Below are positions 1-62,379 of a stretch of 62,379 nucleotides of DNA, piece by piece. How positions within the stretch are numbered: position 1 is the stretch's first letter; each line of letters opens with the position of its first letter. The stretch lies in contig NZ_AOII01000038.1 of assembly GCF_000337615.1 (NCBI RefSeq), positions 10,569-72,947 of the forward strand, given 5' to 3'. The DNA comes from Natrinema pallidum DSM 3751 (GTDB lineage Archaea > Halobacteriota > Halobacteria > Halobacteriales > Natrialbaceae). A program made the position numbers and the translations under genes. The notes below the pieces were generated by a model, which did not search any database, had not been told where the DNA came from, and was given only the letters and a program-made list of their open reading frames with translations.

Positions 1-14
1 GAGAGATATATAAA

Positions 15-896
15 TCAAATAGAGGGTGCTGTTTTCAGCCGTCTCAGTGGCTCAGCCAGGAACTCTATGGGGGTAAACACATGCGTTGTTTGTAAATGAA
101 GGAGCGGATGGCCGGTTGCCTCAGTCGCAGTTTCGACCAGCTTGACGAACTCTGATTCGTCGAATTCCAGCAGGTCATGGTTCGAGTTCAGTAGGTCACT
201 TGCTTGGTGAGCATACTCGATTTCAGAGTTATATTTTGGGGAATTTATTGCCCCCGAAACCGAGTTTGTAGTATTGGCATACGTATGAAGGAGGGTGGAA
301 TCAACACCACCGGATAGCATAGTGGCGGTTGACTTACGGCGGTTGTCATCTTGAATCACCGTTTTCAGAGATGTATCGAGGCGCTGCTGTGCTATGGACC
401 TCGTCAGCGACTCAGGTTGGGATAGTTGCTGGATCTGCGTCACCTCGGGCTGCTCACCTACCAGCCAATTGAGCCGCTCTCCGTGTCCGAGCCTATTGAT
501 TTCATTGACGTAGGACCCGCTTGGACGAGTTCCAAAGAGGATTTGGTCGCCAGCAACTGAATCAGATACCGTCCGTTCGTCAATAGGAATGGTTGAGAGC
601 ACATCTCGGAAGTGGTCGCCAACCACGACCGTATCGTCAGGGGTGCACGAATAGTAAATATCAAACGAGGATGAGATACCACGATATGCACGGACAACTG
701 TGTCGGACTGGCGTTCAACGGTAATTAGACTGTATTCTCCGGGGAGGGACGATAAGTCGTCTACAATTGAGTCAAAACCACCATCTCTAGTGATTTGGTT
801 AATTGCGACTTTAGGGCGGGATCCAGAGAGTACGATGTCGCGTTCGCCTGTCTCGAGATGTACGGCCCCTGGGTTGGAGATGAGAAGTTGTGTCAT
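15..896 (-). pseudogene. Asparagine-synthase-like protein, C-terminally truncated
   Basis: Shows the asparagine synthase B layout: an N-terminal glutaminase-like half (residues about 1-160) and the start of the ATP-pyrophosphatase domain with the PP-loop SGGVDST near residue 195. Family members transfer an amide group, and in polysaccharide clusters they probably amidate sugars or lipids. The frame stops at residue 293, well short of the usual 500-650, so most of the synthetase domain is missing. The stop lies in an AT-rich tail at the window edge, so disruption by something outside the window is likely. The initial Met is followed by Thr, not the catalytic Cys of active glutaminases, so it may have used free ammonia or been inactive even when complete. 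Confidence 0.6.
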
Positions 897-1459
897 TACT
901 ACCGGATTCGGTCTTTCCTAGGTTATCAAGATACTGGTCAACAGTTGCTCTATAACACGCCGAATTGGTCAGTTGAGGGCGCTTGTATCGTTGTCCGACC
1001 TGTTGTCTGTAACGCCCAAAGCGATTTCCCGCACAACAATGTCTACACCGACCCATGGTGGTTAGTTGTGATTGATCGCAAATGTGCGTCGTCACTGCTT
1101 GTTGTGACCGTGTGGTCCCCTGACGTTGATTCATCGCCTGTATAAACCAAGACGGCCCCAATTGCATCGCTTCGGCATCAACCGTCATGTCGAACTTGTA
1201 GTGTCGGCCGTCGCTCATCCGCGAGATATGTGGTCCGCCGAAAACCATCGACAGCCCAGCAATCACAAAAGGATGAGAGTATTTCGACTGATATTCATTT
1301 AGAATCCTCAGATAACTGTGGAAATTGAAAATTCTCTTCATCGTTACTAATCACGTCGAAGATCGGTGACATCGAATATATCATACATTAAAATAGCAGG
1401 AATTGCCCGGCATTAGATTCCTGCTGTCCGCAAGCCGCCTGACTTCCGGCACTGTATCT
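897..1459. other. Gap with possible decayed coding sequence
   Basis: About 560 bases between the asparagine-synthase-like gene and the polymerase gene. A minus-strand open frame (811-1341) starts plausibly but its second half is Arg/Cys/His-rich and overlaps the next gene. Another minus frame in about 1010-1160 reads like beta-rich surface-protein sequence (repeated Thr, Ser, Asp and Val). This suggests a frameshifted, degenerate gene, but no family could be assigned. Confidence 0.3.
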
Positions 1460-2749
1460 CTATTCGACAGAACTAGCTGAATTATTCTTTGAGAAGTGTT
1501 GCAATTTAATGATTGGGTTCCCGTACGCCAGTAATGGGGCAATAGCTGCAACAAATATAAATGATGAAAATTTCACTTGGAAAGTCGCCTGGCCGTATAT
1601 CATGTATATAGAGATATATACTAATAAAGAGCTAAACAATCCAATGTCAAATCCTCTTCTTGTGTGTTCATGTCTTAGATATCGCAATATAGACCGGATA
1701 GTTACGGCAGCTATCGAAGCTAATGTAATAATTGACAATAAACCATAGTTAACAAGGAAACGAATATAGTCACTGTGAGGTGACGAACCAGTCACTTCAA
1801 TAAAATATCGATGACCATGTCCGAATAGTAATTCTGGAGTAGAAGCAGTTCTGATAATAGAAGTTGTACCCTGCCAAATCTCAAACCGAGAAAACGGGTC
1901 ACTGCGCTGGAAGAGATCGATCCAGGTAAGCAGGAATACAAGAGTCAGTGCTCCCCCAAAAAGGACACAAGCACCAATCATATAGTGATGAAGTTTGAGT
2001 TTTTTGGATTTAGATCGGAATGAAACCATCCCGTATATAAAAAGAGAGATAATCAAAGCACCAACTGGCCCTCTACTACCAGTTAGGACTACCCCTAACC
2101 CGAACAATATAGCAAGAGAATAATACAATACCTTGCCTCGTTTGTTTAGCTCGTTAATCCCTGCGGAGATCGTACAGAGAACACCTGTTACTAGTACAGG
2201 TGCGAGGCCGTTCGGATTCACGTACCACCCAGCCAAACGGGGGTAATCGGGATACTGGATAATTTTTATTGGACCAATGGAGACTTCCGTAATGACTGCC
2301 GCAAGGAGTGCAACGACAAGAGAAATGAAAGCATATCGGATGACAAACCAACGGAGAATAGATGTATAGAATTTGGGTGACATATCAATAAAATTAATTC
2401 CTGTTACTATCACTAGGAACCAAAGTAATGTCCAACCAACGGGACTAAGCACCCAGCGAAGAGAGGAAGGTCTATTGATAGATGATAAAATAATCAGTCC
2501 CCCAAAGATTATAAACAAAATCACACCGACTGTCACGGAAGTATCCGGTATTTTCCCAAACTGGGATGAGAAAGATAATAATAATAGGAATAAAAATATA
2601 AATAATAGAATGAAATATGAATACTTAGAGTACACTTGGTCCACTGGATTATAACCCCGAGCAGGGGAGGAATACGTCGATAAAAAGAGGCAAGCAAAAA
2701 GAATGTACACAATCCCATTCCATACGAATTGTTCCCAAGATCTAGTCAT
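1460..2749 (-). CDS. O-antigen ligase/polymerase (Wzy/WaaL)-like membrane protein
   Basis: A 429-residue polytopic protein with roughly ten to twelve hydrophobic segments and a larger extracytoplasmic loop around residues 265-320 ending in an HGH motif, the usual pattern for O-antigen ligases and polysaccharide polymerases. Proteins of this fold join sugar repeats or transfer glycan to an acceptor at the outer face of the membrane. It lies among glycosyltransferase, epimerase and sulfatase-like genes on the same strand. The gene is visibly richer in A+T than its neighbours, with many ATA and AAA codons, as is common for horizontally exchanged wzy genes. Whether it is a polymerase or a ligase cannot be told from sequence alone. 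Confidence 0.75.
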   Translation of the reverse strand: MTRSWEQFVWNGIVYILFACLFLSTYSSPARGYNPVDQVYSKYSYFILLFIFLFLLLLSFSSQFGKIPDTSVTVGVILFIIFGGLIILSSINRPSSLRWVLSPVGWTLLWFLVIVTGINFIDMSPKFYTSILRWFVIRYAFISLVVALLAAVITEVSIGPIKIIQYPDYPRLAGWYVNPNGLAPVLVTGVLCTISAGINELNKRGKVLYYSLAILFGLGVVLTGSRGPVGALIISLFIYGMVSFRSKSKKLKLHHYMIGACVLFGGALTLVFLLTWIDLFQRSDPFSRFEIWQGTTSIIRTASTPELLFGHGHRYFIEVTGSSPHSDYIRFLVNYGLLSIITLASIAAVTIRSILRYLRHEHTRRGFDIGLFSSLLVYISIYMIYGQATFQVKFSSFIFVAAIAPLLAYGNPIIKLQHFSKNNSASSVE

Positions 2750-2824
2750 TGTTCTATTTTAGTTCTTAGTCGCATTGTATTATTTTAATTCTGAAGTGAG
2801 CAGACCATCGTGCTAGTATGTATG

Positions 2825-3736
2825 CTATCGATAGCCTAACTTTGCAAGTTGTTTTTCGATTTTCTCTTGATCAACGTATTCATCACGCTCACTTGGATCA
2901 GCTTGGATCTCTTTTCTCTTATTATTTTGATAAACATTCCAGGGGACTTTCACAAGAGAAGGATAGTATATTCCGCTGGGATGGCCATAGTCTCGAAGGG
3001 GGAGTATCATGTGACGTTCACCGATCATTTCACCATGATCGGCGGTGATTACTGTTTTTCCTTGGAGATCAGAGAGTAGTTCCTTGACTTCTTCGAGTAC
3101 GATATCCATATTCTCTTTATATGCTCGGAGGACGTCCTCCCTTGTCCAATCTTCGGTTTGTTTGAGAACCTCACCTAACGAGGAGGATTTATGTCTAAAC
3201 TTCTCCCGTCCGAATGAACCAATAAACGGATGATGAGGCTGTAGATAGTGGACTATCAACCGTTTGTTCGGATACTTCTCATTTGCTTCTTGAGCCTTTT
3301 CCGTGACGAATTCCGGTTTCACAGTCTCGAAATACGGATCGAGGGCGGAGGCGTCGTTGAGGCCATATTGAAGGTCAATTAATTTAAATACGTTCGAGTT
3401 GAGGCCATCTCGTGTTGTAGTATACCAGCTGTTTGTCGTCACGTAAACGGTATCATTCAATTCTCTTCCATTGAAATTAGCCGGAATAAATTCGTAGGTT
3501 GCCGATCCACGGGAAATCCGATAATCAAGAGAACCAGGGAGATCCGCTATTTTTTCGAATATATCATATCGGCACGCATCTAAGATGATCAGATTATCCC
3601 AATCTTCTTCGAAGATATCTATCCCCTTCTTATTAAAGGACCTCCCATTTTGTATATTGTACTTTTTCCTATTGAGTTCTCGGGCAACTTTCTTCGGATC
3701 TCGTAATCCATTATATATGTCTGCCAGTGAATACAT
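2825..3736 (-). CDS. Sulfatase/alkaline-phosphatase-superfamily-like protein
   Basis: A 303-residue protein with hallmarks of the sulfatase branch of the alkaline phosphatase superfamily: an early metal-binding-type segment LDACRYD near residue 53, a central HPF segment in the HYLQPHHPF stretch, and a late ADHGE motif near residue 232. Haloarchaeal glycan clusters often contain such proteins, probably acting on sulfate, phosphate or phosphoglycerol groups of surface sugars. The Cys-Arg pair in DACRYD resembles the formylglycine region only loosely, so the substrate is unclear. No signal peptide or membrane segment is visible. It is 75 bases upstream of the polymerase gene on the same strand. 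Confidence 0.65.
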   Translation of the reverse strand: MYSLADIYNGLRDPKKVARELNRKKYNIQNGRSFNKKGIDIFEEDWDNLIILDACRYDIFEKIADLPGSLDYRISRGSATYEFIPANFNGRELNDTVYVTTNSWYTTTRDGLNSNVFKLIDLQYGLNDASALDPYFETVKPEFVTEKAQEANEKYPNKRLIVHYLQPHHPFIGSFGREKFRHKSSSLGEVLKQTEDWTREDVLRAYKENMDIVLEEVKELLSDLQGKTVITADHGEMIGERHMILPLRDYGHPSGIYYPSLVKVPWNVYQNNKRKEIQADPSERDEYVDQEKIEKQLAKLGYR

Positions 3737-4338
3737 AGCGGTGGTATTTAATCTCGTAGTGTACTACTTTCGTTGAACTGTTTATGTTAGCGTGTGCCGA
3801 CTCCTGAGTTCGTCGTGAATTCTGTTGGAGTGTCATCGGTTCCTATGGAAGTTCTTATGCCCAAACCGTCGTATTTTGAGTATTTAAACCCGGCGTAAGC
3901 CGGTAGTGGCAACCTGATGTCCGTCATGACCAAGTCAACAGGTAGGCCATCACCAAATCCTTGCTTTCCTGTCCCAATCATTACGACTCACTCATCGATC
4001 GAGTCTCCCCCGGTTCGAGTCCCTGAATACACACTACGCTCTTGTGACGGAGATTGTTGATATATCTTCCCATCGTCGGATCAAGTCAATACCTGTCCGC
4101 CAGAGCCACTGAGATGCAAGTTCACGATCTATTGCACTCGCCACAGAATCGCAGGGCAGCATCGTATCAATAATGTTTCACACAAAAGCGTATGCACTAT
4201 TTTCGGGAAGGATAACATCCCCCATCTCCCGACGACGAAGAGAGAGCAGCATCGAGCCTTGCATCGGCATCAACGCCGTCAAATGACCGCGCGTAATGTC
4301 GGTCATTAACTAGGACTCTGCTATATACGATTGTATTT
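3737..4338. other. 600-base gap with possible remnant of a beta-helix surface protein
   Basis: No intact gene seen. On the minus strand around 4200-4310 one frame reads NDRHYARSFDGVDADARLD and continues as an Asp/Ser-rich stretch, which resembles N-terminal parts of right-handed beta-helix (pectate-lyase-fold) surface proteins. Stops interrupt it. A 64-codon frame at 3787-3981 may be its tail. This looks like a decayed gene in the glycan cluster, but the assignment rests on general resemblance. Confidence 0.3.
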
Positions 4339-5163
4339 TCACTTTCGAAGGAGAATTTTATAAACCACACTTCGAACTCTATTTGGAACTAATCGTATCG
4401 GGATCCGAAGAAGAATATTCCGAACGAATTCAAACCACGTGATTGCCCCGAGCTGAAGGAATTCTCGTTGCAATGAATATTCGAGTTGGGCATATTCCAG
4501 TCCTCCACGCCGATCATATAATTCCTCACCAGCCCGACACCGTACTAACACCTCTGGTAGATTCTCAATCGTATATCCTTGTGAAAGCATTCGCATCCAC
4601 AATTCGTAATCCTGCTGTGTCCTCAGTGATCGATAATTACCAGCTTCAAGAACCGAATCTCGCCGGAACATTACTGTTGGATGGTTTGTCGGACACCGGA
4701 AGCGAGCAAACGACTCGACTTCATCAGCCTCAATCGGAACTTCACGAACTTGAACGATATCTTCGGGATCGTCTCTGAACTCTCCAATAGATCCTCCAAC
4801 AACGTCTACGTCCGGATTCGACGAGAGATATTTGAGTTGGCGCTCAAATCGATCATTGACAGCTACGTCATCCGCGTCCATTCGTGCAACGATCTTGTGA
4901 GTACATTCTTCGACACCAGTCTGAAGCGCAGTACCAAGCCCCTGGTTGGTTTCGAGCTGAACTATACGAACGATATCTGGAAACTCAGATCGAAAATCAT
5001 CAATAACAGAGTGAAGGGAATCGGTTAGCGGACCATCACCTATGAGAAGGATTTCGCCAGGTGACACAGTTTGATCAATCACGCTCTGGAGTGCCAATTT
5101 GAAATGTTCGGGATTGTCCTTCTCATAGACACTAATCAATACTGAGAATGCTGGTAGCGTCAT
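4339..5163 (-). CDS. Family 2 glycosyltransferase
   Basis: A 274-residue GT-A fold glycosyltransferase. It starts with the family 2 signature SVLISVYEKDNPEHF, has a nucleotide-sugar-binding region in the first 100 residues, and carries the metal-binding ADD of RMDADD near residue 97. It should transfer a sugar from a nucleotide donor to a growing surface glycan or lipid-linked oligosaccharide on the cytoplasmic face. The C-terminal 70 residues are basic with a hydrophobic patch, suggesting peripheral membrane contact. The next gene upstream on the same strand is the epimerase, 87 bases away. Donor and acceptor cannot be deduced. Confidence 0.9.
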   Translation of the reverse strand: MTLPAFSVLISVYEKDNPEHFKLALQSVIDQTVSPGEILLIGDGPLTDSLHSVIDDFRSEFPDIVRIVQLETNQGLGTALQTGVEECTHKIVARMDADDVAVNDRFERQLKYLSSNPDVDVVGGSIGEFRDDPEDIVQVREVPIEADEVESFARFRCPTNHPTVMFRRDSVLEAGNYRSLRTQQDYELWMRMLSQGYTIENLPEVLVRCRAGEELYDRRGGLEYAQLEYSLQREFLQLGAITWFEFVRNILLRIPIRLVPNRVRSVVYKILLRK

Positions 5164-5250
5164 CTGGACATCACCTGATCAAAGGTCTGTAGCATCCAAT
5201 TCATAAACATAGTGATTATCCACCATTCTGCACGAACCGGAAATACTTGA

Positions 5251-6240
5251 TCATGATTTTCGAACCAGCGGCTCGTACCACTCTTGATTCTCTCCGTACC
5301 AATCGACAAATTTCCTGACCCCCTCACGAATTGTATGTTCCGGACTGTATCCTAGACGCTCGCTTGCTTTCGACACATCCGCATGGGTGTGTTCAGCATC
5401 GGCGTCGTAGCGCTCGGCATACTCCAACTCTAACTCTGGAGCCAACTGATCGCGGACCTCCGTTGCTAGCGTCCGAATCTCAATATTGTCCGATGATCCA
5501 ATGTTTAGAACCTCTCCATCTGCCGTGTCTGACCCCAACAGTGTCAGATTCGCGTCAACGATATCCTCGATGTATGTGAAGTCCCGTGTTTGCGTCCCGT
5601 TCCCATACACTACAGGTGGTTCGTTGTTCATACACCGGGACACGAAGTTCGAGATCGCCATATTCGGTCGCATCCGCGGACCGTATACCGTGAAATACCG
5701 TAGTGACACCGTGGATATGTCGTATACCTCGTGATAGGCGGCTGCGTAACGCTCGGCAGCAAGTTTTGATGCACCGTAAGGGCTCACAGGGAGTGTCGGA
5801 TCAGTTTCTTCGAATGGGACGTACTCACCACGCCCACCGTAGACCGAAGATGAGGAGGCTACCACAATTCGCTCAATATCCGTTTCGCGGGCTGCGTCCA
5901 GAATGTTTAGTGTCCCATCGACATTCACCTCGTCGTATACTCGTGGTTCAGCGACGCTGTCACGGACACCAGCACGCGCGGCTTGGTGAAATACGATGTC
6001 TGTCTCACTGACAAGCTCATCAACCAAACTGCTATTCCGAATATCACCTTCGACGAAGGCGTAGTTACATCCTTCAGCGTCGGCAATTGATCGGTGTACG
6101 TCCAGTGTGTGTTCCTTAATCTGGAGGTTATAGTAAGGGTGCATCGCATCCAGAACGGTCACGTCATGGCCGCCTCTGAGGAATTGCTCGGCAAGATGAC
6201 CGCCGATGAAGCCAGCACCACCAGTGACGAGTATTCGCAT
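5251..6240 (-). CDS. NAD-dependent sugar-nucleotide epimerase/dehydratase
   Basis: An extended short-chain dehydrogenase of about 329 residues. The N-terminal Rossmann glycine motif GGAGFIGG follows directly on the chosen start (MRILVTGG). An upstream in-frame start at 6267 would add nine residues that family members lack, so 6240 is preferred. The active-site Ser and YxxxK appear in VVASSSSVYGG and SPYGASK. The closest named relatives are UDP-glucose 4-epimerases and GDP- or UDP-sugar dehydratases. It would supply an activated sugar to the neighbouring GT2. The gene is the first of the minus-strand glycan block and its start faces away from the histone-like gene. Confidence 0.88.
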   Translation of the reverse strand: MRILVTGGAGFIGGHLAEQFLRGGHDVTVLDAMHPYYNLQIKEHTLDVHRSIADAEGCNYAFVEGDIRNSSLVDELVSETDIVFHQAARAGVRDSVAEPRVYDEVNVDGTLNILDAARETDIERIVVASSSSVYGGRGEYVPFEETDPTLPVSPYGASKLAAERYAAAYHEVYDISTVSLRYFTVYGPRMRPNMAISNFVSRCMNNEPPVVYGNGTQTRDFTYIEDIVDANLTLLGSDTADGEVLNIGSSDNIEIRTLATEVRDQLAPELELEYAERYDADAEHTHADVSKASERLGYSPEHTIREGVRKFVDWYGENQEWYEPLVRKS

Positions 6241-6438
6241 TATTGTTTCTGTCCTCAGCGTCACCAAAAGGTCTGCTGTATGTGTTTTACTTAAACCGGC
6301 CCTTTGAGCAACCGGAGACGATTAGTCGCCATCAGATTGATCCCGCCGCTGTTTGCGAATTCAATAGAGCAGTTCTCTCTGATATACAGACTGTTCCGGG
6401 TGATGATGTGCCAAAACCCTACGTGGATATTTTGAGCC

Positions 6439-6446
6439 TTTATATA
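6439..6446 (+). promoter_or_regulatory. TATA box of the histone-like gene
   Basis: TTTATATA lies 26 bases before the ATG at 6472, the spacing expected for a leaderless haloarchaeal transcript. Confidence 0.6.
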
Positions 6447-6471
6447 GGTCACAGGAGAATTTCGCGATGGA

Positions 6472-6639
6472 ATGTCTGACCTAATCGTCAAAGCAGCCGT
6501 GAAGGACGCGCTCTCGGACCACAACGTCTCGGCAGATTTCTACGACGCTCTCAACGAAGGGGTAGCCGAACTGCTCGACGACGCCGCAGAGCGTGCTGAG
6601 GCCAACGACCGGAAGACGGTCCAACCTCGCGACCTGTAG
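6472..6639 (+). CDS. Small histone-fold-like (DUF1931-type) protein
   Basis: A 55-residue acidic protein. It begins MSDLIVKAAVKDAL and ends with AERAEANDRKTVQPRDL, which matches the half-histone DUF1931-type proteins common in haloarchaea: a short helix, a long helix, and a terminal RKTV..DL segment like the end of an archaeal histone fold. Likely role: DNA binding or chromatin architecture as a dimer. An earlier ATG at 6467 opens only a five-codon frame, so 6472 is the start. It is too short for many gene finders. The broken exonuclease VII gene begins 50 bases downstream. Confidence 0.75.
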   Translation: MSDLIVKAAVKDALSDHNVSADFYDALNEGVAELLDDAAERAEANDRKTVQPRDL

Positions 6640-6688
6640 GCCGGAGTATCACAGGCGGTCGATCCCCGATGCGCGAGAGGTTCTTAGC

Positions 6689-7597
6689 GTGTCACAGCTG
6701 AACAACCGGATTGCATCGGTCGTCCAGGACACGCCTGCCCTCAACGGCGACCGCTGTATCGGCGAAGTCACTGACCGCCACCAGAACAATACGGCGCTCT
6801 ACTTCACGTTCACCGACGACGCCGGGCTCCTCTGTACGATCTGGGCGAACCGCTACCGGGAGATGGACGCCGACCTCGAGGACGATATCGATTACTGGGT
6901 CGAGGGTGGGAAGATCGACCTCAAACCGTGGGAGGTGATCGTCGGCGGCGACGGCGACCAGGCGGCTGCCGTCAAGCGAATGCAAAGCGAACTCGAAGAG
7001 CGTAGCTGGTTCGACGACGAACAGAAACAGCAACCACCGGCGTTCTCGGAGCGGGTCGGCGTTGTTACGTCCCTCCGAGGGGACGCCCGGTACGACATCC
7101 GGAACGCGATTCACGAGCAGGACTCACCGTCGACATCGTGGTGAAGGACGCAACCGTCCAGGGATCGAACGCGCCGACGTCCATCGCGAACGGGATTCAC
7201 CATCTGGACCGGTCAGAGGACGTCGACGCGATCATCGTCGGCCGCGGTGGCGGGAGCGATTCGAACCTCCAGGCGTTCAACACCGAGCGTGTCGCGGAAG
7301 CGATCTTCACCGCGAATGCCCCCGTGGTCACCGCGATTGGACACACCGATGACCGGCTACTCGCGGATCAGGTGGCGGATGTCCGGACGATCACGCCGAC
7401 GGCCGCCGGGTAGTATAGCGTGAACTCCCGCAAAGAGTTATCTTGCGAGTGAGATCGAGCCGCTGGAGCAGCAGCTCGACGCGGACGAGTGTGACCTCGA
7501 TGAAGGCACGAAACTCCACCAGGAAGGTCAGGAGCTCTTGACTGGGGTACGAGAAATCCTCGACGAAGGAAGCGGTGAAGTTGTGGAGCTCGAGTAA
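6689..7597 (+). pseudogene. xseA: Exonuclease VII remnant: frameshifted xseA joined to the xseB tail
   Basis: Starting at GTG 6689 the frame encodes the exonuclease VII large-subunit N-terminus, with the OB fold (SQLNNRIASVVQDTP) and the RVGVVTSLRGDARYDI segment. At about 7128 the frame shifts: DSPSTSW ends at 7144 while VVKDATVQGSNAPTSIA continues in the +1 frame. The core motifs IIVGRGGGSDSNLQAFN and TAIGHTDDR follow. After ITPTAAG an in-frame stop at 7411-7413 interrupts a recognisable continuation (NSRKEL..EIEPLEQQL). This is directly followed by a small-subunit-like tail, DEGTKLHQEGQELL and GSGEVVELE, ending at 7597. An internal deletion therefore fused the remains of both subunit genes, and no active enzyme is expected. 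Confidence 0.8.
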
Positions 7598-7615
7598 GTG
7601 AGCTGGTGCTCACCC

Positions 7616-7655
7616 TTAACCAACAGTCACTCACTCTCCCCAGTTTGTTGGTTAA
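7616..7655 (+). promoter_or_regulatory. Family A dyad 1, upstream of the conjugation operon
   Basis: TTAACCAACA, 20 bases, then TGTTGGTTAA: a perfect 10-bp inverted repeat. It lies 148 bases before the first gene of the secretion operon, in the only gap ahead of it. The spacer shares no sequence with the other copies, which points to a protein-binding or recombination site, not a transposable repeat. Confidence 0.8.
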
Positions 7656-7803
7656 GTCTTTTTCTATGACATGAACCAGTGATCCGATTATAATTCATCC
7701 AACATTATTGCACCACTTGATAGCCAGAAAGCATTTAGGTATCATCCAGCTACCGCGTCAACGTGTACCGGGACTCAACCGGTGCAGACACATATCCACA
7801 TGT

Positions 7804-8082
7804 ATGATTACGAGGTCAGTCACCATCGAGGACATCGATGACCTGTACCTGATGTGGAACGACCACATCAACGCCTCCGCCCTCTATCGCCGCGCCCTCC
7901 GCGAGGAAATGGAAGTCCGCGGTGTTGATCCCGATGAACTCCGCGACCTCCTCGAACGGGCCCGCGAGCAGGGCTACACACTCGAAGAGATCGCTGAAAA
8001 CACCAACCGATTCGACGACCTCCAGTCACTCGTCGAAGAGGAGCAGAGCCAGCCGCCGGCTGGAGACGCCACTGAGGATTGA
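7804..8082 (+). CDS. Small helical protein heading the conjugation operon, possible ribbon-helix-helix
   Basis: A 92-residue acidic protein. ATG 7804 was chosen because the protein from there begins RSVTIEDIDDLYLMW and an upstream extension is rich in unusual residues. Residues 4-45 (short beta strand, then helix-turn-helix with NHINASALYRRALREEM) fit a ribbon-helix-helix DNA-binding fold, where RRALREE would be the end of the second helix. The rest is a charged helix. It is the first gene after dyad A1 and is separated by 6 bases from the pilin-like gene, so it could be the operon's regulator or a relaxosome accessory protein. The fold assignment is inference. Confidence 0.6.
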   Translation: MITRSVTIEDIDDLYLMWNDHINASALYRRALREEMEVRGVDPDELRDLLERAREQGYTLEEIAENTNRFDDLQSLVEEEQSQPPAGDATED

Positions 8083-8088
8083 CCTGCT

Positions 8089-8508
8089 ATGCCACAGGAC
8101 AAAACTCCCTCCGACTCTGAACGTCGCACCGACACCGGGTCACTACTGATGGGTAGGATTCCCCGACAGGCCGCGCTGACGTTCGTCTTCCTGGGCCTGT
8201 TCGCTGTCGAGCCAGTTGCCGCTCAGGACAACGCTGTCTGTAGCGCGGACAACCTCCCGAGTATGATTGAGGGATTCTTCCAGCTGACAACCGCGCTGGG
8301 GATCGTCGGCCTCGCGATCGTCTGGCAGGCCGATTCCCTCATCGAGATGTTCACCCTCAATCCCGAGCAGAAGAAGGGCCTCAAGCGGCACAAGCGCTCC
8401 GCGATGAAGTCCGCGGTCGTCCTTGTTGTCCTCGGCCCGCTGTATACCGTTGCCGGGTCGATGATGGGCCTTCCACTGGCACAGTGCGTCGATCTCGTCC
8501 CCTGGTAA
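8089..8508 (+). CDS. Pilin-like (VirB2/TrbC-type) membrane protein
   Basis: A 139-residue protein with a signal-peptide-like segment at about residues 21-47 (ALTFVFLGLFAV, then an AAQDN cleavage-like site), followed by two hydrophobic helices (about 61-80 and 107-127) separated by a short basic loop with KKGLKRHKR. This topology, its small size and its position at the head of a VirB-type operon resemble VirB2/TrbC conjugative pilins. Two cysteines in the mature part could pair outside the cell. A downstream ATG at 8149 would place the start directly before the signal segment and is a possible alternative. There is no sequence-level proof of pilin function. Confidence 0.5.
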   Translation: MPQDKTPSDSERRTDTGSLLMGRIPRQAALTFVFLGLFAVEPVAAQDNAVCSADNLPSMIEGFFQLTTALGIVGLAIVWQADSLIEMFTLNPEQKKGLKRHKRSAMKSAVVLVVLGPLYTVAGSMMGLPLAQCVDLVPW

Positions 8509-8536
8509 CCACCCCGCAGTCCCCGTTGCGAGCCCT

Positions 8537-10270
8537 ATGAACCACCGAGAGCTCTCCGTGCTCATGGCCGGCTTGCTCGCGACGAGCCTAGTCACGGGTA
8601 TCGTCGCAGCCGACCCGCCGCGACCGGGGACGGAGGGGAACGGTCTCACAGAAAACGAGTCAGCCACGCTGTGGTCTCGCGACGCAGACAACTATATCGG
8701 CCAGGAGGAGTACCGCCAGCGGTATGGCGAGAACCGTTCCGCTGTCCATCAAGTAGCAAACGGGACAGATATCACGTTCAAACAGCCGCCGGCGACTGCG
8801 ACGACGTGGACGCGGAACGACTTTGAGGACCTCGACGCCGGCGGGGCAGATACGTCCCTGCATCCGCCGCACGCAGACCTCGAGGATGGCGTCTTCATCG
8901 AAGATGCTCACGCAACGATCTTCGCGGTCCAGCCATCTACTCGTGGACACCTCGAGTCCGGTGAAACTCCACTCTACATTGCGCCGAATGGGACGATGCG
9001 CGGGTTCGTTGATTACCGCGTTCGCGTGCCCAACGGGAGTTCCTCCGGCAACACGACTATCTCGTGGTCGCTCACGGAGCACGAGATCGAAGAAATCCGA
9101 TTGAAGAAGGACGGCGAGACCATCGCCGAGCGTGACGGGGCCCATACGCCGGCCCTCGACTACCAGATCGAGGATGACTGGAGTGCGAACCTCACGTTGG
9201 AAGCGGAGATTAGCGTCAGGCTGAAGAAGACCGTCAGGACCGACCTGGGTGACCGGACGAACGTCGACGTCACCTATCAGACGGAATCACGCAACGTCTC
9301 CGATTCGATCGCCGTCGAGATCTACGACCTCTCGGCGTCCCCCTACTACGCCGAGTATCCGAACGGCGATGCCGGCGTGGCCATCTTCCAGTCACGGCCG
9401 TGGCAGGGGTACACGCTCACGCAGGATGGTGAGGCACGGGTCCGTGGAATCTGGCGGTTCTACACGGCTCGGAACACCAACTGGGACACGCTCGTCCGGT
9501 CGAATCGCACGGATAGTGCTACCGTCCAGTCGGACGCGATTCCGGTCTACGTTCACGCGTATCCCTCGCGGATCGGCCCGCGTGCAGAGCCGGTTCGAGA
9601 TGGGCCGGACCTCATCGAGACCTGGGGGACTGACCGCCCGTCACCGGTCGGCACCATCGGTGAGAACATCAACATCGACATCGTCAACCAGTCGTACACG
9701 ACGACGTACGGCGTCGCCGTTCGAGCCGAGAACGTCGACCGTGAGGCCCTCCAGGTAGCGGGCATAGTTCGCGGAGTGAATGCCTCAATTGCTGAGCCAG
9801 ACAGGGGCTCTGAGCGGCAGCTCCGCCGCAGCAATCTCACTGTCGGAGTCATCAAGCAGAATCAGTCGCAAGCGACGCTCAGGGTCGAACTTCGCGACAA
9901 TCAAACCGGCGCACCGATCACGCTCGACGAGAGCCGTCAATATCCGATCGGTGGCACCACCCGGAACGGGTACATCACGGTCGCGGACCAGCGCGTCGAG
10001 ACCAATGCCTCGGGGGTGGCGATTGTAACCATCGATGAACCGGGCATCTACACGGCTCGCTACCATCCGGGTTCGTGGCTCGGTCACGACCCGGCGTACG
10101 TGAGTGATACCGCGACGGCCCGCTGGCACCCACTCGGGACGATCGACGGCTGGTTTGCGTTCCTCGTCGAGGTGGGCTGGCAGCTCATCCCGTTCATCGT
10201 GATGTTCTACGCGGGACGCCACCTCCTACGGATGCTCGGCCCAGACGACATCTTCGACAGCAATCCATGA
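8537..10270 (+). CDS. Large exported surface protein with C-terminal membrane anchor
   Basis: A 577-residue protein with an N-terminal signal peptide (hydrophobic residues 7-24, AADPP cleavage-like site), a 500-residue extracellular part and one C-terminal membrane helix at about 540-565 followed by a short basic tail. The ectodomain has many N-x-S/T sequons (NRS, NGT, NTT, NQS), as expected for S-layer-exposed haloarchaeal glycoproteins, and looks beta-rich. It lies inside the secretion operon and overlaps the next gene by 4 bases (ATGA). A role in mating-pair contact or as the outer scaffold of the channel is plausible but inferred only from context. No named domain recognised. Confidence 0.7.
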   Translation: MNHRELSVLMAGLLATSLVTGIVAADPPRPGTEGNGLTENESATLWSRDADNYIGQEEYRQRYGENRSAVHQVANGTDITFKQPPATATTWTRNDFEDLDAGGADTSLHPPHADLEDGVFIEDAHATIFAVQPSTRGHLESGETPLYIAPNGTMRGFVDYRVRVPNGSSSGNTTISWSLTEHEIEEIRLKKDGETIAERDGAHTPALDYQIEDDWSANLTLEAEISVRLKKTVRTDLGDRTNVDVTYQTESRNVSDSIAVEIYDLSASPYYAEYPNGDAGVAIFQSRPWQGYTLTQDGEARVRGIWRFYTARNTNWDTLVRSNRTDSATVQSDAIPVYVHAYPSRIGPRAEPVRDGPDLIETWGTDRPSPVGTIGENINIDIVNQSYTTTYGVAVRAENVDREALQVAGIVRGVNASIAEPDRGSERQLRRSNLTVGVIKQNQSQATLRVELRDNQTGAPITLDESRQYPIGGTTRNGYITVADQRVETNASGVAIVTIDEPGIYTARYHPGSWLGHDPAYVSDTATARWHPLGTIDGWFAFLVEVGWQLIPFIVMFYAGRHLLRMLGPDDIFDSNP

Positions 10271-11124
10271 CTCGACACAACTCACTCAGCAGACGTACCG
10301 CCCTCCGAACAGTCGCCGGCGCTGCGCTTGCTAGCGTTGCCGGCTGTCTCGACGACGGTGGGAATACCGAGACGCCCAATGATGGCAATGGCGCTCCAGA
10401 CGGCCAGAATACGCTCAAGCGCGTTGCCGTCGATGGAACAACTCTCGTCGTCGAACTCACTGCGGAAGCCGACGTCGATCAGATCAACCTCATTCAACCG
10501 AACGGGGAACTGTTCGGACAGCGCGAAGTCGCCACAGGCTCCCAGCAGGTTTCGTTCGAAATTGGGACCGCTTACGCACCCGGTGAGTACCGCGTGCTCG
10601 CATTGAAGGGCGATGAGACCATCGTCGAAACCTCACTTCCCATCCAGCCGGATCTTGGAATTGTAGAGATGGGAATCGGAAGAAATCAGCCCGATAAGAT
10701 GTGGGACGGGCCAAGCGACGAAATAGCTGAAGAAGCATTCGTGACGGTTGAGAATCAGGGCAGTGGTCCGGAGACGATTACGAAACTACTCTTCATTGGG
10801 GACGTGCCGTATCCCTCAGACGAAGACGGCACGAACTATGCTGCCAACGACGACGTGAGTGGGATATACGATGCGGATGCGGATACGGAGGTTGACGAAG
10901 TTGTCATAACCGCAGGCGAGAAAATCACGATCTACAGTTCTCGGTCGCCGTTCGCCTTCGTCCCGGGCGGAGGGACATCCTGCACGGACGAACAACAGAG
11001 CGGGGAGTTCGACCTCATCCTCGAAACCCAGGTTGGAGCAAATCAAGTTTCGAAAACGTACACTATCCAGTATTCGGCTTCAACAGAGTCTGACAACTGT
11101 GATATCACCATCAATGAGGCGTAG
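10267..11124 (+). CDS. Tat-exported lipoprotein of the secretion operon
   Basis: A 285-residue protein with a twin-arginine signal (SRRTALRTVAGAALASV) and a lipobox ending in Cys27 (VAGC), so it should be folded in the cytoplasm, exported by Tat and lipid-anchored outside. The mature part starts with an Asp/Asn/Gly-rich linker and continues as beta-rich sequence that may form Ig-like domains; Cys residues near the C-terminus could form a disulfide. It overlaps the upstream gene by 4 bases and is 2 bases from the next, so it is translationally coupled to the channel genes. Probably an outer component of the conjugation apparatus. Function unknown. Confidence 0.7.
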   Translation: MTRHNSLSRRTALRTVAGAALASVAGCLDDGGNTETPNDGNGAPDGQNTLKRVAVDGTTLVVELTAEADVDQINLIQPNGELFGQREVATGSQQVSFEIGTAYAPGEYRVLALKGDETIVETSLPIQPDLGIVEMGIGRNQPDKMWDGPSDEIAEEAFVTVENQGSGPETITKLLFIGDVPYPSDEDGTNYAANDDVSGIYDADADTEVDEVVITAGEKITIYSSRSPFAFVPGGGTSCTDEQQSGEFDLILETQVGANQVSKTYTIQYSASTESDNCDITINEA

Positions 11125-11126
11125 CC

Positions 11127-12242
11127 ATGGTTGACCTGATTGATGTCTTCTTAGAGGGGTTCAAAGACGCCGTCGACTGGGTCATTAGCCTCTTCATGGA
11201 GGGGCTGACGGCTGGCTACGAGACTCTGACAGAGGAGATGTTTGGCACGCCGACGCCTGAGACGGATGGGGCATTCGTCTTCGGCGACCCGATCAACGCT
11301 CCCTGGCAGGCAATCCGAGATGCGTTGGTGGGCGGTGAGATCATGCTGATTTCGTTGCTCCTCCTTTTGATGTGCGTCCAAGGACGGCATACGATCCGGA
11401 TTTTCAATCTCGGGAGTGCATACGAATCTAGACGGACGAAGAAGACCGCCTGGGTTGGAGCGTTCCTTATTATCAGCTGGTACTGGGTGAGTATTCTGGG
11501 CCTCTACATAGTGGATGGATTCACGATTGCTCTGATGCCGAGTCTCAGTTCACTAGGTGATGCGATGCTCAATTTCCTCGAAGTCTCTCTAACGAATCCC
11601 GGGCTTGCACTCGTATTCGCCCTTCTCGGCGGTCTCTCGATGTGGGCCCTAGAGGCACTGTACTTCATTCGAGAGATTCTCCTCTACGTCTACGTGTATG
11701 GAATGCCGATAGCGTTCGCACTTGGCTACGGCAATATCCCGGTTCTCTCCGATATCGCGATGGGATTTACCAAACGGTTCGTCCCGCTCGCAGTTCTTCC
11801 CCTCCCGGCAGCAGTAGTGTTCAAAGGATACGATTTGCTCTACTCGCAAGATGCAATTGCTCCAAATAGCGCGTTTCTGAAGTACTTGGTAGCAGTCTCG
11901 CTACCCCTGATTGCCCTCTATGTCACGTGGAAGACGTTCAAATACGCGACTCCGCTGACTGCCAAGGTCGTCGGTGGTGCTACGAAAGGGGCGGCACTCG
12001 TCGGCGGTGTCGCTGCTGGAGCCTACGTCGGTGGTGCTGGCGTCGCGACGACTGCCGCCCGGTGGGGGCCGAAAGCGGCCGCAGGGCAAGCTGTCGCCCA
12101 GAAAGCAGCCGCCCGAGGAGACAATGGAGATCAGGGCAGCGGTAAGCCGTCGTACCGCAGAACCGAGAACGACCCGGGCGAGCCGACAGCGAACACATCG
12201 AATGACAAACGCGGTATGGAGTTTGATCGAGGGATCCAGTAA
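11127..12242 (+). CDS. VirB6/TrbL-like polytopic membrane protein
   Basis: A 371-residue protein with about five to six membrane helices (roughly residues 70-88, 105-135, 155-180, 183-202, 212-232 and 250-270), followed by an Ala/Gly-rich amphipathic segment and a hydrophilic, charged tail. The N-terminal 60 residues are amphipathic. This topology and its place between exported proteins and the PrgI/VirB4 pair match VirB6-type inner channel proteins of type IV secretion systems. There is no direct sequence signature, so the call rests on topology and gene order. It is 2 bases from each neighbour. Confidence 0.6.
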   Translation: MVDLIDVFLEGFKDAVDWVISLFMEGLTAGYETLTEEMFGTPTPETDGAFVFGDPINAPWQAIRDALVGGEIMLISLLLLLMCVQGRHTIRIFNLGSAYESRRTKKTAWVGAFLIISWYWVSILGLYIVDGFTIALMPSLSSLGDAMLNFLEVSLTNPGLALVFALLGGLSMWALEALYFIREILLYVYVYGMPIAFALGYGNIPVLSDIAMGFTKRFVPLAVLPLPAAVVFKGYDLLYSQDAIAPNSAFLKYLVAVSLPLIALYVTWKTFKYATPLTAKVVGGATKGAALVGGVAAGAYVGGAGVATTAARWGPKAAAGQAVAQKAAARGDNGDQGSGKPSYRRTENDPGEPTANTSNDKRGMEFDRGIQ

Positions 12243-12244
12243 TT

Positions 12245-13366
12245 ATGTCAACCGATAAAGACGCAGCTGCACGGCGAATCATGAATCAGTTCGGAGAGGA
12301 AGGTCGTATCCCGTACCTCAACATCGAGGAGGGTGATGTCGGCGTTCTCATTGCCTTCCCCATTATCGGGTTGTTCGTGGCCGGCCTCACCGGTATCGAG
12401 TCACTTGCCCTCCCGTTCGTAGCTGGCGGCTTGGGCTTCGGCGTGGCCGTCATCTACGTCTCACCGAATCACTTGAACGCCTGGACGTGGACGAAAGACG
12501 TCTATCGGTACGCCAAGCGACCACAGATCACGTTCAGCGCCCCAGACAACGCGGAGAGCGGCACGAATGAGACGACACGGAATGAGGGCGGGTTCGCCAA
12601 CTATACGCCGTTCAAACCCGACGAACGAACCCAGGACCTCACGAACGTCAAGCGGGCGTGGCCCGGCGTTGGTACCATCCAGCGGGCGGACGGGACGATG
12701 GAGGCGTTCGTCGAGATCCAGCCGGGGAACATGGATTTCGCCATGTCCGACGACTGGGCACAGCTCCAGGAGGCTGGCGAGGAATTCGCTAATAAGGAAC
12801 TCGACTCGAAGCTCAAAGTCCACGCTACAACTCGCTCGTTCCCGGTCGAACAAATCATCGAGAATATCGAAAACCGTCTCTCCGACGAAGACGTCACGCA
12901 GAACCCGATCTTCCATGAGTTGCTCGAGGAATACCGGGAGACGCGCCCGAAGGAAATGCGCGACCGGGGCATTCAGCAGGTCCGGTACTACATCGGCGTC
13001 GAGGTCAGCCCTCTGGAGGTCTACGATCGCTACCGAGACGAGGGAACACCTGCTGAGAAGCTCACTAAGTTCCCCGTTATCGGGTTCCTGTTCAACCCGT
13101 TCGTAACACGACGAGAGGACCTCACCGACGTCGAGCGACGTACCCAGATGTTTGAGAAGCTCGACAGTCGCGTCAACGACCTGCGGGCCGAGTTCATCCA
13201 GCAATCCTCTGGCTGGTCCGCTCGTCGCCTTAGTACGGTTGAGCTGTTCGTGCTGAACATGGACTTCTGGAACGGCCGGGAACACGACTACGACGACGCA
13301 GAGCGCGTCGTTCGCGAGCAATCGGTCGTCGGCCATTCGCGCCGGGAGGACGAGTCCGATGCTTAA
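12245..13366 (+). CDS. PrgI/VirB3-like membrane protein with long cytoplasmic domain
   Basis: A 373-residue protein. Residues 1-35 are hydrophilic (GRIPYLNIEEGD), then two membrane helices lie at about 38-75, followed by a long soluble region. The head matches PrgI-type proteins, which sit next to VirB4 in archaeal and Gram-positive conjugation systems and bring the ATPase to the membrane. The soluble part (ITFSAPDN, then beta/alpha sequence) resembles the N-terminal domain of VirB4 ATPases, as if part of VirB4 had moved to this gene. It overlaps virB4 by 8 bases. A role in anchoring or gating the ATPase is inferred from order and topology. Confidence 0.65.
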   Translation: MSTDKDAAARRIMNQFGEEGRIPYLNIEEGDVGVLIAFPIIGLFVAGLTGIESLALPFVAGGLGFGVAVIYVSPNHLNAWTWTKDVYRYAKRPQITFSAPDNAESGTNETTRNEGGFANYTPFKPDERTQDLTNVKRAWPGVGTIQRADGTMEAFVEIQPGNMDFAMSDDWAQLQEAGEEFANKELDSKLKVHATTRSFPVEQIIENIENRLSDEDVTQNPIFHELLEEYRETRPKEMRDRGIQQVRYYIGVEVSPLEVYDRYRDEGTPAEKLTKFPVIGFLFNPFVTRREDLTDVERRTQMFEKLDSRVNDLRAEFIQQSSGWSARRLSTVELFVLNMDFWNGREHDYDDAERVVREQSVVGHSRREDESDA

Positions 13367-15569
13367 CGTCCTTCTCCAGGCCGGTGGGGGGGCAACCGAC
13401 CAGGCCGCCGAGTGGTTACTGAATCCAACGTCGACCGAAGGCGCAGCACTCTACGTCCTTCTAGCCGTCATTCTCGGCGTCGCTGGCAAGCTTCTGTGGG
13501 GTCGATATCACAGCACTAACGACGAGGAGGAAGTCGATTTCTCGGACGTCCTCGACGAGGAGATGCTGGAGGAAGGCAACGCAGAAGGGCAGATCCTGGA
13601 CGACATCTCAGAGTCGCACAAGACGGTAACTGCGCCGGCAGCCATTGAGTGGGAGACGCGAGCAGCCCACGTCGGCGAGCAGTGGACGACGACGCTGTAC
13701 ATCGCCGACTACGCCGACTATCCCAGCGATGGCTATCTGAGCGACCTCTTCGAGATAACCGACGTCGAGTTCGATCTCACGGCTCACATCACGCCGAAGA
13801 ATCAGCAGCGAGCCCGGAACGAACTGCAGGACATCGCGGACGACCTGCAGGTCGACGCCGATATCGAACAGAGCGTCCGTAGCGCCTATCTCCAGGAGCG
13901 AGCGAACGAGGCCGCAGCGACGTACAAGGCCGTCGAGAATGGCGCGAACGTCTTCGACCAGGGGATGTTCATCACCGTCCGGGCCGACGAGAAGGAGGAA
14001 CTCCGGGACGCCGTCCAGAAGGTCAAGAGTGCGCTCCGTGACGACCCCGCGAACCTCACACCGAAAACGGCGATCTGCCGGCAGGACCTCGCGCTCCAGT
14101 CCGCAGCCCCGATCGGTGACAACGAGTTCGGCCGCGAGTCCATCGCGCTCGGCGGCGCCGTCGGGGCGTTACTCTCCTCGCCGCACAACGCGACGATCCT
14201 CGAGGAGGGCGGCGTCGAGTTCGGGATTCACAAGGACAACCAGAGCCCGGTGGTCATCGACCCGTTCGCTCGGGACAACGGCTATGCGATGTTCACCGTC
14301 GGCGACACTGGCTCCGGGAAGTCGTTCAGTTCGAAGCAGAACTTCATCCGCTCGATCGAGCAGAGCAAGGACCGCATCGGCATCATTCTCGAGCCGCTGA
14401 ACAACTGGGCCGGCGTCGCCGAAGCCCTTGACGCCAAGCGGATCACTGTTGGCGGGACGCTCGGGCTGAACCCCCTGGAGATCCGCGAGACGCCCGAGCA
14501 CGTCCAGCGAGCGATGGGCGAGGACGCGAGCCCGTTCAACGAGAAGCTCGACGACGCGATGAGCTTCCTCACCAACTTCTTCGCGCTCCGCGGCATCTCG
14601 CTCGGTGACCGCCGGACGACGCTGGAGCTCGGGCTCAAGCGTGCGTACAAGCGCAACGGCATCACCGACGACATCTCGACGCACGACAACCCGAGTCCGA
14701 CCATCCGGGACATGATGGACGTCTTCGAGGACATGGTCGACGAGCCCGAGGAGTTCGTCGTCCGATCCGACGAGGAGGCGGAGAAGATCAAGGAGGACGC
14801 GACGTGGCTCCTCGACCAGCTTCGCCCCTTCGAGGACGACGGTCGGCACGCCAACCTCGGCCAAGAGTCCGACTTCGACATTCGCGACGAGAAGGTCATC
14901 TACCTCGACCTCGCTCAGCAGGAGGGCAGCGTCGACAGCAGCACGGCGCTGACGATGCAGCTACTCATCTCGCTGGTGTACGAGCGGGCGAAAATCTCGG
15001 AGAAGGAGGTCGTGTTCTACATCGACGAGGCGCGCTACATTATGCAGGATGCCGCGAGTCTGGCGTTCCTCGAAACGGTGTTCCGCCACCACCGGCATCA
15101 CGACCTTTCGATCCGGTTGGTCACGCAGACCGTCGACGAGTTCTTCGAGCACGCCGAATCCGAGGCGATTCTGGACCAGTGCGCGGTCAAGCAGTTCCAC
15201 CGCCTCGACGGGATGGACGAGGAGTGGGCCGACGAGTTCGGCCTGAACTACGCGCAGATGCGGTTCGTCCAGGACGCCGTGCCCGGCAACGAGGACGCTG
15301 GCTTCTCCGAGGCGCTGGTGGGCGTCGATGGCGAGTGGCGTGGCATCCAGGTCAAAGCGATGGCCAAGGAGAAGCAGGTCATCGACTTCGAGCCGACCGA
15401 GCAACGGCGAACCTCACTCCCCGGTGCTGGTGAAGACGCTGTGAATCCGGATATCCAGACATTCCAGGATGACCTCGAAGCCCGAGCAACCGGGAATGGA
15501 GAAACTGCACCCGAGCGGACGCCAGCGGAGACCGATGGGGGCTCAGAGGAAGGTGATGACAATGCGTGA
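13359..15569 (+). CDS. virB4: VirB4-family conjugation ATPase
   Basis: A 736-residue ATPase with one N-terminal membrane helix (about residues 25-45), a VirB4-like N-domain, a Walker A motif GDTGSGKS at about residues 315-322 and a Walker B motif YIDEARY with Asp556. Downstream elements include HHRHHDLSIRLVTQT and a C-terminal acidic tail. VirB4 hexamers power assembly and substrate transfer in type IV secretion. The gene overlaps both the PrgI-like gene and the next gene by 8 bases, so all three are probably translationally coupled. Together with the VirD4-like gene it is the strongest evidence that this element is, or was, conjugative. Confidence 0.88.
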   Translation: MLNVLLQAGGGATDQAAEWLLNPTSTEGAALYVLLAVILGVAGKLLWGRYHSTNDEEEVDFSDVLDEEMLEEGNAEGQILDDISESHKTVTAPAAIEWETRAAHVGEQWTTTLYIADYADYPSDGYLSDLFEITDVEFDLTAHITPKNQQRARNELQDIADDLQVDADIEQSVRSAYLQERANEAAATYKAVENGANVFDQGMFITVRADEKEELRDAVQKVKSALRDDPANLTPKTAICRQDLALQSAAPIGDNEFGRESIALGGAVGALLSSPHNATILEEGGVEFGIHKDNQSPVVIDPFARDNGYAMFTVGDTGSGKSFSSKQNFIRSIEQSKDRIGIILEPLNNWAGVAEALDAKRITVGGTLGLNPLEIRETPEHVQRAMGEDASPFNEKLDDAMSFLTNFFALRGISLGDRRTTLELGLKRAYKRNGITDDISTHDNPSPTIRDMMDVFEDMVDEPEEFVVRSDEEAEKIKEDATWLLDQLRPFEDDGRHANLGQESDFDIRDEKVIYLDLAQQEGSVDSSTALTMQLLISLVYERAKISEKEVVFYIDEARYIMQDAASLAFLETVFRHHRHHDLSIRLVTQTVDEFFEHAESEAILDQCAVKQFHRLDGMDEEWADEFGLNYAQMRFVQDAVPGNEDAGFSEALVGVDGEWRGIQVKAMAKEKQVIDFEPTEQRRTSLPGAGEDAVNPDIQTFQDDLEARATGNGETAPERTPAETDGGSEEGDDNA

Positions 15570-18500
15570 GTACCTTCGCGTGACGCCGACATCCGAACAA
15601 CTCACGCCGGAGCGTGTGCCCCAGGAACTGGAAAGCCTCCACAAACTGACCGCAACGGACTCGACAGGGCTGGTCGACAAACTGAATCCACTACATAGCG
15701 AGACACCGCCCCGGTTCGAATTCCTCGCACTCAGTGACGGTGCGGATGAGCCCGTCGAATTCTACTACGGGGCCAACGAGCATCTGGACACTCTCGAGAA
15801 GCGTCTCCGGTCGATCTATCCCGAGACGTTCGACATCGAACGCACCGAGGTCGACGTTGCATTGCGACTCGTGCAGCCCGTCGAATTCGACCAGGAGACA
15901 TTCGTCGAGCAGTATGAGTCGGGCGACCTCCAGTACGAATTCGGTCCTGACGAGCAATACGAGTTGGCGACTGACGACAACAATCAAACCGAGCTAGTAG
16001 ACGCCGAATCAGCCGCGGATGGAGAGACGGTCGCTAACCCATCTGTTGACCACATCATCGAGATCGGGGATACTGCCCTCGAGCTCGCCCCACCAGATAC
16101 GATTCCCAGAGATGAGCCGGTGACAACGCTGGCGAAACCAACGATGACGTCAGAGGGAACAGTACTTGCCCGGCCAGCGACTGATACCGTCTCCCCACTC
16201 GGCGTCCGGTGGCAGGTCTCGGCGACTCGGAAACAGGACTGGATGTCTTCGCTCTCGCCGTTCACTGGCGACGATGTAGACGATAGTCCCGATGCCGTCG
16301 ACCAGCCTGGTGGCGCGCTCGCGTCGCTCGTCGATGACTTGACGGAGGCGAGTGCCCCACTAGCGTTCCACGTCGTCTTCCAGCGACGGGCGAGCTGGCA
16401 GAGCGATGCTGAAGTTCGCACGGAAGACATCATCGAGGGGCGGGATACCTGGGCGCAGCGGTTTTTGGGGCCACTCTTGGAGTTTGACGACGGCTCCGAC
16501 CGCCGAAGCCGGGAGGAGTTGAGTGACACACAAACAGCTCGTGTCGGAGCCATCGAAGCGAAAAACGCGAAGCGCTCGTTTACCGCGAATATTCGCGCCC
16601 TTGGCGTTCCATCCAGTGACGACGAGCGTGAGGAACTCGACGAGCGGTTGGAATCACTTGCCCCCGTCTTCGATACACTCGATGGGCCGTGCTACGAAGT
16701 GGAGGCCGAACGGGTGCGCGACAACGGCTTGCGGCAGGCCAAAAAAGAGCAGCACGCACGAACCGCGCTGCAACGGCTTTTGGACCGCGAGCTTACGACC
16801 GGCCGTGGCAAGACTCGACCCGAGTTCGTCCTGAGCGGCCGCGAACTCGCGAACTTCCTCGTCGTTCCCTCTTCGGACCAACTCTCCGTGGAAGGCGAAC
16901 GTGGAACGCGTGCGGAACAACAGAGTCGGAATCCGCTCGCCCGGCCTCACCAGGACATTATGAGCGAGTTCCGTGACGGGATGGCTATCGGGTATGCCCT
17001 CGACGACACTGGCGACCCCGAAGATGTCCCGACACACATTCCGCCCCGCTTACTGCCGATGCATTACGGACGATTCGGCACCACCGGCTCAGGCAAGTCA
17101 AAAGCCCTCCTCAACGATATGCTCTCGTTGTACGACAACACTGAGGGGCCGACCATCCTCGTCCTTCCGAAAAACGACGAGATGGCGCAGAACTACATGC
17201 GGGCCCACGCGCGCCGATTCGGGATGACCGACCTCGAGGAGAACGTCGTCCACTTCCCGATCCCGGACGTGCTTCCCGGATTCTCCTTTTTCGATCTCGA
17301 ACCCTCGCTGGAGAGTGGCCGCCGCCGTGAGGATGCAGTCCGGCGAAAAGCCGACCACTACGAAGAGATCCTGAAGCTCGTCATGGACGAGGACCGATAC
17401 AAGCGGGCGACGGTCGCCCCAACCCTCATCAAGACGCTCATCACCGCGCTGTTCGACGAGGAATACGGCCGTGAAAACGGCCAGTACCGGGAGTCAACCG
17501 ATTACTTCGCCCACCGACAGCTCGAACACGTCATCGACCAGCTGTGGGAAGCCGGCCCGCCACAGCCGAATCTCGCAGACGCACCCCGATCGAGCGACGA
17601 GGAGGTCTCCCGCATGATCCGGCGGCAATTCCAACACGATTCGACCACCTTCGACAACGTGATGGGTGGGGTCACGCACCGCCTCAACTACATCTCACAG
17701 AACCCTCACCTGCGCCGCATCTTCAACAACACCGAGAGCCAGTTCGACTTCCGAGAAGTGCTCGACGATAACCAAGTCATCCTGTTCGACCTCGGCGATC
17801 TTCGCGACGAGGCCGCCCGGATTATGACGGGCATGATCCTCACCAATCTCGACGACGCGCTCAAAGATCGCAAGCGCGACCTCACCCAGTACTCCGATGA
17901 CTACGTCGTGAACCTTCTCGTCGACGAAGCGGCCTCAGTCGTGGTCTCCGATATCATGAACGACCTCCTCGAGAAAGGACGAGGATTCCGGCTTTCAGTG
18001 GGCCTCTCAATGCAGTTCCCCGAGCAACTGGAAGCTGAAGGTGGGCGGAAAGTCTACCTGAACGCCCTGAACAACATCGGGACCTCACTCGTCAGCAAGA
18101 TCAACGTCGACCGAGAACTGGCTCGGGCGATGGCCCACGAGGAGATGGACCCGGACGATTTCGCCAACCGGATTCGCTCGTTACCCCGTGGCGAGTGGAT
18201 CGGCAGCGTCCCGAGCCCAACATTCGGAGAAACCGGGCCGTATCCGTTCAGTCTCACACCGCTCGAAATCCCGCCGGGCCATCCCGAGAGTGAGTACCCG
18301 CTGACACAGCGTGAAGAAGAACAGTTCACTGAGACGCTCGCCTCGATGCACGAGGACATCAGTGACGACTACGGGGTGCCAGCGGAATCAAATGTGTCCA
18401 CAGCGAGCGCACCTGCCGAATTACACGAGGTACTCAGCATCGAAAGCGACGACCTAGACGTCGCGCTAGCGAAGGTGGTTCGAAGCCGCCAGCTTCGAGA

Positions 18501-19884
18501 CGGCTGTCGGGAAGAGAACGGCTGGGTAGATGTCGAAGCGGTTGACGAGGAACTCAGGCGGCTCTTCGGAGAGGTTGATGCCGAACCACCGTCGTATGAG
18601 GAACTAGCAGATATCCGCGAGCGGTCACGCCATCTCGATACGACCGTCGATATCGAAGCAGACGAAATACGGATTCGATTGACCGACGCTGGCGAAGACA
18701 TCGCGACACCCGAGACTGGGGACGTACAAGCCGCCGGCGGACATGACCACGATACGGCACTCCTCCAGATCGAAGAAGAACTCAGCGAACTCGGCTGCAC
18801 CGTCTCAATCCTCGCCCAGGATGGCAGCGAGAAACCTGACGCGAGGGCGAGCCACCCCGACGTTGCCGACCGATTCGCCATCGAGGTCGAAACGACGACA
18901 CCTGAGAATCCCGCGAAAGTGCTCACGAACCTCCGGAAAGCCCAAGAGGCAGGGGATATCCCGCTGTTTGTCGTTCGACCAGGAAACGATGAAACTGAGT
19001 GGGCCAAGCGTGTCGACGGCATTCTCACACCACCCGTCCGTACCCTCCAGAACAGTGAGACGCGGTTCTACACGACCGACTCGAATCTCACGTTCAACGG
19101 CGGAGCGACCGAAGAAGGCGGGGTGACGGCCGTGCGACCGGCGAACGGCGACGAGAACGGGACTCAGAACATCTGGCTGCGTGATGGCAACGAGATCGTC
19201 CTCCGTGATACCAGCGGAACGGAACACATCTGCCTCCCGTCGCTTGGGAAACTCTCGAAAGACCGTGTGCCAGCCATCTACAGCTACGACCACGCTGCCG
19301 AGGAGTACGTCGTATATGAGCACGGTGAGCAACACATCTACGAGACGAAATCGGCGTTCGAGGGCGACTGGGTGCGTATCAAGAAGCCATTCGTCCCCGA
19401 AGCCGAACTCCCCGTACCAGACTACACACGTTCGACGTATGGCATCGTTATCCTTCACGATGAGGCGGAATCGGTCGTATATGAAAACGATGAGAAGCGT
19501 CCACTCTCGGCAATCACCGACGGGCCGCTCCGTCCGGCATCGCCCGAATCAGCGGCCGCTGACGAACTACCTAGTCAGATCGAACAGGCAGATGAGACTG
19601 TCGAGGAAGACCAGGAAGACCAATCGCCACCTTCTTTCGAATCGTTCGTCGACGAATATCTTATCGAAGACGTGGATGGGGCCGTGCCGAAAGATGACGT
19701 ATTCGGCCTCTACAACGACTGGGCAGAGGCACACGGCATCGATGATCCGCTGAATAAGAGCTGGTTCACACGGAAGCTCAACACCCACATCGAGGTGGAC
19801 TCCACGAAGAAGCGAATCGACGGGGAACCCGTCTGGCATTACACTGGTGTCCGCATTCGCTCTGAAGAGAGATCAGAGTCATGA
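15562..19884 (+). CDS. VirD4/TraD-like coupling ATPase with nuclease-like and D5-like C-terminal additions
   Basis: A 1440-residue protein; ATG 15562 overlaps the end of virB4 by 8 bases. Residues about 1-450 form an N-terminal scaffold. The motor follows, with Walker A GTTGSGKS (506-513) and Walker B LLVDEA (Asp788), as in VirD4/TraD/HerA-type coupling proteins. After residue about 1000 come additions not normal in coupling proteins. Residues about 1070-1150 contain a PD-(D/E)XK-like pattern (KPD with Asp1093, then IEVETTT with Glu1108 and Glu1110). The final 80 residues (FESFVDEYLIED, YNDWAEAHG, WHYTGVRI) resemble the winged helix at the end of D5-type primase-helicases. It probably brings DNA to the channel. 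The nuclease and DNA-binding roles of the tail are inference. Confidence 0.8.
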   Translation: MREYLRVTPTSEQLTPERVPQELESLHKLTATDSTGLVDKLNPLHSETPPRFEFLALSDGADEPVEFYYGANEHLDTLEKRLRSIYPETFDIERTEVDVALRLVQPVEFDQETFVEQYESGDLQYEFGPDEQYELATDDNNQTELVDAESAADGETVANPSVDHIIEIGDTALELAPPDTIPRDEPVTTLAKPTMTSEGTVLARPATDTVSPLGVRWQVSATRKQDWMSSLSPFTGDDVDDSPDAVDQPGGALASLVDDLTEASAPLAFHVVFQRRASWQSDAEVRTEDIIEGRDTWAQRFLGPLLEFDDGSDRRSREELSDTQTARVGAIEAKNAKRSFTANIRALGVPSSDDEREELDERLESLAPVFDTLDGPCYEVEAERVRDNGLRQAKKEQHARTALQRLLDRELTTGRGKTRPEFVLSGRELANFLVVPSSDQLSVEGERGTRAEQQSRNPLARPHQDIMSEFRDGMAIGYALDDTGDPEDVPTHIPPRLLPMHYGRFGTTGSGKSKALLNDMLSLYDNTEGPTILVLPKNDEMAQNYMRAHARRFGMTDLEENVVHFPIPDVLPGFSFFDLEPSLESGRRREDAVRRKADHYEEILKLVMDEDRYKRATVAPTLIKTLITALFDEEYGRENGQYRESTDYFAHRQLEHVIDQLWEAGPPQPNLADAPRSSDEEVSRMIRRQFQHDSTTFDNVMGGVTHRLNYISQNPHLRRIFNNTESQFDFREVLDDNQVILFDLGDLRDEAARIMTGMILTNLDDALKDRKRDLTQYSDDYVVNLLVDEAASVVVSDIMNDLLEKGRGFRLSVGLSMQFPEQLEAEGGRKVYLNALNNIGTSLVSKINVDRELARAMAHEEMDPDDFANRIRSLPRGEWIGSVPSPTFGETGPYPFSLTPLEIPPGHPESEYPLTQREEEQFTETLASMHEDISDDYGVPAESNVSTASAPAELHEVLSIESDDLDVALAKVVRSRQLRDGCREENGWVDVEAVDEELRRLFGEVDAEPPSYEELADIRERSRHLDTTVDIEADEIRIRLTDAGEDIATPETGDVQAAGGHDHDTALLQIEEELSELGCTVSILAQDGSEKPDARASHPDVADRFAIEVETTTPENPAKVLTNLRKAQEAGDIPLFVVRPGNDETEWAKRVDGILTPPVRTLQNSETRFYTTDSNLTFNGGATEEGGVTAVRPANGDENGTQNIWLRDGNEIVLRDTSGTEHICLPSLGKLSKDRVPAIYSYDHAAEEYVVYEHGEQHIYETKSAFEGDWVRIKKPFVPEAELPVPDYTRSTYGIVILHDEAESVVYENDEKRPLSAITDGPLRPASPESAAADELPSQIEQADETVEEDQEDQSPPSFESFVDEYLIEDVDGAVPKDDVFGLYNDWAEAHGIDDPLNKSWFTRKLNTHIEVDSTKKRIDGEPVWHYTGVRIRSEERSES

Positions 19885-20235
19885 AATGGACGTACACGGT
19901 CCAATTCCCGATATCATCGCGACATCTCGGGGCCTGTTCCACCCAAGCAGAATCATGATTTCAACTCACCAGACTCACAAGTCGAGAATCACCCGACAGC
20001 GGTATGTTCCACCCAAATTCTCAATGGGTGGAACACCAACGAACCGACCGAAATGGGTGGAACACACTCACGTCCAGGGATTTTCAACCAGATATAGCGG
20101 GTGTTCCACCCAACAACCAACTAGGATAGAACGGGGGGTCCCCGTTGGGACCAAGGGATTGGATCGAGACGTAGAGCAGCGTGAAGTCTGTGCTGGCTCA
20201 GAGCCAGTGAGAGCCATGCGAGGTACTGTGTGAGG
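19885..20235. promoter_or_regulatory. Gap with five TGTTCCACCCA repeats and a GC palindrome (candidate oriT or operator)
   Basis: The 11-bp word TGTTCCACCCA occurs at 19935-19945, 20005-20015 and 20102-20112 on the plus strand, and inverted at 20025-20035 and 20054-20064. The second and third copies form a dyad with a 9-base spacer. A further palindrome, 7-bp arms around three bases, is at 20130-20146. No convincing gene lies here. Iterated and inverted repeats between a coupling-protein gene and a primase-like gene are what one expects of an oriT, an iteron region or a strong operator. Which of these it is cannot be decided from the sequence. Confidence 0.6.
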
Positions 20236-21498
20236 ATGAGTGAGATTAGTATCGACGAACCGGAGCAGATCCCGGAGTCGTTACGCGAACGCGACCAATG
20301 GGTGTGCTGGCGAGAAGAGGAGCGAGACGGCAAACCGACGAAGATTCCGGTGACGCCGGGGGCTGGGGGGTTCGCGTCAGCAACCGAGTCAGAGACCTGG
20401 GCGAGTTTCGAGACAGCACTCGAGTACACCGAGACGAAGCACGCTGATGGTGTCGGGTTCGTGTTTACTGACGACGATCCCATCGTCGGCGTCGACCTGG
20501 ACGACTGCCGCGATCCCGAGACAGACGACATCGACGATACGGCGCTGGACATCATTGAGCGACTCGACTCCTATACGGAGATATCTCCATCCGGCACCGG
20601 CTATCACGTCCTGATTACCGGCACACTCCCAGACGGGCGGAACCGGCGCGGAAGCATCGAACTGTACGACACAGCACGCTTTTTCACCGTCACTGGCGAC
20701 CACGTCGACCGGACACCCACTCGCGTTGCACGCCGGCAGGACGCGCTCACAGCGATTCATCGCGAGTACGTCCAGGACACCGAGCGTGACACAGCACCCG
20801 AGTCCGAACAGCGTGGTGACGCTGACGACCGGTCACCGACGACCGGTGCAGCTGACGTTGACGTCGACCTCGACGACGAGGACCTCCTCGAGAAAGCGCG
20901 AAACGCATCGAACGGCGAGAAGTTCGAGCGGCTCTGGAACGGGAATACGGCCGGCTACGACAGCCAGTCCGAGGCCGACATGGCGCTGTGTTGTCTGCTA
21001 GCGTTCTGGACCGGCGGCGACCGGACGCAGATGGAACAGTTGTTCCGCCAGTCGGGATTGATGCGGGAGAAGTGGGACGAGGTTCACTACGCTGATGGGT
21101 CAACGTACGGGGAGAAGACCATCGAGCGTGCGATCGCGACTACTTCGGAGTTCTACAACCCGGACGCCGGCGACGACGCCGCAGATTCCCACGACGCACC
21201 TGGCGGGGTCACTGCTGGCAGTACTCCTGACGACGCAGACCGGAGTCATGCGTATCTGGCGGAGAAAAACCGACTGTTGAGCGAGCGCGTCGACGAGCTC
21301 GAAGCAACACTCGAACAGAAGACGGAGCGGATCGAGACTCTCGAAGCAGAGGTCGAGCGGCTCACCGACGAACTCGCAACCCGTGACCGGGAGACTGCGC
21401 AGTCTCACGAGGAAGACTCCGGTACTGCGAGAGAGACCGATGACGATTCAGAATCACCCTCTATGTTGAGTCGATTCTTCGGTGGCCAGTCCGAGTAG
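20236..21498 (+). CDS. Primase-polymerase-like protein with C-terminal coiled coil
   Basis: A 420-residue protein; ATG 20236 is preferred to the GTG two codons upstream. Residues 1-190 resemble the archaeo-eukaryotic primase-type domain of phage and plasmid primase-polymerases, with WVCWREEERDGKPTKIPV, the acidic pair in VGVDLDDCRDPE, and TEISPSGTGYHVLITG, GSIELYD and ARFFTVTGDH. Residues about 230-310 form a helical domain (ADMALCCLLAFWTGGD) known from such proteins, which counts repopulated cells of a PriCT-like fold. Residues about 335-395 are a heptad-rich coiled coil. Likely role: priming of transferred single-stranded DNA or of element replication. It follows the repeat-bearing gap, and a related domain occurs in the gene at 51346-52791. 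Confidence 0.7.
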   Translation: MSEISIDEPEQIPESLRERDQWVCWREEERDGKPTKIPVTPGAGGFASATESETWASFETALEYTETKHADGVGFVFTDDDPIVGVDLDDCRDPETDDIDDTALDIIERLDSYTEISPSGTGYHVLITGTLPDGRNRRGSIELYDTARFFTVTGDHVDRTPTRVARRQDALTAIHREYVQDTERDTAPESEQRGDADDRSPTTGAADVDVDLDDEDLLEKARNASNGEKFERLWNGNTAGYDSQSEADMALCCLLAFWTGGDRTQMEQLFRQSGLMREKWDEVHYADGSTYGEKTIERAIATTSEFYNPDAGDDAADSHDAPGGVTAGSTPDDADRSHAYLAEKNRLLSERVDELEATLEQKTERIETLEAEVERLTDELATRDRETAQSHEEDSGTARETDDDSESPSMLSRFFGGQSE

Positions 21499-21564
21499 TA
21501 GCGCCGCGTCACCTTCATCCGAGAAGTCCTCCCTCGAGCCTTCTGATTCCGTGAGCTGAGAAGA

Positions 21565-21605
21565 TTAACCAACAGGCTCGCTATATCACGCTGCTTGTTG
21601 GTTAA
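21565..21605 (+). promoter_or_regulatory. Family A dyad 2
   Basis: TTAACCAACA, 21 bases, TGTTGGTTAA; perfect 10-bp arms. Lies between the primase-like gene and the winged-helix regulator at 21710, 105 bases before the latter. Confidence 0.8.
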
Positions 21606-21709
21606 CTACGCTGAGTCTCGCCGTGAAATGGGGGCTACCGCAGGATATTGTGGTTCAGGAAACTATTCCTCGAAGTAAGAACTATATCCTCTGGTCTACA
21701 AGCCCACGT

Positions 21710-22243
21710 ATGTCCGAGTCAGACGCCGCCGATGGGCCGCCCCCCTTCGAGGATGCGTTCGCCAGCGACGACGTCGAACAACGCATCTACGGCACCATCC
21801 TACAGACCCGCGAGCCGACGACGGCGAGCGCGATCGCCGACAGCGCCGACTGTGACCCCAAGACCGCCCGGAAGTATTTGAGCTGGTTCGACGATCTCGG
21901 CATCGTTACCCGGTACGACGGACATCCAGCCACCTACGAACGGAATGACGCGTATTTCGAGTGGCGACGCATCAACCAGCTCGCAGCCGACCATTCCGTC
22001 GAGGACCTGCAGGAGCGCGTTCGTGAACTCACGACGCGCATCACCGAGTATGAAGAGGCGTACGACGCCGCGTCACCGGCCGCCGTCGACGCCGTCGCCG
22101 CCGCGGAGGGCAGCGACGAGCGGACCATCGACGACGTGTACGGCGACCTCGGCGACTGGGCGACCGCCCGCAAGGAGCGAGACCGCTACGAACGGGCGCG
22201 CCAGCAACGCACGGGTGGCGAGCGCGACCAGGCATCCGGGTAG
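21710..22243 (+). CDS. Winged-helix DNA-binding protein (DUF7342-like), possible antitoxin or regulator
   Basis: A 177-residue protein. Residues about 20-75 form a winged helix-turn-helix (TTASAIADSADCDPKTARKYLSWFDDLGIV) of the kind found in TrmB-like and DUF7342-like haloarchaeal regulators, followed by a helical, charged region (ELTTRITEYEEAYD) that should dimerise. ATG 21710 is chosen because an ACTATATCC TATA-like element lies about 25 bases upstream and residues before it look non-coding. It starts 105 bases after dyad A2. The next gene, 8 bases away, resembles TumE-type toxins, so the pair may be a toxin-antitoxin module. This protein is also a candidate for the factor that binds family A dyads. 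Confidence 0.65.
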   Translation: MSESDAADGPPPFEDAFASDDVEQRIYGTILQTREPTTASAIADSADCDPKTARKYLSWFDDLGIVTRYDGHPATYERNDAYFEWRRINQLAADHSVEDLQERVRELTTRITEYEEAYDAASPAAVDAVAAAEGSDERTIDDVYGDLGDWATARKERDRYERARQQRTGGERDQASG

Positions 22244-22251
22244 CCCGCTCG

Positions 22252-22686
22252 ATGGTGCCACCGACAGGCGATGGCGGGAGCCCCGCCCCCATCGATCTCC
22301 CCATCCTCGAGTTCCTTCAGACACGGCTCCAAGCCACCGGACAAGTCTCCCACGCGGCCATCACGGATGCAAGCGGCCATCTCGAGCTTCAGGTCGTCTT
22401 TGCATCGTCATACTACCCAGCGTCCGTCGACGACGCAACCCTGACTGTCCGCTGGTACACGAACGACGACTTCACAATCCACTATCGTGAGGTCCATTCG
22501 GAGCACACCTGTGACTGCCGATGGGATCGGCATCCGAACCCCCACAATACGCGCGATCACTTCCATCCCCCGCCCACCGCCCCGACGCCCGGTGACGATG
22601 ACTCCTGGCCGACCGATCATCGTGATGTCCTGCGACTCGTCCTCGACGAGATTGAAGACCGGATCGCAGTACTGTGGAACGAATAA
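22252..22686 (+). CDS. TumE/DUF6516-like protein, possible toxin
   Basis: A 144-residue protein with a beta-rich first half (LTVRWYTNDDFTIHYREVH) and the segment CDCRWDRHPNPHNTRDHFHPPP, which recalls the WD.HPH signature of TumE-type (DUF6516) toxins found beside winged-helix proteins. The C-terminal helix (DVLRLVLDEIEDRIAVLW) fits the same family. It is coupled to the regulator upstream (8-base gap). The family link is from memory, and the conserved His-rich stretch is the only real support. Target and activity are unknown. If not a toxin, it could be a metal-binding accessory protein. Confidence 0.5.
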   Translation: MVPPTGDGGSPAPIDLPILEFLQTRLQATGQVSHAAITDASGHLELQVVFASSYYPASVDDATLTVRWYTNDDFTIHYREVHSEHTCDCRWDRHPNPHNTRDHFHPPPTAPTPGDDDSWPTDHRDVLRLVLDEIEDRIAVLWNE

Positions 22687-22704
22687 GCGACTGCCCCCGC
22701 AGTG

Positions 22705-22736
22705 GCGTTTATCGCGCCGACCAAGGGTGACGGCGC
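22705..22736 (+). promoter_or_regulatory. Family B element 1
   Basis: T-rich GCGTTTATC, then a perfect 6-bp hairpin (22714-22719 with 22731-22736) whose loop contains AAGGGTGA. The next start codon is 79 bases downstream, at 22815. Confidence 0.65.
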
Positions 22737-22814
22737 TCAGCCCGATGGGCATCACCACGAGAGTCGTCGTGGTGTCCAGCCTGGAGTCAGCTGAGTGCAG
22801 TCACAGGTGAATCC

Positions 22815-23303
22815 ATGTCTACCTTCAGTAACTCCGAGACAGCGAGTGCATCGCCGTCAGAAAACCACACGAGCCCACCCCGAGAGACCGAGGACACAGA
22901 GCCACAGACATCCTGGCCAGACGATACGAGCAGCGAGGATGGAACACCAACGCTCAGGATGGACCAATGTCCGGAGTGTGGGAACCGTCGCTTCGTCTCA
23001 AAACTCCTCGTGTACGAGATCACAGGCTACGACGAGGGCGGCGAGCAAGAGTTCCGCCGCCAGCACGTCCGGGCAGAGTTCGAATACACCTGCAGCGAGT
23101 GCCAGACGACACTCCGGACGCTTCCCGCAGATCGTCGCGATTACTACGACGAAGTCGCGGTCCTCGAAACAGAACGGCGGGCAGCCCTCCGTGATCAACT
23201 CCGCCAGCTGGGGCAGCGGTGCTGGCGGCGTCTCGCAGCGCGAACGACGTGGCTGGCACTCGGACTCGTAATACTCGTGACCGGCCTCGTGATCGCACTC
23301 TAA
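22815..23303 (+). CDS. Zinc-ribbon protein with C-terminal membrane anchor
   Basis: A 162-residue protein with a disordered Ser/Thr/Glu-rich start, a zinc ribbon formed by CPECGN (about residue 54) and CSEC (about 93), then a basic helical segment and one C-terminal membrane helix (TTWLALGLVILVTGLVIAL). The topology suggests a tail-anchored cytoplasmic protein that could hold a nucleic acid or protein partner at the membrane. It lies 79 bases after a family B element. No named family recognised; a general haloarchaeal accessory-region protein. Confidence 0.6.
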   Translation: MSTFSNSETASASPSENHTSPPRETEDTEPQTSWPDDTSSEDGTPTLRMDQCPECGNRRFVSKLLVYEITGYDEGGEQEFRRQHVRAEFEYTCSECQTTLRTLPADRRDYYDEVAVLETERRAALRDQLRQLGQRCWRRLAARTTWLALGLVILVTGLVIAL

Positions 23304-23475
23304 CAGTCCGAAAGAAGAGAGCCTCCCCGCTATCGACTCTTGCAATCCGCCGAAATACGCAGTGTGCCATCGACGGTGGAGAGCTAGCCCATCAGCAGCA
23401 GGAGAGGACGGGTTCGGCGTACGTGCCCAGGAAGTGCAGGGCGCAAACGGCCGGGCGAGCTGACTGCCCGTGATC

Positions 23476-23506
23476 GTCGTTCGCGCCCGCAAAGGGGCGA
23501 GGCGCG
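23476..23506 (+). promoter_or_regulatory. Family B element 2
   Basis: GTCGTTCG followed by two mutually exclusive hairpins: outer 23482-23487 with 23501-23506 (6 bp) and inner 23484-23488 with 23495-23499 (5 bp). Core sequence AAAGGGGCGAGG. The next start codon, 23536, is 30 bases downstream. Confidence 0.65.
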
Positions 23507-23535
23507 CTCGAAGCGCGTCCAGAGTGAGAGCTTCC

Positions 23536-23826
23536 ATGACTGGACCTGATATCCTCGACGACACGACGGACGACTACGAACGACTCGAAACCGAACTCGT
23601 TGCCCAGAACCGGGATGCGGCCCGGGTCTCGACGGCGGACGTCGACGAGCGGAGTGCCCGCCGTCTCGTTGATGAACTCATCGAGGACGATGTGGTGACA
23701 CCGGTCCCAGACCAGCGCGTCCTCGTTCACGAGCCGAGTGACGAGGCCTTCGACTCGATCACCCAGCTCGCCGTGTTCCATCGCGGCTGGCAGGCCGCGA
23801 CCGACGCCGACGCGGAGGACGACTGA
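23536..23826 (+). CDS. Small acidic protein, possible winged helix
   Basis: A 96-residue protein starting at ATG 23536, just after a family B element. Residues about 12-60 (ERLETELVAQNRDAARVSTADVDERSARRLVDELIEDDVVTPVPDQRVLVHEP) suggest a short helix-turn-helix followed by a beta wing. No family recognised. Its stop overlaps the start of the zinc-binding gene (TGATG), so the two are translationally coupled. Confidence 0.55.
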   Translation: MTGPDILDDTTDDYERLETELVAQNRDAARVSTADVDERSARRLVDELIEDDVVTPVPDQRVLVHEPSDEAFDSITQLAVFHRGWQAATDADAEDD

Positions 23827-24161
23827 TGCAACAGACGCTTTCCGGGTGTGCGTTCTGTGATTCACCGCCTGGGTCAGAGATGGGCGAGGCGCATACGTGG
23901 GGGAAAGACGAACGGGTGACACACCCGATCTGTGTCGACTGTGCCGTCCAAGAGCGGCCGGATCCCGAGGAGCGCGACCACCACACCTGCGACGGGTGTG
24001 GGCTCGTCGTCGACGCCCTCGCAGCGCTCACGCGTTTCCGTGTGGAACTCGGCCATCTCGAGGGGCCGCTGCAATTTTGCGAGCGATGTAATCCCGGCGG
24101 ACTTGCAACGTACTGGACGCGCGACCTCGAGGAGCATCTTGTCCAAGAAGTCAGCAAATAA
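23826..24161 (+). CDS. Small zinc-binding protein with three CxxC-type pairs
   Basis: A 111-residue protein with three Cys pairs: CAFC near residue 8, CVDC near 37 and CDGC near 55, plus a later CERC. Enough ligands for two zinc ions. Haloarchaeal accessory regions hold many such proteins (for example DUF7558-like). The spacing resembles treble-clef or double zinc-ribbon folds. Likely DNA, RNA or protein binding; no enzymatic motif seen. Coupled to the upstream gene by a one-base overlap of stop and start. Confidence 0.6.
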   Translation: MQQTLSGCAFCDSPPGSEMGEAHTWGKDERVTHPICVDCAVQERPDPEERDHHTCDGCGLVVDALAALTRFRVELGHLEGPLQFCERCNPGGLATYWTRDLEEHLVQEVSK

Positions 24162-24214
24162 AGAGGACAAGCGATGTCCGTACGTACCCCCCGGAACACG
24201 GGCTGAGCCCGTCA

Positions 24215-24246
24215 TTTAAATATTTGTAGCACGATGGTACTACCAT
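24215..24246 (+). promoter_or_regulatory. Promoter and candidate operator of the vapBC-like operon
   Basis: TTTAAATA (24215-24222) lies 23 bases before the ATG at 24245, fitting a leaderless transcript. A 13-bp near-perfect palindrome, ATGGTACTACCAT (24234-24246), covers the expected transcription start and the first bases of the start codon. It is well placed for autorepression by the ribbon-helix-helix antitoxin. Confidence 0.6.
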
Positions 24247-24577
24247 GAAATACGCGAGTGTCAGCGTCAAGTTCCCGGTCGAACTCGACACCGAAATCGA
24301 GCGATTCCTCGATGAAACGGGGATCTACACGAATAAGAGCGAGTTCATCAAGGAAGCATGTCGGTCCCATCTCCGAGAACTCAATGACGACACGGCGATC
24401 GCCGCGCTTCGGCTAGAGCAACTGCTGGCGCAGGCAGAACAGAGCCGCCAGTCCGATAGCGATATCGACGCAGAGCTCGCGGCACTCGGGGAGAAAGTCG
24501 ATGCGGACGACCTCGAACAGGCCGTCGAAGAGGCACGAAAGGACACGTCTGAGCAGGTGTACGGGTCTGACGCGTGA
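24245..24577 (+). CDS. vapB: Ribbon-helix-helix antitoxin (CopG/VapB-like)
   Basis: A 110-residue protein. Residues 1-45 are a classic ribbon-helix-helix: the strand YASVSVKFPVEL, a helix, then the NKSEFIKEACRSHLREL helix. The C-terminal half is acidic and probably wraps around the toxin. The stop overlaps the GTG of the PIN gene by 4 bases. A palindrome over the start codon is a likely autoregulatory operator. The antitoxin role is inferred from the fold and from the coupled toxin gene. Confidence 0.82.
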   Translation: MKYASVSVKFPVELDTEIERFLDETGIYTNKSEFIKEACRSHLRELNDDTAIAALRLEQLLAQAEQSRQSDSDIDAELAALGEKVDADDLEQAVEEARKDTSEQVYGSDA

Positions 24578-25041
24578 AGATCCTCGATACGAATCTGTGG
24601 GTCTTCGGGACACTGCGAACCAACGAGCAGGCCGCTGAATTGCTTGCTGAAATCGACCGCGGTGAGACAACGTCTGCTATCAACGCGTACATGGTCCAAG
24701 AAGCGCTGGCCGCATTCGACCGGACACAGAGTCTCTCTGCGGCGGACCGTGATACGGTCAAAACGAGGTTTCTGACGCGACTGACGCGAATGACAGGGCT
24801 CATCGAGGCGCCGTCGAGTCGTGATGTGAGCGACGCACTCCTGCGAGAGCAGCGATCAGCTCCGACCGTGCAGACGCTCGCTCGCGTCTGTGAGATCCAG
24901 CCGAAGGACGTTCCAATCCTCGTGCTAGCGTTTGAGCACCGTGACCGCGACCCGACGATTCTCACAAACGACGAATCCTTCGCCGAGCTGGAGCCAGCAG
25001 CGCACTCACTCCCTGAAATCACCATCGAACACGTTTCCTGA
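24574..25041 (+). CDS. vapC: PIN-domain toxin (VapC-like ribonuclease)
   Basis: A 155-residue PIN domain that starts at GTG 24574 inside the end of the antitoxin gene. Acidic active-site residues are visible: Asp5 in KILDTNLW, Glu near residue 44 in MVQEALAAF, and the late Asp pair in ILTNDESF near residue 130. PIN toxins cleave RNA with a metal ion. The pair forms a canonical type II module and may stabilise the element. The protein is slightly longer than typical VapC (about 130 residues), with an insertion after the central Glu. Confidence 0.82.
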   Translation: MKILDTNLWVFGTLRTNEQAAELLAEIDRGETTSAINAYMVQEALAAFDRTQSLSAADRDTVKTRFLTRLTRMTGLIEAPSSRDVSDALLREQRSAPTVQTLARVCEIQPKDVPILVLAFEHRDRDPTILTNDESFAELEPAAHSLPEITIEHVS

Positions 25042-25140
25042 CGGCGCCCAATCTCGCTACGGCAGCGCCTCCTCGACGACCATGTGATTGTTTGACTCGG
25101 ACGCCATATATTGAAAGCGACGGCGGTATTCGGTATCGAT

Positions 25141-25497
25141 ATGGAGTGCCCTGCGTGTGGCGGCCCTGTCACGATGGAAGTGGGGCCAGACCATCCACTC
25201 TCAGCATCAGTGACGGATGCACTGCTTGCTGCTGACGAAGACGAGCAGATCGTCGTCGCCCGAAATTGCTGGGCGTGTGGATGGAGTGAGGAGCGGTCGG
25301 TGTCCATCGACTCGATCGAGACAACCGAGGGAGACACCCAAGCTGTCGAGCGAGCCGCGATTCTCGACGACATTATGAGCGAGGCGACGGCGATTGACGA
25401 CCTCACGACGCTCAAAGACGCCCTCGCTGAGGTTCGCCGTCAGCGTCGTCTCACGACTGATGGGGCCGACTCAACTGATAACGTCGACAGTGGATAG
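25141..25497 (+). CDS. Small zinc-ribbon protein
   Basis: A 118-residue protein from ATG 25141 (a TTG at 25111 is an alternative). The ribbon is made by CPACGG at residue 3 and CWACGW near 44, the usual two CxxC knuckles, and the rest is an acidic helical tail. Proteins of this shape in accessory regions often accompany DNA- or RNA-binding factors. The next gene starts 10 bases downstream on the same strand. No specific family recognised. Confidence 0.6.
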   Translation: MECPACGGPVTMEVGPDHPLSASVTDALLAADEDEQIVVARNCWACGWSEERSVSIDSIETTEGDTQAVERAAILDDIMSEATAIDDLTTLKDALAEVRRQRRLTTDGADSTDNVDSG

Positions 25498-25506
25498 GTA
25501 CTACCC

Positions 25507-25836
25507 ATGACCGAGACCGACGCGCTCTACGAGGTTCGAGAACAGACGGGGAATCCGGCCCACGCGTCGGTCGACGACGTGATCACACTTGTCCTTGAGC
25601 GAGCACGGGACCCGCGTGAGAACCACCACAACGCACACTTCGACGAGGCGATGGCTGCTGTCGTTGATCGATATGGTGCAGAGGCGGTCAGAACTGTCAT
25701 CCATCGTGTGCTCGTTGAGCACTATCCGTTTCGGACAGCCACGGTCAACCTCGATATGCGCAATTTCGATGGTGTTCGGATCGGCACGACGGCTGTCTGG
25801 ACCCTTCGGGAGTTGAACGCGCAGGGAGACGACTGA
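25507..25836 (+). CDS. Conserved-looking small protein, function unknown
   Basis: A 109-residue acidic protein, helical in the first 75 residues (VDDVITLVLERARDP, FDEAMAAVVDRYGAEAVRTVIHRVLVEHYPF), then with a beta-like end (GVRIGTTAVWTLREL). Codon use and charge are typical for the host, so it is probably real. The gene ends in a 12-bp palindrome (25835-25846) immediately before the TnpB element end, so the mobile element sits directly behind it. No family recognised. Confidence 0.6.
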   Translation: MTETDALYEVREQTGNPAHASVDDVITLVLERARDPRENHHNAHFDEAMAAVVDRYGAEAVRTVIHRVLVEHYPFRTATVNLDMRNFDGVRIGTTAVWTLRELNAQGDD

Positions 25837-25853
25837 GACGCGTCTCGTAAATC

Positions 25854-27225
25854 GCCTCAGGGTCAAGCCCTGAGGCTTTCGCGTGGACTCCCGTTCTATG
25901 CCTCAACCGAGGCAGGGGGTACGTGTTCCCCACTCACGTTCAGCGTCCCGCGATTCAAGCGCACATCTACGGGTGCGCCTCCATCGTCTGCGTTTTGCTG
26001 ACGACGGAGATACTGCAAACCGATGTTCTTCGAAGCGTTGTAGTCGGCGTGGTTCTCATACCCGCACTGCTGACACTCGAACGACTCGCCCGATCGATTG
26101 GTGCCGTGGGTAAACCCACACGTCGAACACCGCTTCGACGTGTTGCGCGGGTCAACCTGTACGACTTCGACACCGTGTTCTTTGGCTTTGTATTCGACGT
26201 ACTCGTAGAGGCGTCGAAACGCCCAGACGTGTTGCCACGTCGCCTCGGGAATATTCTCCCGAATGTGGGTCAAGTCCTCAAACACGATGTGCGAACAGTC
26301 GTTCTCGACGGCCTCCTCGATAAGTTCGTTCGCCACCGTGTGCAAGTGTATCTCGAACCGCCCGTACTCTTTCTGTCCGACTGACTCGATGGTTTCATGG
26401 GCGTGGCGAGACCCACACTGCTGAAGCGACCCACGACGCTTCTCGTATTCCCGACGCCAGTGGTTGAACTCGTCTGCCGACCAGAATCGCCCCGTCGAAG
26501 TAACGGCGAGATTGTTCACGCCCAAATCCACACCAAGGACTGTTCTGTGCTTGGATTCGGATTCAGATGGTTCCTCGTTTGCTTCGACTTTACGCATTGA
26601 GGCGTGGAGATACCAGTCACCGTCGCGGTATTGTAAGTGCGCCATCCGAAACTCGAAATCCTCGTCGGAAACGTACTTCGTCGGCGGTGTCTCCGAGTCG
26701 TCGGGGAGGATGTAGTCGCACTCGACCCGCCCGTTTATGGTCGAGAGGGAAACGTGGTCGCGGTGGAATGTCGCACTCCGCTTGTCGTAGACTGCGCTAT
26801 CGGCAGAAAAGTACGGTTGCGACGTGTTCTCACCACGTTCGAGACGCGAGACTCCGCTTTTGACGGCTTCGACCGCCCGCCGAATCCCTTTCTGGACGAG
26901 ATTCGCGGTCAGGTCGGTTTCGTCGCGGAGTCGGTCGTAGAGGGCACGTTCCGCTTTGGCTTTTGAGGTGACGTGGTATCCGTCGTCGCCGTGCCAGCAC
27001 CACTCACTCGCGGTGTTGGCGCAGTGTTTGAACTGCTTGACAGTCTCTCGAAGGGAGTCGTCAACTCCTTCGGGAGTGTCGAGTTTGATGACGGCGGTAC
27101 GACGGTATTCCACTGTATTTTCACATATACAGTTTGTGTTACTTATGGGTTTACGAGTTGGCCTGCCATCGTAGCGTGGTTTGTATTGTCTGGTGTCGGC
27201 CTCCCCAACCTCGAGGGTCGGGGCA
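25854..27225 (-). mobile_element. IS1341-type (IS200/IS605 superfamily) element 1, TnpB only
   Basis: Solo-tnpB element. Downstream of tnpB is a perfect 9-bp hairpin (25854-25862 with 25868-25876) followed by CTTTnnnGTGGACTCCCG, a block shared with the third TnpB element (56866-56883). Upstream of tnpB a CCCC...GGGG foldback lies around 27203-27222. Subterminal hairpins and the lack of inverted ends or target duplication are typical for this superfamily. No tnpA is present, so mobility depends on one elsewhere. The downstream hairpin region probably contains the guide RNA (omega/reRNA) scaffold, on the minus strand. Confidence 0.7.
25896..27113 (-). CDS. tnpB: TnpB RNA-guided endonuclease, intact RuvC residues
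   Basis: A 405-residue TnpB. The three RuvC acidic residues are visible: Asp196 in GVDLGVNN, Glu279 in IVFEDL and Asp357 in NHADYNASKN. A zinc finger is formed by Cys329/Cys332 and Cys347/Cys350. TnpB proteins cut DNA with an RNA guide taken from the element end and help the element persist after excision. The N-terminal start, MEYRRTAVIKL, aligns with that of the third TnpB (MDVRRTAVVKL). All key residues are present, so it may be active. Confidence 0.88.
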   Translation of the reverse strand: MEYRRTAVIKLDTPEGVDDSLRETVKQFKHCANTASEWCWHGDDGYHVTSKAKAERALYDRLRDETDLTANLVQKGIRRAVEAVKSGVSRLERGENTSQPYFSADSAVYDKRSATFHRDHVSLSTINGRVECDYILPDDSETPPTKYVSDEDFEFRMAHLQYRDGDWYLHASMRKVEANEEPSESESKHRTVLGVDLGVNNLAVTSTGRFWSADEFNHWRREYEKRRGSLQQCGSRHAHETIESVGQKEYGRFEIHLHTVANELIEEAVENDCSHIVFEDLTHIRENIPEATWQHVWAFRRLYEYVEYKAKEHGVEVVQVDPRNTSKRCSTCGFTHGTNRSGESFECQQCGYENHADYNASKNIGLQYLRRQQNADDGGAPVDVRLNRGTLNVSGEHVPPASVEA

Positions 27226-27896
27226 TCCGCCTCGTACCGCCTGTGAAAGCCCTCGGCCGCTCGGCATCCCGCGCCCCACGCTGCGCTCCTCGTTCCTCCG
27301 GTGCTAGCGGGGTCGGGGGACGACCGAGGCGGCCTCGCCCTTTCTGAGTCCGCCAGGATATCGGCTGTGTCACTGAGCGTCGGGCTCGGTTGAACGGTGT
27401 TTCTCTACGGCCCGCCCCGCTCGCCGCGTTCCGCCCTCCGCGTCGCTCGCGACCGACCATTCCGGGCGTGCGGGCGCTCTCCGCACCGCCCGCGCCCGTT
27501 CCGGGCTAAAATGGATGTGCCCTCGGCGCCAGCGGGTATCCCCGTCGGTTGCGCCCCTTGCGGGCTTTCGCGTTCCAGCGCTTTATGCCGCCTGCGCTGT
27601 CGCGCGCCACACCGCGGCGCGCGTTCTCGGCGACAGTCGCCCTGGACACGGACCCGCACATCGGGCCGGACACGAGCGGGCATATCCCGCTGGCCGCTCG
27701 CTCCGGGCGGGTCGGCGCGCGGTGCTGGATGATCGTCCGCCTCGGGCGCGCTCTCGCTCGCGCCCACAGGGCGCTCGCGAAGGCGCGAGCGAGAGCGCGC
27801 AGATGGTTCTGTCGGTCGTTGTCGTCGAGGAAATCCGCGATGTTGTAGCATCGCGGGGTCGGGCGCGTGAGCGCCTTCGGAGCTGTACTAACTCCA
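27226..27896 (+). ncRNA. GC-rich structured region upstream of the ssDNA-binding gene, candidate structured RNA
   Basis: A 670-base stretch with no credible gene; open frames in it are Arg/Pro-rich on every strand. Perfect stems: 27601-27608 with 27616-27623 (outer extension 27597-27602 with 27631-27636); 27675-27680 with 27686-27691; a 19-bp stem 27746-27764 with 27782-27800; 27835-27842 with 27849-27856; and 27862-27866 with 27871-27875, closed by a GTGA loop of GNRA type. It ends 21 bases before the start codon of the OB-fold gene. It could be a long 5' leader, a separate RNA or a replication structure. Confidence 0.55.
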
Positions 27897-28763
27897 ATGT
27901 CAAGTAAGAACGTCTTCGGTAATGAGGTTTCGGTCGATGAACAGGCTTTCGAGAAACACGATGAAGCCGAGGTCGACGAGGACGGATTTGAGGTCGTCGA
28001 CGAGACCCCGGAGTTCCGGGCGACGGTCGACATGGAAGTGCAGGCAAAGGTCGATTCCAACCATCCGGACGCGCGGGTCGAGGAAGGTCCGGATCACCTG
28101 TTCGGGAAGACCCTCGAACAGGAAGAGCGCATCGAGGCACGGGAGGCCGAGCTGGAGCACATCAGTGCCCAGGCGGAACTCAGTCAGCAGGAGGGACGCG
28201 CGAAGCGGACGCGGGAGGTCGTCGTCGAGCAGTGTGGCCGTGACGAGCCCGAACCGGTGGAGCGCACGGATCCCCGAGAGAAGCTAACGCAGGAAGACCT
28301 CGGGGCGGTGAACAAGCAAGCGATGCGGATTAAGGAGGAAGTCGATGGCGGCTGGTCGAGGTCAGTCGTCGCGAAGCAGTTGGCCGAGAAGGTGCAGCGC
28401 GGCCAAGACATGACGAAGGCAGTACTGGAGACGCTCGAGGAGCTAAAGGCGGTCCCAGGTGCAATCGTGCCCATCGCGGATGTGCCGGACGTCCCGGTCG
28501 GGGAGGGGACGGTTGAAGGAACAATCGAGACCCTCTGGGAGCCTTCCTCCTCAAGCATCCAGCAAGTCGGGCTGATAGCAGATGAGAGCGGGAAAATCAA
28601 GTTCACCTGCTGGGAGAAATCCGGGCAGACGGTGGTGCGAGAAGGTCAGACAGTGCGGTTCCGGGCAGCAGCCAAGAACTGGTACGAAGGCCGGTGCTCA
28701 ATCGCGCTGACCGGGTGGTCGGATATCCACTTCCCGGAGCGCGGCCGCTGGTGGGAAGAGTAG
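27897..28763 (+). CDS. RPA-like single-stranded-DNA-binding protein
   Basis: A 288-residue protein; ATG 27897 is used since the codons before it lie in the structured leader. The N-terminal half is acidic and helical. Residues about 185-285 form an OB fold of the replication protein A type (IADVPDVPVGEGTVEGTIETLWEP, GKIKFTCWEKSG, VREGQTVRFRAAAKNWYEGRCSIALTG). Likely role: coating of single-stranded plasmid DNA during replication or conjugative transfer. It stands alone behind the structured region, with a T-rich terminator-like tract at about 28779-28787. Confidence 0.75.
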   Translation: MSSKNVFGNEVSVDEQAFEKHDEAEVDEDGFEVVDETPEFRATVDMEVQAKVDSNHPDARVEEGPDHLFGKTLEQEERIEAREAELEHISAQAELSQQEGRAKRTREVVVEQCGRDEPEPVERTDPREKLTQEDLGAVNKQAMRIKEEVDGGWSRSVVAKQLAEKVQRGQDMTKAVLETLEELKAVPGAIVPIADVPDVPVGEGTVEGTIETLWEPSSSSIQQVGLIADESGKIKFTCWEKSGQTVVREGQTVRFRAAAKNWYEGRCSIALTGWSDIHFPERGRWWEE

Positions 28764-28778
28764 CCAGCTGACGCAGCC

Positions 28779-28787
28779 TTCTTTTTT
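28779..28787 (+). terminator. T-tract terminator after the ssDNA-binding gene
   Basis: A CTTCTTTTTT tract 16 bases after the stop codon at 28763. Archaeal intrinsic termination uses T-rich tracts and does not need a hairpin. Confidence 0.4.
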
Positions 28788-28879
28788 GCTGTGTGCCAGA
28801 CCAGACCCAAGCCCCACCGCCCCACCCTCCGCTCCGTGCTCGCTCCCTGCGGTCGCTGCGCGCGCAGCCACGACCTCAA

Positions 28880-30259
28880 TCACGAATCGACATCGAACTC
28901 AGAGAGGTCGACCTCTCGGTAAACCCATTCTTCGAAAGCAGCATCAACCAGCTCTTCGAGGGAGCTGTAATCGGAATTAGTTCGAATCGTTGTGTCCACG
29001 GCCTCTGGGAGATCGTCTACATCCGTCATCTCGTCAAGGTTGACCGGAAGCGCGTTCTCAAACGCCAATTGTGACTCGAACTCGGTCTGCTCACGTACGA
29101 ATTCATCGGTGAACAACACTGGCGCGCCCACGTGATTTAGAGCAATATCGACGATATCTTGATCGGCCCACTCCTCCAGTCGGTCTCGTTCGTCCTCCTC
29201 TAGTTCTTCGGCAGCCGCTGCGAATGTATCTTGGATGTCGCTCACGAGTTGTTCCATTCCCTTCATTTCTGCCACATGAGTCGCAGACGACTGCCACTCG
29301 ATGAACGCAAACGTGATTTGTGCCAAGGAGACAGCCGTTAACTGGCCTGGACGGGCGAACCCTGCGTTCGACGGGCCAGCCAGTAGGAGGTCAGGCTGTT
29401 CAACGTCGGGGATATCGATGATACCGAGCCGGTCAAGCGTCCCCTTCGACCCTCCATGGACCGATTCGCTGGCTAACCGGTAATATGGCTGGTAGTGGTC
29501 CAGATCGCCAGCTTCCTGGAGGCCCCTAATCGACGGCCCGCCACCACCCTCGTATGCGTCTGCCGCCCACCCGGTTCCGTACCCGTTATCGTCGAAATCG
29601 GATCCAAACCGCTCTACCAGCTCCACTTTCCCCTCTTCGAGTGAGGCCATCGTCTCATCCGCGATCTGTTCCTCATCAAGGTCGTCTGCGTGTTCTTGAT
29701 ACGTCTGAGCGAAGTAGTATTCCCAGAGATACCGGTAGTGCAGAAAACGCTCGGCTGTGTCGGAGCCTGCTTGCTTGATGAAGGAAGTGGTAATTGAGAG
29801 TTCGTGAAGGGATCTCCATCGAGCAAAGGCTCCATCAGCAAATCCGCCTTTGAGCAGGTGGTGGATCTCCATCGCGACCTGTACTGCCCGTGCGTGAAGT
29901 CGCGTCAGAGCGTCAAAGACGAAGTCCTGTTCCTGAGCTGCCTGGAGCCGATATTCCGAGTTGATTGCATCACCCGTTTCCTGCGACCAGATAATGAACC
30001 GTTCAAGCAGTTCCAAAGGTTCCCCCCAGCGATCTTCGATCCCGCGCTGAAATTCTGCCTTGGTTTCATAGAGCCGTCGCAATCCCTCGTCATCCTCGCG
30101 GACCTGCTGGTACATACTATCCCCAACAGCCTCAATGACCTCGCTGGTAGCTTCCGCGATCTCGTCTTCGGTGGGTTCCTCATCGAGTTCTCCTTCTTGG
30201 AGAAGTTCCAGAAGCTGGTCGTGGATTGCCTGAGAGAGTGGGTCAGTGTCGTTGGGCAT
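28880..30259 (-). CDS. DUF5677-like helical protein
   Basis: A 459-residue, mostly helical acidic protein. The central part (LTRLHARAVQVAMEIHHLLKGGFADGAFARWRSLHELSI, then YRYLWEYYF and ASESVHGG) matches the pattern of DUF5677-family proteins, where ARWRSLHEL and a later S.HG are the conserved islands. The N-terminal 60 residues are highly acidic. DUF5677 proteins are scattered in bacterial and archaeal genomic islands and may be defence or stress proteins, but no activity is established that I can state. The gene stands alone on the minus strand, divergent from tfb. Confidence 0.6.
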   Translation of the reverse strand: MPNDTDPLSQAIHDQLLELLQEGELDEEPTEDEIAEATSEVIEAVGDSMYQQVREDDEGLRRLYETKAEFQRGIEDRWGEPLELLERFIIWSQETGDAINSEYRLQAAQEQDFVFDALTRLHARAVQVAMEIHHLLKGGFADGAFARWRSLHELSITTSFIKQAGSDTAERFLHYRYLWEYYFAQTYQEHADDLDEEQIADETMASLEEGKVELVERFGSDFDDNGYGTGWAADAYEGGGGPSIRGLQEAGDLDHYQPYYRLASESVHGGSKGTLDRLGIIDIPDVEQPDLLLAGPSNAGFARPGQLTAVSLAQITFAFIEWQSSATHVAEMKGMEQLVSDIQDTFAAAAEELEEDERDRLEEWADQDIVDIALNHVGAPVLFTDEFVREQTEFESQLAFENALPVNLDEMTDVDDLPEAVDTTIRTNSDYSSLEELVDAAFEEWVYREVDLSEFDVDS

Positions 30260-30318
30260 GCTGAGTTACTCTTTCTCGTGTTTCAGTAGAGTGGATGATG
30301 GAGCTTTGGGAGCAATTG

Positions 30319-30348
30319 GCGTTTATTTCCCCCTCAATGGGTGAGGGG
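30319..30348 (+). promoter_or_regulatory. Family B element 3, upstream of tfb
   Basis: GCGTTTATTTC followed by a perfect 6-bp stem (30330-30335 with 30343-30348) and loop AATGGGT. The tfb start codon is 39 bases downstream. Confidence 0.65.
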
Positions 30349-30386
30349 CTCGCCGTACTGGCAAGTCCCTGAACACTGTGAGAACC

Positions 30387-31313
30387 ATGGCAATCAGAGA
30401 CATCTACGAAACTGACTTCGACGAGGACGTCCAGACGGAGTCGAGTGCGAACCAGTGTCCCGAGTGCGACGGCCGGGTCACCACCAACGCAGTCGAAACC
30501 ATCTGCGAAGACTGTGGCCTTGTCATCGACGAGCAGCGGATCGACCACGGGCCAGAGTGGCGAGCGTTCGACGAAGACGAACGGGAGCGCACGGGCGCTC
30601 CGTTGACGGCGGCACGACACGATCGAGGGTTGTCGACGGAGATCGGCCGCGGAACCGATGCGAACGGGAACGAACTCTCAGGACAGAAGCGACGCCGGCT
30701 GTTCCGGATGCGGCGTGAACAGACCCGTGGACGGTTTCAATCGAAAGCTGAACGCAACCTCGCACACGGGCTTAGTGAAGTCCGCCGGGTCAGTAGTGTG
30801 CTCGAACTATCCGAAACGATCCGTGACCAGGCCTGCCAGCTCTTCCGCAGCGCTCAGAACGAGGACCTCCTCCAGGGCCGGTCGGTCGAGGCGATGGCCG
30901 CCGCGAGTGTCTACGGCGCGTGTCGGTGTAACGGGCGGCCGCGAACGCTCGACGACATCACCGAGTCGGCGCGCGTCGAGCAATCGCGGGTGACGAACGC
31001 ATACACGACGCTGAATACGGAACTTGGCCTGCCAGCCCAACCCGTGACACCGAGTGCGTTCGTTCCGCGGTTGGCCTCGGAGCTTGACGTCTCCGATCAG
31101 ATCCGGCAGCGGGCTCGGCAGTTGGCGGAAGCATCCGAATCGACCGGAGCAACCACGGGAGTTCGGCCATCCGGGTTCGCCGCAGCCTGTCTGTACAAGG
31201 CCGGACGCGAAGACGGACGGTGGCTCACCCAGTCGGACGTCGCTGACGTTGCGAACGTCTCAGTGGTCACCGTGCGGACCCACCGCGACGCGCTGGACGA
31301 ACTGGCTGTGTAG
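30387..31313 (+). CDS. tfb: Transcription initiation factor IIB (TFB)
   Basis: A 308-residue TFB from ATG 30387. The N-terminal zinc ribbon (CPECDG...CEDCG, about residues 24-45) recruits RNA polymerase. The B-reader/linker region (GPEWRAFDEDERERTG, residues about 58-73) is conserved, and two cyclin folds follow (about 115-205 and 210-305), ending in a helix-turn-helix (WLTQSDVADVANVSVVTVRTHRDAL) that reads the BRE. Haloarchaea carry several TFBs that select promoter sets. One on a mobile element, behind a family B element, is a natural candidate for recognising element-specific promoters. Confidence 0.93.
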   Translation: MAIRDIYETDFDEDVQTESSANQCPECDGRVTTNAVETICEDCGLVIDEQRIDHGPEWRAFDEDERERTGAPLTAARHDRGLSTEIGRGTDANGNELSGQKRRRLFRMRREQTRGRFQSKAERNLAHGLSEVRRVSSVLELSETIRDQACQLFRSAQNEDLLQGRSVEAMAAASVYGACRCNGRPRTLDDITESARVEQSRVTNAYTTLNTELGLPAQPVTPSAFVPRLASELDVSDQIRQRARQLAEASESTGATTGVRPSGFAAACLYKAGREDGRWLTQSDVADVANVSVVTVRTHRDALDELAV

Positions 31314-31412
31314 AGGCCACAATACGATTTTCGGTTGTATGTCTGTAGGCTGATTGATGTGAGAGCCATTGTTTAAATCCGAAGACGAAGCATGATACGG
31401 CCAGATCACTCT

Positions 31413-32300
31413 ATGACCGACCAGTACGCCGACTACGAAGCCCTCCGACCGCTCGGCGAAGCGACCCACGTTCCCGATGACCAACTCGCCAGTAGTAGTG
31501 GCGAGCCCCGGCGCCAACGCTCTGGTGGCGTCGACGCGGGCTATCCAGACGACCCGACAGCAGATGCGACCGAGTGCGCTTCCTGTGGAGCGTCGATCCC
31601 CGCTGGCCAGTCGAAGTGCCGGTTCTGTCTCACGAACCATCTCGAAGCAGCCGATGATCAGGACACATCGACTGCCGAACGGACTCTCCTCCACGTCATC
31701 CAGCTACTCGTTAAGGCGTCGACGTTCTACGGCGCCGTCGGGAAGGGATCTGCTGCGGCCACCCTCCTCGCGAAGGCAGATGATGACCCAGTAGTCGATG
31801 ACTGCAAGCTAATCTATGATCTCGACGAGGAACCGGCCCCACAGCTTGTCGATCAGTGGCCCTCGCTCCCCTCGGCGACACGGGTCACGTCTGAATGTGG
31901 TAATCAGCTGCTCGCGGCTGCTCGTGAGCGGACGGCGTGGACAGAGACGACGCAGTCCTGTCACGACGGCGAGCACGCGACGTTTCTCTACGACGAAACC
32001 GGGAGCGAGGTTTGTACCGAAGCTCGTCTTGCAAGCCTACGTGAGGACGCAGACGACGACCTCTGGCTGGTGCCAGCGATTGCGCTCCAGGAATCCGTTG
32101 ACAAGACCGATACCGAACAGCCACTACGTGAGCGTCCAAACAGAACCCACCTCGAGTGTCGGGAGTGTGGTCGGGAGACTAAGTATCGATTTCGCGAATT
32201 CGAGGCGATCCCCGATGACGAGTGGACCGGGCAGCCCATGTGGGAGTGTCAGCGATGCGGGACACCCCGCTATGGGCCCGAACCCGAAGCCAGTCAGTAG
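31413..32300 (+). CDS. Double zinc-ribbon protein of haloarchaeal accessory regions
   Basis: A 295-residue protein (start ATG 31413; ATG 31392 is possible). It has an N-terminal zinc ribbon CASCGA...CRFC (about residues 51-68) and a C-terminal one, CRECG...CQRCG (about 247-285), with an acidic helical middle. Similar haloarchaeal plasmid proteins have been labelled 'biosurfactant protein 1' in annotations, a name with no functional support visible here. Two ribbons at opposite ends suggest a nucleic-acid-binding or adaptor role. It lies 100 bases after tfb on the same strand. Confidence 0.6.
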   Translation: MTDQYADYEALRPLGEATHVPDDQLASSSGEPRRQRSGGVDAGYPDDPTADATECASCGASIPAGQSKCRFCLTNHLEAADDQDTSTAERTLLHVIQLLVKASTFYGAVGKGSAAATLLAKADDDPVVDDCKLIYDLDEEPAPQLVDQWPSLPSATRVTSECGNQLLAAARERTAWTETTQSCHDGEHATFLYDETGSEVCTEARLASLREDADDDLWLVPAIALQESVDKTDTEQPLRERPNRTHLECRECGRETKYRFREFEAIPDDEWTGQPMWECQRCGTPRYGPEPEASQ

Positions 32301-32313
32301 AGACGGCGTCAGT

Positions 32314-32354
32314 TTAACCAACGGATCCTGATATCGATTCGTTCTGTTGGTTAA
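32314..32354 (+). promoter_or_regulatory. Family A dyad 3
   Basis: TTAACCAACG, 21 bases, TGTTGGTTAA (9 bp pairing plus one mismatch). It precedes a family B element (32406) and the gene at 32443. Confidence 0.8.
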
Positions 32355-32405
32355 CTGGAGGTCAGTTCGTGATCACTCCCGAACCGCCCCGCTGACTGCC
32401 CGCCG

Positions 32406-32438
32406 GTGTTTTTTCGCGCCGTAAATTGGCGGAGGCGC
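32406..32438 (+). promoter_or_regulatory. Family B element 4
   Basis: GTGTTTTTTCG, then a 5-bp stem (32416-32420 with 32434-32438) around ATTGGCGGA. The start codon at 32443 follows 5 bases after the stem, so a promoter in the T-run would give a nearly leaderless transcript. Confidence 0.65.
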
Positions 32439-32442
32439 ACAC

Positions 32443-32631
32443 ATGGACCCACGAGACACCCCCGGCTATCGACTCCACCGCGCGCTTAGCAGCCTCTCCA
32501 GTATCGACGCCGACCAATTGGAGCCCGCTGATCAAGAGCGAATTAGCACCGCGACGACGCTCCTCGAGCAGGTAGATGTTCTCACCCAACCGAATACGAC
32601 GAGGGACGGTAACGCCAAAGAAGAATCCTGA
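32443..32631 (+). CDS. Very small acidic protein, unknown function
   Basis: A 62-residue acidic helical protein beginning MDPRDTPGYRLHRALSSLSSID. Its placement directly after dyad A3 and a family B element, and its host-like codon use, support a real gene. No family recognised. It may be an antitoxin-like or regulatory peptide. Confidence 0.5.
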   Translation: MDPRDTPGYRLHRALSSLSSIDADQLEPADQERISTATTLLEQVDVLTQPNTTRDGNAKEES

Positions 32632-32682
32632 CAGCACGACGCGTCGGCAACGCAGTGTCCTGTGGCCGTCACAGCGTGAGCG

Positions 32683-32714
32683 GTTGTTCGCCCCGTTGAA
32701 GGGGTGCGGGGGCG
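32683..32714 (+). promoter_or_regulatory. Family B element 5
   Basis: GTTGTTCG and a 6-bp stem (32689-32694 with 32709-32714). The inner CCCC (32691-32694) can instead pair with GGGG at 32701-32704. Core AAGGGGTGCGG. Start codon 32739 is 25 bases downstream. Confidence 0.7.
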
Positions 32715-32738
32715 CGAGACCGCTCCCGAGAACAACCC

Positions 32739-33119
32739 ATGGCAACACTCCAAGCCGCAACGACATCGACCGGCGCGCTCGTATCGGATCCACAGGCAGT
32801 CCGCGAGCTCTGTGAGAACCACTGCTTCGGGACGCTCAACTGGGAGGTGGACGACGACGGCGAACTGATCATCTGGGGCTACGACAGCTTCGACGTGTAC
32901 GAGGCCCGTGAGAACGGTCTTCCCGACTACGACGGTGGCATCGTCACCCACGAGTTCCTCCGGTCGCTCGCGGAGTATCTCGGACCGAACGAAGAATTCG
33001 ACATTCAGACAGCCGGATTTACCAAGTGCCGATTTCCCGTGCTGGCGAAACGGTACGTCGTCTGCGACGGTGAGGTGCTGTACGCGGACCTCAGTTCCCC
33101 TGACCTGATCGACGAGTAG
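32739..33119 (+). CDS. Accessory protein, function unknown
   Basis: A 126-residue acidic protein with a beta-rich centre (CFGTLNWEVDDDGELIIWGYDSFDVYEARENG) and a beta-like end (CRFPVLAKRYVVCDGEVLYADL). It is bracketed by family B elements on both sides; the next begins 2 bases after its stop. Host-like codon use. No family recognised and no active-site motif seen. Confidence 0.6.
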   Translation: MATLQAATTSTGALVSDPQAVRELCENHCFGTLNWEVDDDGELIIWGYDSFDVYEARENGLPDYDGGIVTHEFLRSLAEYLGPNEEFDIQTAGFTKCRFPVLAKRYVVCDGEVLYADLSSPDLIDE

Positions 33120-33120
33120 C

Positions 33121-33151
33121 GTTGTTCGTCCCCCGGGAGGGGTGCGGGGCG
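33121..33151 (+). promoter_or_regulatory. Family B element 6
   Basis: GTTGTTCG starts 2 bases after the preceding stop. A stem of about 6 bp with one G.T wobble (33128-33133 with 33146-33151) encloses GAGGGGTGC. Next start codon 33188. Confidence 0.6.
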
Positions 33152-33187
33152 ATCCAGTCGTGGGTCGTCCTGCGATGTGATTGTTCA

Positions 33188-33850
33188 ATGGGCCACCGCG
33201 CACTTGTTGCGTACGAACGGGCAGACGGACAGTACACACTCCACTACTCTCATTGGGGCGCTGCGAATCTCAAGCTCAAGCACCGAATCTCGGTCGAAAC
33301 ACCGTTCGGTGGCGAGGACACCGACTCGAAGTGGGCGAAACAGCTGCTGGCGGAACTGGCCGATGGCCTCGAGGCAGATGCCGTCGACGGCTACCTCGCC
33401 GGCGAGGATCGACCGTCGACCATCGTCGAGCCGAAGCCGCGCGCCACCGGGCTCACCCTCGACGAGATCGTCGATGATCACCTCGACTATCTCCACCACG
33501 AGGCGTTCTTCGTGGTGTCGACGACATTCGAGGTAGCCGCCTACCGGACACTATGGTTCGGCCTCCAGTACGATTCAGAGACGATCGACCACGGCGAGAC
33601 AGTCGGGAACGGGGCGCTTGCGACCGTTCGGTGGCACGACGGCGAGCCGGTCGGCGATGGCCACCTGCAGGGGCAGTTCGCAGCCCTCAAAGACGTCGTC
33701 GGCGACATGCTCGACAAGGGCGTCTTCACGCCGTCGACGGCGAGGCAGTACCTGAAACGGAAGCTCGGCGAGTGGGTCGGTAAACGCCAGGAATTGCGTA
33801 TCCCGGGCGGTGAAGCACCGTCTCCGGACGCGACACTCAGCCGCTCGTAG
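33188..33850 (+). CDS. DUF6735-like protein
   Basis: A 220-residue protein starting at ATG 33188. The first 30 residues (MGHRALVAYERADGQYTLHYSHWGA) match the start of the haloarchaeal DUF6735 family as I remember it. The rest is mixed alpha/beta with an acidic middle and a basic stretch near the end (YLKRKLGEWVGKRQELRI). The Trp/His/Tyr-rich opening could form a binding pocket, but nothing is known to me of its role. It belongs to the string of small genes each headed by a family B element. Confidence 0.6.
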   Translation: MGHRALVAYERADGQYTLHYSHWGAANLKLKHRISVETPFGGEDTDSKWAKQLLAELADGLEADAVDGYLAGEDRPSTIVEPKPRATGLTLDEIVDDHLDYLHHEAFFVVSTTFEVAAYRTLWFGLQYDSETIDHGETVGNGALATVRWHDGEPVGDGHLQGQFAALKDVVGDMLDKGVFTPSTARQYLKRKLGEWVGKRQELRIPGGEAPSPDATLSRS

Positions 33851-33874
33851 GCCGATTTGCGTCGAAGCAGATGG

Positions 33875-33907
33875 TGGTTTGTCTGGGGCAGAAAGGACTG
33901 AGCCCCA
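33875..33907 (+). promoter_or_regulatory. Family B element 7 (divergent)
   Basis: GGTGGTTTGTC and a perfect 6-bp stem (33884-33889 with 33902-33907) with a 12-base loop AGAAAGGACTGA. The GGGTG core is replaced, so this is the most divergent copy. Start codon 33926. Confidence 0.5.
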
Positions 33908-33925
33908 CCGTAGGCTCGTGATTGG

Positions 33926-34348
33926 ATGCCCGAGAAACCAGACGATGACCCATTCCACGATTGCGAGTTAGATCCCGACGCAGTCCTCGGGACGCGCACC
34001 TTCCACGATGTCCTGTTCACCGACGACACGGAGACACCGGTGAACGTGCTCACCGGCGAGACGCCCGCACATTCGCAGGCGACCGTTGAGGAAGCGAAGG
34101 CGTTCGCTGCGAGTATCGACACGGACACACCACAAATCGCGCTCCCGGCCTCTGTCGAGACGCAGGTCGAGACTCAGAGTAAGCCCTACACTGCAGCTGC
34201 GTTCTTCCACTTCAAGGCGACGGGGTCACTCGAACGACATCGTGCCTACCACGCCGCGTACGACTCGGATGCGTTCACCGTCGACTTCGAGGCCGACTAC
34301 GCGTCGGGCGATCTAACCATCACAGTCGACCGAGCGAACGAGTCCTAA
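33926..34348 (+). CDS. Accessory protein, function unknown
   Basis: A 140-residue acidic protein. Residues 1-25 are Asp-rich, the centre is mixed (FHDVLFTDDTETPVNVLTGETPAHSQATVEEAKAFAASI), and the C-terminus is beta-like (DAFTVDFEADYASGDLTITVDRANES). Not recognised. Host-like composition and the upstream family B element support a real gene. Confidence 0.55.
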   Translation: MPEKPDDDPFHDCELDPDAVLGTRTFHDVLFTDDTETPVNVLTGETPAHSQATVEEAKAFAASIDTDTPQIALPASVETQVETQSKPYTAAAFFHFKATGSLERHRAYHAAYDSDAFTVDFEADYASGDLTITVDRANES

Positions 34349-34367
34349 GAACCGACCGCTAGATCAG

Positions 34368-34399
34368 GTTTTTCGAGCGCCGGCGATGGGTGCCGGCGC
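34368..34399 (+). promoter_or_regulatory. Family B element 8 (strongest stem)
   Basis: GGTTTTTCGA, then a perfect 8-bp stem (34377-34384 with 34392-34399) and a 7-base loop GATGGGT. Start codon 34455. Confidence 0.72.
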
Positions 34400-34454
34400 A
34401 GCAGGAGTGAGCGAGCAATCATTCCCGGTGCGTCGGCGCTTCGAGGTGTTCGAG

Positions 34455-34946
34455 ATGCACATAGTCATTTACAGCCTGGTAGAAGCATCGACAGAAGACG
34501 AAGCACTATCCACCGGAAAGACGGTGTTCGACCGCCTGGTCGGCGCGGACCCACACGCTGGCGCCGTCTTCGACTACCACGTGACGTTCGATGAGGAGGA
34601 CACGTCCGTTGCGGGGAAGACGCGATGGGGTAAGTTGCCGACTGCAGCCCCTGTCGACTCCGACGACGGCCAGGACCTCCTCGAGCGTGGCTGGGAGGCG
34701 ACGAAAGAAGAGTTCGAGCGCAACCTTGAGCGAGTGAAGGAAGCGCTCAACGAGCTCTCCGACGAGGAGATCATGCGTGACGAAGACCTCGCCCGCCACG
34801 CGTTCCATCAAGTTGGTGCGTACGACGGCCCGACGGTCTTCCTGTACAACGAACACGCGAACGGCATCCGTCACCGCGAACAGCTGGATCAAATCCTCGA
34901 AGCAAGCGAGGAGCTCTGGATCGTACCTGCCGACGTCCACTTTTAA
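34455..34946 (+). CDS. Accessory protein, function unknown
   Basis: A 163-residue protein from ATG 34455 (MHIVIYSLVEASTEDEALSTG). A beta-alpha-beta opening, an acidic helical middle (RGWEATKEEFERNLERVKEALNEL) and a beta-like end (ELWIVPADVHF). Ferredoxin-like topology is possible. No family recognised. Three bases separate it from the next gene, so the two form an operon. Confidence 0.6.
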   Translation: MHIVIYSLVEASTEDEALSTGKTVFDRLVGADPHAGAVFDYHVTFDEEDTSVAGKTRWGKLPTAAPVDSDDGQDLLERGWEATKEEFERNLERVKEALNELSDEEIMRDEDLARHAFHQVGAYDGPTVFLYNEHANGIRHREQLDQILEASEELWIVPADVHF

Positions 34947-34949
34947 CAG

Positions 34950-35315
34950 ATGTCCCGGATCACAAACTGGCGACGCGAAAGTCGCACGCCGACGCTCGAG
35001 TATCGTAACACCGAGACTGGCGCTCGGGCTGTCCTACACAGAGCGCCAGACTCCTACCGCTACAAGTGGCGTGGCGCTATCCTCGTCGACGGCTACCCAG
35101 TGTGGTCGCAAGGGTACGAGACAAAGGACGCGAAAGCGTTCAGGAACGTTCTCCGCAACCAACCTACTCCCGAACTGAGTTGTCGGGAGTGTCTGGACGG
35201 CGACGTGGTCGCCGGTGATAAATCGGCTGACGGTGCGAAGGTCCAACGCTGGTTCGAGTGTCGGAACTGTGGGTACGAAGCACCCTCAAGGATTGTGTAC
35301 GGCGCCGAGCGTTGA
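34950..35315 (+). CDS. Zinc-ribbon protein (DUF7568-like)
   Basis: A 121-residue protein. Its beta-rich first half (GARAVLHRAPDSYRYKWRGAILVDGYPVWSQGYETKDAKAFRNVL) is followed by a zinc ribbon (CRECLDGD...CRNCGYE, about residues 76-107). Similar haloarchaeal proteins are grouped as DUF7568 as I recall. Coupled to the upstream gene by a 3-base gap. The ribbon suggests nucleic-acid or protein binding. Confidence 0.6.
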   Translation: MSRITNWRRESRTPTLEYRNTETGARAVLHRAPDSYRYKWRGAILVDGYPVWSQGYETKDAKAFRNVLRNQPTPELSCRECLDGDVVAGDKSADGAKVQRWFECRNCGYEAPSRIVYGAER

Positions 35316-35337
35316 GGGACATCCCGCCTTTACCGTG

Positions 35338-35763
35338 CTAAAGATCGGTTTCGTCGAGAACTTTTCTATCGGAATTGTTCCGCTGGTCTTCCAGCCAAGT
35401 GCCGATATCTGGAGGAGACTTACTATCAAGTGTTCTATTTAATGACTTTGCACGAGAATTGAATGCCTTCTGTTGGAGATTGAACTTGTCTTCGTTATTC
35501 TTTTTGAACGTTACCAGCACAAGCGCGATGTTGTGTTCGTCACCGGCAAAGTACCCAGAAAACGCTCTCGCACCGCTACCATTTCTAGGGGACCATTTGA
35601 ACTGCCATAAATCACTCTGCAGCGATTTTGCAAAAGCGGCCTCAGGACGCCAAGCATCAAGAAAATCCGTGGTTTGGTTTTCCAGCCGTGTCGCCATATG
35701 ATTCCCCATCGCATCAAGATTCGCTAGAGCTGGCTCAAAGAACACGACGTATCGTCGGCCCAT
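35338..35763 (-). CDS. RelE/HigB-like toxin candidate
   Basis: A 141-residue basic protein. LWQFKWSPRNGSGARAFSGYF, then HNIALVLVTFKKNNEDKFNLQQKAFNSRAKSLNR, follows the pattern of RelE-superfamily (HigB/Gp49-type) ribonucleases: a strand with Arg, a hydrophobic strand pair ending in F-KK, and a C-terminal helix with Arg. A small acidic gene lies 41 bases upstream on the same strand, as expected for an antitoxin. The gene is less GC-rich than its neighbours, suggesting separate acquisition. Toxicity is inference. Confidence 0.55.
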   Translation of the reverse strand: MGRRYVVFFEPALANLDAMGNHMATRLENQTTDFLDAWRPEAAFAKSLQSDLWQFKWSPRNGSGARAFSGYFAGDEHNIALVLVTFKKNNEDKFNLQQKAFNSRAKSLNRTLDSKSPPDIGTWLEDQRNNSDRKVLDETDL

Positions 35764-35804
35764 CTATACGAACAGCAAGCAAACAGGAGTAATAAAGGCG
35801 AGTG

Positions 35805-35927
35805 TTAGAATTCGGCCTCAAACTCGTCTTCGTCAGGCAGCATCTCAAGTGCCTCCTCAGGAGAAACAGCTTCAGGAGACTCATTATCGGCTTCGTCTCC
35901 GGCTTCTCCGGCCGTGGGAGCGGACAT
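35805..35927 (-). CDS. Tiny acidic protein, antitoxin candidate
   Basis: A 40-residue, extremely acidic peptide (MSAPTAGEAGDEADNESPEA, then SPEEALEMLPDEDEFEAEF). Start at 35927 was chosen because an extension upstream reads as non-coding. It precedes the RelE/HigB-like gene. Such short acidic proteins can neutralise a basic toxin, but it lacks a DNA-binding domain, so autoregulation would need another factor. Confidence 0.45.
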   Translation of the reverse strand: MSAPTAGEAGDEADNESPEAVSPEEALEMLPDEDEFEAEF

Positions 35928-36003
35928 ACAAAACCATACACAGTGTGGTCTGATAAACCTTTGCCAGCAGTACAGCACCAATCGACATCCCTCACGGCGA
36001 ATG

Positions 36004-36034
36004 ACGTTTATTTCTGGGCCGGGATGGGTGGCCC
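36004..36034 (+). promoter_or_regulatory. Family B element 9
   Basis: ACGTTTATTTC and a 5-bp stem (36016-36020 with 36030-36034) with loop GGGATGGGT. The 3' arm can instead pair downstream, GGCCCG with CGGGCC, around TCTCAAT (about 36030-36048), a mutually exclusive fold. Start codon 36059. Confidence 0.7.
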
Positions 36035-36058
36035 GTCTCAATCGGGCCAGATCCACAG

Positions 36059-36454
36059 ATGAGTCTGGAAATCATCGACCGTCACAGCGAAGCACTGTTC
36101 GAGTTCCTCTGGTGTCCCGTCTGCGGGCACGAGGTATTTAGTCACATTCCGTTCGAAGGTGTGTTCTGCAAGAACTGCAACACGCAGGTCGAACTCCAAG
36201 AATCCCGAGAGACGCGCGGCTACGAGGAGGCCGTCCTCGCCTGCTTCGACACCCACTCGACGTGGAACCTCCACGTCGACGAGAAGCTCCGTCGCGACCT
36301 GCCTGATGGGTCGGCGCGGGTGAAGATCCTCGGCGCACCGGGTGCCTACGAGGTCGACTGGTGGAGTCCAGCACCCTGCGATGACTGGCAGCCGGTCGAG
36401 CGTGGTGAATTCGATGAGGTCGACGAACCAGCCGATATCTCCCATCTCGCGTAG
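36059..36454 (+). CDS. Zinc-ribbon protein, function unknown
   Basis: A 131-residue protein beginning MSLEIIDRHSEALFEFLWCPVCG. The ribbon is formed by CPVCGHEV (about residue 19) and CKNCNTQ (about 39). The later part is alpha/beta with Trp-rich loops (YEVDWWSPAPCDDWQPVERGEF). Similar proteins recur in haloarchaeal plasmids. A DUF7567-like assignment is possible but unverified. A family B element sits 25 bases before the start. Confidence 0.6.
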   Translation: MSLEIIDRHSEALFEFLWCPVCGHEVFSHIPFEGVFCKNCNTQVELQESRETRGYEEAVLACFDTHSTWNLHVDEKLRRDLPDGSARVKILGAPGAYEVDWWSPAPCDDWQPVERGEFDEVDEPADISHLA

Positions 36455-36472
36455 GGGAAAGCAGTTCCTGTG

Positions 36473-36505
36473 GCTGTTTTTCACCCCCTGAGGGGTGCGG
36501 GGGTG
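36473..36505 (+). promoter_or_regulatory. Family B element 10 (best mutually exclusive fold)
   Basis: GGCTGTTTTTCA, then either a 6-bp hairpin, 36482-36487 with 36492-36497, or a 7-bp hairpin, 36482-36488 with 36499-36505. Both are perfect and share the same 5' arm. Core GAGGGGTGCGG. Start codon 36534. Confidence 0.75.
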
Positions 36506-36533
36506 CTCGAACGAGTAGCTCCCGAACAGACCG

Positions 36534-36935
36534 ATGAGTAGATCTAGCGACACATACTCGATTGAACAGACACGCCCAGCGAGCGACTGCGACATCGCCT
36601 ACGTCGGGTATCGGCAGAGCGGGCAGGCTATCGTTGAGAAACGTCCCGGCCAAGAACGGCTCACGCCAGAGCGGAGTCTCGCGCTGGTGAATCACAGTCC
36701 CTCGGGATTCGAATGGGGATATGGTGGTAGTGGTCCGGCGCAACTCGCGCTCGCACTCCTCCTCGACTACACGGATGACGAAGCGTTCGCTCTCGACCAC
36801 TACCAGGCATTCAAAACCGAGATCGTGAGCCAGCTGGACTGCGCTGGGTCTGGTGAACGCTGGCGACTCACGGGACCCGAGATCGACGCAGTCCTTCACG
36901 AAACACCCGGCGAGCCGGTCGCACCGTCCATCTGA
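36534..36935 (+). CDS. DUF6166-like protein, paralog of 37999-38424
   Basis: A 133-residue protein with the DUF6166 signature: LALVNHSPSGFEWGYGGSGPAQLALALLLDYT, followed by a short helical segment (HYQAFKTEIVSQL). DUF6166 proteins are small phage/plasmid-associated proteins of unknown function. A second copy at 37999-38424 has the same arrangement, and both have family B elements upstream, so an operon-module duplication is likely. Confidence 0.75.
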   Translation: MSRSSDTYSIEQTRPASDCDIAYVGYRQSGQAIVEKRPGQERLTPERSLALVNHSPSGFEWGYGGSGPAQLALALLLDYTDDEAFALDHYQAFKTEIVSQLDCAGSGERWRLTGPEIDAVLHETPGEPVAPSI

Positions 36936-36955
36936 ACTAATCACCGAGAGTAACC

Positions 36956-37234
36956 ATGTCAGAACACACCCCACCATCTCGTGCAGATGACGAATCGGCT
37001 GAATCGAATGAACAGACGACACGAACGGAGTACGTCGAACGCAGTGACGTCGGCGTCTCCCTCACCGTGAAGCTTACTCGCGGGACTGGCACCCGCGATC
37101 AGGACAAAATCGTGGCCAAAGCGAAAGGCAAGACCCTCGAAGACGCTCGCGAGGACATGGAGATTCTTCGGGAGTACATCCACGATCTCGCTGAGGACGC
37201 CCGCCAGATCCAACCCGAGGAAGAAGACGGGTAA
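36956..37234 (+). CDS. DUF7389-like small protein
   Basis: A 92-residue protein with a disordered acidic start and a conserved-looking core: YVERSDVGVSLTVKLTRGTGTRDQDKIVAKAKGKTLEDA. The alternating strand then helix suggests a single alpha/beta unit. It matches my memory of haloarchaeal DUF7389 proteins. It lies 20 bases after the DUF6166-like gene and shares its transcript. Confidence 0.6.
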   Translation: MSEHTPPSRADDESAESNEQTTRTEYVERSDVGVSLTVKLTRGTGTRDQDKIVAKAKGKTLEDAREDMEILREYIHDLAEDARQIQPEEEDG

Positions 37235-37242
37235 CGGCGAGG

Positions 37243-37277
37243 GCTGTTTTTTCTCGCCTCAGCAGTGACGGAGGCGA
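37243..37277 (+). promoter_or_regulatory. Family B element 11
   Basis: GCTGTTTTTTC, then a perfect 7-bp stem (37254-37260 with 37271-37277) around AGCAGTGACG. The GTG start at 37284 follows 6 bases later. Confidence 0.68.
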
Positions 37278-37283
37278 TCATCA

Positions 37284-37505
37284 GTGAGCAATCCTGACGG
37301 TCAATCGACTGACGTGAGCGAGATTTCACCAGAACAACGGCTCGAACCCCCGAATACGCGACTGATCAACGCCGGTATCGTGACGATCAACGATATGGAG
37401 ACGCTGCTAGCCTGCGTCGCCTACGAGAACGCGAATCAGCAACGGGTCCAGATCCTCCGCCGGCTTGAACAGCGGGCCAGCGAAATTCGCGCAGAAGACG
37501 ATTGA
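37284..37505 (+). CDS. Small helical protein, function unknown
   Basis: A 73-residue acidic protein, GTG start at 37284 (MSNPDGQSTDVSEISPEQRL), with a helical C-terminal half (ACVAYENANQQRVQILRRLEQRASEI). The family B stem ends 7 bases before the start, so a nearly leaderless transcript is expected. Unrecognised. Confidence 0.5.
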   Translation: MSNPDGQSTDVSEISPEQRLEPPNTRLINAGIVTINDMETLLACVAYENANQQRVQILRRLEQRASEIRAEDD

Positions 37506-37558
37506 CGCAGCACTCGGGGCTGTCTGTCGGAGCCTCGGTGGGTGGAGGCTCGAATGAG

Positions 37559-37858
37559 ATGAGCGATCGACCAGAGATCGAGATTCAACGACAGACCGCA
37601 TTCGATGACGATGGCCAACTCGAAGTAACCGAAACAAGCGTCGAGACCTCGCTTGAGGACTTCGGCGCTGACGTGGATCATCGCGACCGGGATTCGCGTC
37701 TTGACCAGCCCGAGGCGAGTGAGTTCGGCGTCGACGATCGACCCGAAGTTGAGCAAACATCCGAGGGAGATCAGTCAACACTCTTCGCTGATACGAACGA
37801 GGATCAGCAGACCCTCAATGGAGAGGATGCAGCCGCTCGCTGTCTCTTCGAAGAATAG
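37559..37858 (+). CDS. Small disordered acidic protein, function unknown
   Basis: A 99-residue protein from ATG 37559 (a TTG at 37502 would extend it by 19 residues). Very acidic and low in hydrophobic residues (ETSLEDFGADVDHRDRDSRLDQPEASEFG), probably disordered. It could be a scaffold or DNA-mimic-like protein. The sequence does not decide. Confidence 0.45.
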   Translation: MSDRPEIEIQRQTAFDDDGQLEVTETSVETSLEDFGADVDHRDRDSRLDQPEASEFGVDDRPEVEQTSEGDQSTLFADTNEDQQTLNGEDAAARCLFEE

Positions 37859-37944
37859 GCTTGCCTCTATCAGTTGGTTGTCTGATGAATTGTTATACTG
37901 AATTCTAACTTTGAAGCGACGTTGAGGGGCTAATAGCCGGTGGT

Positions 37945-37974
37945 GGTTTTTCGACCCCCAGCAGGGGTGCGGGG
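37945..37974 (+). promoter_or_regulatory. Family B element 12
   Basis: GGTGGTTTTTCGA, then a 5-bp hairpin (37954-37958 with 37964-37968), or alternatively C-run pairing with GGGG at 37971-37974. Core CAGGGGTGCGG. Start codon 37999. Confidence 0.68.
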
Positions 37975-37998
37975 AATCCGAACGCCCGCATTCAACCG

Positions 37999-38424
37999 AT
38001 GGAGACGAATTCGACTACCGACCCACGAGCAGTCGTACAGGATACGGATGAGCGATGTCAGGCGAGTACAGACCGCGTCGAGTACGTCGGGATGCGTGTC
38101 GACGGAACACCAGTGGTCCTGAATCTCACCGCACACGAACGCCTCTCCCCTAATCGAAGTCTCGACCTCGTGCGGCATAGCCCGGCGGGATTCGACTGGG
38201 GCTACGTTGGGAGCGGACCGGCACAGCTCGCCTGTGCGCTCCTCCTCGATTATACCGACAACGAAACCGTCGCCCAGCAACACTACATCCAGTTCCGCGA
38301 CGCAGTAGTCAGTCAGTTGGTGTGTGATGGTCCGGCCGACTGCTGGCACCTCATCGGGGAGGATATCGAGGCGGCACTCGTCGCTGAGAGTAACGACCTC
38401 GTCGAGCCAGAGGAGGACATCTGA
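37999..38424 (+). CDS. DUF6166-like protein, second copy
   Basis: A 141-residue paralog of the protein at 36534-36935: LDLVRHSPAGFDWGYVGSGPAQLACALLLDYTD, with an N-terminal extension. It is the first gene of a three-gene operon (next start overlaps its stop by 1 base). The acidic, variable C-terminus contrasts with the conserved core. Function unknown. Confidence 0.72.
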   Translation: METNSTTDPRAVVQDTDERCQASTDRVEYVGMRVDGTPVVLNLTAHERLSPNRSLDLVRHSPAGFDWGYVGSGPAQLACALLLDYTDNETVAQQHYIQFRDAVVSQLVCDGPADCWHLIGEDIEAALVAESNDLVEPEEDI

Positions 38425-38579
38425 TGGAGAACATCCGACTCTCGCGGGCCACGTACCAACTCATCGAACGCGCCATCATAGCGCTGGAGTGCATCGGCCG
38501 AGAACTCGAGCGATACAACGATCGGCACGAGCGAACAGCTGGGAAAGACACAGACGAGACGAATCCCAGCGACTCATGA
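38424..38579 (+). CDS. Small helical protein between two coupled genes
   Basis: A 51-residue protein starting at ATG 38424 (MENIRLSRATYQLIERAIIALECI). Its start overlaps the preceding stop (TGATG) and its stop overlaps the next start by 4 bases (ATGA), so it is almost certainly translated. Amphipathic helix followed by a charged tail. Too short for many gene finders. Confidence 0.6.
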   Translation: MENIRLSRATYQLIERAIIALECIGRELERYNDRHERTAGKDTDETNPSDS

Positions 38580-39112
38580 CTGACGAAGCGACGCTTGACT
38601 ACTTCAAGGGCGAGACATCATCCGGAGAGTCCAGATCGCTCACGCTGGAAGAGCGACTCCTCACCCCGATCTCTCCATCCATCGGTCTGCGGGTGATTCC
38701 CGGTCGTGAGGATCCGCTCTATCTCCAGAACCGGGGCACTGAGCGGTATCTCTTCCGCGACGATCACGACCGGTGGTTCATCCTTCAACCCTCAGCGAAG
38801 GACTCAGAGGACATGTTCGTCCGGTGGGTATATCTCCCAGCAGACCGGCCCGAACGGCTGGCGCAGTCGGCGCTTCGTCGACGGACGGTGATTGGCTATG
38901 ATTACGTTCAGCGGTCGGCCGCACCAGATCCAGTCAGGTCGACGGTGACGGCGATGTTCGTCACGGAACCGTGGCCCGACACCGCCTACGAGTGTGGGTC
39001 ATGTGAGGCGCTGTTCGACACGGCACAAGAGCACGCCCTGCACTGCTGGGACGCACATCCGTGGGTGCCGAATCCTGAACAGGTGCGCCGTCGACGCCAC
39101 GCTGACGAGTGA
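38576..39112 (+). CDS. C2H2-like zinc-finger protein
   Basis: A 178-residue protein starting at ATG 38576, overlapping the previous stop. The body is beta-rich (LTPISPSIGLRVIPGREDPLYLQNRGTERYLFRDDHDRWFILQP). The C-terminus has a C2H2-like finger, YECGSCEALFDTAQEHALHCWDAHPW. Likely binds DNA or RNA. It is the last gene of the three-gene operon before dyad A4. Confidence 0.6.
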   Translation: MTDEATLDYFKGETSSGESRSLTLEERLLTPISPSIGLRVIPGREDPLYLQNRGTERYLFRDDHDRWFILQPSAKDSEDMFVRWVYLPADRPERLAQSALRRRTVIGYDYVQRSAAPDPVRSTVTAMFVTEPWPDTAYECGSCEALFDTAQEHALHCWDAHPWVPNPEQVRRRRHADE

Positions 39113-39152
39113 ATTCAAGAGCCGAAGACAGGTGTCGGGACCGTCCAGATTA

Positions 39153-39193
39153 TTAACCAACAGTACTGGATTCTTGGGTAGAATGTTGGTTAA
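39153..39193 (+). promoter_or_regulatory. Family A dyad 4
   Basis: TTAACCAACA, 21 bases, TGTTGGTTAA. Perfect arms. Ends 5 bases before a family B element. Confidence 0.8.
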
Positions 39194-39197
39194 GGAT

Positions 39198-39233
39198 GGT
39201 TGTTTTTGCGCCCGTGAGAGGGGCGCAGGGCGC
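39198..39233 (+). promoter_or_regulatory. Family B element 13
   Basis: GGTTGTTTTTGCG. The 5' arm GCGCCC (39208-39213) can pair with either of two GGGCGC arms (39221-39226 or 39228-39233), both perfect. Start codon 39284. Confidence 0.73.
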
Positions 39234-39283
39234 GTGATGAGAGCGCCGGTGCGGATGACGAACTCGATTTCGAGGTGACTGCA

Positions 39284-40444
39284 ATGAAAGACCCAGAATC
39301 CAGAACCGTGTTCGCGGGCGTCGACGGACGAACCGATACAGAACTACCCGACTGGTACCGCCGGAAGAAAACGGTCGACGAACCGAAATCCTTCGCCGAG
39401 ACGATTCGTGACCTCCCGCAGGCCGTCGAGACGACAGTCGCATACCGGAATCCCTACTCCGACGAGTGGGTCGAAACGGAGCGCTTCAACGCCTTAGTCG
39501 AGCCGACGAGAGCGCGCGACCACGCGACAGACGATGAGCCCGACGCAGACCCACTATTTCACGTCCCCACGGACAGTTACGCGATCATCAATCCGGTCGA
39601 CGTGTACAGGCCCTTGGAAGAGGTTCTTCGCGAGAAGACCATCGACGGGACGCCGCTCGGCGATGTGATGTTCGGCGAGATCCGGCGCTACCGGGGCGGG
39701 GGCGAAGTCCATATGGACGTGATGTTCGACGGCCTCGAGGTGCGCCTTCCTGGCCGGGCGGACCCGATCACGATGGGCGTGACCTCCGGCTACGACTTCT
39801 TCGGTGAGCACGCAGTCTACGTAGAGGGATTCGCTCAGGACGGGTACTGCTCGAATTCGATGCGCTCGCTCACCGACAAGGAAGTCATCAAGCACGTCGG
39901 GGACGTTCGGGACTTCCGGACTTGGTGGGAGGAGATTCTCGCCCAGGTCGAACTCGTCGCCGACGATCTCTTCGAGTTCATCCGAGATGTGCAGGAGATT
40001 GATCTCGAGTTCTCCGAGCTCCCGTTCACCGTCACCGAGTTTTACAGCCTGCTGGGATTCCCGGACTATCTCGCAGAGCGTGCTGCCGAGGATGCCGAGG
40101 CGAACGCTACGTCGCCGTTCGAGATCGATATGTGGACGCTGCACTCCGGCGCGACGTACGCGCTCACCCACTTCTTCCAAGGGAAAGAGGGCACGTCCCT
40201 CGACCAGTACGTCCGCGTTGCAAACGACATCCTGTTCAACCCGGAAGGCACCATCGAGCGCGTCGAACGAGCCTACGAGGAGCAGCTGGAAGCTGACGGC
40301 GAGGACGGGTCGCAGGCGTCGCTCGCCGGCGAGCGGGCGCTCGCGTGCATCGAGCGTGTGAACGAGGACCTGCAGGACAACGTCGAGCAGTTCGAAGCGC
40401 GTGAAGAGGCGCTTCGCGAGCGGTTCCAGCAGGTGACGAACTAG
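39284..40444 (+). CDS. DUF932-like phage/plasmid protein
   Basis: A 386-residue protein; ATG 39284 is preferred to GTG 39275. Residues about 90-210 (SYAIINPVDVYRPLEEVLREKTIDG, FGEIRRYRGGGEVHMDVMFDGLEV) follow the DUF932 pattern of plasmid and phage proteins, which are often next to genes for DNA replication or anti-defence. The C-terminal third is helical and acidic. It is a single-gene unit between dyads A4 and A5. Role unknown. Confidence 0.6.
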   Translation: MKDPESRTVFAGVDGRTDTELPDWYRRKKTVDEPKSFAETIRDLPQAVETTVAYRNPYSDEWVETERFNALVEPTRARDHATDDEPDADPLFHVPTDSYAIINPVDVYRPLEEVLREKTIDGTPLGDVMFGEIRRYRGGGEVHMDVMFDGLEVRLPGRADPITMGVTSGYDFFGEHAVYVEGFAQDGYCSNSMRSLTDKEVIKHVGDVRDFRTWWEEILAQVELVADDLFEFIRDVQEIDLEFSELPFTVTEFYSLLGFPDYLAERAAEDAEANATSPFEIDMWTLHSGATYALTHFFQGKEGTSLDQYVRVANDILFNPEGTIERVERAYEEQLEADGEDGSQASLAGERALACIERVNEDLQDNVEQFEAREEALRERFQQVTN

Positions 40445-40471
40445 CGCGGTCATCCGTTTTCGCGTTTCCAT

Positions 40472-40604
40472 ATGGCAAACGAGAACGCCCACCAGCAGTG
40501 TCCCATCTGTGATCGCCGAATCGCGAGCGTGACGATCGTCGGGGTCGAGTGAAGCAGCGGTCGCGCCGTGCGGGCATCGTGTCGTTCCCCATCGACTCGA
40601 TTGA
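40472..40604 (+). pseudogene. Treble-clef zinc-finger gene broken by a one-base frameshift
   Basis: From ATG 40472 the frame reads MANENAHQQCPICDRRIASV and ends early at about 40552. A second frame starting near it encodes SSEAAVAPCGHRVVPHRLD, ending at 40604. Joined, they form a small CPIC...CGH protein of a kind common in haloarchaeal plasmids. The two halves differ by one base. Confidence 0.55.
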
Positions 40605-40650
40605 AGACTTGACTCCGCTGAGCGGACACGGTGGCTACGTCGTCTCTATA

Positions 40651-40692
40651 TTAACCAACGATATGGGGGTTCTGGAGACTGGTGTTGGTTAA
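40651..40692 (+). promoter_or_regulatory. Family A dyad 5
   Basis: TTAACCAACG, 22 bases, TGTTGGTTAA (9 bp pairing plus one mismatch). Precedes a family B element and the gene at 40769. Confidence 0.8.
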
Positions 40693-40707
40693 TAGCGGAC
40701 TGCGGCT

Positions 40708-40738
40708 CCGTTTATTTCCTCTCCAAGAGGGTGCAGGG
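40708..40738 (+). promoter_or_regulatory. Family B element 14
   Basis: CCGTTTATTTC and a 5-bp stem (40718-40722 with 40726-40730), then GAGGGTGCAGG. Shorter loop than the others. Start codon 40769. Confidence 0.6.
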
Positions 40739-40768
40739 CGGCTGGATTCGCCCTCACAGCCCGTATTC

Positions 40769-41773
40769 ATGTCGCTCAAAATCAACTCCAGCAGCAGCAG
40801 CATTGAACGCGACATCGCCGCTGCCAGACAAGCCGACGTCGTGGCGTTCCTCCATCGAGCGCCGTTCGCTCTGGATGCGTATCGGCTCGGATTCTTGCCC
40901 GGGTTCCGAGAAGACTGTGGGTACCAGCAGACCCAGTATCAGAACCTGGACATCCCCGTCGGGATGTTGGATAACGACTTTCGGAATCCCGATCTGGACC
41001 GATACGTCGCCCGGTTTTTCGAGCACGAACCCGAGGTCGGCGTCATCGGAGATGCATACGAGGAGGACGACGTCGACGAATACGTGGCCGTCGCCCGTAA
41101 GATTCAGGCGAGCTACCCCGATACGGAACTCGTCATCGTCCCCAAGTGCCGGGAGCTAATCGACGCGATCCCGAACGATCTTGTGCTCGGTTACTCGCGG
41201 GGGTACGCCGACCGGTTGGCGCACGAGTTCTCCGAGCCGACCGACTGGCGTGGCCGCCGTGTGCACATTCTCGGGGGGAGCCCACTGAAACAGTGGGACG
41301 TCATCCAGCAGTTGACCCAACCGACACTCACAGACGACCCACCGGCCGACATCGTCGGCCTCGACTGGAACGGGCTACATCGCGGCGCGCAGTTCGGGGA
41401 ATTCTGGACAGCTGACGGGTGGAACGACAGTGGTCGCGACACCGACCACGTCACAGTTCGGAAGACAGTCCGACACAGTCTCGCCCGGATCAAGGCCTTC
41501 TGGCAGTCTCACGGTGTCTGGCCTGACTCGACACCACAGGACAACTCCTTCGAGATCGAGTACGAGGGCCCGTCACCAGCCGACCTCGATAGTGCTGCGT
41601 GTACCGAATGCGGAGCGAACGTCTGGACGACTCGGCGCGGTCCCTTCGTCGCTGAATATGATACCGGCATGCTCTGTGGCTACTGCAGCTACGAGTGCTA
41701 CTTCTCGCATCGCCACCAGAACAACCTTGAGGAGATCGCCGGCGAGCAGAGCGTGTACATTCCGCCGGCGTGA
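40769..41773 (+). CDS. DUF6610-like protein
   Basis: A 334-residue protein from ATG 40769. Residues 20-200 have TIM-barrel-like alternation (ADVVAFLHRAPFALDAYRLGFLPGF, PEVGVIGDAYEEDDVDEYVAVA, TELVIVPKCRELIDAIPNDLVLGYSRGYAD, RVHILGGSPLKQWDVI). The C-terminus has a zinc ribbon, CTECGANVWTT and CGYCSYEC. It matches my memory of haloarchaeal DUF6610 proteins. The barrel layout recalls enzymes acting on modified bases in DNA or RNA. If so, it could help the element evade restriction, but this is inference. Confidence 0.65.
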   Translation: MSLKINSSSSSIERDIAAARQADVVAFLHRAPFALDAYRLGFLPGFREDCGYQQTQYQNLDIPVGMLDNDFRNPDLDRYVARFFEHEPEVGVIGDAYEEDDVDEYVAVARKIQASYPDTELVIVPKCRELIDAIPNDLVLGYSRGYADRLAHEFSEPTDWRGRRVHILGGSPLKQWDVIQQLTQPTLTDDPPADIVGLDWNGLHRGAQFGEFWTADGWNDSGRDTDHVTVRKTVRHSLARIKAFWQSHGVWPDSTPQDNSFEIEYEGPSPADLDSAACTECGANVWTTRRGPFVAEYDTGMLCGYCSYECYFSHRHQNNLEEIAGEQSVYIPPA

Positions 41774-41782
41774 CGCCACGAG

Positions 41783-41813
41783 TGGTTTTTCGCGCCCCGG
41801 AGAGGGCGAGGGC
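41783..41813 (+). promoter_or_regulatory. Family B element 15
   Basis: GTGGTTTTTCG starts 10 bases after the preceding stop. A 5-bp stem, 41793-41797 with 41804-41808, competes with GCCC pairing to GGGC at 41810-41813. Next start GTG 41849. Confidence 0.67.
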
Positions 41814-41848
41814 TTGATCCAGAAAGTCCTCCGAGAAGGTGATTTTCC

Positions 41849-42196
41849 GTGAGTCAACAACAGCGTCCGAACGACGTCTCGATCGACGATATTCCAGTCG
41901 ACGTATCGAACACCCAATCAGGCGAGGTCGATCCCGCTGAGGTACCCGAGGAAATCCGATCGATCACTCGTGGACTCGCAAGCGAGCAACCGCCGACGAA
42001 TCCGCTCGTCGTCCTGAAGGCCGCCCGCTGGTGGTATATACATGGCAAGGGTGGGACCGATCCCGCGTTCCAGTGGGCGATCGAGTGGGCACGACACCTC
42101 GCGACGGACACGCCGAGCGATGTCGACCAGTTCGACGCGTTCCTTGAGTACCTCGTCACGGTCGGCTTCGCTGACGAGAAAGCAGCGCTCCGATAG
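41849..42196 (+). CDS. Accessory protein, function unknown
   Basis: A 115-residue acidic protein, GTG start at 41849 (MSQQQRPNDVSIDDIPVDV). Residues 55-110 are helical (PLVVLKAARWWYIHGKGGTDPAFQWAIEWARHL). No family recognised. It sits in an operon-like string with the DUF6610-like gene upstream and the ArdC-like gene downstream. Confidence 0.55.
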   Translation: MSQQQRPNDVSIDDIPVDVSNTQSGEVDPAEVPEEIRSITRGLASEQPPTNPLVVLKAARWWYIHGKGGTDPAFQWAIEWARHLATDTPSDVDQFDAFLEYLVTVGFADEKAALR

Positions 42197-42230
42197 CAGC
42201 CCCGATCTAAACCCCCCGAAGTCGCGCCGA

Positions 42231-42262
42231 TGTTTATTGTGCGCCCCCGAGGGGTGCGGCGC
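42231..42262 (+). promoter_or_regulatory. Family B element 16
   Basis: ATGTTTATTGTG and GCGCC (42241-42245) pairing with GGCGC (42258-42262), or a 7-bp fold including one wobble with GGGGTGC. Core GAGGGGTGCGG. The gene starts at 42297. Confidence 0.7.
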
Positions 42263-42296
42263 GTCCTGACTTCTCGGAGACGTCGTCGTACTCGAT

Positions 42297-43238
42297 GTGA
42301 TGCAATCCATGATGACAGCTAGTGAGTCGGGAGTCTCGTTCGAGGAAACCGACACCCGACACGACGAGATGCACAGTACGATCGAAGACTGGATCGACGA
42401 GCTCGTCGCAGACGTCGACGAGGCAAAAGCCAGCCAACAGTTCCAGGAGTGGCTCGATGTCCAGTCCCGATTCCATGACTACTCACATCGCAACACCCTC
42501 CTGATCAAACTCCAGTATCCCGAGGCGACCCGCGTGGCGGGCTACAATACGTGGAGATCGGAGTTCGACCGGCATGTCCAAGAGGGCGAACAGGCGATCT
42601 GGATCTGGGCACCCATTATTACGAAGCAGTGCCCGGAGTGCGAGAACTCACCGAGCTACCACGAGCAAAGCGACTGTGACTACGACGAGACACCGCCCGA
42701 GGAGTGGTCGAAAGGACTGGTTGGATTCAAACCAACGGCAGTCTTCGATGTGTCTCAAACCGAGGGCGAACCGCTACCCGAGCTGGAAACCGAGGCAGCT
42801 GGTGACGCCGACGACCTGGTGCCAGCGCTCCTTGATGCGGCAGCTACTCTCGATGTCGACGTCCGTGTCGTCGACGCTGCCGAGTGGGAGCATGGCGACG
42901 CGAAAGGCGTCTGCAAACACCGGACTCTCCACGAGGGCCAGCCCGTCGTCGAAGCGAAAGCCCGCTCAAATCAGGCCGATCTCGCGGTGACATTGGTTCA
43001 CGAGTACGCCCACGCGCTGCTTCATTTCGATGGCGACGACGAGCCCGAGCGCGCAAAACGCGAGGTCGAAGCGGAAGCCGTTGCGTACATCGTCGGGCGG
43101 TATTTCAACCTGGATACGAGCGGGTCAGCGTTCTATCTTGCCGCGTGGCAGGACGACGATGCGGAGAGCATTCAGGAGCGACTCGGCCGGATCAGTTCGA
43201 CCGCGCAGGAGATCATCGGGACGGTCGCCGAGAGCTGA
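42297..43238 (+). CDS. ardC: ArdC-like antirestriction protein with metallopeptidase motif
   Basis: A 313-residue protein (GTG 42297; ATG 42300, 42309 and 42312 also possible). Residues about 45-140 match the ArdC N-terminal ssDNA-binding domain (FHDYSHRNTLLIKLQYPEATRVAGYNTW, QAIWIWAPI). The C-terminal part has a zinc-metallopeptidase motif, HEYAH (residues 235-239). ArdC of conjugative plasmids binds single-stranded DNA and protects incoming DNA from restriction. Its presence in a conjugative element fits that role. A Cys-rich insertion (about 107-125) is unusual. Confidence 0.8.
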   Translation: MMQSMMTASESGVSFEETDTRHDEMHSTIEDWIDELVADVDEAKASQQFQEWLDVQSRFHDYSHRNTLLIKLQYPEATRVAGYNTWRSEFDRHVQEGEQAIWIWAPIITKQCPECENSPSYHEQSDCDYDETPPEEWSKGLVGFKPTAVFDVSQTEGEPLPELETEAAGDADDLVPALLDAAATLDVDVRVVDAAEWEHGDAKGVCKHRTLHEGQPVVEAKARSNQADLAVTLVHEYAHALLHFDGDDEPERAKREVEAEAVAYIVGRYFNLDTSGSAFYLAAWQDDDAESIQERLGRISSTAQEIIGTVAES

Positions 43239-43256
43239 ACACGCCTTCCCCGGCTG

Positions 43257-43299
43257 TTAACCAACGCCTTGGGGGTATCTTGTCCACTCTGTTGGTTAA
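43257..43299 (+). promoter_or_regulatory. Family A dyad 6, without a downstream plus-strand gene
   Basis: TTAACCAACG, 23 bases, TGTTGGTTAA (9 bp pairing plus one mismatch). It lies between the convergent ends of the ArdC-like gene and the minus-strand nucleotidyltransferase remnant, so it is not upstream of any gene. Confidence 0.75.
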
Positions 43300-43363
43300 T
43301 TCGTTCGGCGTCCGCTCCTGCGTGTTTCGATCGGTCCCAAGACATACCCACCGGCAGTCGATG

Positions 43364-44058
43364 TTATAGTTCAGAATCGATTCGGCGCTGCTGGTCACGA
43401 AGGAACTCAACGACTGCATCGATATCCTGTTCGGGAACCGTTTGCTGTTCGAAGACCCCTTTGAACGCGTCCGCAAAATCCTCCGACGTGAGTCGGTCGA
43501 GGACAGTCTCGATGCGACCAGCGAGCTTCTCGGACTCCCCGCGATGCAGATGAGTCGCGATCCGGTCGAAATCCGCGCCAGCAGCCAGCACCACCAGATC
43601 CCGGGAGTCTGCCTTGCGACCACTGTGAAGTTTCACGGCAAACAGCAACTCCCGTTCCGGAATCCGGGCTCTTACCGGACGCCCGGTTCGCAGTTCCTGA
43701 GTGACAGAGTGCTGGGCCAGATAGCGATACGACCATTCAGCTTCCGTCTGGCGACAGCCCAGCGCGTCGACCATCGCGTCGAATCGAACCGGATTCCCGA
43801 TGTCCTTCTCAAACCGGATGGTACGGCCCTCGTAGAGCTCATTTCGCTCGACATCGGCCGTTTTCTCGTAGCCGCGGTCGGTGAGAAGCTCGGTGTAGTC
43901 GCCGACGCTTGTGCCGGAATGACGACGTCGACATCCGTCGTGAAGCGCTGATTGAACGCCGCAATCGCCCACCCACCGACGAGCACGTACGGCAGATCAG
44001 CATCAATGACGGCCTCCAGGGTGTCCAGCAATTCATCTTCGCGTTCACCGAGGCTCAT
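43364..44058 (-). pseudogene. Nucleotidyltransferase-type toxin (AbiEii-like), frameshifted
   Basis: The frame starting at 44058 encodes MSLGEREDELLDTLEAVIDA and then YVLVGGWAIAAFNQRFTTDVDVVIP, the GG...DVD core of AbiEii/MNT-type nucleotidyltransferases. Around 43915 it passes into the frame ending at 43364, which continues DYTELLTDRGYEKTADVERN and ERELLFAVKLHSGRKADSRDLVVLA. A single indel would restore one protein of about 231 residues. Its start overlaps the upstream winged-helix gene by 4 bases, as in AbiE-type toxin-antitoxin pairs. Either natural inactivation or a sequencing error. Confidence 0.7.
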
Positions 44059-44729
44059 GCATTGAGACGCGGATCCTCGTGGGATGCGTCGATATCGCGG
44101 TCGTACTCATCGGCGATCATCTCCAACGCCGGCTCGTAGTTCACTCGGTACTCCAACATGTGCTCGATTGCCTCATCCAACGGAATGACCGGATTGCCGT
44201 CGACCCACTCACGGGTGATGTCCCCACTCGTCGGGAACAACACGTACGAGACAGTCGCATCGTAGTCGGTTGCATCCGGCCGCTCTTCGATCCGGCTCGG
44301 AACCCCGAACTCATCAAAGAACGCCGTCCACTGGTCGACATCCTGGTCGGCGACCTGGATGAAGATCGGGTAGTCGTCGTGGCCGCGGGCGATCTGATAG
44401 CCGCCGTGGGTCCAGACGTAGACGCCGTCGATTTTCGTGTACGCAAAGGGCATCCCGGCGAAGTGTGGAATGACGTAGCCGTCGTCGATCGAGGGGGGAA
44501 CAGCGCGGGAAATGGCCGCGACGAGATCGTAGTAGCGATCCCTGACAGCGTACTTCTCGATGTAGACGCCGTCCTCACGTCGGATGAAGCCTGCGTCCTC
44601 CAACCGCTCGATCCAGTCGTAGACCCACGAGTAGGAGCCGTCGATCTTCTGGGCGATCCGACGGATCGAGTCGCCCGGCCGGGCCGCGACCATGATCTTC
44701 GCCGCGGTCTCGTCGACGTATTCCATCAT
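44055..44729 (-). CDS. Winged-helix antitoxin-like protein (AbiEi-like)
   Basis: A 224-residue protein. Residues about 10-60 form a winged helix-turn-helix (GDSIRRIAQKIDGSYSWVYDWIERLEDAGFIRREDGVYI). The rest is alpha/beta (AFFDEFGVPSRIEERPDAT, VSYVLFPTSGDITREWVDG). Gene order and the 4-base overlap with a nucleotidyltransferase match AbiE-type toxin-antitoxin operons, in which AbiEi represses its own promoter. A 7-bp inverted repeat lies 54 bases upstream. The partner gene is frameshifted. Confidence 0.72.
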   Translation of the reverse strand: MMEYVDETAAKIMVAARPGDSIRRIAQKIDGSYSWVYDWIERLEDAGFIRREDGVYIEKYAVRDRYYDLVAAISRAVPPSIDDGYVIPHFAGMPFAYTKIDGVYVWTHGGYQIARGHDDYPIFIQVADQDVDQWTAFFDEFGVPSRIEERPDATDYDATVSYVLFPTSGDITREWVDGNPVIPLDEAIEHMLEYRVNYEPALEMIADEYDRDIDASHEDPRLNA

Positions 44730-44782
44730 CGTTAGTTATCGGTATCGCATCTAACGGTATTAGTCTTGTCCCCCATATTCCC

Positions 44783-44800
44783 TATAGAGTTATCTCTATA
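44783..44800 (-). promoter_or_regulatory. Inverted repeat upstream of the AbiEi-like gene
   Basis: TATAGAG, four bases, CTCTATA (44783-44789 and 44794-44800), 54 bases before the start at 44729. AT-rich and palindromic, it may hold the promoter TATA and an autoregulatory operator. Confidence 0.5.
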
Positions 44801-44860
44801 CAGATATACTATTCTTGGCTCCGGTAATCCGATCCGGCTTAGAATTTGAGCAGAGATGAA

Positions 44861-44902
44861 TTAACCAACAGAGGATACGATGGATCGCTATTCGTTGGTT
44901 AA
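44861..44902 (+). promoter_or_regulatory. Family A dyad 7
   Basis: TTAACCAACA, 22 bases, CGTTGGTTAA (9 bp pairing plus one mismatch). Directly followed by a family B element and the gene at 44954. Confidence 0.8.
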
Positions 44903-44934
44903 GTCTATCAGCGCCCGCCGAGGGGCGGAGGCGC
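44903..44934 (+). promoter_or_regulatory. Family B element 17
   Basis: Directly adjoins dyad A7, whose TTAA takes the place of the T-run. Outer stem 44911-44915 with 44930-44934, or inner stem 44912-44916 with 44923-44927. Start codon 44954. Confidence 0.65.
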
Positions 44935-44953
44935 AGTCCGGTCTCCACGAACT

Positions 44954-45772
44954 ATGACCGACCGATATCTAACGACTGTTCTCGACGAGGCAGGGCGAGT
45001 CGCAGAGCACCACGAGCAGGTCGCCCAATCTTCGGACCATCCGGAACACGAGTATCTTCGGTACGCCGTCCTTCGGCTGCTCGAAGGCGCGGCTGACGAG
45101 ACATCTGTGGAGATACCGCAGATTGACGGCGTGACTGTCGGCTACGGAGAGGACGACGCGATGTGCAACAGTTGGGACGACGACGTTGAGTGGTGGGAGA
45201 CGGTTCCGCCGCAGGAGGCTTGTACTCGATTCCGGGTGTTCTACCCCGACGAGTACGACGCTGTTCCGCGAGTCATCGTCGACGTGATGACAGCACTCGG
45301 GGCGTGGCGCGTCTGGAACGGGAGCGCTGCCGCCTGTGGCTCCTACGACCATCGCGAGCGGCGGGAAGTCCACTATCTGTGGCCGGAGGGGCATCCGGTC
45401 GAGGCCCTGCTTGCGAATCGGCTCCAGGATCCCGAAGCTGCGGTTGCCTCAGACGGCGGCCGCTCCGGCGACGTGCGCGATCGGATGGTCGTCACGGAGC
45501 ACTCGCCCCAGTACGACGACCTCGAGCCGCGAACCAGCCGTGCCGTCGACGAATCGATGGCCGTCTCGCTGCTTGAAAAGGGTGGCCGCTATGAGGTCCG
45601 ATCGGCGTCCGGAAACTGGTACGAAGTCGACGTGATCAGCGAGTCGTGTACGTGTCCAGACTGGCGGAAGCGTACGCCCGAGGGGGGCTGTAAACACCTC
45701 CGGCGAGTCGATCAGGAGATCAAGCAGGGGCGGGTCCCACGACCTGATGGTCGACTCCCCTCTAACTCGTAG
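44954..45772 (+). CDS. SWIM zinc-finger protein
   Basis: A 272-residue protein with a C-terminal SWIM motif, CTCPDWRKRTPEGGCKHL (about residues 235-252). SWIM domains bind DNA or protein partners and occur in recombination accessory proteins. The N-terminal 170 residues are alpha/beta (TRFRVFYPDEYDAVPRVIVDVMTALGAWRVWNG) and unrecognised. A single-gene unit between dyads A7 and A8. A role in recombination or DNA processing is only suggested by the finger. Confidence 0.72.
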   Translation: MTDRYLTTVLDEAGRVAEHHEQVAQSSDHPEHEYLRYAVLRLLEGAADETSVEIPQIDGVTVGYGEDDAMCNSWDDDVEWWETVPPQEACTRFRVFYPDEYDAVPRVIVDVMTALGAWRVWNGSAAACGSYDHRERREVHYLWPEGHPVEALLANRLQDPEAAVASDGGRSGDVRDRMVVTEHSPQYDDLEPRTSRAVDESMAVSLLEKGGRYEVRSASGNWYEVDVISESCTCPDWRKRTPEGGCKHLRRVDQEIKQGRVPRPDGRLPSNS

Positions 45773-45890
45773 AATCGTCCAGAGTTCGAGGACACTCGAA
45801 GGGCTGTAACATCAGACGAAACTCATTAATACAGAGTTTCGAGTAGTGTTACCGCTGCTGAAGGACCGTTGTGAGCGGTTGGTTACGGAT

Positions 45891-45931
45891 TTAACCAACA
45901 AAACTATGCCTCTTGCCTCTGTGTTGGTTAA
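45891..45931 (+). promoter_or_regulatory. Family A dyad 8
   Basis: TTAACCAACA, 21 bases, TGTTGGTTAA. It ends 13 bases before the start codon at 45945, closer than any other copy. An extra half-site, GGTTGGTTA, lies just upstream at about 45877-45885, and an ORB-like GTTTCGAGTAGTGTTA at about 45836. Confidence 0.8.
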
Positions 45932-45944
45932 CACAGATCGGCCC

Positions 45945-46268
45945 ATGTCCTACAAGCCACCGACCCCTCCAGCGGACCTCCCCACGGATGTCGTCGACAC
46001 ACTCGACGACTACTCGCCCAAGCTGCTCCGAGACGTTGCCCACTATGCCGAGGACCTCGCCGAGCATCGCGAGCGCCAGGCCCGCCTTGCCGAAGCGGAG
46101 GAGGAAGACGAGATCGACGAGCGACCCGATGACCTCCCCGATGATGTCCCGACGAAGGCGACGATCACGATCAAGGAGATCAACGACAACCGCTACTACT
46201 ACTGGCAGTGGAGAGAGGAGGATAAGGTGACGTCAAAGTACAAAGGTCCAGTCAGTCCGGATGAGTAA
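45945..46268 (+). CDS. Small DUF6788-like protein
   Basis: A 107-residue protein from ATG 45945. An acidic helical middle (KLLRDVAHYAEDLAEHRERQARLAEAEEED) precedes the conserved-looking end, ITIKEINDNRYYYWQWREEDKVTSKYKGPV, which recalls the DUF6788 pattern of small archaeal plasmid proteins. Dyad A8 ends 13 bases before its start, so its binding factor would block translation initiation or transcription directly. Function unknown. Confidence 0.6.
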   Translation: MSYKPPTPPADLPTDVVDTLDDYSPKLLRDVAHYAEDLAEHRERQARLAEAEEEDEIDERPDDLPDDVPTKATITIKEINDNRYYYWQWREEDKVTSKYKGPVSPDE

Positions 46269-46356
46269 ACCTACTCGGGCCCCCACCCCGCGTTGCCGTC
46301 GTTTCCTCGCAGTCTCCCCATTATCGCTGATACTGACGGCAAAGAAATCGTAGGAA

Positions 46357-46548
46357 CCCCCCGTTATCGAGTTGTAAATGGGAAAGGGTGAGGAGATAGT
46401 ACAGCACATCGCCCGGCATATCGAATCGCTTGGCTCACCCACCCCCCGTTTTCGAGTAGTAACGAGACATCCCGACGACCGACACTCCCCATTTTCGAGT
46501 TGTAACACATCACGCGGGATACGAACCCCCCCCGTTTTCGAGAAGTAA
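46357..46548 (+). repeat. Four ORB repeats downstream of orc1/cdc6
   Basis: Consensus CCCCGTTTTCGAGTWGTAA. Copies at 46357-46377, 46442-46462, 46486-46505 and 46526-46548, all in the same orientation. They match the repeats on the other side of the orc1/cdc6 gene and are probably Orc1/Cdc6 binding sites. Confidence 0.8.
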
Positions 46549-46571
46549 GTGCAGGAAGAATACGGGCGAGA

Positions 46572-48071
46572 TTAGTTCTTACTCCGGAACTGCTTCAGCC
46601 GTTCGCGGACAACTGCACTGATTGTCGCCTCTTCGTGAGCTAGATCTTCGAACCGGGAATCCTCACGGATCGTCTCCATGATCGTTTCCGGATCCTCAGA
46701 GAGGGAGAAATACATATGCACTCCTCTGCCTCGACCCTTACCTCGACGCTCGAAGTCCAACACACCGTACGTACTCTGCTCAGTGACGTGATTTACGAAC
46801 GTCTCGCGACTGTACTGGTCCGCGTCCAACGTATCAGCAATGAATTGGTACGTCTTGAACGCTGGTCCAGCAGGGATCCACTCAGGGTGTTCTCTTGCGT
46901 AGTTGGCCGTTGCCGCCACGGCGTAGATAGAGAGTTTCTTTTGAGTCGAAATTCCGCTGATATGGCGGAGTTTGCGGTTTTCGGTGTATTTCTCCTGGGC
47001 TTCACGGACATCAGTCTCAGTAACCGTGTCAGCTCCACGCCGCTCAGCTAATTCGCCAGCCCATCTGAGGAGATCAATCGCCTTCCGCGCATCCCCATGC
47101 GTTTGGGATCCGAACGCGGCAACAAGCGGAATGACATCATCTGCAAGTGATTCTGGCTTGAAGGCGTCCTCCCGGTTGTGGAGAATACTACGGAGTTGCG
47201 TCGCATCGTAATCGTCGAAGAAGATGTCGTCGGGATTGTAGGAACTTTGTGCGCGGCTGTTGAGGTCCTTCATGAAGTCGGCGTAGTTCGTGATCGTCGT
47301 GAGTGAAATGGGACCATCAAAGTCGGCGAGTTTGCGAGCCCGTGAAAGCTGGTAGATGAGAGAATTGTACTCTGCTTCCTGATACGGTCCCTCGAGCATA
47401 TCGATTTCATCGAGGATGAAGATGACACCATCGTAATACTCTCGCATAAGTTCGTACAGTCGCTCGAGCTTCTGATCCGTTGAGACGCCGGTTTGGGGAA
47501 CACCAGGATCGACACCGAGATCGTTGGCAGCAGCTTTAACTAGCCGGTAGACAGCCCGATCCGCAGTCTTCGGTCCCTCGCAGTTGATAGAGAGGACCCC
47601 GAAGGTCTTGTCTTGTGATTCACATAGTTCGACAATCTGTTTGCAGACCGCATGAATGATGAGCGACTTCCCCGTTCCAGATGGCCCACTCAGGAGCATA
47701 TCGGGGATCCCTTCATTCTGGAGGACCGGTTTTAGATTATCGACGACACGGCCCAGCTGGTCGTCGCGACCGACGATACGGTCCTCGTCGATGATAGTAT
47801 CTGACCGGACGAGGTCTTTGTTCGCGAACACGCCACCGGACGACTCGGTTTGGAGCCGATCACGAATCGAGATGCCACCACCGTCGCCGTTAGTTGCTTC
47901 TTGAGACGAATCGGCGGGATCTGATCCATTTCCGAAGGTCGTTTGTGACGTGCCAGGAGACGCCACCTCCTCATCCATCGACTCGGGATTTTCAGGATCA
48001 GCAGAAGAAGATTCACGATCCTCCTTACTTTCCGGATTATTCGATCCTGCTCTACGTCCCTCTCGTCCCAT
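46572..48071 (-). CDS. orc1/cdc6: Orc1/Cdc6 replication initiator
   Basis: A 499-residue AAA+ initiator with a disordered acidic N-terminal extension (about 85 residues). Walker A is GPSGTGKS (residues 129-136), Walker B is ILDEID (Asp221). The sensor and lid region follow, and a C-terminal winged helix binds origin repeats. Orc1/Cdc6 melts the origin and loads the MCM helicase. ORB repeats lie on both sides of the gene, and a TTTTTATA box at 48095-48102, 24 bases before the start, gives a leaderless transcript. This is the main initiator of the replicon. Confidence 0.92.
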   Translation of the reverse strand: MGREGRRAGSNNPESKEDRESSSADPENPESMDEEVASPGTSQTTFGNGSDPADSSQEATNGDGGGISIRDRLQTESSGGVFANKDLVRSDTIIDEDRIVGRDDQLGRVVDNLKPVLQNEGIPDMLLSGPSGTGKSLIIHAVCKQIVELCESQDKTFGVLSINCEGPKTADRAVYRLVKAAANDLGVDPGVPQTGVSTDQKLERLYELMREYYDGVIFILDEIDMLEGPYQEAEYNSLIYQLSRARKLADFDGPISLTTITNYADFMKDLNSRAQSSYNPDDIFFDDYDATQLRSILHNREDAFKPESLADDVIPLVAAFGSQTHGDARKAIDLLRWAGELAERRGADTVTETDVREAQEKYTENRKLRHISGISTQKKLSIYAVAATANYAREHPEWIPAGPAFKTYQFIADTLDADQYSRETFVNHVTEQSTYGVLDFERRGKGRGRGVHMYFSLSEDPETIMETIREDSRFEDLAHEEATISAVVRERLKQFRSKN

Positions 48072-48094
48072 TATGAATCCCCTCGAACCCTGGG

Positions 48095-48102
48095 TATAAA
48101 AA
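48095..48102 (-). promoter_or_regulatory. TATA box of orc1/cdc6
   Basis: TTTTTATA on the minus strand, 24 bases before the orc1/cdc6 start codon at 48071. Confidence 0.65.
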
Positions 48103-48107
48103 TGTGG

Positions 48108-48960
48108 ACCCTTGTGGAGTTGTAACCGGGCGAAAACAGGCTATCTAACGACTACAGACCCGTATCCTCTGAATGAATCGGATACCGTCTTCGGAATCTA
48201 TCCCCCTCCGTTGTCGATTTGTAACGGTTCGACGATAGCGAGCTTCGTCGATCTTCCTCGATGGGCCGGACCCCCCGTTTTCGAGTTGTAAGATGTTGGG
48301 GAGCGGTAACACACCTGGTTCGATGCTCCCACCCTCACGTTGTAAGGAGAAGTGAGTCGAGGTGGGTCTCGGAGTAAAATCCACATAATCCGGATTTTGT
48401 GAATGTTGCTCAGGGTGATACGGTCTTTCTCACACTCCCCGTTTTCGAGTAGTAAGCGCCAGAATAGTTGCGAAAGAACGACGCTCGTAGAACCCGTTCA
48501 CGAGTGAGAGGAATGCCGGGTTTCGGACATGATTGCTGGTGAAGCTGCTTTGGTGATCTCGAATGTTTCACCCCCTCCCCCCTTTTTCGAGTTGTAAGTC
48601 GATGGGAACAGGTCACACCAGACGCCATGTAACGAGCGTTGAGTTAACAGAAGTTGGCGTAGAGGCGATGAGACATGATAGTACACGGGATCAGAACCAC
48701 GGACGAGATGAAGAGGTTATCTACTCCAGAGATCTTAATCGTCTAGCCGGAGCTAGACGATTTGTTTTCTTTGTCTCTAGTGCGGTTATGGTAAGGTAAT
48801 GTGCAACATAAACTTTCGCATTTTTAGTCACAAGTTAGAAGATGAGGTGCTCACCCCCTCTATCGTGTATATCTGCCACAATCAGCTATTTTGCAGTCTC
48901 TCTTGCTATTCACCCCTCCCCGCCGTGACGAGTTTACAACTCGAAAAAGGGGGGAGGGGG
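48108..48960. repeat. Replication origin: ORB repeats flanking an AT-rich unwinding region
   Basis: Same-orientation ORB copies lie at 48202-48224, 48271-48291, 48331-48345 (weak), 48436-48455 and 48571-48597, plus a weak half copy at 48108-48125. One inverted copy lies at 48934-48960. Between the last forward and the inverted copy (48598-48933) is an AT-rich tract without an evident gene. Inverted ORBs around an AT-rich DUE next to orc1/cdc6 is the standard haloarchaeal origin layout. Confidence 0.82.
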
Positions 48961-49100
48961 TTCGTCTGGTTTAGTCTGTGATACCGATTTTGATGAATGA
49001 GGAGTTCAAACGTTGTCGGACTTCGATTCCGGCACTAATTCGTAATTTCCTATCTTCTGAGCCGGTTCCCTCGAACACTTGGATCCAAATCGTCTCACTA

Positions 49101-49142
49101 TTAACCAACATCAGCAGTTCCATAGCTTGGACTGTTGGTTAA
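49101..49142 (+). promoter_or_regulatory. Family A dyad 9
   Basis: TTAACCAACA, 22 bases, TGTTGGTTAA. It lies between the origin and the gene at 49217. Confidence 0.8.
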
Positions 49143-49216
49143 CAGCTGCTAACTCAGCCCCAATTTCTGTATGTTCGGAATATTAATGCTTGATATCCCG
49201 TTGTATGGAGTGCGCT

Positions 49217-49813
49217 ATGAGCTATCCTCAAACTCACGTCAATCACCGCGATCCGGATCACCACGAGGCAATCCACCCTACCCGGAATATCGGCAATGCG
49301 CACGTTGTCGCCGGCGAGTTTCTCACGTCAAGGTACCACGATGCACTCCAAACCGTCCTCCGTCCGCTCGGTGAGTCTCTCGATATCCACGACCAGCACG
49401 CTCTTAATGACCTCGGGATCGTCCACACCGACGGGAGCCTCAACGAGCTCTCTCCTATTGTCCGCACTTACGTCAAGCTTGAGGACTATTGGACACGCAC
49501 ACACCGAACTGCGCTCAATGAGTTATTCGCTGACCGGCGTGCTCATATCTTGAGTTGTTGTACACGCTGTTTCCTCTCCGAATTTTCTCTCCACACTTTC
49601 GAGGTTGAGAGTGGGCGTACCGATTCCGCGCTGGATGCCACCCTCGCCCCGTTTCTCCAAAGCGGTTTCCTCTCACAGTCGGATGATGATGAGGAACCTT
49701 CCTATACCGTTGACGAGCATCACGCACTCTACCGACCGACTGAACACCTTTTTGACGCGCTCTTGGACCAAGCACCGGTCCTTTGCGAACTCCTTCCCCC
49801 ATCCGACTTCTGA
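49217..49813 (+). CDS. Protein next to the origin, function unknown
   Basis: A 198-residue protein; ATG 49217 (MSYPQTHVNHRDPDHHEAIHP) is preferred over two earlier in-frame starts. His-rich opening, then helical sequence (ALQTVLRPLGESLDIHDQHALNDLGIVHTDGSLNELSPIV) that could be a winged helix, with four cysteines (CCTRC and later). Controlled by dyad A9. Its position beside the origin suggests copy control or replication, but this is inference. Confidence 0.55.
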   Translation: MSYPQTHVNHRDPDHHEAIHPTRNIGNAHVVAGEFLTSRYHDALQTVLRPLGESLDIHDQHALNDLGIVHTDGSLNELSPIVRTYVKLEDYWTRTHRTALNELFADRRAHILSCCTRCFLSEFSLHTFEVESGRTDSALDATLAPFLQSGFLSQSDDDEEPSYTVDEHHALYRPTEHLFDALLDQAPVLCELLPPSDF

Positions 49814-49929
49814 GACCACAGCGTTGTCGAGATATCTGGACACGAAGATCCCTCGTCATCGAGCCCCTGAATTATAGGCAATCAGGAGGTGCTGAATATA
49901 GTTCGAGGTGACTTAAAATCCTCCGGAAG

Positions 49930-50958
49930 TTACTGAACCGGTGAGGTAGCCGTCGAATCGACGAGCGAGTACTCCCGATCTCTACTCGTCCCCTCGGCCT
50001 CAAGAAGGTTGTACTGAGCCATTTTCGAGAGATACGTCCGGACAGTTCGCTTTGTCCGGGGGTCATCAACCTCCTCAGTATAGCGGTCGTGAATCTCACT
50101 CGGCCCGAGTGGCCCGCGGTCGCGAACAATATTGTAGACGACCTGCTGGTGGGGCGTGAGTGAATCGATGCTCTTCTGCTTAATCTGGGCCCGGGCATCC
50201 TCGGCGGCGTCCAGGAGGATGTCGTCGGTGATGCGCTCGTGGTTCTCGCGGTCGGCCTTGCTGGCCGCTGTTCGAAGGATGCCGATAGCGAGGCGGGCGT
50301 CGCCGGCGGCTGCATCGGCGATGCGGTAGAGTTGGTCGTCGGTGATGGCGTCCTCGTCGAGCCCCCATTTCGCGCGAGCGCTCAGGATATCGTACAGCTG
50401 CTCGTCGTGGTAGTTGTCCATCCGGACGTGTTCGCTGGAGCGTAGCCGACTCACGAGCCGGTCGTCGACGCGGCTGAACAGCTCTTCTTCCTTGTTCGCG
50501 ATACAGATGATCGCGAACTGCGGGAGGCTGTGGAGGTCGTAGATGACGCTGGGATCCTCGAGTTGGTCGACCTCGTCGAGGATGACGACGGTTCGCGGGC
50601 CGTCGTGCTGCTGGAGGCGATCGACGAGTTCATCGTGCGGTGTCGACTGGCGGTGGATGTCGATAGTGGCGCCGAGGTCGTCGAGAATCTGGTAGAGCGT
50701 GCGGAACCGGGTGTAGTTGCGCCAGCAGTTGACGTAGATGGCCTCGACGTCGAGGACCTCTTCTCGAAGTCGTTCCGTGACGAACTTCGAGATGCAGGTC
50801 TTGCCAGCGCCGCTGGGTCCAGTGACGATGGCTGTGTCGGCGGGCTCTCCGTTCGTGATGGGCTCAAGAACGCTGGAGAGGTGATTGACCTCGGCGTCGC
50901 GATGCTCGACTTCCCGAGGGACGAATCCGGCCCGGAGGACGCGAGCATCGCGGATCAT
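49930..50958 (-). CDS. Second Orc1/Cdc6 family AAA+ ATPase
   Basis: A 342-residue short Orc1/Cdc6 relative: Walker A GPSGAGKT (residues 47-54), Walker B LDEVD (Asp128) and a C-terminal winged-helix region (LTPHQQVVYNIVRDRGPLGPSEIHDRYTEEVDD). It lacks the long acidic N-terminal extension of the first Orc1. Four GTTTCCGGAAAC-like dyads lie upstream (51010-51267), possible binding sites. A partial copy of this gene (52889-53043) sits in the rearranged segment downstream. Confidence 0.85.
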   Translation of the reverse strand: MIRDARVLRAGFVPREVEHRDAEVNHLSSVLEPITNGEPADTAIVTGPSGAGKTCISKFVTERLREEVLDVEAIYVNCWRNYTRFRTLYQILDDLGATIDIHRQSTPHDELVDRLQQHDGPRTVVILDEVDQLEDPSVIYDLHSLPQFAIICIANKEEELFSRVDDRLVSRLRSSEHVRMDNYHDEQLYDILSARAKWGLDEDAITDDQLYRIADAAAGDARLAIGILRTAASKADRENHERITDDILLDAAEDARAQIKQKSIDSLTPHQQVVYNIVRDRGPLGPSEIHDRYTEEVDDPRTKRTVRTYLSKMAQYNLLEAEGTSRDREYSLVDSTATSPVQ

Positions 50959-51009
50959 CTGTCTCTGACAGACTGATTTCGGGTCAGGTTACAAAAGCCT
51001 GACCGGGTT

Positions 51010-51267
51010 GTTTCCGGAAACTGCATGCTCCCGATTTTGTAATTGGATTTCTCGCGTTGTTTATGCCTCTTTTCCCCAATCACGGAGAGATGCTTCCGGA
51101 AATTCTCTGAAAATTCGAGATTTCCTGAATCGGTGAGTGAGTACCCCGGGACTTGTTTCGTATTTGACTGTTCGTGTTTCTGGAAACGTCCTCGGAAACC
51201 CTGTACCGGGGTGGTAGATCCAGCCACGGGGTGCCCTTGACACCTATATTGTTGAAACTCGGAAACG
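51010..51267. promoter_or_regulatory. GTTTCCGGAAAC-type dyads upstream of the second Orc1/Cdc6
   Basis: A perfect 12-bp palindrome at 51010-51021, a near copy at 51176-51187 with one central mismatch, a CTTCCGGAAA copy at 51092-51103, and half copies at 51191-51199 and 51254-51267. Nothing else is recognised in the gap 50959-51345. They may be autoregulatory or origin sites of the second initiator. Confidence 0.6.
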
Positions 51268-51345
51268 ACCCGGATTCACACTTCAGGGCGGCACACATAG
51301 TGGGGGTACTGGCGCCGTGATATTCCAAGTGTTGTCCTTCCTACC

Positions 51346-52791
51346 ATGATCGATTTCGAGGAGCAGATCTCGTCGATACTCGCAGCCGATACTAACGACC
51401 TCTATGAGCGTGATCCTGAGACGTTTTTTGCAGCCCATATTGGCTTCTGTCCGCGCCAGCTATACGTCAACAAGCTCGGGCTCTCGAAATCCAAAACGTA
51501 CTGGGGCAAGTATCGTGCGTCGCGTCTGATCCAGAACTACTTCGAGCAGCAGATCAGCGATCGCAATCCGACGCTGGAGACCGAAGTGAGCTTGAATATT
51601 GACGAGGGCCCTGTCCGATTTCTCGGTCGGTGTACCCTGTATGATCCCGCCGACGAAATTGCGTACGTGCTGAAGGTACGGAACGGCTGGTACAAATTCT
51701 CACCACCGATCGACCGCCATCTCGACCAGCTTCACATCTATATGCAGGGATTAGGAGTTGAGCAAGGAAAACTCGTGTACGTTTCAAAAAACGACCTCAG
51801 CGATATTCGGGAATGGCCGTGTCCAGACGCTGACTCGTCTGCCATCCAGTTCGACGAATCACGATATGAGCAGTTAGTCACGAAGGCAAAGCGGATTCGC
51901 AACCAGATCTGGACGCACGGCATCGCGACAAGTGAGGCCGAAATTCCACTTGAGAAATGCGGCTGCTACTTTTGCCAAGAGGAATCGTTGGCTTTCCCGG
52001 ATGCAGTGCATCCAATGTCGGACGGGTCTGGTGAGCCAGCTCTCGATACGTCTGAAAATAGGGGTTGCATGGCAGAGGAGACTGTCGAGACCGGCGTGAC
52101 TGATTCGACTGACCAGACCTCTTCTACTGAAGCGGAAACCAGGGATCTGCTTGATGAGCCTGATTCGAACGATACACGTATTTTGGATGTGGATAGTTAT
52201 CATATCCCTGTGGAATTGCGTGACTTGGATATTTGGGTTGTCTGGGATGGTCGGTCGAAAGTCGCTCTCGCGCCCTGGCAGGCGGACACAATGTATCCGT
52301 GTGAATGGGCCGCTTCAAAGGACGTGAATCCACGTCGAGGCTTTCAAAAAGCGAAGATGGTAGCGGATCTTCCGCTTCGTGAGATTCATCGTGCGTGGCC
52401 GTTCCCCGATGGTGAGGATCTTCCCGAGGCTGTGCATCCAGCGGTTCTGCTCCCACATGATCCACCAGATCCTCCGCTCTCGTTCGTGGATTTCGATGAT
52501 GTTCGGGATCCAGAGACGGGTGAGGTATCAGACGAGGTAGCAACTCTCGTTGATGCGCTTGATGGATACACAGAGGTAAGTCAGAGCGGGACAGGGCTCC
52601 ACGTGTATGTGCGCGGTCGTCTTCCGGAGGGGGTCGGGGCCTTTGCGACGGCCCTTTCCCAGCGCGGCGCCTTGGAAATCTACGATCACGCGCGATTCAC
52701 TGGTGGGACATGGCGACATGTCGCCGGGACTCCACTCGATAGCGTTCCTGAGGCGACGGATGTCCTCGCTGCAATCGTTTCCCGGTACTAG
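51346..52791 (+). CDS. Cas4-like nuclease domain fused to primase-polymerase-like domain
   Basis: A 481-residue protein. Residues about 1-215 resemble Cas4/RecB-type exonucleases: an early Cys in GFCPRQLYVNKL, and a C-terminal CGCYFC pair that would complete an iron-sulfur cluster. However the nuclease motif GRCTLYD...YVLKVR lacks the usual Asp and Glu (D to T, E to L), so catalysis is doubtful. Residues about 290-480 resemble the primase-polymerase-like domain of the gene at 20236 (WVVWDGRSK, DFDDVRDPETGE, YTEVSQSGTGLHVYVRG, GALEIYDHARFTGG). It is convergent with the parAB-like genes. Confidence 0.65.
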   Translation: MIDFEEQISSILAADTNDLYERDPETFFAAHIGFCPRQLYVNKLGLSKSKTYWGKYRASRLIQNYFEQQISDRNPTLETEVSLNIDEGPVRFLGRCTLYDPADEIAYVLKVRNGWYKFSPPIDRHLDQLHIYMQGLGVEQGKLVYVSKNDLSDIREWPCPDADSSAIQFDESRYEQLVTKAKRIRNQIWTHGIATSEAEIPLEKCGCYFCQEESLAFPDAVHPMSDGSGEPALDTSENRGCMAEETVETGVTDSTDQTSSTEAETRDLLDEPDSNDTRILDVDSYHIPVELRDLDIWVVWDGRSKVALAPWQADTMYPCEWAASKDVNPRRGFQKAKMVADLPLREIHRAWPFPDGEDLPEAVHPAVLLPHDPPDPPLSFVDFDDVRDPETGEVSDEVATLVDALDGYTEVSQSGTGLHVYVRGRLPEGVGAFATALSQRGALEIYDHARFTGGTWRHVAGTPLDSVPEATDVLAAIVSRY

Positions 52792-53043
52792 TCCCGATAT
52801 TGTTTTGCCAATTCGCGGATTTTCTCTTTTTTCTTCCTGATGTTCACCGAATGCCACCTCGAAAATTCTTCTATAGAAATGTTTGTTCGAGCCCCCACTT
52901 AGCTCGGCTACTCAGGATGTTGTACAACTGCTCGTCGTGGTACTTATCCATCCGGACGTGTTCGCTGGAGCGCAGTCGGCTCACGAGGCGGTCGTCGACG
53001 CGGCCGAACAGCTCCTCTTCCTTGTTCGCGATGCAGATAATCG
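52792..53043 (-). pseudogene. Fragments of the partition-partner gene and of the second orc gene
   Basis: 52792-52888 is about 85% like the 3' end of the gene at 54490-54930 (the FGEHQEE coding segment). Directly after it, 52889-53043 copies part of the second orc gene (about 50365-50520, encoding IANKEEELFGRVDDRLVSRLRSSEHVRM). Neither is complete. They mark an old rearrangement and are reported for their structure only. Confidence 0.7.
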
Positions 53044-53134
53044 ATACGCCGCCGACAGGCGACGGCTGAGCCGAATACTCCACTTTCACTCCGGTAGGCT
53101 GTTACTTATCAATCTCGCATACAATAGGCTATCT

Positions 53135-54388
53135 GTGGCGAATCAGGTCACTCGAACCTATGTTGCGTCCATTCACAACCACCAACAGGTGTGTGAGGAC
53201 CTCGATTCGCTCGGGTTTGCGGCCTCAAAACTTTGGAACGTCGCTCGGTGGACCTGCGACCGTATCTGGGACGAAACCGGCACGATACCAGACCACGGTG
53301 CTCTCAAAGCGTACCTCAAGAACAACGAACACTACGCGGATTTGAACGCACAATCCAGTCAGGCAATTCTCGAAGAATTGGCTGAAGCGTTCGACTCGTG
53401 GTACACACTCCGTGGGAACGGTGACAAGAAGGCGAACCCGCCCGGCTACCGCAAGCACGGTGATGACCACCCACGCTCGACGGTCACGTTCAAAGAGGAT
53501 GGGTTCAAGCACGACCCCGACCACGATCGGATTCGACTCTCGAAGGGGCGGAATCTGAAAGATGGGCGTCAAGACTTTATTCTCTGTGAGTACGCTGTTG
53601 ACCCGGATGTGACCGTCCAGAACGTCCAGCAGGTCAGAGCTGTCTGGACCGGCACCGACTGGGAGTTGCATATCGTGTGTAACGTCGAACGAGACGACCC
53701 GGACCCACCCGGCGACCGAGTGGCCGGTATCGACCTCGGTATCTGCAACTTCGCCGCCGTTGCGGTTGGCGACGACGCTTTGCTGTATCCCGGTGGCGCA
53801 CTCAAAGAGGATGATTACTACTTCCAGAAACAGCGGGCGAAGTGCGACGATAGTTCCTCCCGCAAAGCACAACGGCTGGACCGCAAGCGTGGCGAGCGCC
53901 GGACACACTTTTTCCACGCTGTCTCGAAGGACATAGTAGCCGAGTGCGCCGCCCGAAACGTCGGAACGATTGTCGTGGGCGATCTGACTGGTATCCGCGA
54001 GAACACAGACTGGGGTGACCACGGCAACCTCGATCTCCATGGGTGGGCGTTCGACAATTTTACGCAGATGCTGGAATACAAAGCGGCCGAATACGGCATC
54101 AGTGTTGAGCGCGTGGACGAACGTGGTACCTCCAAGTCCTGTGGTTCGTGCGGGACCATCGACGACAGCCAGCGTGTTGAACGTGGTCTGTACGTGTGTG
54201 ACGAGTGTGGGCTGGTCGCTAATGCCGATGTGAACGGGGCCGAGAACATCCGACAGAAGGTACTCCCGAGTCTCGCCTGCGACGGGGGAGATAGGGATAA
54301 CGGCTGGATGGCACAGCCAGCGGTGCGCCTGTTCGACACATCGACGGGGAGGATAGCCCCACAAGAACAGGTGACCTGCGAACCATAA
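53135..54388 (+). CDS. tnpB: TnpB-family protein with altered RuvC glutamate
   Basis: A 417-residue TnpB from GTG 53135; the open frame before it runs antisense to the orc fragment. RuvC Asp200 is in GIDLGICN, and the last Asp in NADVNGAENI. The middle motif reads VGDLTGIREN, so the usual Glu (E-D-L) is Gly282. Zinc-finger cysteines are CGSCG and CDECG. This GDL form is a recurring haloarchaeal subgroup; some TnpBs have a relocated catalytic Glu, so it is either rearranged or nuclease-dead. Flanks carry short foldbacks but no obvious copy of the ends of the other two TnpB elements. Confidence 0.8.
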   Translation: MANQVTRTYVASIHNHQQVCEDLDSLGFAASKLWNVARWTCDRIWDETGTIPDHGALKAYLKNNEHYADLNAQSSQAILEELAEAFDSWYTLRGNGDKKANPPGYRKHGDDHPRSTVTFKEDGFKHDPDHDRIRLSKGRNLKDGRQDFILCEYAVDPDVTVQNVQQVRAVWTGTDWELHIVCNVERDDPDPPGDRVAGIDLGICNFAAVAVGDDALLYPGGALKEDDYYFQKQRAKCDDSSSRKAQRLDRKRGERRTHFFHAVSKDIVAECAARNVGTIVVGDLTGIRENTDWGDHGNLDLHGWAFDNFTQMLEYKAAEYGISVERVDERGTSKSCGSCGTIDDSQRVERGLYVCDECGLVANADVNGAENIRQKVLPSLACDGGDRDNGWMAQPAVRLFDTSTGRIAPQEQVTCEP

Positions 54389-54439
54389 TCTCCCAACGCT
54401 CGGGAAACCGCGCGGAGAACGGCGCGGAGGATGTCATAC

Positions 54440-54489
54440 GGAGGTGAGTCAAATCAGACCACGTGTACGTGCGTGGCCGTCTCCCAGTA
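54440..54489 (+). pseudogene. Short fragment of the Cas4-like/primase gene 3' end
   Basis: GGTGAGTCA...CACGTGTACGTGCG resembles 52570-52620 inside the Cas4-like fusion gene, and ends in CCAGTACTAG like its stop region. It lies directly before the partition-partner gene. Together with the fragments at 52792-53043, it shows that the pair of convergent genes once existed twice. Confidence 0.55.
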
Positions 54490-54930
54490 CTAGCCCTGGT
54501 CTTGCTTTGCCAATTCACGAATCCTCTCTTTCGTCTCTTCCTGATGTTCACCGAATGCCACATCGAAAATCCCTCTATAGAAATGTTTGTTCTTCTCGAG
54601 AGTGATGTCTTCACGCTTCAATTGCTTTTTTAGCCGAGTGAATGTCACCTCAATGTCCTCACTCTGCTCCGGTTCAACGTATATAGTGGCGGAATCCCAG
54701 TCTTCACGGATATTCAGAGGTTCGCCGTCTGATTCCTCAATCGACGATTCAGTCTCCGCTGTAGGGGTCTCTCTCTGCTGACGTGATTGGTCTTCGGTTG
54801 CTGTTGTCGGATCACCGTCTCGGCTTTCTCCGTCCGGTGTGGTCTCTGTCGGCTTGTCGTCGGCCGTGGCTTCCTCGTCGTCTGCTTCCTCTGACGGATC
54901 CTCAAATCGCTCGTCCATTCCTCGGGGCAT
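54490..54930 (-). CDS. Partition partner of ParA, small acidic protein
   Basis: A 146-residue protein, 2 bases downstream of parA. Residues 1-75 are acidic and disordered; 85-146 contain a strand-helix pattern (ATIYVEPEQSEDIEVTFTRLKKQLKREDITLEKNKHFYRGIFDVAFGEHQEE) that could be a ribbon-helix-helix-like or helical DNA-binding unit. By position it should be the centromere-binding ParB analogue. There is no ParB family motif, so it is a type of small partner known from plasmid partition systems only by genomic context. Confidence 0.6.
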   Translation of the reverse strand: MPRGMDERFEDPSEEADDEEATADDKPTETTPDGESRDGDPTTATEDQSRQQRETPTAETESSIEESDGEPLNIREDWDSATIYVEPEQSEDIEVTFTRLKKQLKREDITLEKNKHFYRGIFDVAFGEHQEETKERIRELAKQDQG

Positions 54931-54932
54931 CC

Positions 54933-55844
54933 TTACACCTCCACCTGCGTTTTGTCGAACGCTCGTTCCATTGTCTCAGCAACCTCCAGGAAGAGGTCGC
55001 GCTCGACTTGTTGGTCGTTTGCGTCCTCCCATTCGAAAATATCGCAGCCGTTGTCCCACGCGCGCTGTATCGCTACCCGCATTGGAAGCTTGAAGATCGG
55101 CGCTAGTGACGCATATGACTCGTCAAATGCCTCCAGAAACTTCTGTGACTGACCATCATCTCTATACATATTTGCCAACAGTCCAACGATTGCAATCTCG
55201 ATCTGTTGATTATCCTCGATGGATTCCAGCTGGTCCCAGAGATCGTCTAGGGCATCTCGTGATGTGGCTTGGGTTTGTGCGGCCAGGAACACGTTCTGCG
55301 CCGCGATAAAGGCTGCATCCGTCAGCACCGAGAGATCAGGTGGGCAGTCGATCAAGATAAAATCGTAGTCGTAACCGTCGTCCACTAACTCTTCGAGGGC
55401 AACTTTCAACGAGAGACGAGCGCCTGCGTCGTCCATCCAATCCCGGGCAAGCCCCATGTCCTTGTGGCTCGGCACGAGATCGAAATTTAGGTGTTCGTAC
55501 TCGTCGCTGTGGATCATAATTTCTGAAAGCGTCGTGTCGTCCGTGCGCGGATTGTCGACGAGGACGTCAAGAAGATTTGCGTCATCGGTAGCGAGCGTAT
55601 TTGGAAGGTCGTTCTTCGGGCTTGAGGGGTCGTTGTCGTCGCCCGGGCCGAGACCCAGGCCTTTCGTCATATCGGCCTGTGGATCCATATCGATCGCGAG
55701 GACATCGTGATTTCGCGAGACCAGTGCCGCTGCACTGTTTATCGTCGCCGTTGTCTTCCCAGTCCCGCCCTTCTGATTGCCGAAGGCGATCGTGGGAATA
55801 CCGGTCGATGGTGTGACGCCCCAGCCACGAGGTGACTCGGTCAT
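54933..55844 (-). CDS. parA: ParA-family partition ATPase
   Basis: A 303-residue protein with the deviant Walker A motif KGGTGKTT (residues 25-32), an IDMDPQAD motif and the later DYDFILIDCPPDLSVLT motif typical of ParA. ParA moves replicon copies along the nucleoid with a DNA-bound partner. The centromere-like repeats begin about 10 bases upstream of its start, and a minus-strand TTTATGA box at about 55872 can drive it. With the origin and orc1/cdc6 this makes a complete replicon core. Confidence 0.9.
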   Translation of the reverse strand: MTESPRGWGVTPSTGIPTIAFGNQKGGTGKTTATINSAAALVSRNHDVLAIDMDPQADMTKGLGLGPGDDNDPSSPKNDLPNTLATDDANLLDVLVDNPRTDDTTLSEIMIHSDEYEHLNFDLVPSHKDMGLARDWMDDAGARLSLKVALEELVDDGYDYDFILIDCPPDLSVLTDAAFIAAQNVFLAAQTQATSRDALDDLWDQLESIEDNQQIEIAIVGLLANMYRDDGQSQKFLEAFDESYASLAPIFKLPMRVAIQRAWDNGCDIFEWEDANDQQVERDLFLEVAETMERAFDKTQVEV

Positions 55845-55849
55845 GGTAC

Positions 55850-56260
55850 GATCATTGATTCAATGACTCATAAATCCACGTCAGACATCTAATCCCGCTC
55901 TGAAAATTCTAAAGTTCCGTATTCCGTGGTATAAGCCGCTAACAGGCGGTTTTGGTGTTGTATTTGGTGGGAATTAAAGAATCACTGATTCATTGATTCA
56001 ATACATCCTGGAATCCCCGCTTTGCTGGTTCCTCGTGGAATGGTGGTTGCTACTGCCCGTTACTGAATTAGTCACTCTGTGCTTCTCGGAGTAGGTAATT
56101 CATTGAATCACTATCTCTTGGATTCACTGATTCATTGATTCACTGGCTCCATGATTCGCCACATCCTATTGGATTCCAAGAATCAAGTACTCCTTAACTC
56201 CCTGATTTATGGCTTCACTGAATCACAGATTCTGTGAATCAGTGAATCAATGTCCGGGCC
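55850..56260. repeat. Centromere-like GATTCA repeats upstream of parA
   Basis: At least twelve copies of TGATTC or TGAATC fill the gap, in three clusters: 55853-55875, 55975-56000 and 56095-56240. Many are TGATTCA-N-TGATTCA type with a 7-8 base period, e.g. 56125-56150. AT-rich, no gene. Position directly upstream of parA and iteration match a partition site (parS/parC). 56261-56330 has nothing recognised. Confidence 0.75.
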
Positions 56261-56330
56261 ATCTCGAGCATTTACTGGGGTAATGGATGAAACTAATCGA
56301 AGGTGTCACTGACGGTTGAGGGTCTCGATA

Positions 56331-56804
56331 TTACGTGATCTCTGCAATCAGCTCAAAGCCGTCTTTGAACGTGATTTGCCCGTCGAACCCATGAGCTTCG
56401 ATTGCAGTGACGACGCCGTTCCCTGCATCGTCATCCGTCGTGAGGACACAGATAGACGCAGCCTTCTCGCTTTCTAAGAGGTGGGCTGCGACGCCACCAA
56501 GTGCGGCATCCGCTTTCTCGATGTTGTCCTCGGAGCGATTCGACTCCCGTGCAATGAAGCCACGCACTCCGTCCATAACGCTAGATACCGTCGGATTCGT
56601 GTAATCTAATTCATCAGCGACGGTCACCCATCCAGTCTCAATCGCACTGTTAATCGGTGTCTGGCCGGCCGTACTGCGGTCTGGCGCACCGCCAAGTTCC
56701 TCATACACCCGCTGCGGAATCACAAACGTAATCTCGTTCCGCTGGGCGAACCGTTTCAGCGCTGTATACTTGTTCCGCTGTTGGCGGCCACAGGCAATGA
56801 AAAC
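56331..56804 (-). pseudogene. PIN-domain toxin, C-terminal part, split by TnpB element
   Basis: In frame up to about 56804 the sequence reads VFIACGRQQRNKYTALKRFAQRNEI, then IPQRVYEELGG, with NIEKADAALGGVAAHLL and TTDDDAGNG motifs of a PIN domain near the end. The N-terminal part lies on the other side of the third TnpB element (58281-58337). Joined, WIADSA followed by VFIACG reconstitutes the beginning of a PIN domain with its first Asp. The intact gene would encode about 177 residues. Confidence 0.75.
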
Positions 56805-58280
56805 GCGTAAACTACCCTACCCTACTTCGCTCACCCTATACGGGGTTCGCTCATTGAGGGTAGGGCTTTGATGTGGACTCCCGGCAATCAGTCCCCAGCA
56901 ATAGGCTGGTGACTCTCACCGTTCAACGTCCCACCATTCACACGCACGTCTACTTGTGCGTCTCCGCTCCCCGACTTGGGCGAGGATCGGAGTTTGTGTT
57001 GTCGCTTCCGAGCGTACCGCACGCCAATATTCTTTGCGGCGTTGTAATCCGCGTTCACTTCATACCCACACTTCTGGCACTCGAACTGTTCGTCGTGGCG
57101 ATTGCCGTCGTGCGTAAAGCCACAGTCCGTCCGAGAACAGCGTTGGGATGTATGGTTCGGCTCGACCTGCTCCACGGAGACCCCCTGTTCAGGGGCTTTG
57201 TAGGAGACGTATTCAAACAGGCGTCGGAACGCCCAGACGTGGTGCCACTTCGCCTGTGGAAGCCGCTCCCGAATGTCGCTCAAGTCCTCGAACGCGATTA
57301 CGTCGCAGTCGTGTTCGACAGCTTCCGAGACGAGTTCGTTGGCGATCGTGTGGATGTACTGTTTCCGCCACGCTTCTTCACGCTTCCCGAGGCGAAGAAG
57401 CGCGTTGTGTGCGGCCTGCGTGCCGCGTTGTTGCATCTCACCACGCCGCTTCTCGAACTCACGACACCAGTGGTCGTAGTCGTCTCCCTGCCAAAACGTG
57501 CCGGTTGAGGACACAGCGAGGCTGTTGACGCCGAGGTCGATACCGAGGACCGTTTGGTCGGAGTGCCCGGTATCTTCCGAAACCTCATCGTCACCGTCTG
57601 TCCGCCGCGTCGAAATGTTGAGGTAGAACTCGTCAGTGGCCGCGTCGTACCGAAGCGTACTCTCGCGGAACTCGTAGTCCTCAGAGAGTACGTACCGCTC
57701 GTAGGGTGTCGGACTGTCTGCCGGGAGAACAAACGACGGTTCGACTCGGCCCTCAACAGTTGCCAGCGACACCTTGTTCCGGTAGAACGTCGCGCTTCGC
57801 GTGTCGTAGTCCATCGTTTCAGCGGTGAACGTCGGTTGAGAGACGCGCTGTCCCTTTTTCCACCGTTCGACACACGCTTTGACAGCTTCGACAGCGCGTT
57901 TGATAGCGGCTTGGACAAGTTGGGCCTGTAGGTTTGTCTCCTCTCGAAGTTCGGCGTAGAGTGCGTCACGAACCTCTCGCTTGTTGGTCTTACACTCGGC
58001 GTAGGAGGTGTCGGACCAACAGTAGTCGGCGGTTCGGTTCGCGCAGTACAGGTATTGCTCGGCGGTTCGGTGGAGTGCGTCGCGTTGCTCGTCGGAAACG
58101 GCGAGTTTCACGACGGCGGTTCGACGCACGTCCATAGTTTCAGAGAGCACTCGACGGTACTTATACGATTGGGAGTCGGTCGGTCGGGGTGTGGCGGTTG
58201 TGTCCTCCCTTGTCGGTTTCCTCCCCGACCTACTCGCTCACTCCGTTCGCCCCTTGAGGTCGGGGGATCCACCTCGAAAA
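56805..58280 (-). mobile_element. IS1341-type element 3, TnpB only, inserted in a PIN gene
   Basis: Borders follow from the split PIN frame. End hairpins: 56815-56823 with 56857-56865 (9 bp) and 58223-58231 with 58257-58265 (9 bp), the latter resembling the CCCC...GGGG foldback of element 1. The block CTTTGATGTGGACTCCCG (56866-56883) matches element 1. No target duplication is evident. Confidence 0.75.
56888..58135 (-). CDS. tnpB: TnpB RNA-guided endonuclease, intact RuvC residues
   Basis: A 415-residue TnpB; start at 58135 (MDVRRTAVVKL) matches element 1. Counting from an earlier possible start at 58150, RuvC Asp205 is in GIDLGVNS and Glu288 in IAFEDL, and the last Asp is in NADYNAAKN. The zinc finger has one extra residue (CSRTDC...CQKC). 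It is closely similar to the TnpB of element 1 and both share element-end sequences, so they belong to one family. Confidence 0.86.
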   Translation of the reverse strand: MDVRRTAVVKLAVSDEQRDALHRTAEQYLYCANRTADYCWSDTSYAECKTNKREVRDALYAELREETNLQAQLVQAAIKRAVEAVKACVERWKKGQRVSQPTFTAETMDYDTRSATFYRNKVSLATVEGRVEPSFVLPADSPTPYERYVLSEDYEFRESTLRYDAATDEFYLNISTRRTDGDDEVSEDTGHSDQTVLGIDLGVNSLAVSSTGTFWQGDDYDHWCREFEKRRGEMQQRGTQAAHNALLRLGKREEAWRKQYIHTIANELVSEAVEHDCDVIAFEDLSDIRERLPQAKWHHVWAFRRLFEYVSYKAPEQGVSVEQVEPNHTSQRCSRTDCGFTHDGNRHDEQFECQKCGYEVNADYNAAKNIGVRYARKRQHKLRSSPKSGSGDAQVDVRVNGGTLNGESHQPIAGD

Positions 58281-58337
58281 TGCTGAATCAGCAATCCATA
58301 CCGCGTTCTCAGGTATCGACTCGGTCGTCCCTTGCAT
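58281..58337 (-). pseudogene. N-terminal end of the split PIN toxin
   Basis: From ATG 58337 the frame reads MQGTTESIPENAVWIADSA and then enters the TnpB element. It starts 14 bases after the winged-helix gene at 58352-58936 and continues at 56804. Together they formed a toxin gene coupled to that regulator. Confidence 0.7.
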
Positions 58338-58351
58338 GTATGAGAGAATTC

Positions 58352-58936
58352 CTACGCTTCCTCGTCGACCGGCTTGTCACGCGCATTCCGAATTTGGTCG
58401 AAATATGGATCGTACTCCCGCATGTCGAGAATCACCTCGCGGAGTGCCTGGAGTACCGCAATCCCAAACGCAGGTTGAAGGTTGAGTTCGCGTGCTGCGA
58501 GGCGTTCGGTCATGCCGCCCTCAACATACGGAATCGCGTACGTTAGCGCTGCAGCGAGCTTGCCCATGCCATGCTTCTCGATCAGCAGGTCGAGATCCTG
58601 ATCCTGGGGCGACCGGCCGATTGCCTCGACGAGCGTGGGCGTGATCGTGTACGTGTCGCCATCGAGATTCGCAGTGAGCGTGATCGGGATGGCCGTGTAG
58701 GTGTGCGTTTTCTGCGTTTCATCCCGCGTGAGTACCCCGAGATCAACGAGTGTCCCCGTATCCGCATACGCGGTCGTGCGGGGCGTGTCGATGTCGGCGA
58801 CGATTTCATCAATCGTCACTTCGCCTTCACGGAGAATATACGTGTAGAGGCGAGCGAGCCGTGGCTCTTCGAGTAGCTGTGCCACTGACATGAGGCCATT
58901 AATGGCGCGTTCAGGGTCCCCCGTCGCTTTCGACAT
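58352..58936 (-). CDS. Winged-helix protein, antitoxin partner of the split PIN gene
   Basis: A 194-residue protein from ATG 58936 (MSKATGDPERAINGLMSVAQLL). Residues about 30-80 form a winged helix (LYTYILREGEVTIDEIVADIDTPRTTAYADTGTLVDLGVLTRDET). The rest is beta-rich then helical (YTITPTLVEAIGRS, ALREVILDMREYDPYFDQI). Similar haloarchaeal proteins pair with PIN genes (DUF7437-like). The partner was destroyed by the TnpB insertion, so only the regulator remains. Confidence 0.68.
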   Translation of the reverse strand: MSKATGDPERAINGLMSVAQLLEEPRLARLYTYILREGEVTIDEIVADIDTPRTTAYADTGTLVDLGVLTRDETQKTHTYTAIPITLTANLDGDTYTITPTLVEAIGRSPQDQDLDLLIEKHGMGKLAAALTYAIPYVEGGMTERLAARELNLQPAFGIAVLQALREVILDMREYDPYFDQIRNARDKPVDEEA

Positions 58937-59003
58937 ACAATACATGATTCGTGTACTGAGTAATAATGCTTGGGTTGTGACCGAAGTCGGAGGTGTCCAA
59001 GTA

Positions 59004-60419
59004 TCACTCTTCGCTTGGTTCGAAGGCAGCAGCTAGCTGCTCGCGCATATACTCCCGGCGGAGCGTCCGGGCCCGCGAATCCGAGAGATAGTTCTGCAGG
59101 ACGACGTCGGCGCTCGCGCTTCCCTGTTCGGCAGCGATCTCGTCGAGACTCCCGAGGACAACGTCGAGCGATGCAGAGTACGCATCGTACCAGTACCGCC
59201 GCCCCATCTTCGGCGCCGGTGCCACTCCGTCGATCTCGTCGGGCAGCCCCGCACGGTCAGCGAGCTGTGAAAATCGGTTCCAGACCGTCCACCGTGAAAT
59301 TGGCCCGCCCGAGGCATGAGGTGACGGAAACAGGTAGCCGTCCCAGTCGTTGTGGTCGGCGAACGTCGCGAGTCGGTCCTCGAGGACATCCCGACCGTAG
59401 AGCAGCGACACCTGGCCGGGACCGTTCTTGCGCTCCTCGAACGCAATATACGGGACTTCGTCGGTGGAAACGTCGAGGACGAACTGGCGCGTGTGGAGGC
59501 GCGCGACCTCGTTCGGACGAAGGCCCCACGCACACAGTGCGAGGACCAGGAGGCGGTCTTCCGGTCCGTCAGCTGCCTGGTAGAGCGCGCGAACGTGCTC
59601 GGTGGCGAGACACGGCGTATCGGCATCATCATCATCGGTATCGTTCGACCAGTCGAACTCCTCGTCGAGGCCGTCAGCCGGGTTGACGGCAGCCCATTTG
59701 CGCCGGACCAGATGGGCGTACCAGTTTGAGACGGCGAGATGAATCCGGCGTTTGGTTTGCCCGCCATTGAGATCCTTGTGCAAGCGGTCGAACGCTGCCC
59801 AGCACGCATCGACCGCTTTGTAGGCCGGGACGTCGCCATCGCGAGCGACGGGCGTCACGAGGTCGTCTGTGTCGTTCTCGTCGCAGTAGGCGGCGACGTA
59901 GCGGTTCAATCGGTAGCGGAGCGTATCGATCGACGAGTCCGCGAGGCCCTTTCGCTCTCGACGGGAGGTGAGGAACGATTCGAGCGCCTCGATAGTCCGT
60001 TCGTGGTCGGTCGCCCAGTCATAGCTCGTCTCCGTGGATTCGAGCCCGAGGTCAGTCGACCAGAACTCCCCGAACGTCATATCGTGGTACTCCCGCAACG
60101 CGTAGAGAAGCGGGCGGAAGTCGTGGTCGCGGAGCCAGCTGTGCGTCGGCTTCTCCTGGTCGGGATCGAGACCGTCGGCTTCCATCGCGGGGGCGACGAC
60201 CGCCCAGTACGCGTCGACGAGTTCCTCGCGGTCGAGCAGCGTCCAGGAGACGTCGTCGATGTCCTCCCAATCGGAGTTTGTCGCCGGCGTCGTCGCGTCA
60301 CTCACGAGGGACACCCCACCGTTTCCAGTATTCGGTGCGCTGGGACGCGGCGTAGCGGCCTCGCTGAGTGGGTTTGCGATTTTAAGGCAGGCATGTTCGG
60401 GCAATAGCGCGTTTCTCAC
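59004..60419 (-). CDS. Tyrosine-type site-specific recombinase (integrase)
   Basis: A 471-residue recombinase. An N-terminal SAM-like domain (about residues 130-250) is followed by the catalytic domain: Arg301 in GLRPNEVARLH, Lys331, RR at 407-408 in the place of the usual HxxR, and the nucleophile candidate Tyr444 in QNYLSDS. Such integrases insert or excise mobile elements at att sites or resolve dimers. It sits at the right border next to surface-polysaccharide genes. An alternative start is GTG at about 60311. No att repeats were found by eye. Confidence 0.78.
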   Translation of the reverse strand: MRNALLPEHACLKIANPLSEAATPRPSAPNTGNGGVSLVSDATTPATNSDWEDIDDVSWTLLDREELVDAYWAVVAPAMEADGLDPDQEKPTHSWLRDHDFRPLLYALREYHDMTFGEFWSTDLGLESTETSYDWATDHERTIEALESFLTSRRERKGLADSSIDTLRYRLNRYVAAYCDENDTDDLVTPVARDGDVPAYKAVDACWAAFDRLHKDLNGGQTKRRIHLAVSNWYAHLVRRKWAAVNPADGLDEEFDWSNDTDDDDADTPCLATEHVRALYQAADGPEDRLLVLALCAWGLRPNEVARLHTRQFVLDVSTDEVPYIAFEERKNGPGQVSLLYGRDVLEDRLATFADHNDWDGYLFPSPHASGGPISRWTVWNRFSQLADRAGLPDEIDGVAPAPKMGRRYWYDAYSASLDVVLGSLDEIAAEQGSASADVVLQNYLSDSRARTLRREYMREQLAAAFEPSEE

Positions 60420-60851
60420 AGATATGATATAGGTTTTGGGGACTCACTGACTGCTGGAGTCTGTGTGGACACCGACAAATAACACTAGAACGCATGTCTA
60501 TTCTATAAACTGTATATCGATATAGCTTCCCCAGAAATGACCACGGATATACAGCATGGACATACACTCGCTCGGACAGCGATGGGCAGATAGCAATCCA
60601 AGAGGAGATGGACGACGAGGGCGGTGAGGCCCGTGTCATGGTCTTCTATCTCAATTGGTATTGACACGTGGTTTTTTCTCCGGTAGCCAAAAAACGCGAC
60701 GTTTAGAACGGTTAGCGAACGAACACCGGTTGAGATGTCGTGGCGTCCGCACCTGATGGAAGTGAGATGAATCGAAGACGAAATCCATCCGTCACATCAC
60801 GGAGATCGATTTCCGGACACTTATATCAGCCAGTCGTTCAAAGAAGAACAG
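60420..60851. promoter_or_regulatory. 432-base gap with the GT4 promoter
   Basis: No gene recognised. A CTTATATC TATA-like element near 60818-60825 lies about 27 bases before the ATG of the GT4 gene. A T-rich tract, GGTTTTTTCTCC, near 60669 resembles a terminator. The gap is the probable right border zone; a matching att copy on the left side was not found. Confidence 0.45.
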
Positions 60852-61976
60852 ATGAGCGATGCGGACTCCAGGGAATCAGACGAGCCACACGTAGCCTTTT
60901 ATTTGCCTTCGCTACGCGGTGGCGGTGCTGAGAAGGTTATTCTTAATCTGGCGTCGGAATTCGCAGCCCGTGACTATCAAGTCGACATTGTTCTCGTGTC
61001 GGCTCATGGTGAGTATCTGTCGCAGGTTCCGGACACAGTGAATGTCGTTGATTTCGATACCGGTCGGTTCTTCCTTGCACTTCCACAGTTAGCCGCGTAT
61101 CTCAAGCGATCGGAGCCCGACGTGATGTTGTCGACCATCGATACGGCGAATGTAGTCGCCATCTGTGCGAAGCGTGTCGCGCGAGTCTCTACTAGGGTAG
61201 TTATTCGAATTTCAAACATGCTCTCCACGAAGGAGGCTAATGGAGAATTGAAGCATCGACTGGTCCATCGGGCAGCGAAGTACGTGTATCCGTACGCGGA
61301 CGAAGTGGTTGCGGTGTCCGATGGCGTTAAATCGGATCTGTTGGAGATGACTAATCTGTCGGCGGTGCAGGTGACGACCATATATAACCCCTCAGTGACC
61401 GAAGAACTGCTACGTAAACGAACAGAGACAGTGGATCATCCCTGGTTTGCTCCGGACGCTGAAATGCCGGTCGTGCTCGGCGTTGGTGAACTAAGCGAAC
61501 AGAAGGATTTCGAGACACTGATACGCGCGTTCGCGTCAGTGGCGTCGGAACAGTCGGTGAGGTTGGTCATCCTTGGGGAGGGTGATCGGTCGAAACGTCT
61601 GCGAGAGCTAACTGCGGAGCTCGGCGTCGACGATTTGGTGTCGATGCCGGGATTCGTCGAGAATCCATTCGCGTATATGGCGAACGCGGACGTATTCGTC
61701 CTTTCCTCACAATGGGAGGGGTGTCCTAACGTGTTGATTGAGGCGTTGGCGTGTGACGTTCCTGTCGTCTCGACGGACTGCCCGAGCGGACCGTACGAGA
61801 TCCTTGAAGGTGGTATGTGGGGACGACTGGTGCCGGTCAGGGATCATAACGCGATGGCCAAGGCGATTGAGGCTGTTCTGAATGATGAGATAGTACGCTC
61901 AACCGAGGAGTACGCTATCTCTCGTTTTTCGGTTCACGAAGTCACAAACGCCTATGAGCAAGCGCTTCGATTATGA
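60852..61976 (+). CDS. Family 4 glycosyltransferase
   Basis: A 374-residue GT-B glycosyltransferase: an N-terminal Gly-rich loop (LPSLRGGGAEKVILNLA), linker, then the nucleotide-sugar domain with GVGELSEQKDFETLI, ILGEGDR and the E-x7-E-like region QWEGCPNVLIEALACDVPVVST. It should add a sugar to a surface polysaccharide or glycolipid using a nucleotide donor. It is plus-strand, opposite to the integrase. Donor unknown. Confidence 0.9.
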   Translation: MSDADSRESDEPHVAFYLPSLRGGGAEKVILNLASEFAARDYQVDIVLVSAHGEYLSQVPDTVNVVDFDTGRFFLALPQLAAYLKRSEPDVMLSTIDTANVVAICAKRVARVSTRVVIRISNMLSTKEANGELKHRLVHRAAKYVYPYADEVVAVSDGVKSDLLEMTNLSAVQVTTIYNPSVTEELLRKRTETVDHPWFAPDAEMPVVLGVGELSEQKDFETLIRAFASVASEQSVRLVILGEGDRSKRLRELTAELGVDDLVSMPGFVENPFAYMANADVFVLSSQWEGCPNVLIEALACDVPVVSTDCPSGPYEILEGGMWGRLVPVRDHNAMAKAIEAVLNDEIVRSTEEYAISRFSVHEVTNAYEQALRL

Positions 61977-62069
61977 CGAGATGTGACTTCAGGTATATTG
62001 GCCACCGTTTTGTCTATCGCGACGCTTTGAGGTAGCGGCCAGCCGTCGTCCAGCAAAGTTTGGAATGGT

Positions 62070-62340
62070 TTAAGGGGTGCTGTCGGCCGAGCACTTCCGG
62101 ATGTATGTATCGACGACGTTCTGGAGGCCGACCGAGTTAGTCTTCACCGCCTCAAAGGGGTTGTACTCACAAATATCGACGTGTTTCATCGCTGCGGTGA
62201 GAACGATGACATCCACTCCGGCCATCGCTCACGAGAGGCGATAGCTGTCCCGAACTTTCCCGGCAAAGAACCGACATCGTTCGTCTGAGAGTACGTGTTT
62301 AGCCCCAGTAAATTTCGCCACTGTCTCGTAGCAGGCGGCC
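62070..62340 (-). pseudogene. CapD/FlaA1-like sugar-nucleotide dehydratase fragment
   Basis: Minus-strand frames encode RFFAGKVRDSYRLS, an internal TGA at about 62235, and then MAGVDVIVLTAAMKHVDICEYNPFEAVKTNSVGLQNVVDTYI, the AAxKHVP..E.NP.EAVKTN signature of polysaccharide biosynthesis (extended SDR) proteins. The frame ends at 62070 soon after. Only a central piece of a roughly 350-600-residue protein remains within the window. Confidence 0.7.
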
Positions 62341-62379
62341 AATCGGGGAGATATGCACCCTCAGCAAGGGCTAATTGAA

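Follow-up and report, generated by a model that had tools for sequence, protein, structure and literature searches.

A candidate transfer origin of haloarchaeal conjugative elements, with class-specific repeats, a conserved hairpin core and a putative reading domain in the coupling protein

The segment at 19935-20148 is probably the transfer origin (an oriT/clt-like locus) of a haloarchaeal conjugative element, a reading that includes the mechanism proposed below and draws on comparative sequence analysis and structure prediction. It lies in a stretch of 62,379 nucleotides from Natrinema pallidum DSM 3751 (contig NZ_AOII01000038.1), referred to here as the window, and comprises five copies of TGTTCCACCCA followed by a conserved bulged hairpin. 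The repeat class exactly tracks the C-terminal domain of the adjacent coupling protein, a tie absent from the initial annotation; this domain is predicted to be an RFX-type winged helix, so the repeats are probably bound by it. The initial annotation had proposed an oriT, with an iteron-type replication control or an operator of the primase gene as alternatives. Its first proposal is now the best-supported reading, given the same gene order in relatives, the position between transfer genes and a leading-type region, and solo units of repeats and core.

Position and layout of the locus

The window contains an integrated haloarchaeal element with glycan genes on either side and no tRNA genes. 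Genes resembling a type IV secretion system (T4SS) occupy about 8.1-19.9 kb on one side of the repeats and encode a TrbL-like protein, a VirB4-like ATPase and the coupling protein. Beyond the repeats lie genes for a primase, an RPA-like single-stranded DNA-binding protein (SSB), TFIIB, an ArdC-type protein, orc1/cdc6 and an integrase. The main genes are as follows.

11127-12242, plus strand: TrbL/VirB6-like membrane protein
13359-15569, plus strand: VirB4-like ATPase of a type IV secretion system
15469-19884, plus strand: VirD4/TrwB/HerA-like coupling protein, 1471 aa (Pfam TrwB_AAD_bind, Pox_D5; NCBIfam TraD, CedB)
20236-21498, plus strand: NrS-1-type primase-polymerase, start ATG at 20236 (Pfam PF22763; synteny)
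27867-28763, plus strand: RPA-like SSB, kept in all seven elements compared
42297-43238, plus strand: ArdC-N/peptidase protein of antirestriction type
59004-60419, minus strand: phage-type integrase near the right end of the element (PF00589, below cut-off)

The match of the coupling protein to TrwB_AAD_bind falls below the family cut-off, its Pox_D5 match is located at the C-terminus, and its TraD and CedB matches are weak. The primase carries an NrS-1 HBD domain and is presumed to be the first gene of the leading region. Three secreted or membrane proteins, VirB4, the coupling protein, the primase and the SSB are common to seven of seven elements, a comparison that includes a quite different plasmid of Natrinema thermotolerans. 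A DUF7558 protein (23826-24161) retains at least 80% identity even in this distant plasmid and is an unusually conserved leading-region gene. Most of the conjugative elements compared also have in common the gene at 31392-32300, which carries the NCBIfam name 'biosurfactant protein 1' (MBSP1, E 4e-137) yet encodes a zinc-ribbon protein. Three TnpB/OrfB-like genes are present (25896-27113, 52883-54388 and 56888-58150), with an Rfam match to the sense overlapping transcript sot0042 at the end of the second (54258-54428).

The repeats and core lie between the T4SS genes and the primase, SSB and ArdC genes, and specifically, as the initial annotation had stated, in the gap between the coupling-protein and primase genes. 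Each repeat listed below is an exact match whose position is kept in class A relatives, with distances given from the core.

19935-19945, plus strand: repeat 1, TGTTCCACCCA, at -182
20005-20015, plus strand: repeat 2, left half of the dyad, at -112
20025-20035, minus strand: repeat 3, right half of the dyad, at -92
20054-20064, minus strand: repeat 4, at -63
20102-20112, plus strand: repeat 5, adjoining the core, at -15
20117-20148, plus strand: conserved core, bulged hairpin CCAAC-(TAGGATAGAAC)-GGGG-GGT-CCCC-GTTGG (core pattern matches and stem covariation)

The ++--+ order originally described and the dyad of the second and third copies, with its 9-bp spacer, were both confirmed. Only two further exact copies of TGTTCCACCCA occur in the whole genome of 3,915,814 bases, where the reversed control pattern has 0 matches, which argues that the exact copies are not due to chance. 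Degenerate copies elsewhere in the window are mostly chance occurrences, since 22 matches with up to two mismatches were found in the window against 12.65 expected. The GC palindrome AACGGGG-GGT-CCCCGTT, previously listed as a separate feature, is present at 20130-20146 and forms the inner part of the longer hairpin at 20117-20148. The array extends to 182 bp from this hairpin, with its positions kept among relatives. The hairpin core is a candidate nic or processing site.

A search of 392 genomes from the order found relatives of the coupling protein in 252. About 60 of these, together with 80 further named loci from another collection, were used to read the gap between coupling protein and primase, some genomes being present in both sets. 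Wherever the primase follows, the plan is constant: an array of short repeats, then the conserved core directly after the last repeat. This layout, with repeats at fixed distances from the core, is kept in more than 100 haloarchaeal relatives, and the synteny of coupling protein, 300-450 bp and primase persists down to about 50% identity. Relatives with the same gene order thus carry both array and core, with repeat letters that vary by class. The core lies downstream of the coupling gene in 75 of the 80 independently found named loci. In the other five (L223-L227) and in L073-L077, the C-terminal domain is present and the core is not directly downstream. These are pNG300-type coupling proteins with an RFX-like tail, in which the next gene follows at once with no core.

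The general form of the core is CCRAC-(11 nt TAGTATAGANN)-GGGG...CCCC-GTYGG, based on 51 distinct 32-nt cores. The pattern CCRACTAGKATAGNNNGGGG has 49 matches in the 392 genomes and its reversed control 0. Bases of the stem pair in 88.4% of cells (47 of the 51 distinct cores), and the outer-stem pairs co-vary among distinct cores, with pair 3 occurring as A-T or G-C and pair 1 as C-G, A-T or G-C. The covariation score is 0.140 for 47 sequences compared with 0.068 after shuffling (0 of 500 shuffles as high), and slid controls score below the true alignment. This covariation is compatible with either a single-stranded hairpin or a dyad, because paired changes would also arise in a double-stranded dyad that a protein dimer reads. 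The outer stem is absent in four core variants (the L205-, L220-, L197- and L214-types). An RNA leader was considered and rejected: its consensus fold supports the core hairpin only, and the further stems seen by eye between core and start codon are unsupported. An Rfam search gave no match at the repeat/core locus.

Repeat class and the C-terminal domain of the coupling protein

The repeat letters fall into at least 11 classes among the relatives, most of which begin with GTT or GTC. Repeat sequences include TGTTCCACCCA, TGTTACGGCAA, GTTACGACAG, TCTTACGGCAA, CGGTCAGGGG, TGTCCAGGCAA, TGTCAGGGCAA, TGTCCAGGGTAA and others. There are two layouts, each with its own fixed set of repeat positions relative to the core. 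Class A repeats stand at -182, -112, -92, -63 and -15, and class B has the same layout (-180, -121, -101 and -14). Classes D, T, X, Y and Z adopt the other (-100, -71, -57 and -26), with which class C has -100, -58 and -26 in common. Iterated and inverted element-specific sites therefore stand next to a conserved core, as expected of an oriT. In L064 and L181 the arrays in the gap after the coupling gene are unusual: another type of repeat occurs (around CCGCATCGCAA), with single TTCCACCCA- and TTACGGCA-like copies mixed in.

The repeats adjoin the end of the coupling-protein gene, which encodes the two regions below.

18709-19086, plus strand: predicted PD-(D/E)XK nuclease domain, aa 1081-1206 (structure model)
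19405-19881, plus strand: class-specific C-terminal region (about aa 1313-1471), including a predicted RFX-type winged helix at aa 1385-1466

When a class A element is compared with a close class B or C element, the body of the coupling protein is about 70-97% identical, whereas identity falls abruptly to 23-38% in the last ~150 residues (the residue index in this comparison being shifted by 8). Among class A members of similar relatedness, the same residues are 65-90% identical. Where body identity exceeds 0.9, within-class identity of the C-terminal domain is 0.88 and between-class identity 0.32, a difference that 0 of 20,000 label permutations reach. In trees of 119 sequences, with ten whose repeats are unclassable left uncounted, the domain tree requires 10 changes of repeat class, the fewest possible for 11 classes, and the body tree 26. 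Layout changes once on the domain tree and six times on the body tree. The primase is as similar between repeat classes as within them.

Because class follows the domain and neither the body nor the primase, domain and repeats appear to travel together as a swappable cassette between the conserved pump body and the core. The domain adjoins the repeats, so one shared recombination tract could carry both, although linkage by itself would be expected to yield some mismatched pairs. A functional tie beyond this linkage is suggested by two observations: no mismatched pair of domain and repeats was found among the labelled loci, and distant class A members keep the repeat while their domains have drifted to roughly 35-50% identity.

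A profile search with the C-terminal domain identified RFX5 (E 0.0015) and RFX1. The predicted structure of aa 975-1471 (pLDDT 84.8) aligns with the RFX1-DNA structure 1dp7 at Z 11.7 and rmsd 1.7 A over 75 of 76 residues, and with RFX5 at Z 11.1. A Foldseek match of the model to the RFX DNA-binding domain has E 8e-4. The likeness to the RFX1 and RFX5 DNA-binding domains lies in the predicted fold at about 15-19% identity, and here the domain is part of a DNA pump rather than a transcription factor. Exact class tracking together with the predicted RFX-type fold thus points to the repeats as probable binding sites of this domain.

A second coupling-protein lineage, annotated with a TraM recognition domain, is found in N. 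thermotolerans and Halomontanus rarus. It ends in a similar C-terminal domain and is accompanied by the same core and the repeat TGTCCAGGGTAA. A sister lineage (L228-L231), with about 54% identity or less, ends at about alignment residue 979 without the C-terminal domain. These proteins end in another stretch with a D...ExE look, followed directly by an apparent PriS-type primase frame, an arrangement that is possibly a parallel solution.

A predicted nuclease domain and the relaxase question

Known relaxase families were absent by Pfam and NCBIfam among the window ORFs scanned, and MOB-suite called 180 of 181 related plasmids non-mobilizable. Reviews describe archaeal conjugative plasmids without a recognisable relaxase (PMC12857230, PMC9905601). 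Thermococcus pT33-3 and the Sulfolobus conjugative plasmids, for instance, encode VirB4/VirD4-like ATPases and no recognisable relaxase (PMC12857230, PMC9905601); the present family is haloarchaeal. Rep-Arvir, a group of DUF7845-type rolling-circle endonucleases, has been described from archaeal elements, among them integrative and conjugative ones (PMC13107129, 2026), and this family had no match among the long window ORFs scanned.

The coupling protein itself contains a candidate. When aa 1081-1206 are modelled alone (pLDDT 76.8), archaeal Hjc is the top match, with Z 9.3 and an rmsd of 2.1 over 78 residues (Foldseek E 2.9e-3); VRR_NUC, FAN1, TnsA and restriction enzymes come next. D1124, E1139 and E1141 are invariant in 52 sequences and form a D...ExE pattern, with Glu where the catalytic Lys usually stands. 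The 52 domain sequences had no match in Pfam, nor was there a sequence-level match in the PDB, so the PD-(D/E)XK assignment comes from the predicted structure. The fold and these three residues make the domain a candidate nuclease, and a candidate for the relaxase seemingly missing from archaeal conjugative plasmids. MOBC relaxases such as TraX of pAD1 and MobC of CloDF13 have a PD-(D/E)XK fold, here predicted, but in this family the fold resides inside the coupling protein with D-x-ExE residues, and Replic_Relax (PF13814, the MOBC family) had no match among the 52 domain sequences searched against Pfam. TraX binds five direct repeats 70-120 bp from nic (PMC12857230). The fuller proposal, that pump, site-reader and nickase are combined in one chain, with the PD-(D/E)XK domain cutting the core as a new kind of relaxase and the RFX-type tail setting specificity, is tentative and falls somewhat short of being probable. 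If true, this one chain would be the missing relaxase of haloarchaeal conjugation.

In bacterial oriT loci such as that of F, a conserved hairpin core and variable, element-specific accessory sites lie between the transfer genes and the leading region. Here, in contrast, specificity is apparently read directly by the coupling protein, and a relaxase is not recognisable.

TraB of Streptomyces reads clt, which lies near traB, by its C-terminal winged helix. Among known systems, this one is functionally the closest: its translocase reads short plasmid-specific clt/TRS repeats, and no relaxase is known (PMC12857230, PMC4170104). The comparison concerns a translocase, adjacent repeats and a swappable reader, here predicted. 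The likeness is one of architecture, as the repeats lie near the translocase gene and their class covaries with its own predicted DNA-binding domain. It raises the alternative that the pump reads the repeats as TraB does and moves double-stranded DNA, the core not being a nick site. The reader domain on the translocase with repeats beside it (as in PMC12857230 and PMC4170104) and the lack of a recognisable relaxase among the scanned ORFs favor this alternative. It is nevertheless unlikely, because the conserved hairpin core and the adjacent primase, RPA-like SSB and ArdC genes fit single-stranded processing better. Other features also differ: TraB is an FtsK-type single-protein pump, whereas the present protein has VirD4/TraD/CedB-like matches (VirD4/HerA-like), with VirB4 and TrbL genes upstream as in a VirB4/TrbL-type T4SS, an RFX-type reader and a predicted nuclease domain.

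Solo sites, other readings and the proposed mechanism

Repeats and core also occur without coupling protein or primase, in L110, L111, L115, L116 (two sites) and L117. These solo sites are defined within the fetched stretch, about 5 kb on each side where the contig allows, with primase absence determined by tblastn. Their existence indicates that repeats and core form a cis-acting module that can stand apart from the primase gene. When solo-site class was compared with the class of the coupling protein sampled in the same genome, class D agreed in two genomes, and Halobacterium sp. DL1 has a class B solo site alongside a class A element. As the class is not always that of the genome's sampled coupling protein, solo sites are no proof of mobilisation, and they could be remnants of decayed elements. 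Three Natribaculum megaplasmids (L124, L125 and L118) carry a solo site within a common block of roughly 370 bp. N. longum has its left flank in common with N. luteum and its right flank with N. breve, as if recombination had crossed the site. The three copies differ too little for their substitution pattern to reveal selection on the core.

An operator or promoter function, in which the repeats autoregulate the primase (leading) operon and the core is a promoter with 5' leader, is distinctly improbable. In most loci about 90-120 bp separate the core from the downstream primase start, and the core contains a TATA-like stretch, TAGTATAGA; it may thus have a double role as primase promoter. However, the TATA-like letters are lost in several lineages that keep the stem, the partner with which the repeats covary is the coupling protein's domain, not the primase, and solo sites, which hold repeats and core with no primase gene, argue against a pure primase operator. 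The second original alternative, in which the primase would serve an iteron-type replication origin or an incompatibility locus, takes the iterated repeats beside the primase gene as its support and is very unlikely. It is the coupling protein and not the primase that the repeats follow, and the element has orc1/cdc6 with five or six ORB-like repeats (CCCCCCGTTTTCGAGTTGTAA) beside it at 48109-48961, including a perfect 28-bp inverted pair, which is likely a separate replication origin. A partition (centromere-like) site can hardly be credited: repeats with dyads and a ParA-like ATPase (54933-55844) are present, but parA is 35 kb distant and found in only two of seven elements, while repeats and core are general. 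Evidence for a viral packaging site was not found: searches of viral contigs, using either the coupling protein or the core pattern as query, gave no match, and no phage record matched.

Under the transfer-origin reading, the coupling protein would grip the five TGTTCCACCCA sites through its RFX-type winged helix, and this specific grip would load the pump on its own element only. The RFX-type tail would position the nuclease domain and the pump at the bulged-hairpin core, where the DNA would be opened or nicked directly past the last repeat; the protein's own PD-(D/E)XK domain may do this. A single strand would then leave through the pump, and the primase, SSB and ArdC genes would be the first to enter the recipient; the presence of these genes beyond the core suggests single-stranded transfer. 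From the conserved layout, compensating core changes, co-inheritance of class and domain, two predicted folds and absence of a recognisable relaxase, all computed here, we infer binding and nicking, the strand moved, its direction and the transfer itself. Covariation and the predicted fold lend strong support to the proposed binding step, the origin-of-transfer role is the best-supported function in view of position, conservation and solo sites, and nicking at the core is put forward as a hypothesis.

No haloarchaeal oriT and no description of this locus were found in the open literature (subscription papers lying outside its scope). The locus offers a concrete and widespread candidate oriT with a candidate reader and a candidate nickase, testable in Haloferax. 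At least 11 DNA codes and their predicted reading domains form a natural swap series, useful for the study of RFX-type DNA recognition and plasmid-specific mobilisation. If the reading is right, archaeal conjugation gains its missing DNA-recognition step.

Follow-up and report, generated by a model that had tools for sequence, protein, structure and literature searches.

The window, i.e. the whole stretch of 62,379 nucleotides from Natrinema pallidum DSM 3751 that was analysed, encodes a VirB4-like ATPase, a TrbL/VirB6 protein, a coupling-protein-like ATPase, a primase-helicase, a TFB, an ArdC-like protein and Orc1/Cdc6. As read from its sequence, the window is part of a haloarchaeal plasmid of conjugative type. 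A tailed provirus was considered and ruled out by gene content (i.e. VirB4, VirB6, the coupling-protein-like ATPase, TFB, ArdC and Orc1/Cdc6). In PLSDB, 164 haloarchaeal plasmid records match the region 36000-42300, and among 293 sampled haloarchaeal genomes of the order, 97 (about one third) contain a relative of the DUF6610 protein. Comparisons were made over a set of 69 loci (1.51 Mb) that drew on eight annotated plasmids and 60 genome regions, some of the regions possibly being identical plasmids. The gene for the plasmid TFB, an archaeal TFIIB homologue (Pfam PF00382, E = 6.9e-36), occupies positions 30387-31313 of the plus strand.

A short element on the plus strand at 36476-36505 lies 58 nt before the ATG of a gene encoding a DUF6166 protein (36534-36935). 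Its T tract (36476-36481) is followed by a 5' arm that can pair in two ways. In the near pairing, CACCCC (36482-36487) forms a perfect 6-bp stem with GGGGTG (36492-36497) across a 4-nt spacing (loop CTGA). In the far pairing, CACCCCC (36482-36488) forms a perfect 7-bp stem with GGGGGTG (36499-36505) across a 10-nt spacing (loop TGAGGGGTGC); a GGGTG motif starts at 36493. The claim of the earlier note that one 5' arm within 36473-36505 can form either a 6-bp near or a 7-bp far hairpin was therefore exact, as both pairings are perfect. The predicted RNA fold of this copy preferred the far stem, at -13 kcal/mol.

This element is one of a family of repeats, termed family B. A matrix search and then a structural scan located 17 copies within the window, each of them on the plus strand. 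Those listed in the earlier note were real but the list was incomplete, lacking the copies at 22707, 30321, 32408, 33121, 34368, 37246, 37522 and 40710. In several copies the far stem runs to 5-8 bp, whereas any near alternative stays below 4 bp. These are 22707-22736 (6 bp, GCGCCG/CGGCGC, loop ACCAAGGGTGA), 30321-30348 before the plasmid TFB gene (6-7 bp, CCCCTC(A)/(T)GAGGGG), 34368-34399 (8 bp, GCGCCGGC/GCCGGCGC, loop GATGGGT), 37246-37278 (7 bp, TCGCCTC/GAGGCGA, with loop AGCAGTGACG carrying a divergent loop motif) and 37522-37551 (7 bp, GAGCCTC/GAGGCTC, loop GGTGGGTG), in all of which the near stem is absent, together with 36006-36035 (5-6 bp, GGGCC/GGCCC). Similar alternative pairings had been proposed for further copies, and near stems of 4-6 bp were present at 23476, 32683, 37946, 41785, 42232 and 44903 but not at 36006, where the near pairing based on GGGTG is just 2 bp and the alternative is a second GGGCC farther downstream.

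Both stems can be drawn for the elements at 23476-23506 (far 6 bp, near 5 bp), 32408-32438 (5 and 4 bp), 32683-32714 (6 and 4 bp), 33121-33152 before a DUF6735 gene (5 bp, or 7 bp with a G-T pair, and 4 bp), 37946-37974 (4 and 5 bp), 41785-41813 (4 and 5 bp), 42232-42264 before the ArdC-like gene (5-7 and 4 bp) and 44903-44934, which adjoins an inverted repeat of another family, family A (5 and 5 bp). At 39202-39234 two GGGCGC arms do compete for one GCGCCC, as had been claimed, with 39208-39213 pairing with either 39221-39226 or 39228-39233; the predicted RNA fold favoured the near form. A degenerate copy before the DUF6610 gene (40710-40738) is an exception, having a near stem of 5 bp and a far stem that is weak or absent.

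The family B unit spans 30 nt and consists of a GTTTTT-like tract, a stem and a loop carrying GGG(T/C)G. The stem begins 2-4 nt after the T tract and 8-9 nt from the first base of the tract, and GGGYG is held tightly at 17-21 nt from that base (mode 18-20). Common loops are GATGGGT, TGAGGGGTGC and AGAGGGGTG. Automatic grouping by sequence placed most copies in a single family and was abandoned. Across the 69 loci the structural scan counted 604 copies in the orientation of the genes and 34 in the opposite one, and a choice of sites that ignored the stem (i.e. T tract and GGGYG only) gave 461 against 20. None of the minus-strand genes of five annotated plasmids was preceded by a family B element. 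An element precedes 500 of 525 orthologues of 12 genes, a count made at a threshold where a small share of matches could be chance, and stands at a gene-specific distance (medians of 52-87 nt before the start codon, with most elements at 50-90 nt).

Chance similarity or an artefact of composition would be conceivable insofar as GC-rich sequence makes short stems common, and a low-threshold scan did find many matches and was too noisy to use. Shuffled sequences, however, gave no match at threshold 19, slightly stricter than that of the 604:34 scan, and the reversed pattern had no match in the listed genomes as compared to 69 of 293 genomes for the real pattern; together with the strand bias, these results leave such an explanation with a negligible probability. 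A single strict match in viral contigs looked like a chance occurrence.

The far and near pairings were compared in 109 non-redundant sites, chosen without a stem requirement, by swapping their 3' segments. Far stems of at least 5 bp were observed in 77 sites against 32.6 (sd 4.2) after swapping, and near stems in 34 against 23.7 (sd 3.2). Far pairing exceeded the swap control at three redundancy levels with z of about 8-12, and near pairing did so with z of 3-5, values that serve as guides and not as probabilities because the copies are related and not independent. The far arms are gene-specific yet complementary and include unrelated, even reversed sequences (e.g. GCGCCGGC, GAGCCTC, TCGCCTC, GGGCC and GGGGC). 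Inside a single gene family the arms tend to be conserved and compensatory changes are scarce; column covariation accordingly gave mostly little signal, with a few covarying far-stem pairs. Three analyses of G-U versus A-C intermediates in the stems showed no clear RNA-type asymmetry.

The earlier note had viewed the mutually exclusive hairpins as the design of a switch or of slipped protein-binding sites; the analysis spoke neither for nor against the latter. Strand-specific hairpin elements before genes, where leader control would act, were borne out by the wider comparison, but mutual exclusion as a general design was not. In a two-state RNA switch the near and far hairpins would be alternative regulatory states in those genes that keep both, and both stems are indeed kept in most or all orthologues before the DUF6166, 41849, 44954 and ArdC genes; the excess of near pairing over the swap control and the predicted preference for the near form at 39202 point the same way. 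Conservation of two exclusive pairings across the members, as for a riboswitch or attenuator, was nevertheless not seen: a near hairpin of useful length is impossible in the TFB, 36059, 34428 and 37522 families, and likewise in copies 22707 and 37246, all with far stems of 5-8 bp. Moreover, the near arm is itself the conserved loop motif GGGYG, so that a 5' arm rich in C pairs with it as a matter of course, and no ligand- or ribosome-linked feature was seen. A switch is accordingly rated as improbable. We conclude that the far hairpin is the design common to family B and that near pairing is mostly incidental; near pairing may serve a subset of genes.

Family B is most readily interpreted as a cis-acting expression element that marks the gene starts of one plasmid regulon, with the hairpin most likely in the leader RNA, a reading to which we assign a probability of roughly 0.4. 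The far hairpin would form in single-stranded nucleic acid, most simply leader or intercistronic RNA, and the U-rich strand and GGGYG loop would be read by one common trans-acting factor, encoded by plasmid or host, through which the translation, stability or read-through of the whole regulon would be set together. The near hairpin would arise mostly as a by-product wherever the 5' arm is rich in C and so matches the conserved G-rich loop. The complementarity of unrelated arms argues against a double-strand DNA operator for one protein. With regard to a possible ribosome (SD) standby site, a GGGGTG loop could pair with the 3' end of 16S rRNA if one G-U pair is allowed, but the fully complementary GAGGTG occurred in only one of 250 loop regions.

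A hairpin in the leader RNA would call for a promoter upstream, and none is visible that would place the hairpin in RNA. The abrupt onset of conservation at the T tract fits a promoter better than leader RNA. Alternatively, the T tract may serve as AT box in a promoter peculiar to the plasmid, possibly one for its TFB; transcription would then begin close to where the inverted repeat ends on its 3' side, the repeat lying between AT box and start site. Another A/T-only 6-mer was found upstream of 4 of 62 genes with an element as compared to 54 of 107 genes without one (p = 1e-9), although genes read through from upstream would also be expected to lack their own TATA box. A/T-only 5-mers occurred in 157 of 224 contexts at +1, i.e. 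at the T tract, and never in more than 8 at a given position upstream. Several unrelated sequences upstream of the TFB gene give way to the same element, some elements sit 54-81 bp from divergent genes, and operator-like repeats of family A adjoin the T tract in some genes. The T tract also fits loosely the motif TTWT given for the haloarchaeal TATA box (PMC4983044), but many tracts (GTTGTT, GTCTGT, GTCGTT) are poor TATA boxes. A canonical haloarchaeal promoter has a BRE and a TATA box at about -27 from the start site, and a CGAAA-type BRE was not found upstream of the tract. Furthermore, normal promoter spacing would put the start site at or past the 3' arm, leaving the hairpin untranscribed, and arbitrary complementary arms could not act in duplex DNA. 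The leader-RNA reading was slightly preferred, since nothing but a folded strand accounts for the arms, with a promoter as a close, likewise tentative second choice.

Co-occurrence with the plasmid TFB was counted in favour of a promoter. This TFB was present in 52 of the 69 genomes with the strict element pattern (odds ratio 10), a link that is only a co-occurrence and would partly be expected from common plasmid ancestry. The plasmid TFB gene has its own family B element, and its product is a candidate trans factor by inference only. A private expression system, in which the plasmid TFB and the 30-nt element work together, the AT box and GGGYG hairpin acting jointly and the arms being free to vary, is a rather doubtful extension of these ideas; if true, it would constitute a structure-dependent promoter or leader code of a kind not described in archaea.

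Further observations were made around TFB genes elsewhere. A Halobacterium hubeiense plasmid carries a TBP gene (locus L008, 4537-5097) as well as a TFB gene near the element regulon. The sole strict match in genome G132 (contig C1, 2483222-2483250) is situated some 75 nt ahead of a TFB gene whose product is 62% identical to the plasmid TFB; this genome had no listed DUF6610 match, and the strict element before its TFB gene suggests that element and tfb may travel together. In one plasmid group a conserved block, GGGCTTTCGCCAC(A/C)GC, lies upstream of the TFB element (L003 at 11300-11436 and its orthologues L045, L055, L079, L072, L085 and L087).

The elements could also act as a single-strand DNA signal when the plasmid enters a recipient, and would then be Frpo-like leading-region promoters, priming sites or attC-like recombination sites. 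Such a role would suit the one-strand orientation, the ArdC-like gene in the regulon and the conjugation genes close by. The gene-specific distances to start codons and the largely conserved gene order, however, point to expression control, and differ from the shuffled cassettes with sites tied to cassette ends that characterize attC. Stems of 4-9 bp with loops of up to 14 nt do not rebuild a double-stranded promoter as in Frpo, and the T tract is outside the far stem in most copies. A signal acting on plasmid entry was therefore judged to be quite unlikely. A terminator was rejected, as the run of T stands before the stem and is frequently broken by other bases.

Known systems were searched for relatives of family B. 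No match was obtained in the region 22000-46000 among 4227 Rfam models at E up to 1. PeSLs are phage elements with a bacterial early promoter and a terminator-type hairpin. Family B differs from them in having no T run 3' of the stem and in a largely conserved gene order. These promoter-stem-loop cassettes of T4-type phages resemble family B in being a repeated intergenic promoter-like box with a stem-loop before genes (PMC3950731, PMC4503421). Family B was absent from Rfam and from the papers searched (a set outside which most subscription papers fall), and its closest counterpart appears to be an intergenic motif of Halogranum tailed virus 1 (HGTV-1). This motif combines a TATA-like box and an inverted repeat and is likened to PeSLs (PMC3950731, after Sencilo et al. 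2013). The HGTV-1 copies, read from KC292026, share with family B a haloarchaeal mobile element as carrier, repetition before many genes and a T-rich box with a short inverted repeat behind it. They differ in near-constant arms (CTCCTCG..CGAGGAG) followed by TATATAAA and CTTAAT boxes, and in the absence of a GGGYG loop; a family B scan of HGTV-1 found no copy. The general trait of the HGTV-1 and PeSL types, a T-rich or promoter-like box beside a stem-loop repeated before genes, was also found in family B.

Haloarchaeal mobile elements provide a second comparison in HF2, whose class I and class II intergenic repeats stand before genes and carry promoters where tested (PMC8707807). These are fixed sequences of 58 or 29 bp with AT motifs and, unlike family B, are without gene-specific complementary arms (PMC8707807). 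The diagnostic words TCTTTAAGTC (class I) and CCCTTTAC (class II; PMC8707807) were absent from the 17 copies in the window. Among bacterial plasmids, a common upstream sequence (EGeRS) defines a regulon that includes ardC in the pLS20 family of Bacillus (PMC8708921); type 1 EGeRS are bacterial, sequence-conserved and 420-750 bp in length, as compared to 30 nt for family B. In cluster K mycobacteriophages many genes have in common a small signal with an inverted repeat (SAS/ESAS) before the start (PMC3203893); the ESAS arms have a 17-bp consensus and adjoin the start-associated sequence, whereas those of family B have no common consensus. Compared by design, EGeRS and ESAS are analogues in idea and not relatives of family B.

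Family B places one small signal before at least 12 genes, mostly of unknown function, on plasmids across much of Halobacteria, and among the members of the regulon so marked are an anti-restriction-like gene and the TFB of the plasmid itself. The element offers a simple handle for finding further members of the regulon and a testable case of a structured gene-start signal, of which archaea have few known examples. The first interpretation is corrected in that what the copies have in common is a single hairpin whose loop is conserved, not a two-state switch.

Two other kinds of repeat were observed in the window. Family A consists of inverted repeats of the form TTAACCAAC N15-25 GTTGGTTAA, with conserved arms, that often lie just upstream of the family B T tract (21565-21605, 32314-32354, 39153-39193, 40649-40694, 43257-43299 and 44858-44905). 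One copy is directly before an HTH gene (21623-22243; DUF7342, TrmB-like) and, given this position, may be an operator of that regulator. Additionally, repeats of CCCCCCGTTTTCGAGTTGTAA at 46400-46560, 48275, 48602 and 48930 flank the Orc1/Cdc6 gene (46572-48071) and are probably the origin recognition boxes of the plasmid.
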